Origin: Oribacterium sinus | Lineage (GTDB): Bacteria > Bacillota > Clostridia > Lachnospirales > Lachnospiraceae | Direction of reading: 5' to 3' | Assembly: GCF_014202695.1 (NCBI RefSeq) | Contig: NZ_JACHHH010000001.1 | Coordinates: 1-64,000, forward strand | DNA: 64,000 nucleotides | Shown here: positions 1 to 64,000 of the stretch, in pieces | Position numbering within the stretch: position 1 is the first letter of the stretch | Layout: the number at the start of each line of letters is the position of its first letter | Notes under the pieces: generated by a model | Told to the model about the DNA's origin: nothing | Database searches by the model: none | What the model saw: only the letters and a program-made list of their open reading frames with translations | Translations under genes and position numbers: made by a program

Positions 1-129
1 GGATATATCCCTGAGTATACACGAACCGACCTTACAGACAAACTCCACGACACATTTGGTTTTAGAACGGATTACGAGATTGTATCTCAAAGAGAAATAA
101 AAAAGATTTTAACTGCAACGAGAAAGTAG
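1..129 (+). CDS. C-terminal tail of a transposase (partial, runs off the left edge)
   Basis: The window opens inside a reading frame that gives 42 residues and a TAG stop at 127-129. The tail reads ...TDLTDKLHDTFGFRTDYEIV... and ends in a basic KKILTATRK. I recall this ending from IS1634/IS4-type transposases of clostridia; that assignment is from memory and the catalytic part lies outside the window. A strong palindrome follows 27 bp downstream, consistent with the gene ending there. Family is uncertain; that this is the end of a mobile-element gene is a moderate inference. Confidence 0.5.
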   Translation, partial: GYIPEYTRTDLTDKLHDTFGFRTDYEIVSQREIKKILTATRK

Positions 130-156
130 AAATATTGCTAGAATTCAAAAAGAAAA

Positions 157-200
157 CAAGAGCTCATAAATGGCGTAATTACGCCGTTTATGGGCTCTTG
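157..200. terminator. Long near-perfect palindrome after the transposase tail
   Basis: The 44 bp form a stem of about 22 bp with only two G-T type mismatches, centred on GTAATTAC. There is only a short T-rich stretch after it, so it may be a terminator, or the end of the mobile element, or both. Confidence 0.6.
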
Positions 201-293
201 ACTCTTTCGCAACTGTCAAAGACGGGATTATAGCACGAATTAACATTTTTATCAGCTAGGAAAGTGCGCATTGATTAAATGCCGGAAAGAAGG

Positions 294-419
294 TTATAGA
301 TCAACGTCTTTTAAGATAATGTCAAGCATTTGACGCGGTGTAACAACATAGGATTTATTTGGGAAATGTTTGATATTGCCGGTGACAAGCCATGTATCAA
401 TTACAGCAAAATATTTCAT
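294..419 (-). pseudogene. Internally deleted PIN-family toxin remnant
   Basis: A 41-codon frame begins with MKYFAVIDT, the usual start of COG1569-type PIN toxins, in which the next residues carry the first catalytic aspartate region (DTNVLVSA). It then jumps directly to WLVTGNIKHFP...VVTPRQMLDII, which resembles the C-terminal end of the same family. About 90 residues are missing between, without loss of frame. It starts 7 bp after the antitoxin stop, in the normal toxin position. The middle acidic residues of the PIN active site are gone, so the product should be inactive. Confidence 0.72.
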
Positions 420-426
420 AACTTAC

Positions 427-705
427 TTACTTTCTTGCCTCAGCAATTTCTGCGTTAATTTCTTCAAGAGTCATATCGGAGATACCGTATTCTTCAGCAA
501 TTTTGCTGGCTTTTTTCAGGGCATTAATGCCGGGATTGTTTTCAGGACTGATGTTCATACTGAAAGGAATTCCATTTTCTTGATTAAGTCTAGCCATACA
601 CATTCGAAGATATGCAGGTAGAGAAAGTCCTAACTTATCTAAGATTTGTATTGATTTTAGTTTTTCTGTATCCTCTGTTCGAAACTGCACTAATGTACTA
701 GCCAT
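427..705 (-). CDS. RelB/DinJ-family antitoxin
   Basis: This 92-residue protein has the size and layout of a RelB/DinJ antitoxin. An N-terminal ribbon-helix-helix-like segment (STLVQFRTEDTEKLKSIQILDKLGLSLPAYLRM, about residues 3-36) precedes a GIPF segment. The charged C-terminal tail MTLEEINAEIAEARK would normally wrap the toxin. A GGAGG ribosome site lies before the ATG. The partner gene immediately downstream is a gutted PIN toxin (294-419), so this is an orphan antitoxin. It may still repress its own promoter or neutralise a related toxin elsewhere. Family assignment is from pattern recognition. Confidence 0.85.
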   Translation of the reverse strand: MASTLVQFRTEDTEKLKSIQILDKLGLSLPAYLRMCMARLNQENGIPFSMNISPENNPGINALKKASKIAEEYGISDMTLEEINAEIAEARK

Positions 706-884
706 GATTTTACCTCCATAGAAATTTGAATTTACTAATCTCTATATTATAGGATTTAAAATGCAAATGCAATCGAATGATTACATTGTAGAATTTTTGT
801 TGCCTATTAATCAAAGCTAAAGAGAATTATATATCTTTTTCAAGTCACGTTTATAAACTTTATTCAACGAAAGTTAGTAAACGT

Positions 885-1775
885 TTAAAGCCCAAACTCC
901 TTCAGAAGCTTTTCCCGATAATCTTCATCGTAAGAAACTCTCTTAAGATCATCCATCTGTCCTGCTTCCAGAAGTCGACCAACCAAGAGAGCCAAACGAT
1001 TTTGTCCCTTCTCCATACCTTTCTCTATACCTTCCTCTACTGCTTTTTTTCTATACTTTTCTAATAAAACATTCATCTTCTTTTCTCCTTCCTTATCTAA
1101 TTTACCTTCCTTTAATGAGGCTACTCTATGAGACAAAACTTTAGACTTAATTTCCTTAGGATTGGCTTCTTTAAGATCTTTAGCCAGCTTTCCTAATGTA
1201 TTGTCATCCTGCCTTGCTGTATTGAAATAGAGGATATGGGAACCATCTTTAAACAATGTACCTGATTTCTTAATAACACGTTCAATTTGATATAACTGTT
1301 CTCCCTCTCCTAATATATCTTTATCTGTAATAAATATAACATAGCTTTCCGGCAATTTGGAAAACTTTTCTCCCTTCTTTAGGGTATTCGTGTCCATAAG
1401 TGCGGCATGATAACGAGCCCTTTTAGGAGTTGCTCCGGCAGATGAATTCTGTACTTCGATATTATAAAGCAAGCCTTTTTCATCGGTACAAAGGCAGTCC
1501 AATACCAAAGCTCTTCCAAGCAAATTGGGCAGCCTCTTTTGAAGTCTTTGTTCCTTTAATTTTAAGGAAGCGTTGTCCAAAATGATTTGAAGAATATACT
1601 CCGTACAAGCCTGTTCTTCCAGAACTACTTGCATAAAGAGATCATCCATCAAAGTAAGAGATGCGATAATCTTTTTCTTTTCCAGAGCATTCATCTTTTT
1701 CCTTGTACTCTTTGAATTTGCTTCTGAACGACCGGATTTTTTTGCCTTTGCATTAGTAGAATTTGTTATTTTCAT
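885..1775 (-). CDS. Rpn-family recombination-promoting nuclease / PD-(D/E)XK 'transposase'
   Basis: The 296-residue protein matches the Rpn/PDDEXK_2 family, whose members nick DNA and stimulate RecA-independent recombination. About residues 35-60 (FMQVVLEE region) form the usual N-terminal helix block. LVLDCLCTDEKG...YNIEVQNS (about 92-112) supplies the D and ExQ catalytic core. A helical tail with repeated Glu-Lys pairs (EKYRKKAVEEGIEKGMEKG) follows, typical of the family. The first 28 residues are a basic Ser/Lys-rich extension. The gene stands alone between a toxin-antitoxin remnant and a hairpin repeat, as expected for a mobile accessory gene. No inverted repeats were identified around it. 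Confidence 0.85.
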   Translation of the reverse strand: MKITNSTNAKAKKSGRSEANSKSTRKKMNALEKKKIIASLTLMDDLFMQVVLEEQACTEYILQIILDNASLKLKEQRLQKRLPNLLGRALVLDCLCTDEKGLLYNIEVQNSSAGATPKRARYHAALMDTNTLKKGEKFSKLPESYVIFITDKDILGEGEQLYQIERVIKKSGTLFKDGSHILYFNTARQDDNTLGKLAKDLKEANPKEIKSKVLSHRVASLKEGKLDKEGEKKMNVLLEKYRKKAVEEGIEKGMEKGQNRLALLVGRLLEAGQMDDLKRVSYDEDYREKLLKEFGL

Positions 1776-2113
1776 AAGTCACCTGCGGAAAATTAGAGTA
1801 ATAGAAATGATTAATGAGTAAATTTAGATTTTTTGAATAAATAAATTGAAACGAGAATATTGAAGTGAAGAATCAAGTTAAGATTGGGCTTTAGAAAATT
1901 AAAAAGCACTTGAACCTTATTGCCAACTATCTTACTACCAGAATAGTAATTCTCCTATACTCCACATTCGGATAATATCCGTATATGGATAATATAAAAG
2001 TATGGTTGATGAAATGGCACAGCACATCCTTTCCATTCCATCCTCACCCTTTGGTATATCCTAATACATAGGAGCACTGCACATCGTCCCCTTCGCTTAT
2101 ATTCGAGAACTAA

Positions 2114-2259
2114 GGAACACTGTCTATCCCCTTCCCACAAGGCAATCTGAGCCCCTCGGTACTTAACAAAAGCGAGCGAAGCGAAGCTTGCGTTTAGTAC
2201 CGTTAGCCGGGCGAAGTTAGCGGGAGCGTGCCTTGGGGGAAGGGGATAGACAGTGTTCC
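2114..2259. repeat. Large hairpin repeat, copy R1
   Basis: Perfect 23-bp inverted arms lie at 2114-2136 and 2237-2259. Inside them come AAGGCA/TGCCTT, then the element core: GCAATCTGAGCCC, CGGTACT paired with AGTACCG, and GCGAAGTTAGCGGGAGCGTGCC. The same core recurs at 25404-25943 and 34811-35325, so this is one family. A spurious open frame crosses it on the minus strand (1955-2302). No protein-coding role is evident. The rest of the 610-bp gap at 1776-2385 shows nothing else apart from the terminator at 2291-2330. Confidence 0.85.
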
Positions 2260-2290
2260 GAGGCGCCGCATAGTCCATCGAAAAGACAAT

Positions 2291-2330
2291 AAAAAAGCAC
2301 ATCTCCCTCCAAAAGATAGAAGATATGCTT
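2291..2330 (-). terminator. Rho-independent terminator of the cheA-cheW-cheR operon
   Basis: Read on the minus strand, AGCATATCT pairs with AGATGTGCT and is followed by TTTTTTAT. It lies about 55 bp past the cheR stop. Confidence 0.75.
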
Positions 2331-2385
2331 TATCACTTGATTCGTATTGTTAATCATTCTCTTTATAAAGCGCTTTTCTTAGCCC

Positions 2386-3204
2386 TTATTTTTCATCCTT
2401 CCGATAAATCGCAGGCTTTACATAGGTATAAGGGCAAGTGGCTTTTGTAAGTCCCTCGGAATGGCCGATAAAGAGGTGTCCTCCGGGGTAAGTCACATCA
2501 TAGAAACGCTTTACCAAGGCGTCCTTGGTGGGCTGGTCAAAGTAAATCATAACATTCCGACAAAAGATTAAATCAAAGTCTCTCTTAAATTTGATGGGAG
2601 ACATGAGATTAAAGGGGCGGAAGATAACATTTCTTCGAAGCTCCTCGCTTACGGTGTAATATCCGTCTTCAATGGGAACAAAATACTTGTTTTTCCAGCT
2701 CTTTGGAAGCTTTTCCAGGCTTTCCGGAAGATACTTGGGGTTTTCCGCCTTGGATAAGACATTTTGAGAAATATCCGTAGCCAGGATACGAGTGTCCCAA
2801 TTTCCCCCTAACTTTCCAAAGTACTCTAAGAGGTACATGGAAATATTGTAGGGCTCTTCTCCGGAAGAGCAACCGGCGCTCCAGATAGAGAGCAACCGGT
2901 CATTCTTATGTTTTTCTGCTAATTGGGGCATCACCACATTTTCCAGATAATCAAAGTGAGATTCCTCTCGCATGAAGTAGGTGTAATTGGTGGTGAGCTT
3001 ATTCAGCAGGGTGGTCATCATATCCTGGTCCTGTTTTTGGATAATGTCATTCACATAATCGTGAAAGTCCGTATATCCCCGGCTCTCCAGGATAGAAGAG
3101 AGACGGCTTACAATCAAAGGCTTTTTACGCTTTAGGTCAATGCCGAATTTCTCCTGCATAAAGGTATAAAGCCGCTTAAAGTCCTCATCAGATAAATCGT
3201 TCAT
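2386..3204 (-). CDS. cheR: Chemotaxis protein methyltransferase CheR
   Basis: CheR transfers methyl groups from S-adenosylmethionine to glutamates on the signalling domains of MCPs in the cytoplasm, setting receptor adaptation. The 272-residue length is normal. The N-terminal helical domain (about 1-75) precedes the Rossmann-type domain with WSAGCSSGEEPYN (SAM-binding motif I, about residue 108). FCRNVMIYFDQPTKDAL and GGHLFIGHSEGL follow, all standard CheR signatures. It starts 10 bp after the cheW stop, last gene of cheA-cheW-cheR. No cheB, cheD or cheY lies in this operon, so adaptation partners must be elsewhere. The likely substrates include the four MCPs encoded at 6853-17142. Confidence 0.96.
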   Translation of the reverse strand: MNDLSDEDFKRLYTFMQEKFGIDLKRKKPLIVSRLSSILESRGYTDFHDYVNDIIQKQDQDMMTTLLNKLTTNYTYFMREESHFDYLENVVMPQLAEKHKNDRLLSIWSAGCSSGEEPYNISMYLLEYFGKLGGNWDTRILATDISQNVLSKAENPKYLPESLEKLPKSWKNKYFVPIEDGYYTVSEELRRNVIFRPFNLMSPIKFKRDFDLIFCRNVMIYFDQPTKDALVKRFYDVTYPGGHLFIGHSEGLTKATCPYTYVKPAIYRKDEK

Positions 3205-3214
3205 AAAATCCCTC

Positions 3215-3730
3215 TTATACTACTTCAGAAGTAGAGGAGGATTGCACTAAGGAAGCTGCGTCAAAGGACATAGCAACTTCTCCGCTATCTAAAGTAAGCA
3301 TGCCGTTGCAAAGCTTCTGACGATTCCGTAAAGGAATGGGCTGTACTTCGCTGGTGTCAATGTCGATAACCTGACGTACCTTATCTACGATGATACCGAT
3401 AGGTACGGAATCAATATTTAATACGATAATGCAGGTCTTAGAGGTATATTCCTCGGCTTCTCTATCCATTAGTAAACGAATGTCCACAACCGGGAGGATA
3501 GAACCTCTTAAGTTGATGATTCCCTTTACATAATGGGGAACCATGGGAAGAGCAGTGATGCTATGATCATTGATAATTTCAATCACATAGCTTGTGCTCA
3601 TATACATTACCAATCCGCCGGATTCGAAGGTTAAGCAACGCTCTGCATCGGTTAAATCTTTCTCGTCCTGCTTGTTTTCTTGACTTTCAACTTCTTCTAA
3701 TAATTCTTCTTGCATCAATTCTTCTGCCAT
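3215..3730 (-). CDS. cheW: Chemotaxis coupling protein CheW
   Basis: CheW bridges MCP signalling tips and the CheA kinase. The predicted 171-residue protein has a Glu-rich N-terminal leader (about 1-30) and then the SH3-like CheW fold. Recognisable parts are FESGGLVMYMSTSYVIEII, the GIINLRGSILPVVDIR core and a GIIVDKVRQVIDI segment. The open frame extends nine codons further upstream. I chose ATG at 3730 because AAGGAGG lies 8 bp before it. With this start the gap to cheA is 13 bp. The three genes are probably co-transcribed from the motif at 5890-5914. Confidence 0.95.
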   Translation of the reverse strand: MAEELMQEELLEEVESQENKQDEKDLTDAERCLTFESGGLVMYMSTSYVIEIINDHSITALPMVPHYVKGIINLRGSILPVVDIRLLMDREAEEYTSKTCIIVLNIDSVPIGIIVDKVRQVIDIDTSEVQPIPLRNRQKLCNGMLTLDSGEVAMSFDAASLVQSSSTSEVV

Positions 3731-3743
3731 GCTGCTTCCCTCC

Positions 3744-5825
3744 TTAAATGTTTTCAATGGCTTGAGAGTACAAGCCTAGCACGTCTAAGATGATACAAAT
3801 GTTTCCATCTCCTAAGATGGAGCAACCATTAATACCACTGGACTTTAAGTCATACGCATTGAAGTAAGCGGGGAGTGGTTTTACCACAACCTGCTGTTCT
3901 CCGATTAAGTCATCTACGAATAGGCAGCAAGACTTGTCTCCGGCCTCTACCCAGATGAGAACACCGTCCTGTAAATCGGTGTATTTTCCTTCGATGCCGT
4001 AGAAATTGTTCAGGCGAATGATAGGATAGAAAACATCCATTCTCTTTACCATCTCATTTCCGTTCTCGTCAAATACGACTTCGGAATCATCTACCTTGAA
4101 GGACTGACGAATATTTACGATAGGAATGGTGAAGATGGTATCTCCAACATTTACCTTCATACCGTCCATAATAGCCAGTGTAAGAGGAATCTTCATGGTG
4201 AAGGTTGAACCCTTACCGATTTCACTGGAAATGCTGATGGTTCCACCAACAGACTCCAGATTCTTTTTTACTACGTCCATACCAACGCCTCGACCGGAGA
4301 ACTCGGTTACTGCGGTATTGGTGGAGAAGCCGGGAAGCATAATCAAGCCCAAAGCTTCTTTCTTGCTGTATTCGGAACGAGGCTTGTAAAGGATTCCCTT
4401 TTCCTCGGCCTTATCTAAAAGCTTTTCCGGATCCATTCCGTAACCGTCATCCTGAACGGTAATGATAACTTCGGAAGAAGTGTGAGAAGCGGAGAGGATT
4501 AACTCACCCTGAGAATCCTTACCTGCTGCGATACGCTCTTCCTTGGTTTCTTCGATACCGTGGTCCATACTGTTACGGACAATGTGCATCAAAGGATCCT
4601 GAATGCTATCTACGATAGTCTTATCTACTTCGGTATCCTCACCGATGATGGTAAGCTTAACGTCTTTTCCAAGCTTCTGCTTCATATCACGAACGATACG
4701 GTTCATCTTCTGGAAAACACCGGAGATGGACACCATTCGTAAGCTCATGGCGATATCCTGAAGATCGTCTGTTAACTTACGAAGCTGTCTTGCAGACTTC
4801 ATGAAGTTGTCCAGACTTTCCTGAGGCAGCATACGAAGAACAGGAGAGGAGGTTACCATAGATTCGGTAATAACAATTTCTCCTACCAGGTCGTTTAAGC
4901 TGTCCAGCTTCTGCAGGTTTACGGAAATCAAGCTTTGCTTTACAGGCGCTGCAGCCTTTTGCTGTGCAGTCTGCTGAGCCGCTGCAGGCTCTTTACTTGC
5001 CTTTGGTGCGGAACTGCTTTCTGCATTTGCGCTCTTAACCTCAGCCTTTGCCTCAGCCTTTGTTGCCTCTACCGGCTCATAGGAGAGGATATGGCTCTGC
5101 TCCCGTAAGATTTTCTCACCCTTTTCGCAGTCCTCGTCACTATCGAAGGCAAGGAAAAATCCTTCATCGATAATGGTTTGTGCTGTTTCCGGATTGCTAT
5201 CCATATCTGCAGGATAATAACGGAACTCTAAGTCAAATTCCTTGATTGCATTTACAATCATAAAGGCACGAAGATTTTCCATGCCGATTCCTTCATCTAA
5301 GAAGACATGAATGAATTTCTTAGCCTTATCGTCCTTCGGAAGATTGCGATTCTCACCGGAAGCCTTTGTACTGTCTGCCGCTTCTACAACAGGAGCGGAG
5401 TCAGCAGGAGCTTTTCCGGAAATCTTTGCCAAGAAAGCATTGATGGAACCTGCAAATTCTTCAACATTGTTATCCAGCTCTTCGCCGGCCTTTACCTTCT
5501 CCAGTCCGCTACGAAGAAAATCCTCAGAACGGAACATTAAGTCGAAAAGTTCACTTTTCTGGTCTCCGCTTAAAGAATCAATTCCCTTATCACGAATAAA
5601 GAAGAACATGTCTTCAATATGGTGAGCGATATTGGAGAGAGGAGTGAACTCCATCATGGCACTGGAACCCTTAATGGTGTGCATGATTCGGAAAATTTCA
5701 TTTACGTCATCTGTGGAGAAATCCCCTACCTTTTCGTCTGCGATAAGCATTTCGTCCAACTTATCCAGGAGCGCTTCTGTCTCCAAGAGATAGGTGTCCA
5801 GCATTCCTTCCATTGTACTATCCAT
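3744..5825 (-). CDS. cheA: Chemotaxis histidine kinase CheA
   Basis: CheA autophosphorylates under control of MCPs and phosphorylates CheY. The 693 residues carry all classical domains. P1/Hpt includes RIMHTIKGSSAMM with His49 as the phosphoryl site. A P2-like region spans about 170-250, followed by an Ala/Lys/Pro linker (about 255-300). P3 dimerisation begins at about 300. The P4 ATPase carries HIVRNSMDHGIE, DDGYGMD and GRGVGMDVV. P5, the CheW-like regulatory domain, runs from about 545 to the end. The ATG at 5825 has a GGTGG ribosome site. A sigma-28-like motif lies at 5890-5914, downstream of the flgB terminator, so cheA appears to have its own promoter. Confidence 0.97.
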   Translation of the reverse strand: MDSTMEGMLDTYLLETEALLDKLDEMLIADEKVGDFSTDDVNEIFRIMHTIKGSSAMMEFTPLSNIAHHIEDMFFFIRDKGIDSLSGDQKSELFDLMFRSEDFLRSGLEKVKAGEELDNNVEEFAGSINAFLAKISGKAPADSAPVVEAADSTKASGENRNLPKDDKAKKFIHVFLDEGIGMENLRAFMIVNAIKEFDLEFRYYPADMDSNPETAQTIIDEGFFLAFDSDEDCEKGEKILREQSHILSYEPVEATKAEAKAEVKSANAESSSAPKASKEPAAAQQTAQQKAAAPVKQSLISVNLQKLDSLNDLVGEIVITESMVTSSPVLRMLPQESLDNFMKSARQLRKLTDDLQDIAMSLRMVSISGVFQKMNRIVRDMKQKLGKDVKLTIIGEDTEVDKTIVDSIQDPLMHIVRNSMDHGIEETKEERIAAGKDSQGELILSASHTSSEVIITVQDDGYGMDPEKLLDKAEEKGILYKPRSEYSKKEALGLIMLPGFSTNTAVTEFSGRGVGMDVVKKNLESVGGTISISSEIGKGSTFTMKIPLTLAIMDGMKVNVGDTIFTIPIVNIRQSFKVDDSEVVFDENGNEMVKRMDVFYPIIRLNNFYGIEGKYTDLQDGVLIWVEAGDKSCCLFVDDLIGEQQVVVKPLPAYFNAYDLKSSGINGCSILGDGNICIILDVLGLYSQAIENI

Positions 5826-5889
5826 AGTTTTACCACCTTTTCCTATTTACTAAACTGTGTTCTGTTGCACAGCAGTATCCTCGTTATCT

Positions 5890-5914
5890 ATCGGCAAAAT
5901 CCCTACTGCCATAA
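5890..5914 (-). promoter_or_regulatory. Sigma-28-like promoter of cheA
   Basis: On the minus strand TTAT (5911-5914), 17 bp, then CGAT (5890-5893) within GCCGATAGAT. Spacing and -10 fit SigD/FliA; the -35 is TTAT instead of TAAA. The same pattern precedes six other motility-linked units here. Confidence 0.6.
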
Positions 5915-5934
5915 GGCAAAGTTGGAAAATGCCG

Positions 5935-5963
5935 AAAAAAAACACTGCCCTTTCGGCAGTGCT
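5935..5963 (-). terminator. Rho-independent terminator between flgB and cheA
   Basis: On the minus strand CACTGCC pairs with GGCAGTG around a 5-base loop and is followed by eight T. It separates flgB from the cheA operon. Confidence 0.85.
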
Positions 5964-6080
5964 TCTATTCCCATTTCCTCCATAAAAGGGAGAAAAACTC
6001 AGTATTCCAGAAAAGTTCGGAAGCATCCTTTCTTCCTGAAATCATCATTTTCCTCTTCCTATCATCCTATGGAAAAGGGG

Positions 6081-6470
6081 CTAGAAGCTCTTCGCTGCTG
6101 CCATAAGTCTTCTTAAGTCATTGTTTACAGAGTTTACCATATACTGGTAAGCGTAGGTGGTTTTAACAAGCTCCACCTGTTCCTGATCCATGTCAACGTT
6201 ATTTCCATCTAGTCGACTGGATTCGTTTTTTGTGCTGTGAATTCTTGCCCTCTGGGACTGTATTGCATTCCCGATGGCGACTTTTTTTCGTCCACCCTGC
6301 TCCGCAGTAGAAATGCGGTGGAGAAGTTCATTCTCAAAGGTGAGATATTTTGACTTGTAATTCGGCGTATCCACATTGGCGATATTGTTCACCGTAAGAT
6401 TCTGCCGTCCCCAGAGTAAATCCAGGGTCTTCTCCGTGAGGGCTACTCCATTTCCATAAAATAATGACAT
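6081..6470 (-). CDS. flgB: Flagellar basal-body rod protein FlgB
   Basis: FlgB is the proximal rod subunit of the flagellar basal body. The 129-residue length is normal. The N-terminal region holds the conserved NLTVNNIANVDTPNYKSKYLTFE block (about residues 23-46). The C-terminal helix contains NNVDMDQEQVELVKTTYAYQYM, the standard rod/hook packing motif. Oddly it stands alone: a terminator follows it, cheA comes next, and there is no flgC or fliE in the window, whereas flgB-flgC-fliE are usually joined. A sigma-28-like motif lies 38 bp upstream of the start, while rod genes are often early-class. Apart from this promoter and that of the first MCP gene, the 382-bp gap to 6853 shows nothing more. 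Confidence 0.95.
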   Translation of the reverse strand: MSLFYGNGVALTEKTLDLLWGRQNLTVNNIANVDTPNYKSKYLTFENELLHRISTAEQGGRKKVAIGNAIQSQRARIHSTKNESSRLDGNNVDMDQEQVELVKTTYAYQYMVNSVNNDLRRLMAAAKSF

Positions 6471-6507
6471 AGCTATCCTTTCTCTCTGTTTTTTAGCTCA
6501 ACACAAT

Positions 6508-6532
6508 ATCGGACAGTTTTGCTTTTTTATAA
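6508..6532 (-). promoter_or_regulatory. Sigma-28-like promoter of flgB
   Basis: On the minus strand TTAT (6529-6532), 17 bp, then CGAT (6508-6511) in a perfect TCCGATAT -10. An A-rich stretch follows the TTAT, as in the fourth MCP promoter. Confidence 0.65.
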
Positions 6533-6762
6533 GAGAAAAGCAGATTTTTCTTTTTGCTTTTTTTAGAATTCTGTCTTTACTCTTCCTGTTTTCGTGTTTT
6601 GCTTTTTTGAGCCTTATTATCCTTTAGCGGAATTTGAAAATCTTTCCATATAATTAAGAAGAAAGTTTTTTGCATAATAGCATTTTCAGAAAGAAAGTAC
6701 AAGAAAGCTTCTTGAATCTTTTTCACAGACAGGGAAAATCCTTTGAGAAAGCACGGATTCTC

Positions 6763-6787
6763 TTATATAAGTATGGGCTACGCCGAT
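6763..6787 (+). promoter_or_regulatory. Sigma-28-like promoter of the first MCP gene
   Basis: TTAT (6763-6766), 17 bp, CGAT (6784-6787) in GCCGATGAATC. The flanking CTTATA and CGATGAATCTA are shared with the promoter of the second MCP gene. Confidence 0.6.
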
Positions 6788-6852
6788 GAATCTATGAGCT
6801 TATAAGATCGACAATAAAAATAGGAGTTCGAAATTCAAGGAGGAATGAAAAC

Positions 6853-9051
6853 GTGAAGAAAAAACAAGAAATGAAGGGGTCTATATTGGAGAACTTTGGA
6901 CTGGGGCAGAAAATGTCATTGATTATCGGTGGGCTGACCTTTGTAATGTTGCTTTGCTTACTGTATTTTTTGCTACATAGCTTTAGATTATCTATGAACA
7001 AAAAAGTAGATGCCAATATGGCGGATAAGGTGGAGCAGGCCTCCTATACTTTGGATGATTTGATAACCAAGCTGAATGCCACAGCAGATAATATTGAGGC
7101 AAGTATCAGCTTTGTTTTTGATCAGCATGATGAGGTGGGAGGGGTTCCCGGCAACCCCTGGACCATTAACGATGAGGATGGAAATCCTCAGAGCATTACT
7201 CCTATGGAGAATGTAGCTTTTCGAAGCCGTGTGGTAAATGCATTTCTTCCTGCCTCCCGTTACAATGCGGAGGTGGTGATTCTAAATGCACTGTATGCCA
7301 ATCTGAAAACGGAACCGAATCTGGCAGATATCGGTATCTTGTTTGAGCCGAATGCATTTTATCAGGGGATAGAAAATTATGCTCCTATTCTTTCTCAAGA
7401 CGATCTGGATAAAAGAGCGATTACCAACCATCCTTATTCCAATTATCAGGATGAAATTTATTATAAGGCGGTAAAGGAAAAGGGCTCCACCTTTATCACA
7501 CCGGTTTACGGAGATATTAGCAAGCCGGAAGAAAGAATGTTTGCCATTTATCATCCTATTATCAAGAACAATCAGTTCCTGGGAACTATTCTTTTAGACG
7601 TTAAGGAAGAGGTTTTGCTTACTGCAAGTCAGAGCGATGAGGAATTTCCCTCCATGTTTGTGAATTTGATTGACGGAGAGGGGCTTATTCACAGTAAAAG
7701 TGAAGCGGTAAACGGAAAAACTTTGCAGGAGCTTCTCCCGGAGAAGGCAAGCGCTGCCATTTCCGAGAAGATGGAATCTAAAGAAGCTTTTGCTATTAAT
7801 ATTGTCAATGAGAATGGACAGGAAAGAAGAGAGTATTATTACCCCATCGATATGGAAGGCAGTACCTGGTGGACCAGACTCAGCATTTCTCACAGCGATT
7901 ATAGTAAGGAAGTGGACAGATTAAGAAATGTTGGCATTGTGGCAGGTCTCAGCACGGTATTTATTCTTGTGTTGGCATGTGTCCTGCTGATTGGCCATTT
8001 CTTAAAGCCCTTGCAGAAGGTTGCAGAAGTAGGGGAAAAGCTATCCGTAGGAGATTTCTCCATGGATCTTTCCTATAAGAGCAAGGATGAAATCGGACGT
8101 TTAATGCATTCCATGGGGGATGTAGTTTCCAGAATTCGTTCTATCATAGGAGACCTTTCCGAGAAATTAAATCAGCTTGCCCAGGGAAATTTCAATGTGG
8201 AAATGAACAATGCGGAGTACTATAGCGGTGCCTATCGTCCACTGTTTGATTCCATTAACAATATTTCCACAGATCTTTCCGGCACCATGGCGGAGATTCA
8301 GCAGAGTGCGGTACAGGTAAATTCCGGTGCGGAGCAGGTAAGCTCCGGTGCCCAGGGACTTTCTCAGGGTGCTACAGAGCAGGCTTCTTCCATCGAAGAG
8401 CTTTCTGCAACGGTAAATGATATTTCCGAGCACATTAAGAAGACCGCGGAGAACACCCGTCTGGCTAATGCAGAGGCACAAAATGCCGGTAAGGAAGTAA
8501 GCAATTCCGACAAGCAGATGCAGCAGATGAAGGCTGCTATGGAAAACATCAATGAAAAGTCCGGAGAAATCTCCAAAATTATCAAGACCATTGATGATAT
8601 TGCCTTCCAGACCAATATTTTGGCGCTGAATGCGGCAATCGAAGCGGCAAGAGCCGGCGTAGCCGGAAAGGGTTTTGCGGTAGTAGCGGATGAGGTAGGA
8701 AATTTGGCTCAGAAGTCTGCAAACGCTGCGAAGGATACCACCATGTTAATTGAAGAAACCCTTCAGGCGGTAGAGCAGGGAACGGTTCTTGCTGATAGCA
8801 CCGCAGAATCCTTACAGAGAGTGGTAAGCGGTACAGGCAAGGTAACAGATTTGGTAAATCGGATTGCGGAAGCCTCTGTAGAGCAGTCCAGAGCGGTAGA
8901 GCAGGTATCTGTAGGAATCGATCAGATTTCCTCCGTAGTACAGAGCAACACCGCCACAGCGGAAGAGTCTGCAGCAGCTTCTGAGGAGCTGTCCGGACAG
9001 GCCCATATCCTAAGTGATTTGGTGGGAAGATTCAGTCTTCGAGAGGAATAA
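6853..9051 (+). CDS. Methyl-accepting chemotaxis protein 1 (Cache-type sensor)
   Basis: Transmembrane chemoreceptor of 732 residues. TM1 lies at about 22-44. A large extracytoplasmic sensor of about 310 residues (dCache-like, with FRSRVV...[10 protein letters not shown]) follows. TM2 is at about 360-383, then HAMP and a second HAMP-like segment ([10 protein letters not shown]). The methyl-accepting domain carries the signalling tip [23 protein letters not shown] (about residues 575-600). Start is GTG at 6853 with AAGGAGG 9 bp upstream; an overlapping ATG at 6844 hits a stop at once. No C-terminal CheR-tether pentapeptide is seen. The ligand is unknown. It is the first of four tandem MCPs and most similar to the second. 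Confidence 0.95.
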
Positions 9052-9076
9052 GCATAAGCGAAAAAACAGTTTTCGC

Positions 9077-9101
9077 TTATAAATGTATGGGGATGGTCGA
9101 T
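9077..9101 (+). promoter_or_regulatory. Sigma-28-like promoter of the second MCP gene
   Basis: TTAT (9077-9080), 17 bp, CGAT (9098-9101) in GTCGATGAATC, only 25 bp after the preceding stop codon. Confidence 0.6.
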
Positions 9102-9166
9102 GAATCTAAGAGTTCTTCATTAAAAAATGATTTAGGAGCACGAAATTCAAGGAGGAAAGAAAAAAT

Positions 9167-11365
9167 ATGAAGAAGAAACAGAAGGCCGCAGGCTCTTTTT
9201 ACGAGAATCTGAAGCTAAGTCAGAAAATGTCCTTAATCCTGGGTTCATTGACCTTTGTGATTTTATTGGGATTGCTATATTTCCTGATTCACAGCTTTGA
9301 AATTGCCATGGATAAGAGAATCGATGCCAATATGGAGGATAAGGCGACAGAGGCATCTTCCGATCTGAGCGATTTGATGACAAAATTAGATACCATTACG
9401 AACAATATCGAGCAGAGTATCAGCTTTGTCTTCCAGCAAAATGATGAAGTCGGCGGAAAACCCGGTAACCCATGGAAGATTAGAGATATCGAGGGCAATG
9501 ACCAAACCGTTACCCCTATGGAAAATGCATCCTTCCGTAGTCGTGTGGTGGATGCGTACATCCCGGCTTCCCGCTACAATGCCGAGGTGGTAATGCTGAA
9601 TGCATTGTATTCCAACATGAAGGATGAGGAAAATCTGGAGGATATCGGTGTTCTTTTCGAGCCCCATGCCTTCTATCAGGGAATTGATAATTATGCACCT
9701 CTGCTTCTTAGAAATGAAGTGGAGAATAGAAGAATCATGAACTTCCCCTATGAGAAGTATCAAAATATTGCTTATTACACCGGAGCGAAGGAAAAGGGCG
9801 ATACCTATGTTTCTCCTGTTTACAGTGATACGGTAGACCCCAGCAAGAGAATGTTTGCCATCACCAAGCCCATCATGAACAACAATCAGTTTGTGGGTGC
9901 TATTCTTCTGGATGTAAAGGAAGATATGTTACTTAACATTAGCATGGAGGATCCTGCCTTCCCCTCTATGTTTGTAAATATGATTGATGGAGAAGGCCTG
10001 ATTCACAGTAAAAATGAGGAAGTAAACGGAAAAACACTGGAAGAGCTTCTTCCTGAGAAGGCTTACAAAGCCATTTCCGAAAAGATGGAATCCAAAGAAG
10101 CCTTCACATTAAAGATTGTAAATGAGCATAATCAGGAGAGAAGAGAGTATTATCATCCTATCGATATGCACGGCAGTACCTGGTGGGTTAGATTAAATAT
10201 TTCCGAGAAAGACTATGACAGAGAAGTGGACCGTTTGGTAAGTATCGGTGCAGTTGCCGGTGTAGCAACCGTAATCCTTTTAGTCATCGTAACAGCAGTT
10301 TTGATTACTCGTTTCTTAAAGCCATTACAGAAGGTGGCAGAGGCAGGAGAGAAGCTTTCCGCAGGAGATTTCTCCATGGATCTTTCCTACAAGAGCAATG
10401 ATGAAATCGGCGTTCTGATGCATTCCATGAACAACGTAGTAGAGAGAATCCGTTCCATTATCTCGGATCTTTCCGAGAAGCTCACTGAGCTTGCCCATGG
10501 AAACTTCAATCTGGAAATGAAGAATGAGGAATACTATAGCGGATCCTATAGACCTCTCTTTGATTCCATTAACAATATCACTGCAGATCTTTCCAATACT
10601 ATGGCAGATATTCAGCAGAGTGCAATTCAGGTAAATTCCGGTGCAGAGCAGGTAAGCTCCGGTGCCCAGGGACTTTCTCAGGGTGCTACAGAGCAGGCGT
10701 CTTCTATCGAAGAGCTTTCTGCAACGGTAAATGATATTTCCGAGCACATTAAGAAGACAGCGGAGAACACTCGTCTGGCTAATGCAGAGGCACAAAATGC
10801 CGGTAGGGAAGTAAGCAACTCCGACAAGCAGATGCAGCAGATGAAGGCTGCTATGGAAAACATCAATGAAAAGTCCGGAGAAATCAGTAAGATTATCAAG
10901 ACCATTGATGATATTGCCTTCCAGACCAATATTTTGGCGTTGAATGCGGCAATCGAAGCGGCAAGAGCCGGCGTAGCCGGAAAGGGCTTTGCGGTAGTAG
11001 CGGATGAGGTAGGAAATTTGGCTCAGAAGTCTGCAAACGCTGCGAAGGATACCACCATGTTGATTGAAGAAACCCTTCAGGCGGTAGAGCAGGGAACTGT
11101 TCTTGCTGATAGCACCGCAGAATCTTTACAGAGAGTGGTAAGCGGTACAGGCAAGGTAAGCGATTTGGTAAATCAGATTGCGGAAGCCTCTGTAGAGCAG
11201 TCCAGAGCGGTAGAGCAGGTATCTGTAGGAATCGATCAGATTTCCTCCGTTGTACAGAGCAACACCGCCACAGCGGAAGAGTCTGCAGCAGCTTCTGAGG
11301 AGTTGTCCGGACAGGCTAATATTTTAAGCGACTTGGTAAGACGCTTCCAGTTGAAGGAAGACTAA
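9167..11365 (+). CDS. Methyl-accepting chemotaxis protein 2 (close paralogue of MCP 1)
   Basis: Exactly the same length (732 residues) and domain order as the preceding gene: TM1 about 22-44, Cache-like sensor, TM2 about 360-383, tandem HAMP-like segments, methyl-accepting domain. The sensor halves have diverged at many positions. The signalling halves are almost identical at DNA level, for example around 8326-9000 versus 10640-11315. That points to recent duplication or gene conversion of the output domain while the sensor evolves. Ribosome site AAGGAGG precedes the ATG. A strong terminator follows at 11393-11453. Confidence 0.95.
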
Positions 11366-11392
11366 AACAATAATTGAATATATAGCTATACT

Positions 11393-11453
11393 AAAAAAGG
11401 AGCTGTAAAAATCCAAATCTGTATTTTGGTTTTTTTACAGCTCCTTCTTTTTT
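11393..11453 (+). terminator. Long terminator hairpin after the second MCP gene
   Basis: AAGGAGCTGTAAAAA pairs with TTTTTTACAGCTCCTT around a short inner stem and is followed by a T-run. Being A-rich on one side and T-rich on the other, it could work in both directions. A very similar stem closes the hemZ gene (47982-48069). Confidence 0.85.
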
Positions 11454-11471
11454 AGTTCTGCTGTTTCTTCC

Positions 11472-11595
11472 ATTATTCTATTGAAAGAGTGTGAAAAAAC
11501 AATTATTCCATTGAAAAAGTGTGTCATATAACTATTATTCGATGGAAAAAATGTAATATAACAACATTATTCAATCGAAAAATGCAAATTCTTTC
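11472..11595 (+). repeat. Four phased ~31-bp direct repeats upstream of the third MCP gene
   Basis: The unit ATTATTCnATnGAAAAAnTGT starts at 11472, 11502, 11534 and 11566, that is every 30-32 bp. The promoter TTAT at 11596 falls one further period downstream. The spacing equals three helical turns, so the conserved part of each unit faces the same side of the DNA. Confidence 0.75.
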
Positions 11596-11621
11596 TTATG
11601 CCTCCTCGGAAAAACGCCGAT
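11596..11621 (+). promoter_or_regulatory. Sigma-28-like promoter of the third MCP gene
   Basis: TTAT (11596-11599), 18 bp, CGAT (11618-11621) in GCCGATTTAT. Confidence 0.55.
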
Positions 11622-11699
11622 TTATACCTTGGCTTATTAACGTGACAGAATAAAGCAGATGCAATGTAGAGATTGTTTTTTCAAGGAGGAAAGAACAGA

Positions 11700-13907
11700 A
11701 TGAAAAAGGGTATTGGGGTAGAGAAGAAGCAGAAGCGTTCTTCCATCAGCACAAGATTATCGATGATTTTAGGAATTGCCAGTGTATTGGTATTTTTTGC
11801 CATGAGTGTGGCAATCATTAAGACAGGAGAGCATTCCATCAGTTCAGCTCTGGACAACAACTTAAACGATAAGGCCACCATGGCCATTGGAGATTTGCAA
11901 CAGGTTATTTCTCGTTTGGAGTCTATTTCCATGACACTTGAAAACGGTATTCACAGCATGCACAGTCAGCATGACGGCATTGGACAGGCGCCGGAGAATC
12001 AGTGGGTGGTAAAGGACAGAGCTACCGGAGAAGTAGTCAATAATCCGGGGATGGGAGCAACGACCTTCCGCTCCAGAATTGTGAATGCGGAGCTTCCCGC
12101 TTCTCGTTACAATGCGGAAACCGTGATTTTAGATTCTTTACAGTCCGCCTTAACCGACAATAAGGATTTGGTAGGAGCAGGAATCTTCTTTGAGCCAAAC
12201 GGTTTCTCCGACAATGTTTCCGATTACGGGGTATATATGTCCGCAGAGGATTTGGAAAAGAAGGGGGTTATGGCCTACCAGTACAGCTTTTACAAGGACG
12301 CTTCCTGGTATAATGGGGCAAAGGATTCCGGAGAAATGGTATTAACCGATGTGTACAGCGATACCCTTCATCCGGATATTCAGATGATCAGTTTGGGAAA
12401 TCCTATTACTGATGAAAACAATGCCTTTGTGGGAGCAGTTATTCTGGATATTAACACTAAAGTATTCAGCGCCATTCAGCAGACCGATGAGCGTTTTCCC
12501 TCTTTGGCAACCAATATCTTAGATGCAAACGGAAGCTTTTTGTATTCCATGAAGGAAGAGGCTATTGGAAAGAAGCTGGAAGAAGTTTTGGATAAGGATA
12601 CCTATGAAATGCTTCGCCAAAATATGGATAAGGAGGAAGCATTTACGGCTACGGTGGTGAATGCAGAGGGGGTAAAAGAGAGAATGTACTTCCGTCCATT
12701 AATCATTCACGGTTCCACCTTGTGGTCTATGATTAGTATTGCCGACAGTGAATTTATGGCAGCCAGAAATCAGTTGGTCATCATGTGTGCCGTTTTCAGT
12801 ATTGTAGGCCTTATGATTTTGATTGCCATCAGCTTCTTCTTAATTAAGAGGGCTTTAAATCCATTACAGGGAATCGCTTTGGCAGGAAAAGCTGTTGCGG
12901 AAGGAAACTTTGATGTAAAGGTTTCCTACGATCAGCAGGATGAAATCGGAGACTTGGCGGTTGCCATCCAGAGTGTTATGCAGCATGTTCGGGAAATCAT
13001 TTCCGATCTTTCCGAGAAATTAGGAGAATTGGCAAAGGGAAACTTCCGTGTTTCTTTGGACAATGCGGAGCAGTATCCGGGAGCTTATCGTCCCCTTCTT
13101 ACCTCCCTTCAGGAAATCACCAATGATTTAGATAAAACCATGTCGGAGATTAAGACCAGTGCCAAGGAGGTTAACGCCGGTGCGGAGCAGGTAAGCTCCG
13201 GCGCTCAGGGACTTTCTCAGGGTGCTACAGAGCAGGCATCTTCTATTGAGGAATTAAGTGCTACCATGAACGACATTTCCACCCAGATTAAGGGAACTGC
13301 GGAGATGGCGGTGAAGGCTTCCGGGCTTTCTCAAAGAACAGAGGAGGCTGTAGGCCTTAGTAACCAAAAGATGGAAGAAATGTCCAGGGCAATGCAGGAA
13401 ATCACCGAGAAGTCCAATGAAATCAGTAAGATTATCAAGACCATTGATGATATTGCCTTCCAGACCAATATCTTATCTTTGAATGCGGCTATAGAGGCGG
13501 CAAGAGCCGGTGCAGCAGGAAAGGGCTTTGCAGTGGTTGCGGATGAGGTAGGAAACCTGGCTCAAAAGTCTGCAAAGGCGGCACAGAATACTTCCAGCCT
13601 TATTGAGGAAACCATTGAAGCGGTGGAAAAGGGAGCCAAGATTACGGAAGAAACCGCAGAATCCTTGACAACCGTATCCAACCATGCGAAGGATATTAAC
13701 GACATTATCACAAACATCTCCAGCGCATCGGAGGAAGAGGCTAGAGGCGTTTCTCAGCTGACAACGGGAATCGATCAGATTTCCTCTGTGGTACAGAGCA
13801 ATACCGCAACGGCAGAGCAGTCTGCGGCAGCTTCTGAGGAGCTTTCCGGCCAGGCCAATATCATGAATGATTTGGTAAATCGTTTTCAATTAAAAAACGA
13901 GGACTAA
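11700..13907 (+). CDS. Methyl-accepting chemotaxis protein 3
   Basis: A 735-residue chemoreceptor. It has a basic cytoplasmic N-terminus, TM1 at about 20-40 and an extracytoplasmic Cache-like domain that shares the FRSRIV...[10 protein letters not shown] motif with its neighbours. TM2 lies at about 359-382 ([15 protein letters not shown]). A HAMP segment, a second HAMP-like part and a methyl-accepting domain follow, with tip [23 protein letters not shown]. The open frame extends nine codons further, but ATG at 11700 has AAGGAGG about 10 bp before it and is preferred. It is separated from the first two receptors by a terminator and has its own promoter and a phased repeat array, so its regulation probably differs. 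Confidence 0.95.
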
Positions 13908-14193
13908 TCAGAATACACTTAAAATGAGTTTTCATAAAAATATGCATTAAGCCTTCATGAAATATAACTGTATAGGATAGAATGAGCGTTTAATACTATA
14001 CTTAAGCTTAAGCATAAAATAAAAAAGACTGCCTCTTGAGAAACTGCAACCCCCTGATTTAGGGATAATGCTGAGTCCCAAGGGGCTGTTTATATTCTTA
14101 ATGAGTATCACAGGATGTGACACTTAGTTTACAGGGGACATCTGAAGTCTTTTGTGAAAAATAAAGAAAGTGCCGGGGAAAAGGGAATTTACC
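13908..14193. other. Gap between MCP genes 3 and 4, possible mobile-element scar
   Basis: The 364-bp gap before the fourth MCP gene holds no gene. About 14028-14150 contains CCCCCTGATTTAGGG, a CCCAAGGGGC stretch and CACAGGATGTGACAC. These look unlike the AT-rich surroundings and may be the remnant of an insertion-sequence end. I cannot identify the element. Confidence 0.3.
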
Positions 14194-14219
14194 TTATAAA
14201 AAAGGCTAAATCGGACGAT
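14194..14219 (+). promoter_or_regulatory. Sigma-28-like promoter of the fourth MCP gene
   Basis: TTAT (14194-14197), 18 bp, CGAT (14216-14219) in GACGATGAATTAG; the A-run after TTAT matches that of flgB. Confidence 0.55.
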
Positions 14220-14271
14220 GAATTAGAGAAGAAAACAGGAAGTAGAATTTTTCAAGGAGGAAAAATACAAA

Positions 14272-17142
14272 ATGAAAAAAAGAAGCAATACCACTGGGAC
14301 ATCCTTTTGGAAAAAGATGAAGCTCAGTTCAAGAATGTCTGTGGCAATAGGACTTCTTAGCATAATTTTAATGGCAGGCTTAAGCATTGCTATTATTTCC
14401 ATGGGAAAGACTGCCATTTACGGTGCTTTACGAGGAAATATGGATGATAAGATTCGTTTGGGAATTGCAGATCTGGATAACGTGGTTACCCAGGCTGAGG
14501 TTACGGCGAACACCATTAAAGAAGGCATTGTAAGTATATATGATCAGAACGATATGGCGGGAGGGGTTCCCTCCCATCTTTGGACCATTGAGGATGACCA
14601 GCACAATATTTTAGAGCCCACCACTATGGCAGGAACCATGTTCCGTTCCCGAATTGTGGATGCAGCGATTCCCGCCAGTCGCTATAATGCGGAGACAACT
14701 CTTTTGGACTCCATTTATGCTTCTTTAAGCAATAATGAGTCCTATGTGGGAATCGGTGTTTTCTTGGAGCCGAATGCTTTTTATCAGGGTATCGAAAACT
14801 ACGCCCCCTATATGAGCAGAACTGATGCGGAGAAGAGAAAGCTGATGGTTTACCCTTACAGCATGTATTCTCAGAAGGACTATTACCTGAAGGCAAAGGA
14901 GAATAAGGGATTAAATCTGACCAATGCCTATGAGGATGAAAGTGCAGATGGGGGATGGGTTGTATCCGTTATTGAACCGATTATATATAAGGATGAGTTT
15001 AAGGGAATCGTTATCGTCGATATGGATATGACTTCCTTTGAAATCATTGAACAGAAGGATGAGCGTTTCCAGAGCTTATACAGCAATGTATTTGATACAA
15101 ACGGTCACATCATGTTCAGTATGAACGAAGAGGCTAAGGGAAAGCAATTAAGCGATATTCTTCCTGCGGATAGTATGGAAAAGCTTCAATCCTATCTGGA
15201 TCAGGGAGAACCCTTCAATACCCATATTCAAAATGAAAATGGAGACCTGGTGCAGTTTAATGCCCGTCCTTTAAAGATAGAAGGCGTAACCTGGTGGGTA
15301 GCCATCGAGGTTTCCGAAAAGGAATATACCAAGGCAATCAGTAACATGATTATGCTGGCAATTCCCCTTTCCGTTCTGGGAATTGCACTCTTGGTAGGAT
15401 TCAGCTATTTCTTTATCAAGAAGTCCTTAAATCCATTAAAGAAGATTGCCGACGTGGGAGAATCCGTGGCAGAGGGAGACTTCTCCAAGGAAATCAACTA
15501 TCCTTACCAGGATGAAATCGGACAGATTGCCAAGAGCATGGAAAAGGTTGTGGAACGAATCCGAAGCATTATTCAGGATTTGGCAGGAAAGTTGGAACAG
15601 ATTGCCAAGGGAAATTTCTCCTTCGAATTCTGGAATACCCAGCTTTATAACGGGGAGTATGAGCCGTTACTTACCAGTCTTTACGATATTTTAGACGATT
15701 TAAACGTAACCATGGGAGAAATTCAGAACAGCTCTCATATGGTAAACTCTTCCGCTATGCAGGTTAGCGGTTCCGCTCAGACCCTGTCTCAGGGCGCAAC
15801 GGAGCAGGCATCTTCCATCGAAGAACTCAGCGCAACCATGAATGATATTTCCGTAAAAATCAAGGAAACAGCGGAAATGTCTCAGCATGCTTCCGGACTT
15901 TCCAAGGAAACCGGCAGTGCGGTAGGAACCAGTAACCAGAAGATGAACGAGATGTCCAGAGCAATGCAGGACATCACCGAGAAGTCTCAGGAAATCAGTA
16001 AGATTATTAAGACCATTGATGATATTGCTTTCCAGACCAATATCCTTTCCTTAAATGCGGCTATCGAAGCGGCAAGAGCAGGAGCGGCAGGAAAGGGCTT
16101 TGCGGTTGTAGCGGATGAGGTAGGAAACCTTGCCCAGAAGTCTGCAAAGGCGGCTCAGAACACTTCCAGCTTAATCGAGGAAACCATTGAGGCGGTAAAT
16201 AAGGGGGCAAGAATTACAGAGGAAACCGCAGAGTCTCTTTCTGTAGTATCCCAGAAAACCGAGAAGATTAACGGTATTATCACCTCCATTTCTTCCGCAT
16301 CCGAGGAAGAGGCTGAAGGAATCAAGCAGCTTACTACAGGTCTTGACCAGATTTCTTCCGTAGTACAGAGCAATACTGCAACAGCGGAAGAGTCCGCAGC
16401 AGCATCTCAAGAGCTTTCCGGACAGGCAGACCGCTTGAACGAATTGTTAGAGAAGTTCCAGTTAAGAACAGAGCCTTACAAGAGAGAATTAAATGGCTTT
16501 GCTGCAACAAAGAAGGATGAGACTGCTCCGGTAGCTACTCCGGTAGTTGATAATATAGAAGTCATTCCTGTATTGGAAAAGACGGAAGCTTCTCCGGCAG
16601 TAGAGAAAGTAAAGAATACTCCTGTAGTAGAGAAAGCAAAACCAACTTCTGCTACAGCAAAATTAGAAAAGCCGGTGGCAAAAAAGGAAGAGAAGCCTGC
16701 TGAACCAAAGAATGATAAGCAGGTAGAAGAGAAGCCGGTGGAAGCGAAGGCAGAAAAAACGGTAGCTAAAACCGAAAAAAAGTCCGAAGCTAAAGCAGAA
16801 GTAAAAGCTGCGGAAGCAGATGAGCTGAAGGAGGAAGAAACTCCTGTTAAGAAGCCGGTAGAAAAGAAAAAGGCAAAAACTACGAAAGCATCCGTGGTAG
16901 AAGAAGGACAGGTTTTAGTGGATATCAGCGGTATGGATGGTATGGATTTATCCCAGATTCCCATTCCCGGAGATGCTCACTATGTACCGCAGGATGGAGT
17001 AAAGAAAACGCCGCTGCAGAATCAGGAAAAGCTCTCCACTGAGGAAAAGGCGGAAAGAGAAGAGGCTTTAGCCAAGGATTTAGGAAAAATCCGGAAAACT
17101 GAGTATAAGAGAAGCATTTTACCGGATGATGACAAGTATTAA
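14272..17142 (+). CDS. Methyl-accepting chemotaxis protein 4 with long charged C-terminal tail
   Basis: The first ~730 residues are a chemoreceptor like its three neighbours. TM1 is at about 22-43, then a Cache-like sensor, TM2 at about 360-383, HAMP segments and a methyl-accepting domain with [23 protein letters not shown]. Unlike them it continues for about 220 residues. First comes a Lys/Glu/Ala/Pro/Val-rich low-complexity stretch ([23 protein letters not shown] is part of it), about residues 750-880. A less repetitive end follows with [29 protein letters not shown]. The tail should be cytoplasmic and could be a tether or localisation element. AAGGAGG precedes the ATG. A terminator-like hairpin lies at 17161-17192. 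Confidence 0.94.
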
Positions 17143-17160
17143 TTAGTCAGCATCTTAGAA

Positions 17161-17192
17161 AGAGGATCGCCATAGTGCCGGTCCTCTTTTTC
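17161..17192 (+). terminator. Terminator of the MCP array
   Basis: AGAGGATCGCC and GCCGGTCCTCT form an imperfect stem around a short loop, followed by TTTTT, 19 bp past the stop of the fourth MCP gene. Confidence 0.7.
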
Positions 17193-17367
17193 TTGATTCT
17201 TAAAGAGTTTTGCAGAAATATGTGGAGAATCTTTCTTAAGCTCCCGGAATAATGTCCTCATTTCTTACATGGCAGGAGTATCCGGAAGACCGTAGTAAAG
17301 GAGAATATAAAACTTAAAAATAAAGGAAAGCACCTTTGTTTTTATGTAAATTGCGCAAAAATCACAC

Positions 17368-17396
17368 TTGGAATTTGTGCAATTTTTGTGTATACT
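17368..17396 (+). promoter_or_regulatory. Vegetative promoter giving a near-leaderless NUDIX mRNA
   Basis: TTGGAA (17368-17373), 17 bp, TATACT (17391-17396). The ATG of the NUDIX gene is at 17404, 8 bp after the -10, so transcription should begin at or next to the start codon. Two similar words, TTGCGCAA (17351) and TTGTGCAA (17375), flank the -35 and could be an operator. Confidence 0.65.
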
Positions 17397-17403
17397 GTTG
17401 CGT

Positions 17404-17907
17404 ATGGAGAAGAAAAGATTTGCTGACGGTGTATTAACCACTCTCTGTTATGTAGAGAAAGAGGGAAAATGGTTAATGCTTCACCGGAATAAGAAAAAGG
17501 AAGATATTAATAAAGGAAAATGGATCGGTGTAGGAGGGCATTTTGAAGCGGGAGAAAGCCCGGAGGATTGTCTTTACCGAGAAGTTTTCGAGGAAACGGG
17601 ACTGCATGTCCTGAGCCATCAACTAAGGGGAATCGTAAGCTTTTTCTATGGAGAAAAAGATTGCAGCTATATGTTTTTATTCACTGCCGTACTGGAAGAA
17701 GGTCCTTTAAAGGAATGTTCGGAAGGTGAACTGCAATATTTTTCCTATGAAGAGGTGAAAGCATTACCCCTTTGGGAGGGAGACCGGATCTTTCTGGAAT
17801 TGTTGGCAAAGGGAGAGGGATTTTTCTCTTTAACTTTACGATATGACCGGGAGGGGAAGTTGTTGGAAGCCATTTTGGATGGGAAAGAGAATTTGCTCTC
17901 ATCCTAA
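17404..17907 (+). CDS. NUDIX hydrolase (MutT/8-oxo-dGTPase-like)
   Basis: NUDIX enzymes hydrolyse nucleoside diphosphates linked to another group. The 167 residues hold a full NUDIX box, GHFEAGESPEDCLYREVFEETGL (about residues 46-68), in the G-x5-E-x7-RE-x2-EE-x-G pattern. The start VLTTLCYVEKEGKWLMLHRNKKK and the WIGVGGHFEAGE context resemble MutT-type 8-oxo-dGTPases; the true substrate is not shown by sequence. A longer frame from TTG at 17368 exists but that codon lies inside the -35 box. There is no ribosome site before ATG 17404, in keeping with leaderless translation. Confidence 0.9.
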   Translation: MEKKRFADGVLTTLCYVEKEGKWLMLHRNKKKEDINKGKWIGVGGHFEAGESPEDCLYREVFEETGLHVLSHQLRGIVSFFYGEKDCSYMFLFTAVLEEGPLKECSEGELQYFSYEEVKALPLWEGDRIFLELLAKGEGFFSLTLRYDREGKLLEAILDGKENLLSS

Positions 17908-17959
17908 ATGCCGAAAATTTTCCCATTTATTAAAAAATTATAGTGCTATACAAAATGCA

Positions 17960-17985
17960 TTATTGCTATTAATAACAACGCCGAT
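17960..17985 (+). promoter_or_regulatory. Sigma-28-like promoter of the lipoprotein-GGDEF pair
   Basis: TTAT (17960-17963), 18 bp, CGAT (17982-17985) in a perfect GCCGATAT. It sits 55 bp before the lipoprotein start and matches the motif of the chemotaxis genes. Confidence 0.6.
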
Positions 17986-18039
17986 ATTTTTTTGTACAAA
18001 AATACGCATGGGCTATGGGAGAATGTAAGGATTAAGGAA

Positions 18040-19524
18040 ATGAAGAAAAGTATAATACAGATTTTAGAATTGCCGGTATTACTGACCATGGCACTGGGGC
18101 TTTTGGCCTGCGGTACCAAGGTGGTCAGTTCTGCAGAAAGCCCCTTTAGCAAAGAAAGGGGCGGTTTTAGTGTGAAAGAAGAGCCCTTGGAAATCACGGT
18201 TTGGACCTATTTTTCCGGTATTCAACAGGAGGCCTTTCAGCGAACGATTAATCGTTTCAATGAAGGTCGTGGAAAGGATATCGGAGTAGAGGTGAAGGCC
18301 TATAACCCCGGTTCCACCTTGGATTTGCAGAATAATTTATACGGGATTAACCAAAAGAAATTAGCCCAGGGGGATTATCCGGACATCGTCAGCTTGCATA
18401 CCGATACAGCGATGATATTGGAAGAGGAAGGGGTTCTCACAGACCTGGATTCCTATTTCAGCAAAGAAGATTGGAGTGCTTTTGTGCCGAGCTTTCTTGA
18501 GGAAGGGCGATTGGGGAGGAAATATGGAGGCGTAAAGATTTTGCCTGTGGCCAAGTCCACGGAGCTCCTCTATATCAACAAAACGGATTGGGATAGCTTT
18601 GCGGAAGCTACCGGAACATCTCTTTCGGAATTAAGCACCAAAGAAGGCTTACTGAATGTTGCAGAAAAATACTACCGGTATACGGATTCGCTTACGGAAA
18701 CGCCGGATGACGGCAAAGCGTTCTACGGCATTGATGACTATGCGAACTATATGCTGGTAGGAGCCAGAGAGCTGGGCGTGAATTTAATTTCTGTAGATGA
18801 GGAAGGAAATCCTAAGGTGCAATTCCCAAAAGAAGTGATGAAAACCCTGTGGGATAATTTATATGTTCCTATTATTAAAGGCTATTTCACCTCTGAGGGG
18901 CGTTTTCGGTCCGATGATGTGAAGACAGGAGATATTCTGGCCTATACCGCATCTTCCGCTTCCAGTGTTTACTTTCCGAAGGAAGTGATTATTTCGGACC
19001 GGGAACAACATGCCATTACCGATATTGTTTTGCCGGCTCCTCACTTTGAAGGAGGGGAAGAGATTGCGATGCAGCAGGGGATCGGCATGGGTGTTGTTCA
19101 AGGAAATAAGAAGAGAGTGGAGGCTTCCGTTCAATTTTTAAAGTGGCTGACCAGCTATGAGGAAAATGCCCAGTTCGCCATTTCTGCAGAATATCTTCCG
19201 GTACGTGTAGACAGCTTTACCGTGGAAGCTATTGACAAGGAGAAGGGGAGCGGAATGGATCCTTCTTTGGAAAAGGCTTTGTCCACCATGTCTTCCAACA
19301 CCTTGTATTTTACCCCTTCCATCATTAATCTGGCAGAAATTAGAAAAGCTCTGGAATATGAGCTTCAGGATAAGGCTTTGTCGGATCGGTATAAGATTGA
19401 GACTGCAATGGCTTCCGGCGTATCCAGAGAGGATGCTATAGCGGAGTATGATAATGACGAGAATTTTGAACAGTATTATGAGACTATATTACAGGAAATA
19501 AATTATTTGTTGTCAGATAGTTAA
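18040..19524 (+). CDS. Extracellular solute-binding lipoprotein
   Basis: A 494-residue family-1-type (sugar-binding class) solute-binding protein. The signal peptide ends in a lipobox GLLAC with the lipidated cysteine at residue 24. The mature part opens with EPLEITVWTYFSGIQQEAFQRTINRFNE, the usual first strand and helix of such proteins. It continues with GDYPDIVSLHTD and YINKTDWD motifs. The frame could begin at 17992, but ATG 18040 follows AAGGA and gives a proper signal peptide. No ABC permease or ATPase lies nearby. The next gene, 44 bp on, is a membrane GGDEF protein. The lipoprotein may therefore feed a signalling partner rather than a transporter; that is inference from context. Confidence 0.88.
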   Translation: MKKSIIQILELPVLLTMALGLLACGTKVVSSAESPFSKERGGFSVKEEPLEITVWTYFSGIQQEAFQRTINRFNEGRGKDIGVEVKAYNPGSTLDLQNNLYGINQKKLAQGDYPDIVSLHTDTAMILEEEGVLTDLDSYFSKEDWSAFVPSFLEEGRLGRKYGGVKILPVAKSTELLYINKTDWDSFAEATGTSLSELSTKEGLLNVAEKYYRYTDSLTETPDDGKAFYGIDDYANYMLVGARELGVNLISVDEEGNPKVQFPKEVMKTLWDNLYVPIIKGYFTSEGRFRSDDVKTGDILAYTASSASSVYFPKEVIISDREQHAITDIVLPAPHFEGGEEIAMQQGIGMGVVQGNKKRVEASVQFLKWLTSYEENAQFAISAEYLPVRVDSFTVEAIDKEKGSGMDPSLEKALSTMSSNTLYFTPSIINLAEIRKALEYELQDKALSDRYKIETAMASGVSREDAIAEYDNDENFEQYYETILQEINYLLSDS

Positions 19525-19568
19525 GACTCCTTATCAATACGGGGAGCAAAAGTTGCCAAAGGACGCGT

Positions 19569-21491
19569 ATGAAGAAACAACCGATTTTTACGAAAATATT
19601 GATTCCTTTGATGGGGTTGGTTATCTTGGAGATTTTGATTTTGATGATTTCTATTTATGGTCAGGGCTTGTTTTCTCTGATTCATAAAAATTCCCAAGAT
19701 ATCATCGAAAGTCGTGTGGAAGCAAGACGAAATTATCTGGAAAGCCTGATGGTGAATCAGTGGATGAATGTCAGCCAAACCGTGCAAAAGATTAATCTTT
19801 TGGCAGATGGGCTTGTGGATGCGGGAAAGATGGATATTGAGGCTATTGATGACAGTTCCGAAAATGCCGCTCCCTTCTTAAGTGCAGTCAGTATGGACTT
19901 AATCAGTATGATGCGGACCAATCACGTTACAGGCGTTTTTATGATATTAAATGCGGATAACTTGGAAGACAGTATGACGTCCAAGAAATATATGGATAAG
20001 CCGGGCCTGTACTTTAGAGATTTGGATCCGGAATCCAGAGCCAGCTCGGAAAACTTGGATTTACTGATTGAACGCTCTCCTCTTTTGGTGGTACGAAATA
20101 CCCAGATTGCTACCGATAAAACCTGGAATACCAGCTTTCAATTCGGTACGGCAGATGTGCCCTATTATGACTTTTTATATGAACCTACCCAAGCGACCTT
20201 TTACAGTAAGCCGGATGTAACCTGGGAGGATATGGGATTTTGGAGTAAACCCTATACCTTATTCGGCGAAACCAGAGAAGCCATTGCCTATTCAGTTCCC
20301 CTACGGCTTTCCGACGGACGGGTGTATGGAGTTCTGGGAGTGGATATTTTGGTGGATTATTTGAAGCAAAATCTGCCCTCCAGAGAATTGGACGGTAGTG
20401 GAACTGCCTCGTATTTTCTCAGTATTCATAAAAGCGGAAATTCAGAGGGAAGCAGTACAAGCTATCAGGATATCATTCAGCTCAATTCGATAGAAGCTAC
20501 GATAGGAGAAGACCGGGAAGGGAAAGTTGTTTCGGATAAGAAGAATTATTTTACTTTCAGTATGCCTTTACATCTTTTTTCCACAGTAGGACCTTTCACT
20601 GATATGGAGTGGCAGTTGGGAGCGGCTATTCCCTATAAGACGATGAACCGCTTTGCGGATAGGATGACATTCGTCATGTCCGTTACCATTATTCTGACTC
20701 TGGGTATCGGAATCGTGGGAAGCCTTGTGATTTCCCTATTTTTGCAAAAGCCTATTCGGAAGCTGGCGCTGGCGATTCGCAGTAATAAGACGACGGATAA
20801 ACTTCGTCTTAGAGAAACCGGCATTTTAGAGATTGATCAAATGTCGGAGGCTCTGGAGGACTTGTCCGATAGACTTTTACAGGAACAAAGGAATCTGCAA
20901 TACGAAAGAGACCATGACTTCCTTACAGACCTTTATAACCGAAGAGCCTTTGGAAGAAGAATCCGAGAGCTTTTGGAGAAAAAAGGCGGAGGAAATGCTA
21001 TCGGTGCTTATATCATGATGGACCTGGATAATCTGAAGATTGTAAACGATACCTACGGCCATGAATATGGAGACAAATATATCCGCTGTGCTTCCGATGC
21101 CATGAGAGAAGGCTTGGGGGATGAAGCCATATATTCCCGTATTTCCGGAGACGAGTTCAATGCCTTTATCTTTGATGAAGAGGGCAATCGGAGCCGTATC
21201 AATGCCTTGATTGAAAGATTACAGGAGACCATTGACAACAGCTTCATCATGCTTCCGGATGGAGAAAAGAAGCAGCTTCGACTTTCCGGCGGTGTCAGCT
21301 GGTACCCCGAAGGAGGAACTAATCCGGATCAGCTCCAGAAAAATGCGGACTATGCCATGTATGTGGTGAAGAAAACCACTAAGAGTCAGATTCGTGTCTG
21401 GAGTGAAGCAACAGATTTAGGCAAAGAGAAAGAAGAAAATAAAGAAGAAAAGAAAGAAGAGAAAAAGAATGAGCCTGAGCAGAATGCTTGA
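19569..21491 (+). CDS. Membrane diguanylate cyclase (Cache-HAMP-GGDEF)
   Basis: Makes the second messenger cyclic di-GMP, if active. The 640 residues run: TM1 about 7-29, a large extracytoplasmic Cache-like sensor (about 30-360), TM2 about 365-391, a HAMP-like linker, and a GGDEF domain from about 455. FLTDLYNRRAF, YIMMDLDNLKIVNDTYGHEYGD and the signature RISGDEFNAF (about residue 526) are intact; the active-site variant is SGDEF. I see no RxxD inhibitory site at the usual position. A Lys/Glu-rich tail of about 25 residues ends the protein. It is probably co-transcribed with the preceding lipoprotein from the 17960-17985 motif. The pheST promoter overlaps its stop codon. Confidence 0.92.
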   Translation: MKKQPIFTKILIPLMGLVILEILILMISIYGQGLFSLIHKNSQDIIESRVEARRNYLESLMVNQWMNVSQTVQKINLLADGLVDAGKMDIEAIDDSSENAAPFLSAVSMDLISMMRTNHVTGVFMILNADNLEDSMTSKKYMDKPGLYFRDLDPESRASSENLDLLIERSPLLVVRNTQIATDKTWNTSFQFGTADVPYYDFLYEPTQATFYSKPDVTWEDMGFWSKPYTLFGETREAIAYSVPLRLSDGRVYGVLGVDILVDYLKQNLPSRELDGSGTASYFLSIHKSGNSEGSSTSYQDIIQLNSIEATIGEDREGKVVSDKKNYFTFSMPLHLFSTVGPFTDMEWQLGAAIPYKTMNRFADRMTFVMSVTIILTLGIGIVGSLVISLFLQKPIRKLALAIRSNKTTDKLRLRETGILEIDQMSEALEDLSDRLLQEQRNLQYERDHDFLTDLYNRRAFGRRIRELLEKKGGGNAIGAYIMMDLDNLKIVNDTYGHEYGDKYIRCASDAMREGLGDEAIYSRISGDEFNAFIFDEEGNRSRINALIERLQETIDNSFIMLPDGEKKQLRLSGGVSWYPEGGTNPDQLQKNADYAMYVVKKTTKSQIRVWSEATDLGKEKEENKEEKKEEKKNEPEQNA

Positions 21492-21516
21492 CTTTTCTTT
21501 CATTAGGCAATAAACT
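21488..21516 (+). promoter_or_regulatory. Promoter of the pheST T-box transcript
   Basis: TTGACT (21488-21493), 17 bp, TAAACT (21511-21516). The -35 overlaps the last codons of the GGDEF gene. The predicted transcript start is about 21523. Confidence 0.6.
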
Positions 21517-21522
21517 GTCGGA

Positions 21523-21791
21523 TGAAAAGCGAGGATGGCGCCCAGTACAAAGGGAGAAAAGATAGCATAGAGAGAGGGATCCTGGCTGAAAGTCCTTTCT
21601 ATCTTCCCGATGGAATTTTCCCGCCGGAGCTGTTTTTGTGAAAAAGAGTAGCAAAAACCGTGGAATACGTTACATTCAAAATGAGGGTTCGATTCCGGTG
21701 TTAGCTTTATTTTGGAGCTAAGGAATCGAAAAACAGGGTGGTACCGCGAGCAATCGTCCCTGTCTGTTTGAGAACAGACAGGGGCTTTTTT
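21523..21791 (+). promoter_or_regulatory. T-box riboswitch controlling pheST
   Basis: The leader reads tRNA charging: uncharged tRNA-Phe stabilises an antiterminator. The 14-base T-box AGGGTGGTACCGCG is at 21735-21748. It is followed by a terminator whose CCCTGTCTG and CAGACAGGG arms lie at about 21758-21783, then GCTTTTTTA. Stem I can be drawn with GGCG (21537-21540) against CGCC (21622-21625) and GATAG (21561-21565) against CTATC (21599-21603). The specifier loop between them contains TTC (21618-21620), a phenylalanine codon. The specifier choice is less certain than the T-box itself. Confidence 0.93.
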
Positions 21792-21890
21792 ATTACTAAA
21801 AAAGAACAACTCTAAAATAGTTCTCGAAAGAAAGCGGATTTCCTTTGTAATAGGAAGCAGAACAAAATTAAAGTGGAAAGGGAAGAGTGT

Positions 21891-22913
21891 ATGGATCATC
21901 AAGTATTGCAAGAGATTGTAAAACGGGCAGAGGAACAGATTGCAGGTTCCAAGGATTTGACAGCCTTAAATGACATCAGAGTACAATTCTTAGGAAAGAA
22001 GGGAGAGCTGACTGAGGCGAAGAAGCTTTTAAAGGATCTTAGTCCGGAGGAAAGACCCAAGTTCGGGCAATTGGTAAATGAAATGTTCCAAAAGGTGGAG
22101 CAGAGCATTAAGAGCCATGGAGAAGACCTGGAAAGAAGTCTTCGGGAAGCCAAAATGCGGGAGGAGACTATTGATATTACCCTTCCTGCCAAGAAGATTC
22201 GTTATGGTCATCCCCACCCCAATACCTTAGCGCTGGAAGAGGTAGAGAAAATCTTTATCGGCATGGGCTATGAGGTGGTGGAGGGACCTGAGGTGGAGTA
22301 TGACAGCTACAACTTTGAGAAGCTGAATATTCCGGAGGGGCATCCGGCAAGAGATGAACAGGATACCTTCTACATCAATTCCAACATTTTGCTTCGTACC
22401 CAGACTTCTTCTGTTCAGGCAAGATATATGGAGACCCATAAGCCGCCTATTCGCATGATTTGTCCGGGCAGAGTTTTCCGTTCCGATGCGGTGGATGCCA
22501 CCCACTCCCCCTCCTTCCATCAGATTGAGGGATTGGTCATTGATAAAAATATTCATTTTTCCGATTTAAAGGGAACGCTGGATTTGTTTGCCAAGGAGCT
22601 TTTTGGACAGGATACCAAGACCAAGCTCCGTCCCCATCACTTCCCCTTTACAGAGCCTTCCGCAGAAGTGGATGTGTCCTGCTTTAAATGTAAGGGAAAG
22701 GGTTGCCGTTTCTGTAAGGGAGAGGGCTGGATTGAGATTTTGGGCTGCGGTATGGTGCATCCCAAGGTTTTGGAGAGCTGCGGCATTGATTCCAAGGAAT
22801 ACAGCGGTTTCGCCTTCGGTGTGGGCTTAGAAAGAATTGCCCTTTTGAAGTATGAAATTGATGATATGCGTCTTTTGTATGAAAATGACCTGCGTTTTCT
22901 GGAGCAGTTTTAA
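21891..22913 (+). CDS. pheS: Phenylalanine-tRNA ligase alpha subunit
   Basis: PheS carries the catalytic core of the alpha2-beta2 enzyme that charges tRNA-Phe. The 340-residue length is typical. A coiled-coil N-terminus (about 1-90) precedes the class II fold with [36 protein letters not shown] (motif 2 region) and [16 protein letters not shown] (motif 3). A cysteine-rich insert, [17 protein letters not shown] (about residues 264-280), probably binds zinc and is common in clostridial PheS. ATG at 21891 is preferred to the upstream GTG because it matches the family start. pheT begins 16 bp after the stop. Controlled by the T-box leader. Confidence 0.97.
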
Positions 22914-22929
22914 GAGTTAGGGGGAAAAT

Positions 22930-25365
22930 ATGAATACATCCATGAATTGGCTGAGAGCCTATGTTCCGGGACTTTCCATAAGCGGACAGGAATTCCGGGA
23001 TGCCATGACATTGGCAGGAAATAAGGTAGAAACCATGGAGGATTTGGGGGAGAATCTGGAAAAGATTGTTACCGGAAAGATCCTATCTTTGGAGAAGCAC
23101 CCGGATGCGGACAAGCTCTCCATTTGTCAGGTAGATATCGGAAATGAACAGATTCAGATTGTTACCGGTGCACAGAATATGAAGCAGGGAGACGTGGTTC
23201 CTGTGGTTTTGGACGGGGGTAAGGTGAAAGTTGCCCATGACGGCAGTAAGCCCAAGGATGGCGTGGAAATCCGTGCCGGAAAGCTAAGGGGGGTTCCCTC
23301 CAACGGCATGATGTGCTCCATTGAAGAGCTTGGAGGAGAAAAGAACTTGTTTCCGGAAGCACCGGAGAGCGGTTTATACATTTTCCCGGAAGGAACTCCG
23401 GTGGGAGTGGATGCGGCAGAACTTTTAGGCCTTCGGGATATTTTACATGAGTATGAAATTACCTCTAACCGTGTGGATTGCTTCTCTGTACTGGGACTAG
23501 CCAGAGAGGCGGCTGCTACCTTTAAGCAGGCTCTTCAGTATCCAAAGATTGAAAAACTTGGCAATCAGGAGGATGTTTCTTCTTATCTTTCCATGGAATT
23601 AAAGTCTCCGGAGCTTTGCAAACGTTATACCGCAAGACTGATTAAAAATGTGCAATTTGCTCCTTCACCCCTATGGATGCAGATTCGTCTTCGCACCGCA
23701 GGAATTCGTCCAATCAATAATTTCGTGGACATCACCAACTATGTGATGCTGGAGCTGGGACAGCCCATGCATGCCTTTGACTACGACACCATCAAGGGAC
23801 ATAAGATTATTGTGGAAAGAGCCAAGGAAGGGGAAAGCTTCACCACCCTGGACGGCGTAGAGCATGAGCTTAGTGACAGCATCCTCTGCATTAAGGACGG
23901 GGAAAGAAGTATTGCCTTGGGAGGAATCATGGGAGGAGAGAATTCCATGATTACCGATCAGGTGAAAAATGTGGTATTGGAGGCGGCTTGCTTTGACGGC
24001 ACCAATATCCGTCTTTCCGGAAGAAAGCTGGGACTTCGTACGGATGCTTCCGCTTACTTTGAAAAAGGCTTAGATCCAAACCTTTGCGAAATGGCTATGG
24101 ATAGAGCCTGCACCTTGATTGAAGAGCTTGGAGCAGGAGAGGTAGTGGGAGGAATGTTGGACTGCTATCCTGAAAAGCGGGAGGATACCAAGCTTACAGT
24201 TTCCGTTTTTGACATCAACAATCTTTTAGGACTTTCTCTTTCCGGAGAGGAAATGAAGAAGATTTTGACAGCTTTAGAGATTTCCGTAGAGGTAAAGAAC
24301 GGTGCAAATGGGGAGGAGCTATCCCTTGTTATTCCAAGCTTTAGACAGGATTTGGAGAGAATGGCGGATATTGCGGAGGAAGTTGCCCGTTTCTATGGCT
24401 ATGACAAGATTCCCAGCACCCTGCCAAAGGCTACCACCGTTGGAGGCAAGGCCAAAGATTTACAGTTAAATCAGAAGCTTCGGCACTTGGCAGAGGCTTT
24501 GGGCTATTCCGAGAGCTATTTCTATTCCTTTGAATCCAAGAAGGTTTATGAAAAACTTTTATTTCCCAAGGATGCTATGGAGTGGCAGCAGATTACCATT
24601 GCCAACCCCTTGGGAGAGGACTTCTCCGTAATGCGTACCAGCTCTGTACCGGGAATGTTACAGGCTTTAAGCCTAAATGAGCATCACAAGAACAAGAATG
24701 CCAAGCTTTTCGAAATGGCTAAAATTTATATCCCCAAGGCGCTTCCCTTGAAAGAGCTTCCGGAGGAGAGAATGACCTTAACCCTTGGCTTTGCTGGAGA
24801 GGGAGACTTTTTCAGCTTAAAGGGAGAGGTGGAGGAACTGCTTCGTCAATCCGGCTTGCAGGGAAATTTCCACTATGATAAAGATTGCGAAAAGGCATTT
24901 TACCATCCGGGAAGAAAGGCGAATATTTCTTACGAAGGAAAGCTATTAGGCTCCTTGGGAGAAATTCATCCGGAGGTATTGCAGAACTTTGATATGAAAG
25001 AAAAGGCCTATGTGGCCATTCTGGACTTAGATGCTCTTTATCCTCTCTCCGGAGACTTTAGAAAGTATAAGCCGGTGGCAAAGTTCCCGGCGGTTACCCG
25101 TGACTTCTCCCTTTTAGTACCGGTAAATGTGATGGCCGGTGACTTGGAGGATGCTATCCGAAAGGGAGCGGGAGAGCTTTTGGAGAAGATTGAGCTTTTC
25201 GATATCTATGTGGGAGCACAGGTACAGGAGGGTTACAAGTCCATGTCCTATAAGGTCAGCATCAGAGCCAAGGACCACACCCTTACAGAGCAGGAGATTG
25301 TAGGATGTACCAATAGTCTTTTGAAGGCTTTGGAGGAGAAGGGCGCAAGACTGAGGGATGCATAA
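22930..25365 (+). CDS. pheT: Phenylalanine-tRNA ligase beta subunit
   Basis: The 811 residues have the full long-form layout. An N-terminal EMAP/tRNA-binding domain (about 40-150, with KHPDADKLSICQVDIG) precedes the B3/B4 editing domain (about 210-400). The B5 domain follows (GLSLSGEEMKKILTALE, about 430-490). A degenerate class II core (NPLGEDFSVMRTSSVPGMLQ, about 555) and a C-terminal ferredoxin-fold anticodon-binding domain (FPAVTRDFSLLVPVNV...) complete it. RBS AGGGGGAAA precedes ATG. It is the last gene of the T-box operon. No clear terminator of its own is seen; the hairpin repeats that start 38 bp downstream may serve. Confidence 0.97.
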   Translation: MNTSMNWLRAYVPGLSISGQEFRDAMTLAGNKVETMEDLGENLEKIVTGKILSLEKHPDADKLSICQVDIGNEQIQIVTGAQNMKQGDVVPVVLDGGKVKVAHDGSKPKDGVEIRAGKLRGVPSNGMMCSIEELGGEKNLFPEAPESGLYIFPEGTPVGVDAAELLGLRDILHEYEITSNRVDCFSVLGLAREAAATFKQALQYPKIEKLGNQEDVSSYLSMELKSPELCKRYTARLIKNVQFAPSPLWMQIRLRTAGIRPINNFVDITNYVMLELGQPMHAFDYDTIKGHKIIVERAKEGESFTTLDGVEHELSDSILCIKDGERSIALGGIMGGENSMITDQVKNVVLEAACFDGTNIRLSGRKLGLRTDASAYFEKGLDPNLCEMAMDRACTLIEELGAGEVVGGMLDCYPEKREDTKLTVSVFDINNLLGLSLSGEEMKKILTALEISVEVKNGANGEELSLVIPSFRQDLERMADIAEEVARFYGYDKIPSTLPKATTVGGKAKDLQLNQKLRHLAEALGYSESYFYSFESKKVYEKLLFPKDAMEWQQITIANPLGEDFSVMRTSSVPGMLQALSLNEHHKNKNAKLFEMAKIYIPKALPLKELPEERMTLTLGFAGEGDFFSLKGEVEELLRQSGLQGNFHYDKDCEKAFYHPGRKANISYEGKLLGSLGEIHPEVLQNFDMKEKAYVAILDLDALYPLSGDFRKYKPVAKFPAVTRDFSLLVPVNVMAGDLEDAIRKGAGELLEKIELFDIYVGAQVQEGYKSMSYKVSIRAKDHTLTEQEIVGCTNSLLKALEEKGARLRDA

Positions 25366-25403
25366 GCCATAGCCTCGTAGTTATATAATAGAATAAGGAT
25401 ACG

Positions 25404-25550
25404 CAAAAAGCCGAGGGGGATTTCTCGGTAGACACGCTTTCGCTAACTTCGCTTACGTAGCGGTACTAAGCTCGAACTTCGCTTTGCTCGTTCTTGCCAA
25501 GTACCGACGAGCTCAGATTGTCTACCTCAAAATCCCCCATCGGCTTTTTG
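25404..25550. repeat. Large hairpin repeat, copy R2
   Basis: Outer arms 25404-25423 and 25530-25550 (CAAAAAGCCGA... against ...TCGGCTTTTTG) differ by one inserted base. Inside are GGTAGACA/TGTCTACC and GGTACT/AGTACC. The core is the reverse complement of that in R1. With its T-rich right arm it could terminate pheST. First of three tandem copies filling the 716-bp gap before 26082. Confidence 0.85.
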
Positions 25551-25601
25551 CTTTACTAAATCTATAGCAAAACTACTGCGTTATGGCTTATAGCACAAGT
25601 C

Positions 25602-25740
25602 TAAAGGGGATTCTTCGGTATACATGCCTTCACTAACTTCGCTTTCGTAGCGGTACTAAGCTCGAACTTCGCTTTGCTCGTTCTTGCTAAGTACCGACGA
25701 GCTCAGATTGTCTACTTCAAAATCCCCCATCGGCTTTTTG
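25602..25740. repeat. Large hairpin repeat, copy R3
   Basis: Same core as R2, in the same orientation, offset by 190 bp. The right arm ATCCCCCATCGGCTTTTTG is kept, but the left arm is shortened to AAGGGGATT and mismatched in GGTATACA, so the outer stem is weaker. Confidence 0.8.
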
Positions 25741-25803
25741 CTTTGCCAAATCTATGGTGAAAATCTATTGAAAAACTACTACGGTATGGCTTATAGCACA
25801 AGT

Positions 25804-25943
25804 CTAAAGGGGATTCTTTAGTATACATGCCTTCGCTAACTTCGCTTTCGTAGCGGTACTAAGCTCAAACTTCGCTTTGCTCGTTCTTGCTAAGTACCGA
25901 CGAGCTCAGATTGTCTACCTCAAAATCCCCCATCGGCTTTTTG
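25804..25943. repeat. Large hairpin repeat, copy R4 with partial fifth repeat
   Basis: Offset by 202 bp from R3. The linker with ACTACGGTATGGCTTATAGC recurs after each copy; a truncated linker-plus-arm (25950-26010) follows R4, ending just before the next gene. Confidence 0.8.
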
Positions 25944-26081
25944 CTTTGCTAAATCTATTGAAAAACTACTACGGTATGGCTTATAGCAAAAGTCTAAAGG
26001 GAATTCTTCAGCCTTATCTGTTGAAATGCTTTGGAAGTCATGCTAAAAATATTCTGTTGAGTCTTATTGGAAGGAGTGCTT

Positions 26082-26708
26082 ATGGACATTTACGGAAAGA
26101 AAAGAAATGAGTTATTGGCGGAGACGGTTATTAAGGGCTTAAAGTCTCGAAATATGACCGGCTATTATGCCAAGGACAAGGAAGAGGCTTTAAAGCTGGC
26201 TTTGGATCTTATTCCCAAGGGCAGCAGCATTTCCATGGGCGGTTGTATGAGCGCTATGGAAATCGGGCTTGTATCTGCCTTAAAGGAAGGGGAATATAAT
26301 TTCATAGATAGAAGTCAAATGGAGCCCAGAGCAGCACTGCTTGCGGCCTATGATGCGGATATATTCTTAGCCAGTGCAAATGCTATGACAGATGATGGCG
26401 TGCTTGTGAATATTGACGGGAATTCCAATCGAGTGTCCTGTATTGCTCAGGGACCGAAGAAGGTGGTTTTTATTGTGGGCATACAGAAGATTTGTCCGGA
26501 CCTGGACAGTGCCATGAAGAGAGCCAGAAATGTGGCGGCTCCCACCAATACCCAAAGGTTTGATATTAAGACACCCTGTAAGGTAACGGGAAAGTGCTCA
26601 GATTGTAAATCTCCGGATACCATCTGCTGTCAGATTTTGATTACCCGCTATTCTCGCCATACAGATCGTATTCATGTGATTTTGGTGAATGAGGAATTAG
26701 GATTTTAG
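26082..26708 (+). CDS. LUD-domain protein (LutC/YkgG-like)
   Basis: The 208-residue protein belongs to the LUD family (formerly DUF162), named for lactate-utilisation proteins such as LutC. Visible features are the N-terminal helix ETVIKGLKSRNMTGYYAKD and LIPKGSSISMGGCMSAMEIGL (about residues 45-65). A nucleotide-type motif ANAMTDDGVLVNIDGNSNRVS and a C-terminal cysteine group follow (CKVTGKCSDCKSPDTICCQ, about 170-188). Single-gene LUD proteins like this one lack the LutA/B partners and their function is not settled. The frame opens at TTG 26067, but ATG 26082 with GGAAGGAG is preferred. Confidence 0.88.
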   Translation: MDIYGKKRNELLAETVIKGLKSRNMTGYYAKDKEEALKLALDLIPKGSSISMGGCMSAMEIGLVSALKEGEYNFIDRSQMEPRAALLAAYDADIFLASANAMTDDGVLVNIDGNSNRVSCIAQGPKKVVFIVGIQKICPDLDSAMKRARNVAAPTNTQRFDIKTPCKVTGKCSDCKSPDTICCQILITRYSRHTDRIHVILVNEELGF

Positions 26709-26766
26709 ATTTCGGGAAATTTGTTGAATTATTATTGAGAATGTTTTTCATCTAGTTGCATTAAAA

Positions 26767-26819
26767 TACTTTACTTTTATGCTCTCATAATATGGAAGTA
26801 AAAGCGTAAAGGTAAAGTA
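26767..26819. terminator. Hairpin after the LUD gene
   Basis: TACTTTACTTTTATGC (26767-26782) pairs over 16 bp with 26804-26819, allowing two G-T pairs. No T-run follows, so it may act as an RNA stability element instead of a terminator. Confidence 0.45.
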
Positions 26820-26854
26820 GAATAATTCATTATAAGCAAAATTTATTATAAAAA

Positions 26855-26917
26855 AAGCTACTATAGGAGTTCTGAACTGCCACAAAAGTTAGAGTTTCAA
26901 CAGTGGCTTTTTTTTTC
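26855..26917 (+). terminator. Probable terminator upstream of the HTH/nucleotidyltransferase pair
   Basis: AAAAAAAGCTACT and CAGTGGCTTTTTTTTT flank an imperfect stem ending in a long T-run. It would shield the AT-rich pair from upstream transcription. Confidence 0.55.
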
Positions 26918-26967
26918 TTTAAAGTTTATGGGAGGATATTATAGCTACAATTCACCATGCTATAACA

Positions 26968-27002
26968 TTATAATTGAATTATAACACTAATAAAGTTATA
27001 AT
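26968..27002 (+). promoter_or_regulatory. Overlapping palindromes, likely operator of the HTH/nucleotidyltransferase pair
   Basis: TTATAATT-G-AATTATAA (26968-26984) is a perfect palindrome. ATTATAAC (26978-26985) and GTTATAAT (26995-27002) form a second one with 9 bp between. Both lie within 65 bp before the HTH gene start, as expected for autorepression. Confidence 0.6.
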
Positions 27003-27030
27003 GTGTTTTAATAGTTATGGAGGAGTGAAT

Positions 27031-27987
27031 ATGGAGTATATAGAGCAGGTACTTGATATAAAAACAGAATATAAAGATTGGGAGGATAGAAAAAAAATAC
27101 CATATTTTCTAACAGATCGATATTCTTTTAAAAAGGTAAAGTTAGATAAAACAAACTGTCTCTTCATGTACATAAAAGGGAAAATGGAAGATATAGTTTC
27201 AGTGAAAAAGCATGTACAAAAACTTGCTGAAATAGTAAATATTCCTGTGGTTTTAGTGCTTAATGAATGTCTACCCAGACAAAGGGAAAGCCTAATCAAG
27301 GCAAGAATTCCATTTGTGATGGAAGGGATGCAGATATTTCTTCCCTTTATGGGAGTGGCATTGCAAGAAAAATTCAGCAAAAGAAGATTAATTCCTGGTA
27401 AAATCAGTCCTGCGACACAGGTTTTGTTTTTATATTTCCTATATAGTGGACAAGAGGAGCTTAGTTTCAGTGAGCTGTCAAATCATCTGTCCTATTCATT
27501 AATGACTATTAGCAGAGCTGCAAAACAGCTGGAAGATACCGGAATTATTAAGAGTAATAAAAGAGGTGTTAGTAAGTATATTACTTCGGAATTTCATGGA
27601 AAAGAATTATTTACAGTTGCAGAAAAATTTTTAATTTCTCCGGTAAAGAAAAAATTGTACATTGAAAGAAAAGATTTGAAGGAAGAATTCTTAAAGGCCG
27701 GAGTTTCCGCATTATCAGAATATTCTATGCTAAGTCCTTCAAAAATAGAGACTTATGCTACTCTACATTTTCATGGTAGTAGCTATGATTTTATGACGGA
27801 TATAGACAAAGAAATTCAGCTGGAAATATGGCATTATGATCCGAAGCTGTTTGGAATGAAGGGGAAGATAGATGCTCTTTCCTTATATCTAAGTTTAAAG
27901 GATAATGCAGATGAACGCATACAGATTTCTCTTACAGAAATGATGGAAGTATTTTGGAGGAAGAAATATGATAAGAGGCTTACATAG
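27031..27987 (+). CDS. Winged-helix protein, probable antitoxin/repressor partner of an AbiEii-like enzyme
   Basis: The 318-residue protein has an N-terminal half with no motif I can name. A winged helix-turn-helix follows at about residues 130-180 (FSELSNHLSYSLMTISRAAKQLEDTGIIK), then a C-terminal half of unknown fold. It starts at ATG 27031 with GGAGGAG upstream; the frame opens earlier but without a ribosome site. It overlaps the next gene, an AbiEii-like nucleotidyltransferase, by 20 bp, so translation is probably coupled. This order and overlap suit a toxin-antitoxin or phage-defence pair in which the DNA-binding partner represses the operon. DNA here is more AT-rich than the flanking housekeeping genes. 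Function is inferred from arrangement. Confidence 0.7.
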   Translation: MEYIEQVLDIKTEYKDWEDRKKIPYFLTDRYSFKKVKLDKTNCLFMYIKGKMEDIVSVKKHVQKLAEIVNIPVVLVLNECLPRQRESLIKARIPFVMEGMQIFLPFMGVALQEKFSKRRLIPGKISPATQVLFLYFLYSGQEELSFSELSNHLSYSLMTISRAAKQLEDTGIIKSNKRGVSKYITSEFHGKELFTVAEKFLISPVKKKLYIERKDLKEEFLKAGVSALSEYSMLSPSKIETYATLHFHGSSYDFMTDIDKEIQLEIWHYDPKLFGMKGKIDALSLYLSLKDNADERIQISLTEMMEVFWRKKYDKRLT

Positions 27988-28735
27988 TTTTAGAGAATGG
28001 TTTCAAGGCTATGAATCCAACTACATTATTATTGGTGGTGCCGCTTGCGACTTGTTGATGTCGAACTTTGATATGGAATTTAGAGTGACCAAAGATCTCG
28101 ATCTTGTTCTGATTCTTGAAGTCCTGACTGTAGAGTTTGGTCGGAAATTTTGGGATTATATTTTGGAAGCAGGATATGAACATAGAAACAAAAGTAGTAG
28201 TAAGAGTCAATTTTATAGATTTTCTAAACCTAAAAACGACTCTTATCCGGCCATGATTGAAATATTCTCCAGAAGAACGGATAAAATGGTATTGCCGGAG
28301 AACGCAGTGCTAACACCGATTCTTCTGGAAGAGGAGTTATCGAGCCTATCAGCAATTCTCTTGGATGATGATTATTATCAATTTCTTAGAAATGAGCCGG
28401 TGATATTGGATGGAGTTAGTATTCTGAATACTCCTTACTTGATTCCATTTAAAATGAAGGCATGGCTGGATTTGACGGAAAGAAGAGAATTGGGCGAAAA
28501 AATAGATAGTAGAGATATCCGTAAACACAGAAATGATGTATTTCGCATGTCAGAACTTTTGGGAGAAGAAATGATGATTCCCACGAAGGGAATCATCAAA
28601 AAAGATATCTCTGAATTTTTATTAAAGATGGAAAGCGAAGAGCTGGATATAAAACAGTTAGGGCTGCGCCAGAGTAAAGAAGAAATCATTAGGCGTTTAA
28701 AGAACTGTTACTTAAGAGATAATGAAGATTCATAG
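27968..28735 (+). CDS. AbiEii-like nucleotidyltransferase (putative toxin)
   Basis: The 255 residues show the nucleotidyltransferase-fold signature early on. GGAACDLL with the GG at about 23-24 is followed by VTKDLDLVLIL with Asp43 and Asp45 as probable metal ligands. This is the pattern of AbiEii/MenT-type enzymes, which in studied cases modify tRNA or protein and arrest growth. YLIPFKMKAWLDLTERRELGEKIDSRDIRKHRNDVFRM (about 158-195) is the conserved second half of such proteins. It overlaps the upstream HTH gene and converges on smpB with no clear terminator. Whether it is a toxin or an abortive-infection effector cannot be told from sequence. Confidence 0.75.
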   Translation: MIRGLHSFREWFQGYESNYIIIGGAACDLLMSNFDMEFRVTKDLDLVLILEVLTVEFGRKFWDYILEAGYEHRNKSSSKSQFYRFSKPKNDSYPAMIEIFSRRTDKMVLPENAVLTPILLEEELSSLSAILLDDDYYQFLRNEPVILDGVSILNTPYLIPFKMKAWLDLTERRELGEKIDSRDIRKHRNDVFRMSELLGEEMMIPTKGIIKKDISEFLLKMESEELDIKQLGLRQSKEEIIRRLKNCYLRDNEDS

Positions 28736-28748
28736 ATTCCGAGCTCAA

Positions 28749-29219
28749 CTATACTCTGATATTCGCCTTTTTGAATTCCTTTTCCAATTCCCTTCTCTGG
28801 GCCTTTTTCTTCATATCTTCCCGCTTATCGTAAAGCTTTTTACCATGGCAGAGTCCCATGTTCAGCTTCACAAGACTTCCTTTAAAATAAAGGGAAAGGG
28901 GCATTAAAGTATAACCCTGCTCCTTGATTTTTCCCAAAAGTCTATGGATTTCCTGCTTGTGCAGCAGAAGCTTTCTGTCTCTTAAGGCATCCTTATTGAA
29001 AATGTTGCCCCGCTCATAGGGGTTGATATGCATGCCCACCACAAAACATTCCCCGTTACGAATCTGACAAAAGGCCTCTTTAATGGAAGCCTGGCCCAAA
29101 CGAAGAGACTTTACTTCGGTTCCGAAAAGCTGAATTCCGCATTCAAAGCTTTCCTCCACAAAGTAGTCGTGAAAGGCTTTTTTATTGTTGGCGATTTGCT
29201 TAATGCTTTCCTTAGTCAA
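28749..29219 (-). CDS. smpB: SsrA-binding protein SmpB
   Basis: SmpB binds tmRNA and brings it to stalled ribosomes for trans-translation. The 156-residue length is normal. Conserved parts are IKQIANNKKAFHDYFVEESFECGIQL, GTEVKSLRLGQASIKEAF and HINPYERGN, then LHKQEIHRLLGKI and a basic C-terminal tail ending near KKAQRRELEKEF. The frame is open further upstream, but TTG at 29217-29219 has AGGAGG 8 bp before it and fits the family start. It overlaps the last 8 bases of rnr, so the two genes are translationally coupled. RNase R degrades mRNAs handled by tmRNA-SmpB, making this a functional pair. Confidence 0.95.
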   Translation of the reverse strand: MTKESIKQIANNKKAFHDYFVEESFECGIQLFGTEVKSLRLGQASIKEAFCQIRNGECFVVGMHINPYERGNIFNKDALRDRKLLLHKQEIHRLLGKIKEQGYTLMPLSLYFKGSLVKLNMGLCHGKKLYDKREDMKKKAQRRELEKEFKKANIRV

Positions 29220-31449
29220 GACTATTGCCTCCTTCTGCATCTTCCGGATAGTAGGGAAGAAAATCAATACTTCTGCTTAGGGTGTCCACCGCATAAACGG
29301 AAATCCACATCGGATCCCCCATGTGGAAGGTCTTTCCGCTTGCCTCGCCTCTAAGACTGATTTCCTCCTCATTGAAAATGTAGTAGTCCTCTGTCATAAA
29401 GCGAAGAGGAATCATGCCCTCAATGCTGTTTTCCAAAGTGACATAAATGCCGTACTGGGTAAGACCGGAAATTCTTCCCGGGAAGACCTCTCCCAAGAAG
29501 TTCTTCATGTACTGACATTTTTTCAGCTTCATACAATCTCGTTCCGCTTCTTCTGCGCGTCTTTCCCGAAGAGAGCTTTGGAGAGCCACTTCCGGCAGAA
29601 TCCGCTCATAATGCCTGCGCCTTTTCTCATTTTCCTGATAGGCGATATTTTCCTTAATAATACGATGAATCTGCAGGTCGGGATAACGGCGGATGGGAGA
29701 GGTAAAATGGCTGTAATATTTACTGGCCAGTCCAAAATGCCCTTCCGGCTCTGTACTGTACTTGGCCTGCTTTAGGGAACGAAGAATCATGTTGCTGAGC
29801 ATGGCTTCCTCCGGTTTTCCCTTTAATTTGGAAAGCAGCTCCTGCAAAGCCTTCGGTCGCAGATTGTCCGGATCCTTTGCCTTTAAACTATAGGAAAAGG
29901 AGGAGAGAACATGGGAGAGATTCTGCCATTTTTCCCAATCCGGCTTTTCGTGAATACGATATAAAAAGGGGATATCCCGCCAGTAATACTCTTCAGCAAC
30001 GGTTTCATTGGCAATGAGCATGAATTCCTCAATAATCTTATGGGATTCTTCCCTTTCCTCTGCACAGATTTTGGAAATATTTCCATTTTCATCAAAATAC
30101 ACCTTGGATTCGGGAAAATCAAAGTCCAAAGCTCCTCTGGCCATTCTGGATTTTCGAAGAAGTCTCGCCAGCTCCCGCATTTTCGTAAGAAGCTCATGGA
30201 AAGGCAGATAAGAAAGCTTCTCCTCCGGGTCCTCCCATTCCTTGTCCTCTAAAAGCGCTGTTACCTTGTGATAGGACATTCTTTTATCGGAGCAAATGAT
30301 GGAGGGAGTGATTTCGTGGGAGAGGGGGCGGCCTTCCCGGTCGAAGTCCATAATACAGCTAAGGCAAAGTCTGTCTACTCCCTCATGGAGGGAGCAAATG
30401 CCGTTGCTTAGGGCCTTCGGCAGCATGGGAATTACCCGGTCTGTCAGGTAAACGGAGGTACCCCGCTCCAAAGCTTCCAAATCCAGAGCACTTCCTTCCT
30501 TCACATAGTCGCTCACATCTGCAATATGCACGTAAAGGCGGTATTCTTCCTTCTCCGGAAAATATTCCAAAGAAATGGCATCATCCAAATCCTTGGCATC
30601 TTCTCCGTCAATGGTGATGGTAGTAAGCTTCCGAAAATCCTTTCGTCCCGGCTCCTCCGCCTTTTCAGGAGAAACGGCATTGGGAAGATGATTGGCCTCT
30701 AAAAGCACATCCTCCGGAAATTCCTCGGGTAAGGAGAAGGAACGAATTACGGAAAGCACATCCATTCCAGGATCATCCTTATGCCCTAAGATTTCCTTCA
30801 CTTCTCCTACGGGGCAGGAGAGAAGAGGGCTGATTCTTTTCCGGGGAATACGACCTCTCGGGGCTTTATTCTCCTTGGAAGGACCATAAGAGAGGATTTC
30901 CAAAACCACCTTATCTCCGGGCACAGCCCCCTTGTCCCTTCCCGGGGAAATCAAAATGCAATCCGGAAGCTTGGGATTATCCGGGGAAAGATAGAGCCCT
31001 TCCCGCTTTTCCTTTACAAGCCCCAGCACTTCCTTGTTGGCCCGTTCTAAAACCTTGCTGATTTTTCCCTCTGCCTTGCTGCCGTTTTCAGATTTTTTGG
31101 TAAGAATGACCTTTACCAGATCCCCGTCCATGGCGTTGCCGGCTTCTCCCTTGGGAATATAGACCTCTTCCTCTTTTTCACTTAGAGAAACAAAGCCGAA
31201 GCCTCGCCGATTGGCATGAAAGGTCCCCTTTTGGGAGAAACTTTCCGCCCGGCTGTATTTCCCTTGCAGGGAAATGCCGATAACGCCCTCCTCCTGCATT
31301 TCCATAAGAAGCTCCTGAAAGGCAGCCCTTTCTTCTTTGGGTACGCCAAGAAAGAAGCAAAGTTCCTTTTCCTTCATGGGGTGGTAGCTTGGATCCTTGA
31401 TAAGATCCAAGATGATTTTCTTTAATTTTTCCCTTTGCTCTTCCCGCAT
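29212..31449 (-). CDS. rnr: Ribonuclease R
   Basis: RNase R is a processive 3'-5' exoribonuclease that digests structured RNA. The 745 residues carry an N-terminal helix-turn-helix-like part (about 1-70) and cold-shock/OB domains (about 75-240, GTFHANRRGFGFVS). The RNB catalytic domain (about 265-590) carries the metal-binding DGEDAKDLDDAI motif and HIADVSDYVKEGSALDLEA. A C-terminal S1 domain (about 655-735, FPGRISGLTQYGIYVTLEN) follows. The long basic tail seen in E. coli RNase R is absent, as in many Firmicutes. AAAGGAG precedes the ATG. A terminator separates it from secG upstream. Confidence 0.96.
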   Translation of the reverse strand: MREEQREKLKKIILDLIKDPSYHPMKEKELCFFLGVPKEERAAFQELLMEMQEEGVIGISLQGKYSRAESFSQKGTFHANRRGFGFVSLSEKEEEVYIPKGEAGNAMDGDLVKVILTKKSENGSKAEGKISKVLERANKEVLGLVKEKREGLYLSPDNPKLPDCILISPGRDKGAVPGDKVVLEILSYGPSKENKAPRGRIPRKRISPLLSCPVGEVKEILGHKDDPGMDVLSVIRSFSLPEEFPEDVLLEANHLPNAVSPEKAEEPGRKDFRKLTTITIDGEDAKDLDDAISLEYFPEKEEYRLYVHIADVSDYVKEGSALDLEALERGTSVYLTDRVIPMLPKALSNGICSLHEGVDRLCLSCIMDFDREGRPLSHEITPSIICSDKRMSYHKVTALLEDKEWEDPEEKLSYLPFHELLTKMRELARLLRKSRMARGALDFDFPESKVYFDENGNISKICAEEREESHKIIEEFMLIANETVAEEYYWRDIPFLYRIHEKPDWEKWQNLSHVLSSFSYSLKAKDPDNLRPKALQELLSKLKGKPEEAMLSNMILRSLKQAKYSTEPEGHFGLASKYYSHFTSPIRRYPDLQIHRIIKENIAYQENEKRRRHYERILPEVALQSSLRERRAEEAERDCMKLKKCQYMKNFLGEVFPGRISGLTQYGIYVTLENSIEGMIPLRFMTEDYYIFNEEEISLRGEASGKTFHMGDPMWISVYAVDTLSRSIDFLPYYPEDAEGGNSLD

Positions 31450-31584
31450 TTTACTCCTTTTGTTCTTTAATTCCTTTTATGGTTTACAAATATTTTCTGT
31501 GAAATTTCCGAGGAACTGTCTGAACTCGCATTTTCACGCCAATTTTTTTAAAAATTCGCTTGTTGGCTTATCTTTGGATATGAG

Positions 31585-31610
31585 AAAAAGCCTGCATAAA
31601 ATGCAGGCTT
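31585..31610 (-). terminator. Terminator between secG and rnr
   Basis: On the minus strand AAGCCTGCAT pairs perfectly with ATGCAGGCTT around TTT and is followed by a short T-run. It lies 21 bp past the secG stop. Confidence 0.8.
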
Positions 31611-31630
31611 ATCATATAGAGGAAATAAAC

Positions 31631-31858
31631 TTACCAAATAATGTCCAGCGCCAATGCTACTGCGAATAAAGCAAAAGCCGCAAACTTAGTAAACTTCTCC
31701 AGGTTTCCTTCTACGGAACGACCTCTATTCTTCTGCCAATAGCTGTCTGTTGTACCGGAGAGAGCGCCTAAGCCCTGACTCTTTCCTTCCTGCATCAGAA
31801 TAATGGCAGACAATGCTAAGCCCAGCAATACAAATACAATAACCAAAAAAATCTTCAT
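31631..31858 (-). CDS. secG: Preprotein translocase subunit SecG
   Basis: SecG is the small membrane subunit of the SecYEG channel. The 75 residues give two transmembrane helices (about 3-20 and 55-74). The conserved connecting loop LMQEGKSQGLGALSGTTDSYWQKNRGRSVEGNLEKFTKF lies between. GAAAGGAA precedes the ATG. It is followed by rnr and smpB, an order common in Firmicutes, but here a good terminator intervenes. Confidence 0.95.
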   Translation of the reverse strand: MKIFLVIVFVLLGLALSAIILMQEGKSQGLGALSGTTDSYWQKNRGRSVEGNLEKFTKFAAFALFAVALALDIIW

Positions 31859-31970
31859 GGAAAACCATTCCTTTCAAATTTACATACCGACTGAGTATAG
31901 CATGATAGGGATAGGCGAGGCAAGTATTTTTTATGGAAAAACAGTGCTGAGACTTTATGGAAAAAAATCA

Positions 31971-32624
31971 CTAAGGCTTAGCTATAAACTTACAAATCGG
32001 ATTTCCCTTGGAAGAGAATTTCTCCTCATATTCGGTCATCACATTTCCCTCATTCAGGACAGGATCATGGTGTAGATCTCTTGTATTTGCCAGAATCTGC
32101 CAGTGACATTCCTCCAAGCTTTCCAAGGAATAGCTAAATAGGTCTTGATTATCGGTCTTCATTTCCACGAAGGCGTCTTTTGCCAGAATTTCTTTGTAAA
32201 TCTTTAAAAAGACAGGACTGCTAAGTCTTCGATTTGCCTGCCTTTTTTTTGGCCAGGGATCGGAGAAATTCAGGTAGATTTTTCCGATTTCCTCAGGAGC
32301 AAAGACATCTGCCAAAAGTCTGGCATCTATACTGATGTAGAAAAGATTTGTGAGAGTAAGCTCAGGCTCCTGTTTTTCCCTCCTTTGAATCGCTTTCAGT
32401 AAAACGCTGTCGTAGCGCTCAATTCCGATATAGTTAATCTCCGGATTTCTTTTGGCCATTTCAAAGATAAACTGTCCCTTGCCCATACCGATTTCGATGT
32501 GCAAAGGATTGGTATTTCCAAAGAGCTTTTCGGAAAAAGCTCCCTTGTATTGTTCCGGATTTGATAAAACATAGTGAGAATTTGCTACAAAATCTTCGGA
32601 ACCGGGGATATGACGTAAACGCAT
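31971..32624 (-). CDS. trmB: tRNA (guanine-N7-)-methyltransferase TrmB
   Basis: TrmB methylates guanosine-46 in the tRNA variable loop using S-adenosylmethionine. The 217-residue length is typical. The SAM-binding region HIEIGMGKGQFIFEMAKRNP lies at about residues 43-62. The signature NFSDPWPKKRQANRRL (catalytic Asp in DPWPKKR) is at about 138-153, and the C-terminal TEYEEKFSSKGNPI block is present. AAAGGAG precedes the ATG. It appears monocistronic and is divergent from the NlpC/P60 lipoprotein across a highly structured 503-bp gap. Confidence 0.96.
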   Translation of the reverse strand: MRLRHIPGSEDFVANSHYVLSNPEQYKGAFSEKLFGNTNPLHIEIGMGKGQFIFEMAKRNPEINYIGIERYDSVLLKAIQRREKQEPELTLTNLFYISIDARLLADVFAPEEIGKIYLNFSDPWPKKRQANRRLSSPVFLKIYKEILAKDAFVEMKTDNQDLFSYSLESLEECHWQILANTRDLHHDPVLNEGNVMTEYEEKFSSKGNPICKFIAKP

Positions 32625-32745
32625 AGGTACTCCTTTATAGATAGTTTTAGATTGAGGAGGGAAAGCAATATCGAAATGTTAGAACAAACATGAAAACAGG
32701 ATCTTCAAATTTTAAAGAAAAGGGATGTTGATTGAGGAAAGCTTC

Positions 32746-32879
32746 AGCATCACCTGGAAAGAATGCTTGCATTCTTTCCGTATTGCGTAGGACAAGGCGG
32801 TGCAGTCGGAAATGCTTGCATTCCCGCCTGCGCCACCTTTGTCCTACACAAAAATGTGCGGAGCACATTTGGTGATGCT
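32746..32879. repeat. Cloverleaf-like palindrome cluster
   Basis: An outer stem AGCATCACC (32746-32754) / GGTGATGCT (32871-32879) encloses three separate hairpins. They are a perfect 24-bp palindrome at 32756-32779; a long stem at 32787-32847 whose 29-base arms differ mainly by G-T pairs; and AAATGTGC/GCACATTT at 32852-32870. TTGCATTC occurs in the first two hairpins. No gene, tRNA or known riboswitch is recognised here. Confidence 0.8.
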
Positions 32880-32886
32880 TAGTAAA

Positions 32887-32961
32887 GAAGCAAATGAATA
32901 CCGTGCAGTATTCATTACCTATTTGCTTAAGAGTTTCTTGAACTTCCAAAAACTCTTAAAT
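32887..32961. repeat. Two further hairpins next to the cloverleaf
   Basis: AGCAAAT and GAATAC pair with GTATTC and ATTTGCT around CGTGCA (about 32888-32928). TTAAGAGTTT pairs with AAAAACTCTTAA (about 32927-32960). The second hairpin could end a transcript, but no T-run follows. Confidence 0.6.
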
Positions 32962-33127
32962 TATTCCTCTTGCCCTTTTCTTCCTTTTCCTTGATTTTTA
33001 CTGTTTTTTTATACCTTGCCGGCTCTCCTCCTAATCAAAATTAAGATTTTCTTTATAGGATAGGAACAGTGCCTATGGTATCATAGAACAGCGTTTTCAT
33101 CTATAGAAATAAGAGGTACAAAAATAT

Positions 33128-34753
33128 ATGCAAGATCATATACGGAATTCAAAATTATTCCATAGAGGACTTTCTCTTGTCTTAGTAGCCGGTCTATTGG
33201 GGCTTACTGCTTGTGAGAAGAAGCTTGGCGCTGAGGAGCAGGCTGCTTCTTCTTCGGATATTGTCCTGACAACGGAAGCGGAGTCGGAAGGTGTGATGGC
33301 TATTGCGGCTCTCGGCTTAAATGCCAATGTTCTTCCCTCTATTGAAGGAGTTACCATTGACGGGCAGGCAGAGGACTTAGCACCGGTTAATCTTACCGTA
33401 GGTGTAATTAATTCTGTTGTTAAGGATTTGCAACAAAGATTGATGAACCTTGGTTATATGGAGGAGGATGAACCGACTACCTATTACGGAGATGCTACCT
33501 CAAAGGCCGTGCAGTATTTCCAAAGACAGACAGGACGGAAAATGGACGGTATTACCGGCGTAGACACCTGGGATGCCTTGATGTCGGAATCAGCCCCCCA
33601 TTATGCGGCAAAGCTTGGTTTTCAGGGAGACGATATCACCAAGATTCAGTATCGTTTGTATAACCTGGGATATCTTACGGAAAGCGGTCAGATTAACGGA
33701 ACCTTTGATCAGGATACGGAAACTGCGGTAAAGAAATTGCAGGAAGTTAATAAACTGACGATAGACGGAACAGTGGGCCAGACCACTTACAATCTTCTAT
33801 ACTCCGATGAAGTAAAGGCCAATATTATTGCTCTCGGAGAACAGAGCGAGATAGTAAAAAAATATCAGAATCGTCTGATTGCATTGGGATATCTTTCCGG
33901 AGAGGCGGATGGAAATTTTGGACTTAGTACGCAAAATGCCATTCGTGCCTTCCAGTCCAGAAATGACCAGGTAGTGGACGGCTACCTCGGCCCGGATACC
34001 AGAAGTCTTATGGACTCTGAAAATGCCAAACCCTTCGGTATGCGTCTTGGCGAACAAAGTGATGATGTAAAGAATATGCAAAATCTTTTGGTAAAATACG
34101 GCTATCTTTCTCAGGATAAGGCCTCCGGCTATTTTGGAGAGCTGACAAAAGATGCAGTTATTGCCTTCCAGTCTGTGAATGGTTTAGGAACGGACGGAAC
34201 CGCAGGAGCCAAAACATTGCAGCTTCTTCAGTCCGGTACAGCCAAGTCTAAACCAAAGCCCAAAGCAAAGGCAAATACACCAAGCCGTGGCAATAGAGGC
34301 GGTGCAGCCGGAGGAAATTCCGCTCCGGCAGGAAGAGGAGATACCGGCTCAGGCGGAAGTGTTTCTTCCGGTGTGGGAGGCGCAACAGTTTCCGGTTCTG
34401 CAGGATCTTTGATTTCCATTGCGTCCTCCAAAATCGGTTCTCCCTATGTATGGGGCGCTAAGGGTCCGAATTCCTTCGACTGTTCCGGTTTTGTATACTG
34501 GTGTTTGAACCAGGCCGGCGTGGGAACTTCCTATATGACCTCCTCCGGTTGGAGAAATCCGGGACGATTTAAGAAAGTAAGTATGGGAGAACTACAGGCA
34601 GGAGATATTGTAGTGGTACGAGGACACGTAGGCATTTATGCCGGAGGAGGCTCCGTTATCGATGCATCATCCTCCAATGGCCGCGTGGTGCACAGAAGCT
34701 TATCCGGCTGGTGGGCCAATAACTTTATAACCGCATGGAGAATCTTCAGCTAA
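33128..34753 (+). CDS. Cell-wall lipoprotein with peptidoglycan-binding repeats and NlpC/P60 peptidase
   Basis: A 541-residue exported protein likely to cleave cell-wall stem peptides. The signal peptide ends in lipobox GLTAC with Cys29 as lipid anchor. Four PG_binding_1-type repeats follow (about 95-375), each with an LxxLGY...GxFxxxTxxAVxxFQ pattern. A Pro/Lys then Gly/Ser-rich linker (about 376-430) leads to the NlpC/P60 domain. Catalytic Cys is in NSFDCSGFVYW and His in GHVGIYAGG. Four substrate-binding repeats ahead of one catalytic domain suggests tight wall binding. An AAGAGG ribosome site precedes the ATG, and a TATCAT-type -10 lies near 33080. Confidence 0.93.
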   Translation: MQDHIRNSKLFHRGLSLVLVAGLLGLTACEKKLGAEEQAASSSDIVLTTEAESEGVMAIAALGLNANVLPSIEGVTIDGQAEDLAPVNLTVGVINSVVKDLQQRLMNLGYMEEDEPTTYYGDATSKAVQYFQRQTGRKMDGITGVDTWDALMSESAPHYAAKLGFQGDDITKIQYRLYNLGYLTESGQINGTFDQDTETAVKKLQEVNKLTIDGTVGQTTYNLLYSDEVKANIIALGEQSEIVKKYQNRLIALGYLSGEADGNFGLSTQNAIRAFQSRNDQVVDGYLGPDTRSLMDSENAKPFGMRLGEQSDDVKNMQNLLVKYGYLSQDKASGYFGELTKDAVIAFQSVNGLGTDGTAGAKTLQLLQSGTAKSKPKPKAKANTPSRGNRGGAAGGNSAPAGRGDTGSGGSVSSGVGGATVSGSAGSLISIASSKIGSPYVWGAKGPNSFDCSGFVYWCLNQAGVGTSYMTSSGWRNPGRFKKVSMGELQAGDIVVVRGHVGIYAGGGSVIDASSSNGRVVHRSLSGWWANNFITAWRIFS

Positions 34754-34810
34754 CAGCAGCAGAAGACTGAGCAAGTGAAGAACTGTAAAAACCAATAAAG
34801 AAAGAAAAAG

Positions 34811-35325
34811 ATGCAGTATAGGTCTGAAATAAGGGGCAATCTGAGCCCGTTGATACTAACGGCGAGCTGACTAAGTGAAGGACTACAAAAATCAATAAAA
34901 GAAGCAAAAGATGCAGTGTGGGTCTGAAATAAAGGGCAATCTGAGCCCGTCGGTACTAGCGGCGAGCTGACCAAGTGAAGGACTACAAAAATCAATAAAC
35001 GAAGCGAAAGATGCAGTGCTGGTCTGAAATAAGAGGTATCTGGGCTGGTGAGCCGACCAAGTGAAGGACTATAAAACTCAATAAAAGCAGCGATAGATGC
35101 AGTATAGGTCTGAAATAAGGGGCAATCTGAGCCCGTCGGTACTTGCGAAAAACACAGAAACTGTGTTTTTCGCTTAGTATCCGCTACGAGGCGAGGTTAG
35201 CGAGAGCGTGCCCCCGTTTCAGACCTATACTGCATCAGAGCGTATTTTCTACATTGCTTACAGTCCATCACTACGAAGGGCGAACATAGCGAGAGCGTGC
35301 CCCAATTCCAGACCCACACTGCGTC
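34811..35325. repeat. Nested array of hairpin-repeat halves (R5)
   Basis: Four direct left halves start with GATGCAGT at about 34811, 34910, 35010 and 35096 (spacing 100, 100 and 86 bp). Only the last has its right half directly after it: 35096-35123 pairs with 35210-35236 around the same core as R1. A second right half ends at about 35325. It complements the 34910 copy, GTGTGGGTC against GACCCACAC, instead of the nearest one. A perfect inner hairpin AAAAACACAG/CTGTGTTTTT lies at 35148-35169. The remainder of the 725-bp gap (34754-35478) shows no gene. Confidence 0.8.
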
Positions 35326-35478
35326 AGAGCATGCTTTCTTCATTGCTTACAGAATTCCGTTAGAAAGACTGGACGAAACGGCATTTTTCCCTTATCTTTA
35401 AAGGATAGGAAAAGAGATAGCAAAAGGATAGTCAGTACATTCCTTTTTTATACGATATCCACCCGAAGGGAGAGACTT

Positions 35479-36402
35479 ATGGGAAAGAAAACAACGTTGG
35501 TAATCATGGCTGCGGGATTGGGCTCCCGTTATGGTGCGGGCATTAAGCAGTTGGCAAAAATTGGTCCCCATGGAGAGATTATCATGGATTATTCCGTGCA
35601 TGATGCCCTGGAAGCAGGCTTTGAAAAGCTGGTTTTTGTGATTCGAAAGGATATTGAGGCGGACTTCCGGGAAATAATTGGGAAGAGAATCGAAAAGATT
35701 GCGGATGTAGATTATGTTTTTCAGGAAATCACGGCACTGCCTGAAGGATTTTCTGTGCCGGAGGGGCGCACAAAGCCCTGGGGAACAGCCCATGCATTAA
35801 TGCAGTGCAGAAAGCAGGTACAGGGACCCTTTGGAGTGATTAACGCGGATGATTTCTACGGAAAAGAGGGCTTTCGTCTAATCAATGATTTCTTACAGGC
35901 AGACAGAGCGGATTCCGGTATGATGGAAATGTGCATGGCAGGCTATCATTTGGTAAATACCCTTTCCAAGTACGGTTCTGTAAATCGTGGAATTTGTCAG
36001 GTGAGTGCAGAAGGCTATCTTCAGTCCATTTCCGAAACCTACAATATTGAACGCAAGGAAGACGGCATTTTACGAGGAGAAAATCAACAGAAGAAAGTTG
36101 TGGAGCTGCAGGAGGATGCCATTGCTTCCATGAATATGTTTGGACTTCCGGAGCATTTTCTGGATGTACTGATTGAAAAATTCCCTTCTTGGTTGGAGAA
36201 ATACGGCAAGGAAGCCAAGTCTGAGTATCTGTTGCCCAGAGAGGTAGATTGCCTGATGAAGGAAGGAAAGGCCAGAGTAAAGGTTTTAGAGGATCATGAC
36301 CGTTGGTTCGGTGTGACCTATCAGGAAGACCGTGCATTGGCGGAAGAAGCTTTACGGGAATGTATTGCAAAGGGCTTATATCCGGAACAATTATATCGCT
36401 AA
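35479..36402 (+). CDS. Nucleotidyltransferase of the sugar-phosphate NTP-transferase family
   Basis: The 307-residue protein has the NTP-transferase signature MAAGLGSRYGAGIKQL near its N-terminus (GLGSRYG in place of the usual GxGTRL). It also has the metal-binding INADDFYG motif (about residue 120) expected for enzymes that join NTPs to sugar phosphates. KPWGTAHAL aligns with the product-binding loop. The exact sugar cannot be told. It stands between an NlpC/P60 lipoprotein and a membrane protein, so a cell-envelope role is possible. GGGAGAG precedes the ATG. Its last 31 bases are the first unit of a tandem repeat that continues beyond the stop. Confidence 0.85.
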   Translation: MGKKTTLVIMAAGLGSRYGAGIKQLAKIGPHGEIIMDYSVHDALEAGFEKLVFVIRKDIEADFREIIGKRIEKIADVDYVFQEITALPEGFSVPEGRTKPWGTAHALMQCRKQVQGPFGVINADDFYGKEGFRLINDFLQADRADSGMMEMCMAGYHLVNTLSKYGSVNRGICQVSAEGYLQSISETYNIERKEDGILRGENQQKKVVELQEDAIASMNMFGLPEHFLDVLIEKFPSWLEKYGKEAKSEYLLPREVDCLMKEGKARVKVLEDHDRWFGVTYQEDRALAEEALRECIAKGLYPEQLYR

Positions 36403-36491
36403 GGGAGTATATTCGGAGCAGTTGTATCGCAAAAAGGATACGTCCCCAAGTTATATTGCTAAAGGAATGTATCCGGAGCAGTGATACCGTT
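36370..36491. repeat. Tandem 29-31-bp repeat starting inside the gene end
   Basis: Units at 36370-36400, 36401-36431, 36432-36460 and 36461-36491 share A-AGG-nTATnTCCGGAnCAnTTATAnCGCT. The first encodes the C-terminal KGLYPEQLYR and stop; the others are non-coding because the unit is not a multiple of three. Confidence 0.75.
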
Positions 36492-36513
36492 AAGTTAAGA
36501 TAGGGAGTAGGCT

Positions 36514-37980
36514 TTGGCGGATCGGGAAAGAGAATCAAGAAAAAGGAAATTAAAGCAAAGGGTCATCATCGGAAGTAAGGCGGAAGAAGGTCTTTTAGAA
36601 GAACGACAGGACGAAGAGAGAAAGGCAGAAGACAATCCGTTTTCTTTAACGGCGAAAAACTTTTGGCTTCCTTTTTTGTTGATTCTTTTCTTTCTTTTTG
36701 CGGTAGGCTTTTTCTTTTATGGAAGAAGACGTTTTGGACAAAAAGAACTTCTATGGAAGGACAGTCTGGAAGAAAGTAAGGGCGTAGAGGAGGAATACAG
36801 CTATTTTCCTTACCGGGATGGCGTAATCAAACTCAGTAAGGACGGGGCGAAGTATGTTTCTTCCCAAGGAAAAGTGCTTTGGGATCAGGCCTTTGAAATG
36901 GGACGAGCTTTGGTTTCGGTTTCCGGAGACTATGCGGTAATCGGTGAGCAGGGCGGTACCAGGCTGTATATTTTTTCTGCCCAGGGACTTAGCGGGCAGG
37001 GGGAAGCGCCCAGTACCATAGAAAAATTACGGATTTCCGAAAAAGGTGTGGTTTATGCGCTTTTGTCGGAGGATCAGGGAACCTATATCACGGTATTTTC
37101 CAAGGAAGGCAAAAATCTGGACATCGGCATCAAGTCGGTGATGTCGGGGGACGGTTATCCCATGGATTTGTCCGTATCTCCGGATGGGACGGAGCTCTGT
37201 GTAGCATTTGCCCATTTGGAACAGACCACTGTGAAATCCAGAGTGGTTTACTATAATTTTTCTTCCTTAGGGAAAAATGCCGGTGCTGACCGAGTGGTAG
37301 GGGGCTTTACCGATGATTTTTCCGGCGGCATTGTGGGAAGAGTACAGTTTTTTACTGATGAGGAATCCTTTGCGGCGTATGATGGGGGATTGGCTTTCTT
37401 CTCCACGAAAGTCAGAACCAGTCCGGAGTTGAAGAAAAAGGTAGAAATTCCGGAAACGATTCGGATGATTTCCTATGATAAAAATTACCTTGCAGTCCTT
37501 ACGGATCAAAGGGGCGAGCCTCAGGAGGATGCGGGAAAGTCCGGAGGCAAAGAGGGTACAAAGGGCGGCAATACTAAAGAACCGAAGACAAAGAAACAAA
37601 GTCCTGTAGCAAGTGGAAGTACTCTTACAGAAAGCAAAGAGAATGTCGGTAAAGAAAAGCAAAAGACGAAAAGTTCTTCCGGAAGGAAAAAGGAAAAGCA
37701 GGAAAAACCCTATAGACTTTTGATTTTCCGAAAGACCGGAGAGAAAATTTTGGATAAACCCATAGACTTTATGGGCAACAACATGGAATTAAGTCAGGAC
37801 AAGGTGATTCTCTATCAAGAGAAATATTTTAAAGTTTATGATTTTCAAGGCAGACTGCGTTATAATGGGGAGACCGAAGAAGGTTTGCAATACATTCGTT
37901 CTTTGTCAAAAATTCAGTTCGGAGGAACGGATTTATTCTTGGCATATCGAAACAGGGAAGAGGCTATTCGGGTAAAATAG
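36514..37980 (+). CDS. Single-pass membrane protein, DUF5711-like beta-propeller
   Basis: The 488 residues comprise a basic cytoplasmic N-terminus (about 1-48) and one transmembrane helix (about 50-72, FWLPFLLILFFLFAVGFFFY). A large extracellular part has repeated short beta-rich motifs (DGVIKLSKDGAKYVSSQGKVLW, SVSPDGTELCVAF) like the DUF5711 family. A Lys/Gly/Ser-rich insert of about 60 residues (about 345-405) interrupts it. Start is TTG at 36514 with AGGGAG upstream; the first residues MADRERESRKRK fit a cytoplasmic head. It precedes a ROK kinase by 75 bp. Function is unknown; family name is by resemblance. Confidence 0.7.
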   Translation: MADRERESRKRKLKQRVIIGSKAEEGLLEERQDEERKAEDNPFSLTAKNFWLPFLLILFFLFAVGFFFYGRRRFGQKELLWKDSLEESKGVEEEYSYFPYRDGVIKLSKDGAKYVSSQGKVLWDQAFEMGRALVSVSGDYAVIGEQGGTRLYIFSAQGLSGQGEAPSTIEKLRISEKGVVYALLSEDQGTYITVFSKEGKNLDIGIKSVMSGDGYPMDLSVSPDGTELCVAFAHLEQTTVKSRVVYYNFSSLGKNAGADRVVGGFTDDFSGGIVGRVQFFTDEESFAAYDGGLAFFSTKVRTSPELKKKVEIPETIRMISYDKNYLAVLTDQRGEPQEDAGKSGGKEGTKGGNTKEPKTKKQSPVASGSTLTESKENVGKEKQKTKSSSGRKKEKQEKPYRLLIFRKTGEKILDKPIDFMGNNMELSQDKVILYQEKYFKVYDFQGRLRYNGETEEGLQYIRSLSKIQFGGTDLFLAYRNREEAIRVK

Positions 37981-38055
37981 AAAAAGCTTCAGCCATGTGC
38001 TTTTAGAAGCATTCAGAAGAGTAAGCTGTGTAGCCGACTACAGAGGAGGGATAAG

Positions 38056-39009
38056 ATGAATCAATATTGCGTAGGCATTGATGTAGGGGGAACTTCCGTA
38101 AAATGCGGTATCTTTACCTATAACGGCGTACTGTTGGACAAATGGGAGGTGCTCACCAGAAAGGCGGAGCAGGGAAAGTATATTCTTCCGGATGTGGCTG
38201 AGGAGCTAAAGAAGCATTTGGCGGAAAAGACCATTGCCTATGAGGATGTAGCAGGAATCGGGATCGGTGTACCGGGACCTGTAGAGCCGGACGGACATGT
38301 GCCTGTTGCGGTAAATCTAGGCTGGAAGGACATTTACCCGGCAAAAATTATGAGAGAGCTGATGGGCGGAAAGATTCCCTGTGCAGTAGGAAATGATGCC
38401 AATGTGGCGGCCCTTGGAGAGCTTTGGCAGGGAGGAGGAAGAGGTTTCTCCGATATGCTGATGGTAACTTTGGGAACCGGCGTAGGTGGCGGTTTGATTC
38501 TGCATGGCAAAATTGTTACCGGCGCTCATGGTGCAGGAGCGGAAATCGGACACATCCATGTGCGGGATGTGGAGGGAGAACGTTGTGCCTGCGGCGGCAT
38601 GGGTTGTCTGGAGCAGGTGGCTTCCGCTACCGGAATAGTGAAGGAGGCAGAGCGTTTTCTTCGGATGTTCAGAGATCCTTCTTCTCTTCGTATCTATGGA
38701 AAAGCCCTTACCGCAAAGATTGTTTGTGAAGCGGCTAAAGAGGGAGACATTCTGGCCAGCACAAGTTTAGAATGCAGTATGCGTTATCTGGGAATTGTTT
38801 TGGCACAGGTTTCCATGATTGCGGATCCGGAGGTTTTCGTTATCGGTGGGGGCGTTTCTCGAGCAGGAGACTTCCTCTTACAGATTATTAAGAAGCATTA
38901 CGAGGAGCACACACCGATTTTAAACAAAAAGGCGGAGCTGATGCTGGCTAAGCTTGGAAATGATGCAGGAATTTACGGTTGTGCAAAGCTGATGCTGGAT
39001 AAGGAATAG
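38056..39009 (+). CDS. ROK-family glucokinase
   Basis: Phosphorylates glucose (or a related hexose) with ATP in the cytoplasm. The 317 residues show the phosphate-binding start GIDVGGTSVKCGIF and the sugar site GNDANVAALGE. TLGTGVGGGLI and the ROK zinc-binding cluster CACGGMGCLEQVAS (about residues 176-189) follow. GAEIGHIHV supplies the histidine ligand. Length and motifs fit Firmicute glucokinase closely; ROK kinases for other sugars look alike, so the substrate is likely but not certain. AGGAGG precedes the ATG. Confidence 0.9.
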   Translation: MNQYCVGIDVGGTSVKCGIFTYNGVLLDKWEVLTRKAEQGKYILPDVAEELKKHLAEKTIAYEDVAGIGIGVPGPVEPDGHVPVAVNLGWKDIYPAKIMRELMGGKIPCAVGNDANVAALGELWQGGGRGFSDMLMVTLGTGVGGGLILHGKIVTGAHGAGAEIGHIHVRDVEGERCACGGMGCLEQVASATGIVKEAERFLRMFRDPSSLRIYGKALTAKIVCEAAKEGDILASTSLECSMRYLGIVLAQVSMIADPEVFVIGGGVSRAGDFLLQIIKKHYEEHTPILNKKAELMLAKLGNDAGIYGCAKLMLDKE

Positions 39010-39108
39010 TTTTCTCTATAAATAGGTATAAAATAGAAATGCTTTGAATGGATATCGTCTAGCGGAAGTAAATCCGGACAAGTTCGTCCAAGAGTAGAAA
39101 GGGATAGA

Positions 39109-41472
39109 ATGAACCAAAAGGTCTTAAAGACATTGGAGTTTTACAAAATCATAGACCGATTAGTGGAGGAGGCAGACTCTTCTTTGGGTAAGGAGAAGTT
39201 GAAGGCCTTGGAGCCTTCTTCTTCCTTTTTAGAGGTGGAGCAGAGTCTTTCGGAAACAGAGGCGGCACAAGACCGCATTCGTTTAGGAGGAGGAATTTCC
39301 TTTCGGGGAATCAAAGAAGTCCGCCCCTATTTTTCCCGTTTAGCCTTATCCACAGCCCTTTCCATTCCGGAGCTATATGATATTATCCTGATTTTAGAAA
39401 AGACCAAAAAAGCAAAGGATCAGGGAGAAGAGAGGGAAGATGCTTTACAGGAGTATTTTCAGGCTTTAGCCCCCTTGGATGATATTCGAAGAGAGCTGCA
39501 ACGTTGTATTCTTTCCGAAGAGGAGCTGGCAGATGATGCCAGTCCGGAGCTTTCCCAGCTGCGCAGGAAGGAAAAGGGCTTAGAGGAAAAAATCAACCAG
39601 GAATTAAATCGAATTTTACAGCATAACCGTTCTATGTTGCAGGACCCGGTGATAACCCTTCGAAACGGGAGGCATGTGTTCCCTGTTAAGGCGGAGTATA
39701 AGAATGCTTTCCGGGGAATTGTTCATGATGAAAGTAGCTCAGGAGCTACTCTTTTTATGGAGCCCTTCTCCATTGTTCAGCTGGAAAATGATATGCGGGA
39801 ACTTTTGTCTTTAGAGAAAAAGGAAGTGGAGAAGATTCTTTTACAGCTCTCCCTTTCTTTAGCGCCCTTTACCGAGGAACTGGGGGAAAATGTAAAGATT
39901 TTAAGTCATTTGGACTTTGTTTTTGCCAAGGCAAAACTTGCCAATAAGATGGACGGGGTAAAGCCCATCTTGAATCAGGAACGAAAGACGGTGCTTTTGG
40001 ATGCCCGCCACCCTCTGATTCCCAAAGACAAAGTGGTGCCCATCAGCATTCGCCTGGGAGATGACTTCAGTCTTTTGGTGATTACCGGACCCAATACCGG
40101 TGGTAAGACGGTTTGCTTAAAGACTTTAGGATTGTTCCAACTGATGGGGCAGGCGGGACTCTTTATTCCGGCTTTCCAGGGCTCCAGCATTACGGTGTAT
40201 CGGGAGATTTATGCAGATATCGGGGATGAGCAAAGCATTGAGCAAAGTCTCTCCACCTTCTCCTCCCACATGACCAATACGGTGCGGATTTTACAGGGGG
40301 CAAGGGAAGACTGCCTCTGCCTTTTTGATGAGCTTGGGGCGGGAACAGATCCTACAGAGGGAGCGGCTTTGGCATTGGCTATTCTGGACCACCTTTTCCA
40401 AAAGGGAATTCGAACCCTGGCCACCACCCACTATGCGGAGGTAAAGCTTTACGCCTTGTCTACTGAGGGAGTGGAAAATGCCGCCTGCGCCTTTGATGTG
40501 GAAAGTCTCAGGCCTAGCTATCATCTCTTGATTGGTGTACCCGGAAAGTCCAATGCCTTTGCCATTGCGGAGAAGCTTGGTCTTCGAAAGGACATCATTG
40601 CTTCTGCGAAGAATCGCATGGGAGAGGAAGACCTGCATTTTGAAGATGTGATTGCGGATTTGGAAAATACCAAACGCCTTGCCCAGAGGGAAAAGGAAGA
40701 AATCGAGCGCTATAAGGCAGAGGTGGAGAGCCTAAAGCAGCGTGCCAGAGAATCCACCAAAGGCATCGAAAAAGGAAGAGAGAAAATCCTGCAAAGAGCC
40801 AGAGAAGAGGCTGCTCAGATTTTACGGGAGGCGAAGGAAACCGCTGACCAGGTGGTAAAGGAACTACGTCGGCAGGAGGCAGGAAAGAGCAGTGCCTTAG
40901 AGGGAGAAAAGACCAGAACCAAGCTTCACCAAAAGATGCGGGAAAATGACGAGGCTCTGTCCTCCACCATGGTAAAGGGACCCTCGCAAACCATTTCCTT
41001 AAAGAAATTGGCCATCGGAGACAAGGTAAGGGTTTTAAGCATGCATGATATGGTGGCAACGGTTACCACTCTTCCGGATAAAAATGGAATGTTCACCGTT
41101 ACTGCCGGTATGCTTCGCACCAAGGTTTCCGCCAAGGATGTGGAATTTATCCAGCATAAGGAAAAGGAAAAGCCGGAAAAGAATCAGGGAAAAGTCGCCT
41201 CCATCGGAAGAGGAAAGGTGCTGGGAATCTCTCCGGAAATTAACTTAATCGGAAAAATGACGGCGGATGCGTTGCCGGAGTTAAATAAATATTTGGATGA
41301 TGCCTTTTTGGCCAGACTGCCTCAGGTACGAATCGTTCATGGAAGAGGTACCGGAGCCCTTCGAAAGATGGTGCAGGAATGCTTGAAAAAGAATAAGCAT
41401 ATCGAATCTTTCCGTTTAGGAGAGTATGGGGAAGGCTCTGACGGTGTCAGCATTGCATTCTTTAAGAAATAA
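39109..41472 (+). CDS. mutS2: Endonuclease MutS2
   Basis: MutS2 is a MutS-like ATPase that acts on branched DNA and, in Firmicutes, rescues collided ribosomes. The 787 residues contain the coiled clamp/lever region (about 1-300) and Walker A GPNTGGKT (about 328-335). Walker B LFDELGAGTDPTEGA (about 405), a long coiled coil (about 515-600) and a KOW-like region follow. A C-terminal Smr nuclease domain (about 705-787) carries VRIVHGRGTGALRKMV. The Smr LDLxG motif reads INLIGKM here. An AAAGGGA site precedes ATG. The mismatch-recognition N-terminal domains of MutS are absent, as expected. Confidence 0.96.
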   Translation: MNQKVLKTLEFYKIIDRLVEEADSSLGKEKLKALEPSSSFLEVEQSLSETEAAQDRIRLGGGISFRGIKEVRPYFSRLALSTALSIPELYDIILILEKTKKAKDQGEEREDALQEYFQALAPLDDIRRELQRCILSEEELADDASPELSQLRRKEKGLEEKINQELNRILQHNRSMLQDPVITLRNGRHVFPVKAEYKNAFRGIVHDESSSGATLFMEPFSIVQLENDMRELLSLEKKEVEKILLQLSLSLAPFTEELGENVKILSHLDFVFAKAKLANKMDGVKPILNQERKTVLLDARHPLIPKDKVVPISIRLGDDFSLLVITGPNTGGKTVCLKTLGLFQLMGQAGLFIPAFQGSSITVYREIYADIGDEQSIEQSLSTFSSHMTNTVRILQGAREDCLCLFDELGAGTDPTEGAALALAILDHLFQKGIRTLATTHYAEVKLYALSTEGVENAACAFDVESLRPSYHLLIGVPGKSNAFAIAEKLGLRKDIIASAKNRMGEEDLHFEDVIADLENTKRLAQREKEEIERYKAEVESLKQRARESTKGIEKGREKILQRAREEAAQILREAKETADQVVKELRRQEAGKSSALEGEKTRTKLHQKMRENDEALSSTMVKGPSQTISLKKLAIGDKVRVLSMHDMVATVTTLPDKNGMFTVTAGMLRTKVSAKDVEFIQHKEKEKPEKNQGKVASIGRGKVLGISPEINLIGKMTADALPELNKYLDDAFLARLPQVRIVHGRGTGALRKMVQECLKKNKHIESFRLGEYGEGSDGVSIAFFKK

Positions 41473-41563
41473 AAAGCCGGTGAAAGAATGAAGAGTCTAT
41501 GCAGCTTAAGCTCTGTATAGACTACAAAGATGAGCCGATGAACACTCGTGTACTGCATAGATT

Positions 41564-41584
41564 GAAGCGAAGACTCGCTTCGAT
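41564..41584. other. Short hairpin between mutS2 and the response regulator
   Basis: GAAGCGA/TCGCTTC around a short loop, followed only by GATGATTTTTAG. It may be a weak terminator; the preceding bases also contain TCTATGCAG...CTGTATAGA as a loose inverted repeat. Confidence 0.4.
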
Positions 41585-41630
41585 GATTTTTAGAGCAATG
41601 AAAGTTGGAAAACAATAGAAAGGAGGAAGC

Positions 41631-42365
41631 ATGGCGGAAAAACAAAAAATCTTGATTGTAGATGATGACAGCTCCATTGCAGAGCTGGTTTCCCTATATT
41701 TGGAAAAGGAGTGCTACGATACCCGAATCTGTGAAGACGGGGAAGAAGCCTTAAAAAGTCTGGAAAAGGAGCCGGTGGCACTTATTATTTTGGACCTGAT
41801 GCTTCCGGGAATTGATGGCTACGAGGTTTGCAGAAGGATACGTACAAGCTCCAATGTGCCCATTATCATGCTTTCCGCAAAGGGAGAGACCTTTGATAAG
41901 GTGCTGGGCTTAGAGCTTGGAGCGGACGACTATATGCTAAAGCCCTTTGATACCAAGGAGCTGGTAGCCAGAGTGAAGGCGGTTTTGCGAAGAAGCCAGC
42001 ATGTCTTTTCGCCACCTTTGGAGGAAGATAAGGAAAAGGAAGGGGGAGAAGACCTTTTACGAAAGGGCAAATATATCGCCTACGAAGACTTGGTAATCAA
42101 CCTAAGCAATTATGCGGTGCATTATAAAGGAAAGGCTATTGATATGCCCCCAAAAGAACTGGAGCTTTTGTATTTCTTGGCCAGCTCCCCCAACCAGGTT
42201 TTTACCAGAGAGCAGCTTTTGGATCATATTTGGGGCTATGAGTTTGCCGGGGATTCCCGGACGGTGGATGTGCATATCAAGAGACTTCGGGAGAAGCTTC
42301 CCCAGGTGGAAGAGTGGGAGATTTCCACGGTTTGGGGCATAGGGTACAAGTTCAGATTAGGATAA
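41631..42365 (+). CDS. OmpR-family response regulator
   Basis: A 244-residue DNA-binding regulator. The receiver domain (1-122) has the acidic triad DDD at 11-13, phospho-acceptor Asp55 in IILDLMLPG, and Lys in DYMLKPFD. The C-terminal winged helix (about 145-244) shows MPPKELELLYFLASSPNQVFTREQLLDHIWG and a SRTVDVHIKRLREKL recognition region. A charged linker of about 20 residues (EEDKEKEGGED) joins them. AAAGGAGG precedes the ATG. It is followed by its sensor kinase after 121 bp of tandem repeat and then by a degenerate HtrA-like protein, which suggests an envelope-stress role. Confidence 0.95.
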   Translation: MAEKQKILIVDDDSSIAELVSLYLEKECYDTRICEDGEEALKSLEKEPVALIILDLMLPGIDGYEVCRRIRTSSNVPIIMLSAKGETFDKVLGLELGADDYMLKPFDTKELVARVKAVLRRSQHVFSPPLEEDKEKEGGEDLLRKGKYIAYEDLVINLSNYAVHYKGKAIDMPPKELELLYFLASSPNQVFTREQLLDHIWGYEFAGDSRTVDVHIKRLREKLPQVEEWEISTVWGIGYKFRLG

Positions 42366-42379
42366 AGACCGTAAAACAT

Positions 42380-42473
42380 AGCTTAGACAGGGATGGATAT
42401 TACAGGAATCGTAGGGTAAGCTTAGGCCGGGATGGATATTACAGGAATAAGTTTAGGTCGGATAGATAGAATA
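42380..42473. repeat. Imperfect tandem repeat between the regulator and kinase genes
   Basis: AGCTTAGnCnGGGATGGATATTACAGGAAT occurs at 42380 and 42419, and a shorter, degraded unit starts at 42450. The kinase ribosome site AGGAGG follows directly. Confidence 0.65.
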
Positions 42474-42486
42474 AGCAGGAGGGAAT

Positions 42487-43896
42487 TTGGGAAAACGATT
42501 ATTTATCAAATTTATCATCACCTACCTGCTGTTTTTTCTCTTTGGCTTTCTTTTCCTTTATTTTTACGGAGAAAAGGCTATCGGGCAGAATCTATACCAA
42601 AGAGAGGGACAGGAGCTTTATAGTGAGGCTACCAGGCTTGCCAACTTCTATTCCAAAGAGGAAAACGGAGCCCTTTCTCTAGATAGACTCAGTAAGGAGA
42701 TGGAAGGTAACATTCATAGAAGTAACGTGGAATGGACCTTGGTGGATAAGGACGGGAAAATTCTACAGCATAAGGGGAAGGACAATCTGAGCGGAAAGAT
42801 TGTGAGTGATTTTGATCCTACGGAAAACGGTGGAAAAATTGCTTTCCGAGGCAATCTTCACGGTTTACTGCCTGAGGAGCATATCTTGGCCCAGGCTCCC
42901 ATTCAGAGAAATTACCAAAATCTTGCCTACCTGATTTTACATAAATCCGTAGCGGGAATAGAGCAGGAAAAAGCAATGCTGTTCAGCATTTTCTATAGAG
43001 GCTTTCTGGCTGTAGCAGTACTGTCTCTTTCCATTTTTTTCGTTTTTTACTTCTGGGTATATCGACCGCTGGGAAAAATTACGGCAGGGGCGGTACACTA
43101 TGCGGCAGGAGAATATTTGTATCGGATTTCCGTCGGTGGAGGGGATGAAATGTCCTACCTTGCGGATACTCTGAATTTCATGGCGGAGGAAATCCAAAAA
43201 TCCGATGACTACCAAAGGCAGTTTATCGCCAATGTTTCCCATGATTTTCGCTCCCCACTAACCTCCATAAAGGGCTATTTGGAGGCTATGTTGGATGGAA
43301 CTATCCCCAAGGAGGCGGAGGAAAAATATTTGCTTCGGCTGATTTCCGAGACGGAGCGCCTGAGTAAACTGACCCAGTCCATGCTGAGCTTAAACAAGCT
43401 GGATCAGGGAAGCTCTTTAAACCGAAGTAATTTTGATCTAAACCGGATGATTCGAGAAGTTTGTGCCAGCTTTGAAATGCAGTGTCAGAAGAAAAAGTTG
43501 GGATTTTCTCTGGTGTTTGCAGAGAAAAAACAGATGGTCAATGGGGATTATCCTAAGATTCAACAGGTCTTTTACAATCTTTTGGACAATGCGGTAAAAT
43601 TCTCCAAGGAGGATTCGGAGATTCAGATTCGGACGGAGCAAAAAGGCACGAAGGTGCTGGTGGGCATTAAGGATCAGGGCATCGGAATTCCCAAGAAGGA
43701 TTTGGGGAAGATTTGGGAGCGTTTTTATAAGACGGACATTTCCAGAGGAAAGGATAAAGCCGGTACCGGCTTGGGACTGGCCATTGTAAAAAGTATTATC
43801 ACGGCCCACGGGGAAAACATTGACTGTGTTTCCACGGAAGGAGTGGGTACGGAATTCAGCTTTTCACTTCCCGCAATGGAACGGGTAGAAGAGTAA
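42487..43896 (+). CDS. Sensor histidine kinase
   Basis: The 469-residue membrane kinase has TM1 at about 7-29, an extracellular sensor of about 135 residues and TM2 at about 168-190. A HAMP segment (VYRPLGKITAGAVHYAAGEYLYRI) is followed by HisKA with phospho-acceptor His252 in NVSHDFRSPLTSIKGYLEAM. HATPase_c carries YNLLDNAVKFS (N box), DQGIGIPKKDL and GTGLGLAIVKSII. The start codon is TTG at 42487 with GGAGGG just upstream. It pairs with the response regulator before it; the pseudo-HtrA gene begins 28 bp after its stop and is probably co-transcribed. Confidence 0.94.
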   Translation: MGKRLFIKFIITYLLFFLFGFLFLYFYGEKAIGQNLYQREGQELYSEATRLANFYSKEENGALSLDRLSKEMEGNIHRSNVEWTLVDKDGKILQHKGKDNLSGKIVSDFDPTENGGKIAFRGNLHGLLPEEHILAQAPIQRNYQNLAYLILHKSVAGIEQEKAMLFSIFYRGFLAVAVLSLSIFFVFYFWVYRPLGKITAGAVHYAAGEYLYRISVGGGDEMSYLADTLNFMAEEIQKSDDYQRQFIANVSHDFRSPLTSIKGYLEAMLDGTIPKEAEEKYLLRLISETERLSKLTQSMLSLNKLDQGSSLNRSNFDLNRMIREVCASFEMQCQKKKLGFSLVFAEKKQMVNGDYPKIQQVFYNLLDNAVKFSKEDSEIQIRTEQKGTKVLVGIKDQGIGIPKKDLGKIWERFYKTDISRGKDKAGTGLGLAIVKSIITAHGENIDCVSTEGVGTEFSFSLPAMERVEE

Positions 43897-43923
43897 GATA
43901 GCAGGGCTTTAGAGGAACGCAAG

Positions 43924-45150
43924 ATGGAAGAACATTTTATTCGAGAGAAAATCGTAGGTCCTAAGGGAAAATGGAAAAAAAGGCTGAAGAAGGCGGTACT
44001 GATTCTGCTTTCCGGCGGACTTTTTGGTATAGCGGCAGCCTTTTCCTTCTTTTTTCTGGGAAAACGCCTTTCCCAAGGGGAAGCTGAGCAAGCAAAGGAA
44101 AGTATTGCCCTGGTGGAAGAAAGTACGGAAGCGGCATCGGAAAGCACGGCGGAAACCGAAGCGATTGAAGATGTAGTACAGTCAGAGTTGCAAAAGTTTG
44201 ATTTCTCCGTATCCAGCTATGACAGCCTGATGTCCAATGCCAAAACGCTGATTTCCGAAGGTGAAAAATCCTTGGTAGAGGTCAGTATTCATACTCCCGG
44301 AGAAGATTCTCTCAGTGAAGCAAACCAGCATTGTACCGGGGTGATTTTAAAAAAGACCAAAGAAGAGGCGGTGATTCTCTTTTTGGAAGAGGCCAAGGCA
44401 GGGGCAGGCTACGAGGTCACCTTTAACCGGGAAAAAAAGCTTCCCGCCACTCTTCGGGGGAAAAGCGGCAGGGATCGATGGGTGGTTCTTACCGTAGAAC
44501 TTTCTTCCCTAACGGATAAGGAGTGGGAGAAAATTCAGGAAATGCCTAGAGGGAATTCCAGACTTCTGCAAAAGGGAGATACGGTACTGCTTTTAGGCTC
44601 CCCCTTGGGACAGGCCTATTCCTCAGCTTTAAGCACCATCGGTGTTTTGTCCTATGACAAGGCTTCGGAGGACAGGGTTGGGGAAGAAATCAAGATGCAG
44701 TTCTCCGGAGAAGAAAACAGCACAGCCTTTGTTTTAAACACAAAGGGGGAATGGGTAGGCTTCTACACGGAGGCAGAGGATAGAAAAGCAGGAAGACAGA
44801 TTATCGGAATATCTGATGCTTTAGAAAGTCTGGAACGACTCAGTAATGGAGGAATTCTTCCCTATTTCGGCGTAAAGATTCAAAACAGTTCCAAGACCAT
44901 GAAGGAGCTGGGAATTCCGGAAGGGGTTTATGTCACGGAGGTGGTGGAAGACAGTCCCGCCTACTCTGTTGGAATTCTCCCCGGGGATATTATCATAAAA
45001 TTGAACGGAAAGAGCGTTGACACCGGCAAGGCTTTTCAGGATACTTTGCAGGAACAGGCGGAAGGAGCGGTTGTTCCCGTGGAACTTCTCCGTTATAATG
45101 GAAAAGAGTATGTAGAGTTAGTGCTTTCTTGCCCTATACAGGCAAGGTAG
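43924..45150 (+). CDS. Membrane-anchored HtrA/DegP-like protein with degenerate protease site and PDZ domain
   Basis: The 408 residues have one N-terminal transmembrane helix (about 20-46), a Glu/Ser/Thr-rich stalk (about 50-80), an HtrA-like fold and a C-terminal PDZ domain (about 315-400, GVYVTEVVEDSPAYSVGILPGDIIIKLNGKSV). The catalytic triad looks broken. The usual TNNHV histidine segment is replaced by ILFLEEAKAG. The usual D-L-A aspartate segment reads RDRWVVLTV, and GNSGGP reads EENSTAF, so only a serine remains in register. It is therefore likely a non-proteolytic sensor or scaffold. It follows the two-component pair by 28 bp, and the YhaM-type gene by 12 bp. Confidence 0.82.
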   Translation: MEEHFIREKIVGPKGKWKKRLKKAVLILLSGGLFGIAAAFSFFFLGKRLSQGEAEQAKESIALVEESTEAASESTAETEAIEDVVQSELQKFDFSVSSYDSLMSNAKTLISEGEKSLVEVSIHTPGEDSLSEANQHCTGVILKKTKEEAVILFLEEAKAGAGYEVTFNREKKLPATLRGKSGRDRWVVLTVELSSLTDKEWEKIQEMPRGNSRLLQKGDTVLLLGSPLGQAYSSALSTIGVLSYDKASEDRVGEEIKMQFSGEENSTAFVLNTKGEWVGFYTEAEDRKAGRQIIGISDALESLERLSNGGILPYFGVKIQNSSKTMKELGIPEGVYVTEVVEDSPAYSVGILPGDIIIKLNGKSVDTGKAFQDTLQEQAEGAVVPVELLRYNGKEYVELVLSCPIQAR

Positions 45151-45162
45151 GAAGGAAAAAAT

Positions 45163-46146
45163 ATGGAACGAGTTCCTAACCCCAATCGCTTTATTGAGAA
45201 TTTCCGAGATGGGCTTCGGGTGAATAATGTGTATCTTGTGAAAACCAAGAATGCAGCGGTGACAAAAAACGGAAAGGAATACTTGAATGTCTGCCTGCAA
45301 GACAGAACCGGCACCATTGATGCCAAGGTATGGGAACCCAATTCTCCGGGGATATCGGACTTTTCTCCCATGGACTATGTGTACGTGGAGGGAAATGTCA
45401 GCATTTACAACGGGGTAAATCAGCTAAGTATTCAGCGCCTGTCGGTGGCTTCCGAGGGAACTTATGCAGCGGAGGATTTTTTACCGGTCAGTAAGCATGA
45501 CCGGGAAGAAATGGGGAAGGAACTTTTTGCTCTGATTAAGACCGTACAGAACCCTTATTTACAGAAGCTGTTACAGAAGCTTTTTGTGGAGGATAAGGAA
45601 TTTTACAAATGCTTTTCCTTCCATTCCGCTGCAAAATCCGTGCATCACGGCTATGTGGGGGGACTTTTGGAGCATACCCTGTCTGTTGCCAAGCTTTGCG
45701 ATTTTTACGCAAGACACTATGGGGATATCAATAGAGACATTTTGTTAAGCGCGGCTCTTTGCCATGATATCGGAAAAACCAAGGAGCTTACTCCCTTTCC
45801 GAAAAATGATTATTCCGACGAGGGACAGCTTTTAGGTCACATCTTGATCGGCTACACCATGCTTTCGGAAAAGATGCAGGAGATTCCCGACTTTCCGGAG
45901 AATGTGAAGACAGAGTTTTTACACTGCATCCTGTCCCATCATGGGGAATTGGAATACGGTTCTCCCAAGAAGCCGGCTACCATGGAGGCTTTACTCCTTT
46001 CCTTCGCGGACAATACAGATGCCAAGCTGGAAACCATGCGGGAATTTATCGAGCAGGGAGAGAAGTCCGGAAAGGCCAAGGAAGCCAACGGTTGGGTGGG
46101 CTTTAACAAGCTTTTGGACAGTAATATAAAGAAGACTTTCAATTAA
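45163..46146 (+). CDS. YhaM-type 3'-5' exoribonuclease (OB fold plus HD domain)
   Basis: The 327-residue protein has an N-terminal nucleic-acid-binding OB fold (about 15-95, NGKEYLNVCLQDRTGTIDAKVW). A metal-binding HD domain (about 155-280) carries KSVHHGYVGGLLEHTLSVAKL, ALCHDIGKTKEL and HCILSHHGELEYGSPKKP. This order is that of YhaM/Cbf1, which trims RNA and single-stranded DNA in Firmicutes. AAGGAAAAAA precedes the ATG. It closes a likely four-gene unit (regulator, kinase, pseudo-HtrA, nuclease). A 14-bp tandem repeat begins right after the stop. Confidence 0.92.
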   Translation: MERVPNPNRFIENFRDGLRVNNVYLVKTKNAAVTKNGKEYLNVCLQDRTGTIDAKVWEPNSPGISDFSPMDYVYVEGNVSIYNGVNQLSIQRLSVASEGTYAAEDFLPVSKHDREEMGKELFALIKTVQNPYLQKLLQKLFVEDKEFYKCFSFHSAAKSVHHGYVGGLLEHTLSVAKLCDFYARHYGDINRDILLSAALCHDIGKTKELTPFPKNDYSDEGQLLGHILIGYTMLSEKMQEIPDFPENVKTEFLHCILSHHGELEYGSPKKPATMEALLLSFADNTDAKLETMREFIEQGEKSGKAKEANGWVGFNKLLDSNIKKTFN

Positions 46147-46147
46147 A

Positions 46148-46245
46148 AATTCTGTAGGGTGAATTCTGTAGGCTGAATTTTGTAGGTTGAATTCTGTAGA
46201 GTGAATCCTATAGAGTAAATTCTATAGAGCAAATTCTATAGTGTA
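46148..46245. repeat. Seven tandem copies of a 14-bp unit
   Basis: AATTCTGTAGGGTG and variants occur back to back seven times (46148, 46162, 46176, 46190, 46204, 46218, 46232) with no spacers. Copies drift steadily toward AATTCTATAGAGCA. Confidence 0.85.
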
Positions 46246-46309
46246 TATTCATTAAGAGTTTTCAGAGATTTCTCAGTTAGAATTTATATAGTATGTAGAA
46301 GAGGATTTT

Positions 46310-47983
46310 GTGATTCAATTATTTTTAGGAGATAAGGTTCTGCCCTTTGAAGCAGACATCCGAGAGCTTTGTAAGGCATTTTACCCCGGGGAGGATTTCC
46401 AGATTCATAGCAGTCAGGGGATTCGCCTGATGGAAACTACCCAGGAGGAGAAGAATGCCTTTAAGCGGGCGAAGGAAGTGGGACAGCCCACAGAGGTAAA
46501 TAAAAAGAGCTTAAAGCATAAGCCGGAAGAAAAGAAAAATCGCATTTTAACAGAGGAGGGGATTTTGGACCCTTCTCTGTTCCTCTTTTCTTTGGAAATT
46601 ACCGGAGAAGAGCTTAGCTTTACCGGAGATAGGGGAAAGGATAAGTCCATTTTAAAGGCTTATCTTTATGATATTTTGGAAAAACAAAGCGGAAGAAGCC
46701 TGCCCTGGGGAGACTTAACCGGCATTCGTCCGGTAGGACTTTGCCGGAAAATGCGGGAAGAAAAGGGACAGAGTCCCGAAATTTTGTTCCCTGCTCTAAA
46801 AGAAGAATATCGTTTGGAGGGAGAGAAGGCGGAGCTTTTATATAAAATCTCCCTACAGGAGGAGGGTATTTTACAAAGGGCGGAAAAGGCTTATGGAAAA
46901 AGTATTTCCGAAGGCTACAGTCTTTATATCAATATTCCCTTTTGTCCTACCCGTTGTGCCTACTGCTCCTTCCTTTCCATGCCTATGGGAAGCTTTTCCG
47001 AAAGGATGCCGAAATACCTGTCTCTTTTAGAGAAGGAAATGCTTTTTGTGCTGCGGGAGATGGGAGAGAAAAGAGGAAAGCAGCTGCAAAGCATTTATAT
47101 CGGCGGTGGAACGCCTACAGCCTTAAGGGAAAAGGATCTGGAAATCCTGCTTTCCTTAGTGGATAAACATTGTTTTTCCAAGGGAAAGGGCGCTATAGAA
47201 TATACGGTGGAGGCAGGCAGACCGGACTCCATTAATCGGGAAAAGCTAAAGCTTCTACAGGATTTCTCTGTGGACAGAATTTCCATTAACCCCCAAAGCT
47301 TCCATCAGGAAAGTTTAGACATTATCGGAAGAAAACATTCCGTGGAAGAGGTGAAGGAAAAATATTCTCTGGCAAGAGAGCTGGGCTTTGACAACATTAA
47401 CATGGACTTAATCTTGGGCTTGCCGGGAGAGCATTTGCAGCAGGTGGAGGAAAGCCTTTCCGAAATCCTGCGCCTGGCTCCGGATAGCCTGACGGTACAT
47501 TCCTTGGCGGTGAAGCGGGCCGCCAGACTAAAGGCGGAGGAAAATCATTTTCGGGAAATCTATCAGGCCGGTGGAGCTTCTGAAAACTTTTTGCTGGAAA
47601 GAGAGTTTTCCATTCCCTATCTGCCTTCCTTAAAGAAGCGACAAGAGAGAAGAGAAATCGAGTGGATGATGCTTTGCAGTATGGATACGGCGGAGAAATT
47701 GGATTTACAGCCCTACTATCTTTATCGCCAGAAAAATATGGCGGGAAATCTGGAAAATATCGGTTTTGCCAAGGAAGGGAAGGAGTGCCTTTACAACATT
47801 TTTATGATGGAAGAAAAGCACAGTGTTTTAGGAATCGGGGCAGGGGCTTCCAGTAAGATTCTCTTTCCAAAAGGTAGAATCGAAAGAACGGACAACGGAA
47901 AGGATATGCATTCTTATCTGGAGCGTTTTCCGGAGTATTTAGAGAAGAAACGGAGACTTTTGGAAGAGGAGGAACTTCGGTAA
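46310..47983 (+). CDS. hemZ: Coproporphyrinogen III dehydrogenase-like radical SAM enzyme HemZ
   Basis: HemZ is an oxygen-independent coproporphyrinogen oxidase-like radical SAM protein. The 557 residues start with a HemZ-specific N-terminal region (about 1-205). The radical SAM core follows with the iron-sulphur motif CPTRCAYCSF (about residue 212). IYIGGGTPTALREKDL, FDNINMDLILGLPGE and a C-terminal HemN-like part complete it. The length and N-terminal extension favour HemZ over HemN/HemW. Start is GTG at 46310 with GAGGA upstream. No other haem gene is present here, so its substrate in this organism is uncertain. Confidence 0.9.
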   Translation: MIQLFLGDKVLPFEADIRELCKAFYPGEDFQIHSSQGIRLMETTQEEKNAFKRAKEVGQPTEVNKKSLKHKPEEKKNRILTEEGILDPSLFLFSLEITGEELSFTGDRGKDKSILKAYLYDILEKQSGRSLPWGDLTGIRPVGLCRKMREEKGQSPEILFPALKEEYRLEGEKAELLYKISLQEEGILQRAEKAYGKSISEGYSLYINIPFCPTRCAYCSFLSMPMGSFSERMPKYLSLLEKEMLFVLREMGEKRGKQLQSIYIGGGTPTALREKDLEILLSLVDKHCFSKGKGAIEYTVEAGRPDSINREKLKLLQDFSVDRISINPQSFHQESLDIIGRKHSVEEVKEKYSLARELGFDNINMDLILGLPGEHLQQVEESLSEILRLAPDSLTVHSLAVKRAARLKAEENHFREIYQAGGASENFLLEREFSIPYLPSLKKRQERREIEWMMLCSMDTAEKLDLQPYYLYRQKNMAGNLENIGFAKEGKECLYNIFMMEEKHSVLGIGAGASSKILFPKGRIERTDNGKDMHSYLERFPEYLEKKRRLLEEEELR

Positions 47984-48069
47984 AAGGGGCTGTAAAAAAA
48001 TCAAAACAGTTTTCTAAGCAATATTGCCGAAAATCTATTTCTTATTTTGATTTTTACAGCCCCTTTTAT
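47982..48069 (+). terminator. Terminator of hemZ, long A/T-flanked stem
   Basis: AAAAGGGGCTGTAAAAAAAT with TCAAAA on the left pairs with TTTTGATTTTTACAGCCCCTTTT on the right, over about 24 bp. The GCTGTAAAAA / TTTTTACAGC core matches the terminator at 11393-11453. Confidence 0.85.
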
Positions 48070-48248
48070 GGGAAAAGATTAGTAAAGACTAGTGATTCGG
48101 AGTAAAGAAACTTTGAATATGGTCGAAATAGTAAGGGAAAGTATGTATAAAATTCAATAATTCCTAGAAAACAACTATGAGTTAGTTTATACTACTCTTG
48201 TCCAAAGCTTTTAAGGAGTGGGGGAAGAATTCCCGGAAAGGATGCAAA

Positions 48249-49193
48249 ATGAATATTCAAGAGAGAAAAGTAGGGGTTATCGGTTGCGGATTCGTAGGAG
48301 CAAGCTCTGCCTTTGCCTTAATGCAAAGCGGACTGTTTTCCGAAATGGTTTTAAACGATGCGGATCGAGCGAAGGCGGAGGGAGAAGCACTGGATATCAG
48401 CCACGGACTTCCCTTTGCAAAGCCTATGAAGATTTATGCCGGAGATTATGATGATTTAATGGATTGCTCCATCCTTGTGATTACGGCAGGAGCAGGCCAG
48501 AAGCCGGGGGAAACCCGTTTGGATCTGGTGAAGAAGAATGTAGGAATTTTTAAGAGTATTATTCCGGAGATTGCCAAGAGAAATTATGAAGGAATCCTTC
48601 TGATTGTAGCCAATCCTGTGGATATTTTAACCTATGCGGCGGTAAAGCTTAGTGGCTTCCCGGAGAATCGGGTATTCGGCTCCGGAACCGTATTGGACAC
48701 CGCAAGACTGAAATATCTTCTGGGAGAGCACCTTTCCATTGATAACCGATCCGTGCATGCCTTCATTATCGGAGAGCATGGAGACAGCGAGATTGCCGCA
48801 TGGAGCAGTGCCAATGTATCCGGTATTCCTTTGAACGATTTCTGTGAACTTCGGGGGCATATCGAGCATGATGAGTCCATGAGACGCATTGCGGAAAATG
48901 TAAAAAACAGCGCCTACGAAATTATTGAAAAGAAGAAGGCTACCTACTACGGTATTGCTATGTCCGTTCGCAGAATCTGTGAAGCCATTATTCGAGATGA
49001 GAAATCCATCCTGCCGGTTTCCAGCATGCAGCACGGAGAATACGGCATTCATGATGTGTCTCTTTCTGTTCCTGCCATTGTGGGTAGAGGGGGCGTGGAA
49101 AGGGTAGTATCCATTGAATTAAGCCCGGAGGAGAAAGAAGCATTACAGGCTTCTGCGGATACCTTAAAGAAAGTTATCGGGGATGCCCTGTAA
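48249..49193 (+). CDS. ldh: L-lactate dehydrogenase
   Basis: Reduces pyruvate to L-lactate with NADH, regenerating NAD during fermentation. The 314-residue protein begins with the Rossmann motif VGVIGCGFVGASSAFAL. It has the substrate loop GAGQKPGETRLDL, where Gln (not Arg) favours lactate over malate dehydrogenase, and the catalytic IIGEHGDSE motif with its histidine. FGSGTVLDTARLKYLL supplies the substrate arginine. The frame opens at 48198, but ATG 48249 has an AAAGGATG site and fits the family. A TATACT -10-like box lies near 48190. Confidence 0.95.
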   Translation: MNIQERKVGVIGCGFVGASSAFALMQSGLFSEMVLNDADRAKAEGEALDISHGLPFAKPMKIYAGDYDDLMDCSILVITAGAGQKPGETRLDLVKKNVGIFKSIIPEIAKRNYEGILLIVANPVDILTYAAVKLSGFPENRVFGSGTVLDTARLKYLLGEHLSIDNRSVHAFIIGEHGDSEIAAWSSANVSGIPLNDFCELRGHIEHDESMRRIAENVKNSAYEIIEKKKATYYGIAMSVRRICEAIIRDEKSILPVSSMQHGEYGIHDVSLSVPAIVGRGGVERVVSIELSPEEKEALQASADTLKKVIGDAL

Positions 49194-49266
49194 AAAGTCT
49201 TGCCTGAATCGGAGATTTTAAGGAGAGTGCCCTGTAAAGAGATAGTTATTCCATTTGCTATAGCCT

Positions 49267-49298
49267 AAAGAGGATGCCTACGACCGGTATCCTCTTTT
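49267..49298 (+). terminator. Terminator between ldh and the DAHP synthase gene
   Basis: AAGAGGATGCC pairs with GGTATCCTCTT around TACGACC, followed by TTCTT. Confidence 0.8.
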
Positions 49299-49352
49299 CT
49301 TGCACTTTTTTTCATCTTCCTTTATACTTTAGCAGAAAAGGAAGGAGAAAGT

Positions 49353-50396
49353 ATGGGATTAGAATTCATTCATAAGTTACCCTCTGCATCGGAGGTAAAG
49401 GAACAGTATCCGTTGTCTTCCGAGCTGATTGCTCAGAAAGCGAAAAGAGATGAGGAGATTAAGGCGATTTTCACAGGAGAAAGTCACAAGTTTTTGCTGG
49501 TGATCGGGCCCTGTTCCGCAGACCATGAGGATCCTGTACTGGAGTATTGCCACAAGCTTAAAGAAATTGCTAAAGAGGTGGAGGACAAGATTTTAATTGT
49601 TCCCCGTATCTATACCAATAAACCGAGAACCACAGGAGAAGGCTACAAGGGTATGCTCCATCAGCCGGATCCGGAAAAGCGTGCCAATCTGATTGAAGGG
49701 ATTTTTGCCATTCGAAAGCTCCACATGCGAGTTTTGGAGGAAACAGGCTTCAGTACCGCAGATGAGATGCTTTATCCGGATAACCTGTCCTACCTGTCCG
49801 ATATGCTGTCCTACATTGCGGTGGGAGCCCGTTCCGTAGAAAACCAGCAGCACCGTTTGGTGGCTTCCGGGGTGGATGTTCCCTGCGGCATGAAGAATCC
49901 CACCTCAGGAGACTTAGGGGTAATGTTAAACTCCATCTATGCAGGACAGCATGGCCATGAATTCATTTTCCGGGAATGGGAAGTAAAGTCCTCCGGAAAT
50001 CCTTATACCCACGCCATTATGCGAGGCTTACAGAATAAGCACGGGGAGATGGTGCAGAACTACCACTATGAAGACTTAAAGCTTTTACATTCTCTTTATG
50101 AGGAGCGGAATCTGGTGAACCCTGCGGCGGTAGTGGATACCAATCATTGTAATTCCGGAAAGAAGCATAGAGAGCAGCTTCGTATTGCCCAGGAAATCAT
50201 GCATTCCCGGAAGTATTCCCAGGAGCTGGCCAACTTTGTGAAGGGTCTGATGGTGGAGTCCTATCTGATTGAGGGCGCTTGTAAGGTGGAGGAACATATC
50301 TTCGGAAAGTCCATTACCGACCCCTGTATCGGCTGGGAGGATACGGTTCGTTTGATTTCCAATGTCTACGAGTACGAGCAGCAGACCAAATATTAA
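49353..50396 (+). CDS. 3-deoxy-7-phosphoheptulonate (DAHP) synthase, class I AroF/AroG/AroH type
   Basis: Catalyses the first step of aromatic amino-acid synthesis, joining phosphoenolpyruvate and erythrose 4-phosphate. The 347-residue length is that of the AroG-type class I enzyme. Signatures are LLVIGPCSADHEDPVLEY, the IYTNKPRTTGEGYKGMLHQPDP loop and GVDVPCGMKNPTSGDLGV. The metal ligands lie in DTNHCNSGKKHREQ and VESYLIEG. AAGGAAGGAG precedes the ATG. tyrS follows 189 bp later, so the two may be functionally linked through tyrosine supply. The allosteric type (Phe, Tyr or Trp) cannot be read here. Confidence 0.94.
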   Translation: MGLEFIHKLPSASEVKEQYPLSSELIAQKAKRDEEIKAIFTGESHKFLLVIGPCSADHEDPVLEYCHKLKEIAKEVEDKILIVPRIYTNKPRTTGEGYKGMLHQPDPEKRANLIEGIFAIRKLHMRVLEETGFSTADEMLYPDNLSYLSDMLSYIAVGARSVENQQHRLVASGVDVPCGMKNPTSGDLGVMLNSIYAGQHGHEFIFREWEVKSSGNPYTHAIMRGLQNKHGEMVQNYHYEDLKLLHSLYEERNLVNPAAVVDTNHCNSGKKHREQLRIAQEIMHSRKYSQELANFVKGLMVESYLIEGACKVEEHIFGKSITDPCIGWEDTVRLISNVYEYEQQTKY

Positions 50397-50585
50397 TACA
50401 GCAGGGCAAGAGCAGTTTGATTTTTGAGGGAATGAAAGCAAGGGAGATACCCACACTATTGCCGGGATACTCCTTAAGAAGGAGATACTCCGCGCCGTGA
50501 GAGAGATGTAAAATCAGGCAGGATTTTTCTTTTGAAAGAAAGACAGATCCTGCTCAGTCAATGATGAGAAAAGGAAGGAAGCAGT
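50397..50585 (+). promoter_or_regulatory. Structured leader upstream of tyrS, not a recognisable T-box
   Basis: GATACTCC occurs twice around CTCCTT-AAG-AAGGAG (about 50467-50491). A second stem GCAGGAT/ATCCTGC with inner TTTCTT/AAGAAA lies at about 50518-50555. The T-box TGGTACCGCG bulge is absent (the nearest match is ATACTCCGCG), and no T-run follows. It may be a leader or only chance structure. Confidence 0.35.
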
Positions 50586-51806
50586 ATGGGAGTTTACGAA
50601 GAATTACAAGAGAGAGGATTGATTGCCCAGGTTACAAATGAAGAAGAAATCCGAAAAATGGTTAATGAAGGAAAGGCAATCTTTTATATTGGCTTCGACC
50701 CCACTGCGGATTCTCTTCATGTAGGGCACTTTATGGCGCTGTGCCTGATGAAGCGTTTGCAGGCAGCAGGCAATAAGCCTATCGCCTTGGTTGGAGGCGG
50801 AACCGGTATGATCGGAGATCCTTCCGGTCGTTCCGATATGCGGCAAATGATGACCACCGAAATGATTGACCATAACTGTGCCTGCTTTAAGAAGCAGATG
50901 AGCCGTTTCATTGACTTCTCCGAGGGGAAGGCATTAATGGTAAACAATGCGGACTGGCTTAGAGATATGAACTTTATGGAGTTCTTGCGAGAGGTAGGTC
51001 CTCATTTTTCCGTAAATGAAATGCTGAGAGCCAGATGCTATGTGAACCGTCTTTCTCAGGGACTTTCCTTCTTTGAGTTTTCTTATATGCTGATGCAGGG
51101 CTATGATTTCTATCGTCTTTACGAGGACTACGGCTGTAACATGGAGTTCGGCGGAGATGACCAGTGGTCCAATATGCTGGCAGGAACAGAGCTGATTCGT
51201 AAGAAGCTGGGAAAGGATGCCCATGCCATGACCATCACCCTGCTTACCAATAAGGAAGGAAAGAAGATGGGAAAGACCGCCAGCGGTGCGGTTTGGCTGG
51301 ATGCGGCTAAGACCAGTCCCTACGACTTCTACCAGTATTGGAGAAATGTGGATGATGCGGATGTAGGAAAATGTCTTCGTCTCCTGACCTTCATTCCTAT
51401 GGAAGAAATCAAGAAGATGGATGCCTGGGAAGGGGCAGAGTTGAATAAAGCTAAGGAAATACTGGCTTACCATTTGACAGAGCTGGTACATGGTGCGGAG
51501 GAAGCTAAGAAGGCGGAGGAAGCAGCCAAGTCCTTGTTTGCAGGAGGCGGAAATTCTGCAAACACCCCGAAGTGTGTGCTTAAGAAGGCAGAGTATCCTG
51601 AGGGAATCGACATTTTGAACCTTTTAGTTGTGAGCGGTTTGGCACCATCCAAGGGAGAAGCCAGAAGAAATGTGCAGCAGGGCGGCGTAAGCTTTGCCGG
51701 AGAGAAGATTACGGATATCGGAAGACAGCTATCCCTTTCCGAACTGGAGAATGAACCATTGCTCCAGAAGGGAAAGAAGAGCTTTATGAAGATTGTATTG
51801 GAGTAA
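50586..51806 (+). CDS. tyrS: Tyrosine-tRNA ligase
   Basis: Charges tRNA-Tyr with tyrosine. The 406-residue class I enzyme has the HIGH-type motif in DPTADSLHVGHFMAL and the substrate region GGGTGMIGDPSGRSD. QGYDFYRLYEDYGCNMEFGGDDQWSNM and the KMSKS-equivalent KMGKTASG follow. A C-terminal S4 RNA-binding domain (about 335-405) carries LAPSKGEARRNVQQGGVSF. GGAAGGAAG precedes the ATG. No T-box was found in its leader. A terminator follows. Confidence 0.97.
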   Translation: MGVYEELQERGLIAQVTNEEEIRKMVNEGKAIFYIGFDPTADSLHVGHFMALCLMKRLQAAGNKPIALVGGGTGMIGDPSGRSDMRQMMTTEMIDHNCACFKKQMSRFIDFSEGKALMVNNADWLRDMNFMEFLREVGPHFSVNEMLRARCYVNRLSQGLSFFEFSYMLMQGYDFYRLYEDYGCNMEFGGDDQWSNMLAGTELIRKKLGKDAHAMTITLLTNKEGKKMGKTASGAVWLDAAKTSPYDFYQYWRNVDDADVGKCLRLLTFIPMEEIKKMDAWEGAELNKAKEILAYHLTELVHGAEEAKKAEEAAKSLFAGGGNSANTPKCVLKKAEYPEGIDILNLLVVSGLAPSKGEARRNVQQGGVSFAGEKITDIGRQLSLSELENEPLLQKGKKSFMKIVLE

Positions 51807-51838
51807 AAGTAAATATAAAAAATAGAATAAAATGAAAA

Positions 51839-51870
51839 AAGATGAGGGACAGGGTTCCCTCATCTTTTTT
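51839..51870 (+). terminator. Terminator of tyrS
   Basis: AAGATGAGGGA pairs with TCCCTCATCTT around CAGGGT, followed by TTTT. Confidence 0.88.
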
Positions 51871-52190
51871 AAGAGTCTTATGGTTGGTGTGGTCTTTAGG
51901 GATACATAGGAGTTTTTTTATTTGCATAATCAAGGAGAAAAAAAGAGGAGATAATGATTATCTCTCCATTTCTATTACCCATATAGATTCCATGGTTTTT
52001 GCATACCTTGTAAAGATCTACCATTGTGGATTTCGAGGAAGAATGTTCAATCTCTTTTTTCGTAAGTGTCCGTACACTTACTGTGCTTGCTACATAAGAA
52101 TAAATTAGAAAGTAAGCATTAAGCAAGTTTTGAAATTGTTATTAAATTATACTATAAGGACGCCATAATAATTCCCACATGTAACTAGAC
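51871..52190. other. AT-rich gap with two small palindromes, left border of the transporter island
   Basis: No convincing gene lies between tyrS and the TetR gene (447 bp). GGAGATAAT/ATTATCTC (about 51951-51968) and GTAAGTGT/ACACTTAC (about 52061-52080) are perfect palindromes. Two short frames overlap here on opposite strands, but neither has a usable ribosome site and recognised family. Confidence 0.4.
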
Positions 52191-52191
52191 A

Positions 52192-52233
52192 AATATTGAA
52201 TTTTGATTTATTATTAAATATAGATTCAGTATT
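52192..52233 (+). promoter_or_regulatory. Probable TetR operator half-sites before the regulator gene
   Basis: AATATTGAATT (52192-52202) and ATTCAGTATT (52224-52233) are inverted half-sites. The same words form a compact palindrome at 52878-52901, before the exporter genes. Confidence 0.55.
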
Positions 52234-52253
52234 AGTATAGAAAGAGGTGTGCT

Positions 52254-52826
52254 ATGGCACAAGTATTAAAAGAAGAAGTTAGAAATAGAATACTCGAAGC
52301 AGCAGAAAAAGTATTTTATAAAAAGGATTATAGAGGTGCCAAATTAACAGAAATTGCAAAAGAAGCAGATATTCCTGTGGCACTAATTTATACCTATTTC
52401 AAGAATAAGGAAGTTTTGTTTGATGCAGTAGTAAGTTCTGTTTATATAAATTTCGAGTCAGCTTTTAATGAAGAAGAATCTTTGGAAAAAGGTTCTGCTT
52501 CTGAAAGGTTTGATGAAGTTGGAGAAAACTATATTCATGAACTTTTAAAAGAGCGTAAGAAGTTAATTATTTTGATGGATAAAAGCTCAGGAACGAAACA
52601 TACAGAAGCAAAACACAAACTTATATCACAAATGCAGGCTCATATTGAAGTAAGTTTAAAAAGACAATCTAAACAGGAATATGATCCAATGCTTGCCCAT
52701 ATTTTAGCCAGTAACTTTACAGAGGGGCTACTTGAAATAGCAAGGCACTATCAAAGTGAAAAGTGGGCAAAAGATATGCTAAAACTTATTGCAAGGTGTT
52801 ATTACAAGGGAGTGGAATCCCTGTAA
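52254..52826 (+). CDS. TetR/AcrR-family regulator of the adjacent transporter genes
   Basis: The 190-residue regulator has the TetR helix-turn-helix at about 10-55 (KLTEIAKEADIPVALIYTYFKNKEVLFDAVV). A helical ligand-binding C-terminal domain of no obvious subfamily follows. GAGGTG precedes the ATG. It is the first gene of an AT-rich block of six genes in the same direction. Matching inverted half-sites lie before it and before the first ABC gene. It therefore probably represses both itself and the transporter operon; the inducer is unknown. Confidence 0.9.
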   Translation: MAQVLKEEVRNRILEAAEKVFYKKDYRGAKLTEIAKEADIPVALIYTYFKNKEVLFDAVVSSVYINFESAFNEEESLEKGSASERFDEVGENYIHELLKERKKLIILMDKSSGTKHTEAKHKLISQMQAHIEVSLKRQSKQEYDPMLAHILASNFTEGLLEIARHYQSEKWAKDMLKLIARCYYKGVESL

Positions 52827-52877
52827 TCAGCACAAAAATAGACTTTGCGTAATCAGCAAAGTCTTACTTTAAACCCT

Positions 52878-52901
52878 AATACTGAATTAAAATTCAATAT
52901 T
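52878..52901 (+). promoter_or_regulatory. Probable TetR operator before the ABC genes
   Basis: AATACTGAATT and AATTCAATATT form an inverted repeat of 11 bp arms (one mismatch) with AA between. It lies 27 bp ahead of the first ABC gene and shares half-sites with 52192-52233. Confidence 0.65.
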
Positions 52902-52927
52902 ATTCAATTTTGAAAGGAGTGTTGTTT

Positions 52928-54721
52928 ATGCCGGAAAAAGAATTAAGGAAAAAAGTGATTGGGAAAAATGGTTTATCCAATTCACTTCTTGCTTTAAAAA
53001 TAGTATGTGATTTGATACCACAAATCTTACTTGTATATTTGATTAGTTCTTTAATCACAAACAATATTAACGAAGGGAATTTAAAGTATATATTCTTGGG
53101 AATCTTTATATCGTTTGTATTAAAAGGTATGTTTTATTATTTTGCAACAAAGGTTGCCCATGAGAAGGCATACGAAAAATTGACAGAACTTAGGTTAGAT
53201 ATTATCGGGCATCTAAAAAAACTAAGTTTAGGATTTTTCAAAGAACATAATACTGGAGAGCTTACCAATATCGTTCAACATGATGTAGAGCAAGTGGAAG
53301 TATACCTTGCCCATGGTCTTCCGGAAATAATGTCAGTCACACTTCTGCCTACCATTATTTTTGTAGCTATGATTTTTGTGGATTGGCGTCTTGCACTTGG
53401 TATGATTGCCGGAGTTCCACTCATGTATTTGGTAAAAGTTCTTTCACAGAAAACAATGGATAAAAACTTTGCTATTTACTTTAACCATGAAAACAAGATG
53501 AGAGAAGAGCTAATGGAATATGTAAAAAATATTTCTGTGATTAAGGCTTTTGCTAAAGAAGAGGAGATTAGTGAAAGAACATTAAAAACGGCAAGAGAAT
53601 ATATTTACTGGGTTAAAAAGAGCATGGGAGCAATTACAATTCCAATGGGACTCATTGACATATTTATGGAAATTGGAGTGGTAATTGTCATGATTTTGGG
53701 AAGTATCTTTCTTTATCAGGGGAATATTACAACGCCTAATTTTATCCTTGCAATTATTTTATCATCTGCGTTTACAGCATCCATAAGCAAGACAGCCACT
53801 CTACAACATTTTTCTATTGTATTTAAGGAGGCATTAAAGGCGATTGGAAAAGTTTTAACAGTTCCGCTTCCAAAGAAAAAGACAGAACAAGGTTTAGAAT
53901 TTGGAAACATAGAATTTAAAGATGTGAATTATGCATATGGAAAAGATGGATTTAAGCTTAAAAATATCAATTTGACTTTTAAGAAAAATAGTTTGAATGC
54001 CTTTGTAGGAGCAAGTGGTTGTGGAAAAAGTACCGTATCTAATTTGCTTATGGGATTTTGGGATGCGGACAGCGGACGAATAGAAATAAATGGGAAAGAT
54101 ATAAAGGATTACAGTCAGGAAAATATTTCAAATCTTATTGGAAGTGTGCAACAGGAGGTCATCCTTTTCGATTTAAGTATTTTCGACAATATTGCAATCG
54201 GGAAACTTAATGCGACAAAAGAAGAAGTCATAGAAGCTGCCAAAAAAGCGAGATGTCATGACTTTATTTCAGCATTGCCAAATGGATATGAAACACGAGT
54301 AGGTGAAATGGGAGTTAAGTTATCCGGTGGAGAAAAACAAAGAATCTCCATAGCAAGAATGATACTGAAAAATGCACCGATTTTAATATTAGATGAGGCA
54401 ATGGCAGCTGTTGATAGTGAAAATGAAAGACTAATCGGTGAAGCAATTGACGATTTAAGCAAGGATAAAACCGTCATTACAATTGCTCATCATTTAAATA
54501 CGATTAGAGATTCAGACCAAATTATTGTTATGGATAAGGGTATTGTTCTTGATGCAGGAAGCCATGAAGAGCTGATGAAAAGATGTGATTTTTATAAGGA
54601 TATGGTTGAAGCACAGAACAAGGTAGATAGATGGGATTTGAAAGATAATAGTCTTTCACGAGCAAGGAACGGAGAGGATTGCGAGTGTATCAGCGATAGT
54701 CTTTCACGAGCAAGGAACTGA
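52928..54721 (+). CDS. ABC transporter, fused permease and ATPase (half-transporter 1)
   Basis: A 597-residue type IV ABC exporter-fold protein. Six membrane helices occupy about 15-320. The ATPase follows with Walker A GASGCGKST, signature KLSGGEKQR, Walker B ILILDEAMA and switch histidine in TIAHHL. It likely forms a heterodimer with the next gene, which has the same layout. Start ATG 52928 has AAAGGAG; the TTG opening at 52910 is not used. The C-terminus carries an odd extension, SLSRARNGEDCEC...SLSRARN, produced by a 48-bp DNA duplication at 54648-54737. Substrate unknown. Confidence 0.9.
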   Translation: MPEKELRKKVIGKNGLSNSLLALKIVCDLIPQILLVYLISSLITNNINEGNLKYIFLGIFISFVLKGMFYYFATKVAHEKAYEKLTELRLDIIGHLKKLSLGFFKEHNTGELTNIVQHDVEQVEVYLAHGLPEIMSVTLLPTIIFVAMIFVDWRLALGMIAGVPLMYLVKVLSQKTMDKNFAIYFNHENKMREELMEYVKNISVIKAFAKEEEISERTLKTAREYIYWVKKSMGAITIPMGLIDIFMEIGVVIVMILGSIFLYQGNITTPNFILAIILSSAFTASISKTATLQHFSIVFKEALKAIGKVLTVPLPKKKTEQGLEFGNIEFKDVNYAYGKDGFKLKNINLTFKKNSLNAFVGASGCGKSTVSNLLMGFWDADSGRIEINGKDIKDYSQENISNLIGSVQQEVILFDLSIFDNIAIGKLNATKEEVIEAAKKARCHDFISALPNGYETRVGEMGVKLSGGEKQRISIARMILKNAPILILDEAMAAVDSENERLIGEAIDDLSKDKTVITIAHHLNTIRDSDQIIVMDKGIVLDAGSHEELMKRCDFYKDMVEAQNKVDRWDLKDNSLSRARNGEDCECISDSLSRARN

Positions 54722-54737
54722 GTGGATTGCGAGTGTA
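54648..54737. repeat. 48-bp direct duplication at the ABC gene end
   Basis: ATAGTCTTTCACGAGCAAGG begins at 54648 and 54696; 42 bases match with few differences. The period is a multiple of three, so the first unit stays in frame and the second supplies the stop codon. Confidence 0.8.
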
Positions 54738-54755
54738 CGGAGGTGGTAACAGAAA

Positions 54756-56465
54756 ATGTTTAGAGAAATGTTAAAACTACTTACAAAAACCGGCAAGAGA
54801 GATTTGATTATATCAAGTGTATTCTTTGCCCTTTATGGACTAAGCTCCATAGCCATGATTGTTATCGTATTTTCTATACTGTTCCAAATCTTTGATGGAA
54901 CGAGCTTAGCAAGCCTATATAAATATTTTATTGCGATTGGATTACTTGTAGTCTTCAAAGGTATTTGTAATATGGTCGCAGATATGAAAAAGCATAGTGC
55001 AGGTTTTGATATTGTTCAGCAAATCAGAGAACGCATGATTATCAAATTAAAGAAATTCAGTTTGGGATTTTATACCAATGAAAGACTGGGAGAGATTAAT
55101 ACAATTTTACACAAAGATGTTGATAATATGTCCCTTGTTGTAGGACATATATGGTCGAGAATGTTTGGTGATTTTTTGATAGCTGCAGTCGTATTTGTTG
55201 GTCTTGCAAGTATTGATTTCAAGCTTTCTATTATTATGGCTGTATCTGTTCCGATTGCACTTATCTTTCTATATCTGACAATTAAGCAATCTGAAAAAAT
55301 AGAAAATCAGAACAACTCAGCACTTCTTGATATGGTTAGCTTATTTGTTGAATATGTTAGAGGAATACCTGTATTAAAGAGTTTTTCAAACAATAAGAGC
55401 TTGGATAATGAGCTTATGAATAAGACAAAAAAGTTTGGAGAAACAAGCAAAGCAGCTTCAAGATTCAAGGCAAAACAGTTATCTATATTTGGGTTTTTAC
55501 TGGATATTGGATATTTAATTCTTTTAATCGCAGGAGCAATATTTGTTGTAAAGGGAAGTCTTGATGTACTTCATTTTATTATCTTTGCAGTAATTTCAAA
55601 AGAGTTTTATAAGCCGTTCGCTTCTATGGAACAACACTATATGTACTATGTTTCGGCGATAGATAGTTACAATAGACTTTCGAGAATTTTATATGCAGAT
55701 GTAATCCCGGACAAAGTGAATGGAATTGTTCCGAAAGATAATGATATAGCTTTTGAAAACATAGATTTTTCCTATGAAAAAGATGAATTTAAAATGGAAA
55801 AATTGAGCTTTTCTATTGCTGAAAAAACAATGACAGCCTTAGTTGGAGAATCAGGTAGTGGAAAGACTACTATAACCAACTTGCTTCTAAGATTTTATGA
55901 TGTGCATAAAGGGAAAATTACACTCGGAGGAACTGATATAAGGGATATTCCTTATGATGAGCTTTTAGATCGTATCAGTATTGTCATGCAAAATGTTCAA
56001 CTGTTTGATAACACGATTGAAGAAAACATCAGGGTAGGTAAAAAAGGAGCAACGAAAGAAGAAATTATTGAAGCTGCAAAGAAAGCAAGGATACATGATT
56101 TCATTATGAGTTTACCAAAAGCTTATGAAACGGATATTGGCGAAAACGGCGGAATATTGTCAGGTGGACAGAGACAAAGAATATCTATTGCAAGAGCCTT
56201 TCTAAAGGATGCACCTATTTTAATTCTTGATGAAATGACAAGTAATGTTGATCCTGTAAATGAATCTTTGATACAAGATGCTATTACAGAACTTGCAAAG
56301 AATAGAACTGTACTTGTAGTGGCTCATCATTTAAAAACAATTCAAAAAGCTGACCAAATTCTCGTATTTCAAAAAGGAAATTTACTTGAAAAAGGAAAGC
56401 ATGGGGAACTTCTTGAGAAAGATGGTTACTACACAAAATTATGGAAAGCTCAATATGAGGTGTAA
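54756..56465 (+). CDS. ABC transporter, fused permease and ATPase (half-transporter 2)
   Basis: A 569-residue partner with the same architecture. The membrane domain (about 10-310) is followed by an ATPase with Walker A GESGSGKTT, signature ILSGGQRQR, Walker B ILILDEMTS and VVAHHL. Both nucleotide sites look intact in the pair. It resembles the YbtP/YbtQ-IrtAB class of ABC proteins that adopt an exporter fold yet may import siderophores, but that similarity is inferred from layout only. A GGAGGTGG site lies 13 bp before the ATG. The next gene begins 2 bp after its stop. Confidence 0.9.
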   Translation: MFREMLKLLTKTGKRDLIISSVFFALYGLSSIAMIVIVFSILFQIFDGTSLASLYKYFIAIGLLVVFKGICNMVADMKKHSAGFDIVQQIRERMIIKLKKFSLGFYTNERLGEINTILHKDVDNMSLVVGHIWSRMFGDFLIAAVVFVGLASIDFKLSIIMAVSVPIALIFLYLTIKQSEKIENQNNSALLDMVSLFVEYVRGIPVLKSFSNNKSLDNELMNKTKKFGETSKAASRFKAKQLSIFGFLLDIGYLILLIAGAIFVVKGSLDVLHFIIFAVISKEFYKPFASMEQHYMYYVSAIDSYNRLSRILYADVIPDKVNGIVPKDNDIAFENIDFSYEKDEFKMEKLSFSIAEKTMTALVGESGSGKTTITNLLLRFYDVHKGKITLGGTDIRDIPYDELLDRISIVMQNVQLFDNTIEENIRVGKKGATKEEIIEAAKKARIHDFIMSLPKAYETDIGENGGILSGGQRQRISIARAFLKDAPILILDEMTSNVDPVNESLIQDAITELAKNRTVLVVAHHLKTIQKADQILVFQKGNLLEKGKHGELLEKDGYYTKLWKAQYEV

Positions 56466-56467
56466 CC

Positions 56468-57985
56468 ATGATTTTGTTAAAAGATGTTTCTTATGAATGG
56501 GAAGATGGGCGAACTGCTTTAAAAAATATCAATCTTGAAATTAAAAAAGGTGAATTTGTTTTAATTTCAGGGAAAAGTGGAAGTGGTAAAAGCACTCTTG
56601 GAAGTGTAATGAATGGTCTTATTCCACATTATTACAAAGGCAAAATGAAAGGAGAAGCCTTTGCGTCCGGAAAAGATATAAGCAAATTATTACTTCATGA
56701 AGTAGGGCATATTGTAGGGACTGTATTTCAAGATCCAAGAAGTCAGTTTTTCACGACAACGACAGATGAAGAAATAGCTTTTGGGCTTCAAACTATCTGC
56801 AAATCAAGAGAGGAAATCAAACAGAGAGTAGAAGAAGTATATGCAGAGTTGGATACTCCGGAACTGAAAGGAAAATCTGTTTTTGAATTATCAAGCGGAC
56901 AGAAGCAAAAGATAGCTATTGCAAGCATCTATGCGATGAATCCGAAAGTTTTAATTTTAGATGAACCCTCAGCAAATTTGGATATGAAAGCAACATTTGA
57001 TCTGTTTTTAATTTTAGAAAAATTAAAGAAAAAAGGGACAACGATTGTTCTAATTGAACATCGTTTGTACTATGTAAAATCTTTATTTGACCATTTTCTT
57101 TTGATGAAAGATGGAGAAATTACGAAAGACTTAAGTCGGGAAGAAGTTATCCATCTTGAAAGGGCGTTTTGGGATGAAAATGGACTAAGAACTCTTGAAT
57201 TAGAAGAATACAGGATAAGTGAGAAGAAAGATTCCTATCAATTAAATGAGGAAAGTATTAGTGGAAAAGGCTTGAAATTTTGTTACCCAAGTACAACTAA
57301 GGTTGGAAATAAGCAAAAACAGTACATCTTAAATCATCTTGATTTCAATATGGAGTGCGGAAAAGCCATTGGTCTTATCGGCTTAAATGGTACCGGGAAA
57401 ACCACCTTTGCAAGAGTGCTTTCAGGACTTGAGAAGATAAAAGAGGGAACAATATGGGCGGGAAAAGATAAGTCGCTTAATCATAAAGATTTAATGGATA
57501 TGTCATATTTTGTCTTTCAAGATTCAGACTATCAGTTATTTTCGGAAAGTGTACTTGATGAAATGCTGCTTGGTATGGAGGGTGAAGATAAAAAAGAAAA
57601 TACTCAAAAGGCAAAGTCTATTTTGAGTGAACTTGGCTTAGACAAATATATTGATAAGCATCCGTTTGCTTTATCAAGAGGAGAAAAACAAAGACTGACA
57701 ATAGCTTGTGGAATGATGAAACAGGCAAAGATTTTCATCTATGATGAACCAACATCAGGTTGTGATAAAGACTCAATGCTTTCCGTCGCAAAACTGATTG
57801 AAGAACAATTGAAAATTGGGACAACAGTTTTGGTAATAAGTCATGATTTTGAGTTTTTAGTAAACACAGTGAGTAGGCTCTGGGTAATGGGAGATGGAAA
57901 AATAGAAACTGTTTTAGATATGAGTGAAAGTAATAAATTTCTCATATTAGACAAGATGAGAGGAGGTAGGGAGCTTGTCAGATAG
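56468..57985 (+). CDS. ECF transporter ATPase with two ABC domains (EcfA1-EcfA2 fusion)
   Basis: Energises an energy-coupling-factor vitamin/metal importer. The 505 residues hold two ATPase domains in tandem. The first (about 1-240) has GKSGSGKST, LSSGQKQK and LILDEPSANLD. The second (about 270-500) has GLNGTGKTT, LSRGEKQR and FIYDEPTSGCD. SQFFTTTTDEEIAFGL and YQLFSESVLDEMLLG are Q-loop regions typical of Ecf ATPases. The fused form replaces separate ecfA1 and ecfA2 genes. It overlaps the EcfT gene by 11 bp. Confidence 0.93.
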   Translation: MILLKDVSYEWEDGRTALKNINLEIKKGEFVLISGKSGSGKSTLGSVMNGLIPHYYKGKMKGEAFASGKDISKLLLHEVGHIVGTVFQDPRSQFFTTTTDEEIAFGLQTICKSREEIKQRVEEVYAELDTPELKGKSVFELSSGQKQKIAIASIYAMNPKVLILDEPSANLDMKATFDLFLILEKLKKKGTTIVLIEHRLYYVKSLFDHFLLMKDGEITKDLSREEVIHLERAFWDENGLRTLELEEYRISEKKDSYQLNEESISGKGLKFCYPSTTKVGNKQKQYILNHLDFNMECGKAIGLIGLNGTGKTTFARVLSGLEKIKEGTIWAGKDKSLNHKDLMDMSYFVFQDSDYQLFSESVLDEMLLGMEGEDKKENTQKAKSILSELGLDKYIDKHPFALSRGEKQRLTIACGMMKQAKIFIYDEPTSGCDKDSMLSVAKLIEEQLKIGTTVLVISHDFEFLVNTVSRLWVMGDGKIETVLDMSESNKFLILDKMRGGRELVR

Positions 57986-58679
57986 AAAAACTATAGATCC
58001 GAGAATAAAACTTACTCTACTTCCCATTGTTGGATTTACGACCTTTTTTATAAGCGATACAATTCTACTTTTCGGACTGATTGTCTTCGCCTTTTTTCTG
58101 TATGTATACAGTGGAATGTGGAAAAGAGCATTACGCTTTATCTTGTTTTTTGTGCTTTTATACTGCATAGAGTTAGGGCTTGGAAAGTTTTGCAAAGCAA
58201 GCATCGTATTTGCAATATATATGTTTATTTACTTTGCATCAAGAATGACCTTAATCGCTATGTTTGGTGGATATATAACAAAGACTACAAGTGTAAGTGA
58301 AATGCTGGAAGCGTTAAATAGAATGAAAGTACCAAGAAGCATTGGTATACCTTTTAGTGTTTTACTTAGGTTTGTACCAACTATAAAAATAGAACTCAAG
58401 GCATTAAAAGAGAATATGAAGATTCGAGGAATTATAACAAGCAGATTTTTCCCGTTGCTACATCCAATTAAATATATGGAATATACGCTTGTTCCGCTGT
58501 TAATGAGAATGATTAAAATTTCAGACGAATTGTCAGCTTCAGCACTTATTAGAGGACTTGATAGTGATGAGAAGAGGGTAACATTAACAGAATTGCGGTT
58601 TAGAAAAACAGACTTAATGATTGGACTATTAGGAGCTTTGATGATTGCTCTTGTGATAGTAATACAGAAAATTTATTAG
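57975..58679 (+). CDS. ECF transporter transmembrane component EcfT
   Basis: The 234-residue membrane protein links the ATPases to the substrate subunit. It has about five transmembrane helices and the two coupling motifs with Ala/Arg-Gly pattern expected of EcfT; IKIRGIITSR-like ENMKIRGIITSR (about 153-164) and SASALIRGLDSD (about 193-204) are visible. Start is TTG at 57975 with AGGAGG upstream, inside the end of the ATPase gene. The S-component gene begins 10 bp after its stop. Confidence 0.88.
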   Translation: MSDRKTIDPRIKLTLLPIVGFTTFFISDTILLFGLIVFAFFLYVYSGMWKRALRFILFFVLLYCIELGLGKFCKASIVFAIYMFIYFASRMTLIAMFGGYITKTTSVSEMLEALNRMKVPRSIGIPFSVLLRFVPTIKIELKALKENMKIRGIITSRFFPLLHPIKYMEYTLVPLLMRMIKISDELSASALIRGLDSDEKRVTLTELRFRKTDLMIGLLGALMIALVIVIQKIY

Positions 58680-58689
58680 GAGAACTCTT

Positions 58690-59274
58690 ATGAAAAACAA
58701 ATTGAATGGCCGTGATTTTATTACCATCGGAATTTTTAATGCAATTGGAATTGTCATATACATGGCAGTAGCATTTGCTATGGCAACAACAGTTATAGGA
58801 GGATTTATTGCTTCAGGAGTTAGCTTTATGATAGCTGCTACCGTTTATATTCTTATGGCTGTAAAAGTTAAAAAGAAGGGTGTATTTACAATATCAGGAA
58901 CGCTTATTGGTTTAATTGCGTTGTCAGGAGGACATTTACCTCATGCAGTCTTTGCTGTAATCGGTGGAATTATATGTGATTTGATTATAGGAAATTATGA
59001 GAGCAAGGGACGAATGATTATTGGATATGGGACATTTGCATTAGCAGATTTTTTAGGAACAGTAATTCCTGTAATTTTATTCGGAACAGCTTCTTTCGTG
59101 GAAAGAGCATCAAAATGGAAAATGAGCGAAGCACAAATAAAGGAAGCATTATCTTATTTCAAAGTTTCGTGGGCAGTAGGATTTGGCTTGATAACTTTTG
59201 TTCTTGCTTGCATAGGAGCATTTGTTGCAACAAGGATACTTAAAAAACATTTTGAAAAAGCAGGAGTGATTTAA
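58690..59274 (+). CDS. ECF transporter S component, MptD/Trep-Strep type
   Basis: Substrate-binding membrane subunit of 194 residues with five or six helices. The sequence DFITIGIFNAIGIVIYMAV and the GGHLPHAVFAVIGGIICDLIIG segment fit the Trep_Strep/MptD family of S components, whose ligands are not established. GGAGAAC precedes the ATG. It ends the six-gene island. With its own S, T and A subunits the importer looks complete. The combination with two exporter-type half-transporters under one TetR protein suggests joint handling of one compound or metal complex. Confidence 0.87.
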   Translation: MKNKLNGRDFITIGIFNAIGIVIYMAVAFAMATTVIGGFIASGVSFMIAATVYILMAVKVKKKGVFTISGTLIGLIALSGGHLPHAVFAVIGGIICDLIIGNYESKGRMIIGYGTFALADFLGTVIPVILFGTASFVERASKWKMSEAQIKEALSYFKVSWAVGFGLITFVLACIGAFVATRILKKHFEKAGVI

Positions 59275-59650
59275 TCAATCTTTGTTTGTGAGGGAAAACG
59301 GTTTCCTATTCCGGACAGGCGCTTTCCACTTTTCCGGAATAGCGGCTCCGCCGTACCGGAATATTCAGCCGGAATAATCATGTCCTTTCATTTTTCTTTA
59401 TTAAAAACAATTTCACTAAGTGATTTTTTCTTGGAAATTTAGGTCAATAAAGAATTAATATTTTAGAAAACTTAATTATATTGCAATTTTTTTAGTTAAG
59501 TGCTAAAACCTATCACAATAGACAATAGCATACGGGTGAAAAGTACGGCGGACAATTATCTTCATTGAGAAGGCATTGAAAGTTTGGATTATATTTTGGA
59601 AGGAAGGACATCTCCAATCTATTTCCACAAATTTGAAAGGGGTGATTCTT
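59275..59650. other. Gap after the ECF genes
   Basis: No gene is seen. 59310-59375 is rich in TTCCGGAATA-like words (TTCCGGAC, TTCCGGAATAG, ACCGGAATATT, GCCGGAATAA) that form several small inverted repeats. 59380-59520 is plain AT-rich DNA. The switch in composition may mark the island's right border. Confidence 0.4.
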
Positions 59651-60178
59651 ATGATTAGTTTCCTTTTGCAATATCCTTATAGTAGAGTATTCATTTTGGC
59701 TTTGGTAATTGGACTGATTTACTTTATTTCTCTGAGGAGAGCGTATAGCTCAGGACATCGCTGGGGATTGATTGGCTATATGGCATTGCTTGTACTGATT
59801 TATCTTATTCCTCATAGCATAAGCCATAGGGATTTATCCATCCCGCAGATCCTTCAGAATATTGAGTTGAATCCGTTCTTGTTTTTGAGATACAACGTGC
59901 TATCCAATCTTATAATTGTAGTATCATTTCTTCCCTTACCGGGAGTTCTCCTTTCCGTAGTGAAGGAGAAAAAGAAGGTACTTCTCTATGCGGTATTGAT
60001 TGGATTTGGTGTTGAATGTATTCAGCTTCTTTTGAATATCCTATTCCATTCCCCGATTTTTGTGGTGGATGTTAATGATATTGTCTTGTATACTTTGGCA
60101 AATTTCATTGGATACTCTCTGTTCCTTCTTTTACAGAACAGCAATATGTCCAGGCATCTTGGGACTCAAAAAGCTTAA
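59651..60178 (+). CDS. VanZ-like membrane protein
   Basis: A 175-residue protein with about four or five transmembrane helices. The VanZ-family features are the extracellular-side RYNVLSNLIIVVSFLPLPGVL segment and the final GVECIQLLLN...VVDVNDIVLYTLANFIGY motif with its Glu-Gln and Asp-Val-Asn-Asp residues. VanZ itself gives low-level teicoplanin resistance; most VanZ-like proteins have no proven role. ATG 59651 follows AAAGGGG and is preferred over the earlier frame start at 59576. Confidence 0.85.
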   Translation: MISFLLQYPYSRVFILALVIGLIYFISLRRAYSSGHRWGLIGYMALLVLIYLIPHSISHRDLSIPQILQNIELNPFLFLRYNVLSNLIIVVSFLPLPGVLLSVVKEKKKVLLYAVLIGFGVECIQLLLNILFHSPIFVVDVNDIVLYTLANFIGYSLFLLLQNSNMSRHLGTQKA

Positions 60179-60191
60179 GGTATAATAGACG

Positions 60192-60216
60192 ATTCAAGAA
60201 TTAGAATTTCTTGAAT
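60192..60216. other. Small perfect palindrome after the VanZ gene
   Basis: ATTCAAGAA pairs with TTCTTGAAT around TTAGAAT. A TATAAT lies just before (60181). No T-run follows, so an operator is as likely as a terminator. Confidence 0.4.
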
Positions 60217-60288
60217 TCGTGAAGGGCATTTCAAGATTCTAAGTTCTTACAAAAACTTTACAAAACCCTGTATCTTTTTCCCCGTGGA

Positions 60289-60317
60289 TTGTCATGGTAA
60301 CGAAAAACGGATATACT
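60289..60317 (+). promoter_or_regulatory. Promoter of the small secreted protein
   Basis: TTGTCA (60289-60294), 17 bp, TATACT (60312-60317). The predicted start of transcription falls inside the hairpin at 60319-60349. Confidence 0.6.
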
Positions 60318-60318
60318 G

Positions 60319-60349
60319 ATAAAGTCGGTGAGATACCGGCTTTATTTTT
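60319..60349 (+). terminator. Terminator-like hairpin at the very start of the transcript
   Basis: ATAAAGTCGGT and ACCGGCTTTAT form an 11-bp stem around GAGAT, followed by TTTTTC. It ends 22 bp before the ATG of the secreted protein. Confidence 0.7.
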
Positions 60350-60371
60350 CATTGTGAGGGGTAAGTTCTCT

Positions 60372-60905
60372 ATGTTAAAAAGAGTTTCATTGTTAATGAT
60401 GTGCCTACTGGGCATTTTATTATTTTCCTTCTCGGCTTTCGCGAAGGAGCAGTTACAGCTTCATGTGGAATATGTGGAAGGAAAGGTAAACGATCCTGTC
60501 AGCAAGTCTGCCAGAGTAGCTTACATTGTTCATGAGAATCCGGTATTCTCTGTATCCGGCAAGGGTGAGGTGGAAGTTGTAGCTTACAAGAACACCTACC
60601 TACAGGATGAGGACAAGGGTGTTCGCAATCGTTTATGGAAGAAGACTGTAAAGGACGGAGAGCAGTTTAGCTTTATTCCTGAGGAAGAGTTTCGGAATGC
60701 AGAAGAAGAGGGAACACTTTATGGACTTTCCGATTGTTATGTGTTGCGGATTCAGGAAAAGGGTAGTTCAGACTATCAGGAAGTTTTCGTAGGTGTTGTA
60801 GAAGAGAATACCTTTAAGGACTTCCAGGCTAAGGCGAAGGAAAAGGAAGCTCGCCTAGAACAGAAGATGAAGGACTTAGGTCCGGCGGCTAAGAAGACCG
60901 CATAA
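60372..60905 (+). CDS. Small secreted protein of unknown function
   Basis: The 177-residue protein begins with a signal peptide, MLKRVSLLMMCLLGILLFSF followed by SAFA-KEQ, with probable cleavage after residue 24. The mature part (about 153 residues) is beta-rich at first (LQLHVEYVEGKV...ARVAYIVHENPVFSVSGKGEVEVVAYK) and ends in a Lys/Glu-rich helix (FKDFQAKAKEKEARLEQKMKDL). I recognise no family. ATG 60372 follows a GAGGGGTAAG site; the longer frame from 60294 would run through the terminator-like hairpin and is rejected. Confidence 0.75.
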   Translation: MLKRVSLLMMCLLGILLFSFSAFAKEQLQLHVEYVEGKVNDPVSKSARVAYIVHENPVFSVSGKGEVEVVAYKNTYLQDEDKGVRNRLWKKTVKDGEQFSFIPEEEFRNAEEEGTLYGLSDCYVLRIQEKGSSDYQEVFVGVVEENTFKDFQAKAKEKEARLEQKMKDLGPAAKKTA

Positions 60906-60918
60906 TAAAAAAAGGAAG

Positions 60919-60957
60919 AGAGGAAGAATATCCAATCGGATGGATTCCTCTTTTTTA
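60919..60957 (+). terminator. Terminator of the secreted-protein gene
   Basis: GAGGAAGAATATCC pairs with GGATGGATTCCTC around AATC, followed by TTTTTT. Confidence 0.85.
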
Positions 60958-61005
60958 ATAGTAAAAACTATGTGACTAGTCAGGAGTACGACATAATAGT
61001 AAGGT

Positions 61006-61070
61006 AATAATTCCGAAGTTACTTTGGATCTGTATTGTAATTCTACAAATAATTCCGAAGTCACTTTGGA
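61006..61070 (+). repeat. Two 23-bp direct repeats upstream of the lipid-kinase gene
   Basis: AATAATTCCGAAGTTACTTT begins at 61006 and, with one change, at 61048 (period 42 bp, four helical turns). They lie 72 to 136 bp before the start codon and could be regulator sites. Confidence 0.6.
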
Positions 61071-61141
61071 GGTCTATTTAAATCCTAAAGAACAACACGG
61101 TAGGATTATCCCATGTAACGCATCAACTAAGAGGAAAGACC

Positions 61142-62080
61142 ATGAAAAAAGTATTGCTTTTAATGAATGCACAGAGTGGACAGGGGAAGGGAAAGGAGCT
61201 TTGCTATCAGGTGGTAGAAGGTCTTTCTTTACTGGACTGTATGGTAACGGTCTTTCCTATTCTGCCGAAGCATAAGGACTTACGAACGGAAGAGCTGGTA
61301 AAAAAACTGGGTAAAGACTTCGATTTGTTAGTCTGTGCAGGAGGAGATGGAACACTGCATTATCTTATGAATGCCATTCTGAAAGAGAAGCTGGATATTC
61401 CCATGGGCTATATTCCCTGCGGCTCCACCAATGACTTCGCCCATTCTTTAGGGATTCCCAAGGATTTAGAGGAGAATCTTCGAGCCATGGTGGAAGGAGA
61501 GCGTTTTTCTTATGATGTGGGGAATCTTCAGGGGAGATTTTTTAACTATATTGCGGCCTTTGGAGCCTTTACCAAGGTAAGCTATGGGACAGATCAGGAA
61601 TTAAAAAACAATTTGGGGCATTTGGCATATTTGCTGGAATCCCTTCGTACCTTACCGGAAAATATGAGCCAGAGCATTCCCTTAAAAATCTCTGCTGAAA
61701 ATTTCTCCGAAGAGGGAGAGTATATTTTCGGAGCCGTTTCCAATTCCTATTCCGTGGCAGGCTTTTCAGGTCTGCCGGGACAGAACCTTCAGGAAAAGAT
61801 GAATATAGATTTAGCGGACGGAGAATTCGAGGTTTTACTGATTCGTTCTCCGAAAAATATCGGAGAGCTGGGAGAGATTGCAGGAACCCTGCTTCGGGGG
61901 GATATCCCGGAAGATCACCCTTATGTGAGTTTTTTTAAAACCCAGTATCTGGAGTTTCAAGGGCAAAAGCCGGTGGAATGGACTTTGGACGGAGAGTTCG
62001 GGGGTGCCTATAAGACAGGAAATATCGAAATACATAAAAAGGCAGCAGGGATTATGCTTCCTAAGATAGAGAAGGAATAG
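61142..62080 (+). CDS. Diacylglycerol kinase-family lipid kinase
   Basis: The 312-residue cytoplasmic enzyme has the DAGK catalytic signature. LMNAQSGQGKG sits at the N-terminus, VCAGGDGTLHYLMNAIL at about 64-80, and the PCGSTNDFAHSLGIP loop at about 98-112. It resembles DgkB/YegS-type kinases that phosphorylate diacylglycerol or related lipids for phospholipid recycling. The C-terminal beta domain ends with WTLDGEFGGAYK. GAGGAAAG precedes the ATG. The exact lipid cannot be told. Confidence 0.92.
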   Translation: MKKVLLLMNAQSGQGKGKELCYQVVEGLSLLDCMVTVFPILPKHKDLRTEELVKKLGKDFDLLVCAGGDGTLHYLMNAILKEKLDIPMGYIPCGSTNDFAHSLGIPKDLEENLRAMVEGERFSYDVGNLQGRFFNYIAAFGAFTKVSYGTDQELKNNLGHLAYLLESLRTLPENMSQSIPLKISAENFSEEGEYIFGAVSNSYSVAGFSGLPGQNLQEKMNIDLADGEFEVLLIRSPKNIGELGEIAGTLLRGDIPEDHPYVSFFKTQYLEFQGQKPVEWTLDGEFGGAYKTGNIEIHKKAAGIMLPKIEKE

Positions 62081-62103
62081 GCTTTCTTGTAGACACCAAA
62101 GAA

Positions 62104-62156
62104 TCCCCAAAATCAGGCAGAAATGAAATCATACCGCTTGATTTTAGGGATTCTTT
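62104..62156. terminator. Shared terminator between convergent genes
   Basis: GAATCCC...AAAATCA pairs with TGATTTTAGGGATTC, followed by TTTTAT on the plus strand. It sits between the lipid-kinase gene and the convergent unknown gene and could serve both. Confidence 0.75.
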
Positions 62157-62177
62157 TATCTCGTAAGAACTCACATT

Positions 62178-62702
62178 TTATACGGAAATGTTAATATCCT
62201 TATTGTCTTTTCCTTCTTCCTGATTAATGTACTCCTGCACAATAGCCGGATCAAAGGGCTTAGGATGATGCCATCCCGGAACCTTACTTTTAATATATCC
62301 CATAATCTTATCCATTTCTGAAAACTTTAACTCCTCTATGGTATAAAGAACGGACATTCTTTCCGGGCCATTCCTGGTCTTTGCATAGGCCTTGTATTTT
62401 TCGTTATAACTATGGACTTTCTCAAAGGAGCTCCCACCCTGTTCCTTTAAATATCTTTCTCTGATTTGGTGTTTCACTAAATCTTCAATATCTTTACTTA
62501 TAGGTACAATATGCTTCGGCTCCACATCGGGGTTCCAACCACATAACCATCTGTCTCCACCTGTGGCTTCTGCATTCCGATAGGATCGTTCTAAGTCGGA
62601 AATAGATTGATTCCCATCGCTATCTGAAGAGCCCTGTTTAGAAGTGGCTTTCTCATAATCCTGTTTTTTAAGGGCATAATTCGCCATTTCAGTTACTGTC
62701 AT
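62178..62702 (-). CDS. Unknown hydrophilic protein
   Basis: A 174-residue protein with no signal peptide or membrane segment and no family I recognise. The first half is helical with a Ser/Asp/Gly-rich stretch (about 20-33). The middle holds a Trp/Cys/Pro motif GGDRWLCGWNPDVEPKHIVPIS (about 48-69), then LERSYR-type and KFSEMDKIMGYIKSK helices. The end is rich in Asp, Lys and Glu. It has a believable start with AAGAGGTAAAACT-ATG, similar in style to that of cheA. It lies downstream of a TetR gene on the same strand, 218 bp away. Confidence 0.6.
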   Translation of the reverse strand: MTVTEMANYALKKQDYEKATSKQGSSDSDGNQSISDLERSYRNAEATGGDRWLCGWNPDVEPKHIVPISKDIEDLVKHQIRERYLKEQGGSSFEKVHSYNEKYKAYAKTRNGPERMSVLYTIEELKFSEMDKIMGYIKSKVPGWHHPKPFDPAIVQEYINQEEGKDNKDINISV

Positions 62703-62842
62703 AGTTTTACCTCTTAATCTATCTCCCTTTCTTTAAAAAATTTCATGCGGCTTAAGCATGCTATTTCATTTAATATATTATCGGTAAAATAAATAAATAA
62801 ATAGAATGCGTTCCATTACAGAATATTTTTTAAGAAAAAGTG

Positions 62843-62880
62843 GCGAAGCTAGTGGGAACGTGCCCCAATGCAGACTTAAA
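62843..62880. repeat. Fragment of the hairpin-repeat core (R7)
   Basis: GGCGAAGCTAGTGGGAACGTGCCCC followed by a CAGAC word matches the right half of the R1/R5 core. Its left half and outer arm are missing. It sits just past the TetR stop. Confidence 0.6.
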
Positions 62881-62920
62881 TTGTGTGGAAAAGCTATGGG
62901 TTGATTTTTTATGGTCCCTC

Positions 62921-63535
62921 TTATTTCGCAAATTCCTCCAATGCCGCCGGTATGGTGGATTGCAGGTACCGCAAGATAAATCGAATACATTCCTGCTTAT
63001 TAAAGGGGGACTTTTTTTGAAGATATAAGAGCAGGATTTGTGCAATGCTGGCGATATAGCTGTCCACCAGCGTATCCAAAAACTTCTGCTCGATGCCTAA
63101 GGGATTGGAAGTTTCCGTTATTTTTCCCCCATTCCTCTTCAAGACATCCTCCATCCCCTTTTCCATGGCCCAGGAGATTACTTTACGGAAGTCCTTATTT
63201 AAGAAACGAACCAAAGCATCCCTCCCCATGGAATCATAGACACAGTTTACAAAATGACGGTTCTTCTCAATGGAATCAAAAACCAGGGCAAGAGAATTTT
63301 CATAGTCCTCCTGATTCTGAATTTCAAAAATCAATCTTTGACTTTCTTGTGTTACCATCCATTCCAAAAGTCCGTAAATATCCGGAAAATAATAATAAAA
63401 GGTCTTTCTATTGATGCCGACCTTTTCAATCAGCTCCCGAACGGTAATCTTTTCCAGGGGCTTTTTTTGTAAATAAAATTCCAAGGCTTCCGCCAACTGT
63501 CTTTGGGTTCTTTCCCTACACTCTTGTTTTTTCAT
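62921..63535 (-). CDS. TetR-family regulator (DhaS-like)
   Basis: The 204-residue protein has the TetR DNA-binding domain at about 5-52, with RTQRQLAEALEFYL and ITVRELIEKVGINRKTFYYYFPDIYGLLEWM. A helical C-terminal domain of the kind found in DhaS-like regulators follows. The frame is open for 77 more codons upstream, but those cross AT-rich non-coding DNA, and MKKQECRERTQ at 63535 fits the family start. It points away from the exported-protein gene at 63765, which it may regulate. Confidence 0.85.
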   Translation of the reverse strand: MKKQECRERTQRQLAEALEFYLQKKPLEKITVRELIEKVGINRKTFYYYFPDIYGLLEWMVTQESQRLIFEIQNQEDYENSLALVFDSIEKNRHFVNCVYDSMGRDALVRFLNKDFRKVISWAMEKGMEDVLKRNGGKITETSNPLGIEQKFLDTLVDSYIASIAQILLLYLQKKSPFNKQECIRFILRYLQSTIPAALEEFAK

Positions 63536-63764
63536 TTTTATACCACATTTGTCCCATATTGTCCGTTTTTTTTCCTTTGCCAAAGGCTTAGGATATCTAC
63601 TGTTGCTTATGGCTTTTTTTTTAGTATAGCAAAAAAAGGAGAAAAACAAAGAAATAAGCATTGAAATAGTATGAGTAAAACAGTATGGGGAAAGGTTTTG
63701 AAAGCAGAAGTGCTTTAAAGACAAAAGTAGCATTGGAATCGTATAGAACAAGGAGGGTACAAGC

Positions 63765-64000
63765 ATGAAAAATCAGAAAATTTACAATAGAGAAACAGCA
63801 AGCAATCAAAACGGTAATCATAATGGTAATCAGAAGAATACTCGAAATGGTAAGCAAAGGAGCAGTGAAAGGAATAAGCAATGGAAAAGAGCAGTTTGTA
63901 TTGCTCTTTGTTTAAGTCAGGTCCTTGCCCTGTCCATCTCGGCTTTGGCAGAGGTGCAAAAGCCTCGCTATCACGAGAACTACTATGCCTTATTAAGCCC
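63765..64000 (+). CDS. Exported protein, N-terminal part (runs off the right edge)
   Basis: ATG 63765 has AAGGAGG 8 bp upstream and the frame stays open to the window end (78 codons). The N-terminus is unusually long and polar: about 43 residues with Asn/Gly/Lys/Arg-rich runs (NQNGNHNGNQKN). A hydrophobic segment AVCIALCLSQVLALSISALA then ends in an AxA-like cleavage site before EVQKPRYHEN. It looks like a long signal peptide of a secreted protein whose function lies outside the window. Confidence 0.7.
   Translation, partial: MKNQKIYNRETASNQNGNHNGNQKNTRNGKQRSSERNKQWKRAVCIALCLSQVLALSISALAEVQKPRYHENYYALLS

Follow-up and report, generated by a model that had tools for sequence, protein, structure and literature searches.

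We analyzed a stretch of 64,000 nucleotides of the Oribacterium sinus genome (positions 1 to 64,000 of contig NZ_JACHHH010000001.1; hereafter, the window), which carries a group of chemotaxis and flagellar genes together with a lipoprotein-diguanylate cyclase gene pair. The genes considered are listed below with their database matches:

2386–3204, minus strand: cheR (Pfam CheR), the third gene, after cheA and cheW
3215–3757, minus strand: cheW (Pfam CheW)
3744–5825, minus strand: cheA (Pfam Hpt, P2, H-kinase_dim, HATPase_c and CheW)
6081–6470, minus strand: flgB (NCBIfam TIGR01396, above cut-off)
6853–9051, plus strand: MCP1 (Pfam MCPsignal, HAMP and PDC)
9167–11365, plus strand: MCP2 (Pfam MCPsignal, HAMP and PDC)
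11673–13907, plus strand: MCP3 (Pfam); its start codon may be further in
14272–17142, plus strand: MCP4 (Pfam)
18040–19524, plus strand: solute-binding-type lipoprotein (Pfam SBP_bac_8 and SBP_bac_1)
19569–21491, plus strand: GGDEF diguanylate cyclase (Pfam GGDEF)

The lipoprotein ORF probably begins at the ATG at 18040 rather than at the TTG at 17992, as the alignment with its homologue in genome G009 begins at about residue 16; this start would place the CGAT of its predicted promoter about 58 nt upstream. The seven predicted promoter sites are as follows, with their ranks in the matrix search described below:

5890–5914, minus strand: predicted cheA promoter, CTTAT-N17-CGAT, CGAT 68 nt upstream of the start codon; matrix rank 7
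6508–6532, minus strand: predicted flgB promoter, CTTATA-N17-CGATATT; matrix rank 1
6763–6787, plus strand: predicted MCP1 promoter, CTTATA-N17-CGATGAAT; matrix rank 4
9077–9101, plus strand: predicted MCP2 promoter, CTTATA-N17-CGATGAAT; matrix rank 3
11596–11621, plus strand: predicted MCP3 promoter, CTTAT-N18-CGATTTAT; matrix rank 182, weak alone
14194–14219, plus strand: predicted MCP4 promoter, CTTATA-N18-CGATGAAT; matrix rank 21
17960–17985, plus strand: predicted promoter of the lipoprotein-GGDEF pair, ATTAT-N18-CGATATT; matrix rank 72

A first-pass annotation of this DNA had described the seven TTAT-N17/18-CGAT sites as sigma-28-like promoters with an altered -35 element, and each of them is present exactly where it was placed. 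The -35 element, given there as CTTAT or TTAT, reads CTTAT at six sites and ATTAT at the lipoprotein site, and the sigma-28-like -10 is borne out by a CGAT at all seven, with the MCP sites reading CGATGAAT or CGATTTAT and flagellin sites CGATA, in keeping with (G)CCGATA. The spacing was said to equal that of SigD/FliA promoters, which is exact for four sites (N17 to CGAT); the other three are one base longer (N18). TAAA was found at the -35 place in none of the seven. Compared with the canonical sigma-28 (FliA/SigD) promoter, TAAA-N15-GCCGATAA/T, the Oribacterium sites thus share the -10 half, the placement upstream of late flagellar and chemotaxis genes, and the gap of 15 bases from TAAA to GCCGAT (17 to CGAT; exact in four of the seven sites, and the peak for flagellins); they differ in having CTTAT(A) instead of TAAA and, in three of seven cases, one more spacer base. 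We regard the sites as a variant of sigma-28 promoters that falls outside the canonical consensus. Those of cheA, flgB, MCP1 and MCP2 are prominent, and the three N18 sites (MCP3, MCP4 and lipoprotein) are poor when taken singly; the latter gain support from N18 gaps at the MCP and cheA sites of relatives and from CTTAT-N18-CGA upstream of lipoprotein homologues in G009 and G005.

The bare pattern alone is no evidence, and it is place and conservation that carry weight. Within the window, TTAT-Nk-CGAT occurs 7 times at k=17, 5 times at k=18 and 0 to 3 times at every other k from 10 to 25, and 5 of the 12 matches at N17/18 lie inside genes. Genome-wide (2.73 Mb), CTTATN16-18CGAT gave 81 matches versus 74 for the reversed control, so the plain genome scan that the first-pass annotation had proposed would show no enrichment. 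With this count near background, we relied on a matrix search and a footprint comparison instead. The matrix was derived from 20 flagellin promoters in other genomes encoding a FliA with SQPR in region 4.2 (see below; G075 is a duplicate record of G001), and was anchored on CGATA, leaving the -35 free. Among the 128,000 window positions on both strands, it placed flgB, MCP2, MCP1 and cheA at ranks 1, 3, 4 and 7, and MCP4, the lipoprotein and MCP3 at 21, 72 and 182. The corresponding ranks with a matrix from ordinary Lachnospirales were 12, 77, 24 and 6, and 111, 10 and 34, the score coming mostly from the -10 half (halves compared for cheA, lipoprotein, flgB and MCP1). The same ordinary matrix ranked three of the flagellin sites of O. 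sinus 3 to 5 in 169 kb, owing to the -10 half and AT-rich DNA. The suggestion that the regulon would be hidden from standard scans is therefore valid for an exact TAAA search, which misses the sites, and does not extend to matrix searches, which still find these three flagellin sites.

Across the genome, the exact pattern lies upstream of 13 of 22 motility gene starts, where the density of the control would give about 0.09 for 22 stretches of 300 nt; it should be noted that the list of 22 was partly picked where matches lay and that several of its genes are copies. All four flagellin genes have it (three at about 240 nt), as do fliD (196 nt upstream), flgM (152 nt) and flgL (137 nt), FlgM, FlgL and FliD being the best names for proteins that score under the NCBIfam cut-offs. 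Together with cheA and the MCP genes, these are late flagellar and chemotaxis genes. TTTAT variants replace the exact pattern upstream of flgK, fliW and fliS, and another stands at -338 of a cheC-like gene; flgF has a CTTAAT-like matrix match and no exact pattern, and the SQPR matrix detected a TTTATA site 61 nt upstream of a flgE/flgG-like gene. Neither the pattern nor its variants were found upstream of fliE, motA, flgC and cheV among the 22 starts examined; some of the starts lacking the pattern may be inside operons. TAAA occurs at a non-canonical N15 upstream of fliD and of the cheC-like gene.

The footprint comparison included 33 flagellin upstream regions of the SQPR-type set, formed by Oribacterium and close kin with O. 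sinus included. In 19 of the 33, TTAT is found 17 bases ahead of CGAT; any other spacing from 8 to 27 accounts for 0 to 2 cases. Allowing N16-18, TTAT is present in 22/33 (16/24 in Oribacterium alone) and missing in 11/33 (8/24 in Oribacterium), and TAAA is present in 0/33. The reverse holds for Lachnospirales outgroups whose FliA has the usual ESR motif, with TAAA at N16-18 in 13/30 flagellin upstream regions and TTAT in 0/30; nine of the 30 have none of TTAT, TTAA, TAAA or TAAG in this range. TTAA was found in 10/30, and at spacing 18 it continues as TTAAAG, TTAAGT and the like, suggesting that in most of these cases the usual element was matched one base too early. Logos for which CGATA was the sole anchor have much upstream information at positions -22 to -18 before CGAT, amounting to about 0.8 to 1.5 bits in the SQPR flagellin sites.

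The window sites themselves also recur in the genus. CTTAT-N-CGA is found upstream of cheA in 10 of 12 genus genomes (O. sinus included; not in G009 and G006) with a varying spacer, several relatives reading CGAAATAG, and CTTATA-N-CGA upstream of flgB in 8 of 12 (O. sinus included), six of these eight lying about 150 nt upstream and having CGAA or CGAC. The MCP gene near cheA has a site in all ten cases found in the genus, O. sinus included, one of them being ATTAT. For MCP upstream regions in general the proportion is 9/13 (4/4 in O. sinus and 5/9 in others), and a TAAA-N-CGA match occurs in one of the 13, that of MCP2. The lipoprotein homologues with CTTAT-N18-CGA are those of G009, where a GGDEF-bearing gene follows the lipoprotein gene as it does in O. 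sinus (motif match), and one of three in G005 (L286); the other two G005 homologues (L288 and L289) have no site, nor does that of G007, a genome without FliA whose homologue, at 31% identity, weighs little. Three Oribacterium genomes (G003, G007 and G008) gave no FliA above cut-off and no flagellin match, G003 being only 72% complete.

The O. sinus genome encodes one FliA above the family cut-off (TIGR02479, 227.4 bits versus 189.6). Its region 4.2 reads LNMNQIAEVMEVSQPRVSQLH, and its helix-turn-helix is NMNQIAEVMEVSQPRVSQLH, compared with TLKEISKVLEVSESRVSQLH in a typical relative. The recognition helix usually starts with ESR (as SESR, TESR or GESR), a common feature that is not formally defining; of the 29 further FliA proteins first compared, 28 have ESR (the exception, G029, has SEPR), as do five solved FliA/WhiG chains with alignments to inspect; E. 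coli FliA (6pmi) has it too. The O. sinus protein has SQPR instead, as do all 14 Oribacterium FliA compared and, outside the genus, those of [Clostridium] aminophilum and three uncultured genomes. SEPR was found in a broad group, with Mediterraneibacter agrestimuris, Candidatus Blautia stercoravium and Clostridium sp. C105KSO13 among its members. FliA at least 46% identical to that of O. sinus was found in 34 of 397 family genomes sampled (O. sinus counted, and one copy with an internal stop), and the next FliA among the matches listed for these genomes has at most 38% identity. A fold model, used for helix limits only (mean pLDDT 69), starts the recognition helix at residue 237. In the alignment with RpoD of the same genome (NVTRERIRQ), Q237 and P238 of FliA fall on its R and E, the counterparts of R584 and E585 in E. 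coli sigma-70. These two sigma-70 residues contact -31 and -33, and an R584A mutant prefers A:T at -31 (PMC2613000).

We compared promoters of the ESR, SEPR and SQPR types, numbering them with the A of CGAT assumed to be -11, which places the changes in the promoter at -33, -31 and -30. Sites were picked by CGATA and retained if they had T at -34 and A at -32, a filter neutral to the positions of interest; CGATA was absent in range from 5/29 ESR-type, 9/40 SEPR and 11/35 SQPR upstream regions, and the filter removed 7/24, 8/31 and 6/24 of the sites with CGATA, respectively. Among filtered sites, base -33 is A in 15/17 of the ESR type (T in the other two), T in 22/23 SEPR and T in 18/18 SQPR sites. 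At -31, 15/17 sites of the ESR type have A or G, the 23 SEPR sites have a mixture of 12 A, 10 T and 1 C, and 18/18 SQPR sites have T. The contrast at -33 persists with the filter removed (T in 3/24 versus 43/55), and genome G335 has T at -33, yet its FliA reads SDSR.

In a FliA tree built without region 4, in which the long branches of G031, G045 and G335 were flagged, 56 proteins (SEPR, SQPR and the SDSR of G335) fall on one side of the outgroup, with SQPR nested within SEPR. CTTAAGT prevails in one subclade (exceptions include CTTATGA in G375), and CTTATC/G/T occur in a further two. Most of the SQPR clade has CTTATA, and CTTATC, CTTATT and CTTATG are found there too. The relatives therefore appear to form a series from CTAAAG through CTTAAG and CTTATC/G to CTTATA. 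We considered a strict code of one residue for one base (S-to-P with -33, E-to-Q with -31) and rejected it, as the mixed bases of the SEPR sites break it at -31. On the tree P238 changed twice and Q237 once, and independent-pairs tests gave p = 1, having no power; with key changes this few, the comparison does not settle which residue pairs with which base. Other residues that track -31 (positions 199, 197, 256, 246 and others) are confounded by descent, and we make no claim for them.

Taking these results into account, we consider that the sites are predicted FliA (sigma-28) promoters whose -35 half drifted together with the sigma factor, with a probability of roughly 0.86. The initial proposal, a sigma-28 promoter whose -35 is particular to the lineage, is supported by the motility sites of O. 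sinus, their recurrence in the genus, the retained TAAA register and the altered region 4.2. What the genomes themselves show is where the predicted sites lie, that they are conserved and keep their register, that FliA has changed and that intermediates exist. We infer that FliA reads these sites and that Q237 and P238 cause the shift. In this mechanism the -10 half (GCCGATA) would have been kept as the -35 half moved from CTAAAG to CTTATA, and FliA would have changed in step at the start of its recognition helix, from ESR to SQPR; Q237 and P238 would open this helix in alignment with the sigma-70 residues that contact -31 and -33. The altered region 4.2 is the likely cause of the -35 change. 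The regulon would comprise the usual late set (flagellins, fliD, flgM, flgL, cheA and MCPs) plus flgB and the lipoprotein-diguanylate cyclase pair. A stronger version, in which FliA and its whole regulon switched the -35 code jointly, base by base and with no second FliA, residues 237/238 reading -31/-30 and -33, is tentative, and we hold its odds to be slightly below even.

Three other explanations were weighed. The pattern was picked by eye, and both of its words, TTAT and CGAT, occur often in AT-rich DNA, as the near-background genome count and the window matches inside genes illustrate; even so, chance has a negligible probability, given that a matrix from other genomes puts four of the seven sites within the top 7 of 128,000 positions, that sites are present in relatives and conserved across species, and that the excess upstream of motility genes is large, albeit for a list partly picked by its matches. 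It is very unlikely, too, that the -35 contact was relaxed instead of switched, with the FliA of this clade tolerating any AT-rich -35 and TTAT reflecting mostly base composition. Such relaxation has precedent in sigma-70, where specificity is loosened by changes at E585 and R584 (PMC2613000), and would fit the AT-rich flanks and the scores that ordinary matrices still give to some sites; it is at odds with the information content at -22 to -18 of the SQPR flagellin sites, with the peak of TTAT at one spacing and with the lack of TAAA at N16-18 in all 33 upstream regions.

Very unlikely, in our view, is that CTTATA is bound by an activator specific to the lineage, whose contacts stand in for those at the -35 next to a sigma-28 -10 half. 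Activator-dependent sigma-28 promoters exist, as described for E. coli aer and CRP (PMC2859248), and an activator site could likewise be conserved. Against this, CTTATA holds the register of TAAA, 17 (18) bases before CGAT, the -35 elements of relatives differ by single bases, and FliA itself is altered in the helix expected to read the -35. Joint drift of FliA and the -35 half therefore remains the reading that we prefer.

Sigma-28 promoters are usually given one consensus. A single consensus of this kind is used in PMC3720852, which quotes a Butyrivibrio reference with a TAAA -35 and an MCGATAa -10. The flagellin promoters of Roseburia and Eubacterium presented there, from mostly the same family, likewise have a predicted sigma-28 -10 upstream of flagellins; the -35 predicted for them is taaa in most cases, with isolated exceptions such as ttaa, taag and taga, and a joint shift of FliA and -35 is not mentioned in the sections of that article available to us. 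A parallel to the divergent region 4.2 and divergent -35 of Oribacterium is provided by alphaproteobacterial RpoH1 and RpoH2 (PMC4843759), with divergent -35 elements, CTTGAA versus CTTGCC (Barnett et al., 2012, as quoted in PMC4843759). In that case two paralogues split their targets after duplication (PMC4843759), whereas in Oribacterium one FliA per genome apparently shifted with its regulon, and intermediates are found in living relatives. Our searches of the open-licence literature gave no account of a changed sigma-28 -35 element for either Oribacterium or Lachnospiraceae, which is weak evidence of novelty.

These results indicate that the -35 half of the sigma-28 consensus fails in one genus and, to judge from the intermediate forms, in a larger group within Lachnospiraceae, and they add the lipoprotein-diguanylate cyclase pair as candidate motility genes. 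The relatives offer a natural series in which to ask how a regulator can change its DNA code and have its promoters keep pace, and they make the -35 recognition code of sigma-28 directly testable. If the joint code change is true, the end states of the series would read each other's promoters poorly, and would constitute a natural orthogonal sigma-28 pair.

Three flagellin genes stand in tandem in the genome of O. sinus (L066, 2958-6171), are very similar to one another, and are each furnished with a CTTAT site of their own, that is, a predicted sigma-28 (FliA) promoter with an altered -35; contig C3 carries a fourth, similar flagellin copy. In the Oribacterium genome G002 (87 per cent complete), FliA is present and a search for flagellin returned no match.

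The flgB gene (window 6081-6470; L064-L065) is separate from the large cluster of flagellar genes on contig C2 and lies directly upstream of cheA, on the same strand; relatives likewise have flgB near cheA. Among the chemoreceptor genes, MCP4 (window 14272-17142) encodes a 956 amino acid protein with a long C-terminal extension beyond the signalling domain, compared with 732 to 744 amino acids for MCP1 to MCP3.

The matrix built from flagellin promoters of other genomes with an SQPR-type FliA (named for residues at the start of the region 4.2 recognition helix) gave three very strong matches outside motility genes, at C1:280769 (L081), C4:154609 (L080) and C3:559 (L083), in stretches chosen for examination because they contain the pattern. 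One match lies about 290 nt upstream of a gene for a 561 amino acid membrane protein (MEFIGSLFGL...), and the other two have no gene of at least 80 amino acids nearby; these matches may represent further regulon members or small RNAs. In addition, a TTTATA-type site at C5:24887 (minus strand; L082), 55 nt upstream of a gene for a 277 amino acid protein, scores higher than two of the three flagellin sites on contig C2.

The FliA of G031 (L063) is very divergent (LKYSEIS, GESRVCQ) and its flagellin upstream region (L121) has GTGAAAT in the -35 place, where the -35 possibly changed independently. G335 has an SDSR-type FliA (L240) that falls within the SEPR clade, and GTTAACA upstream of flagellin (L270); this may be a reversion, and the branch of G335 is long.
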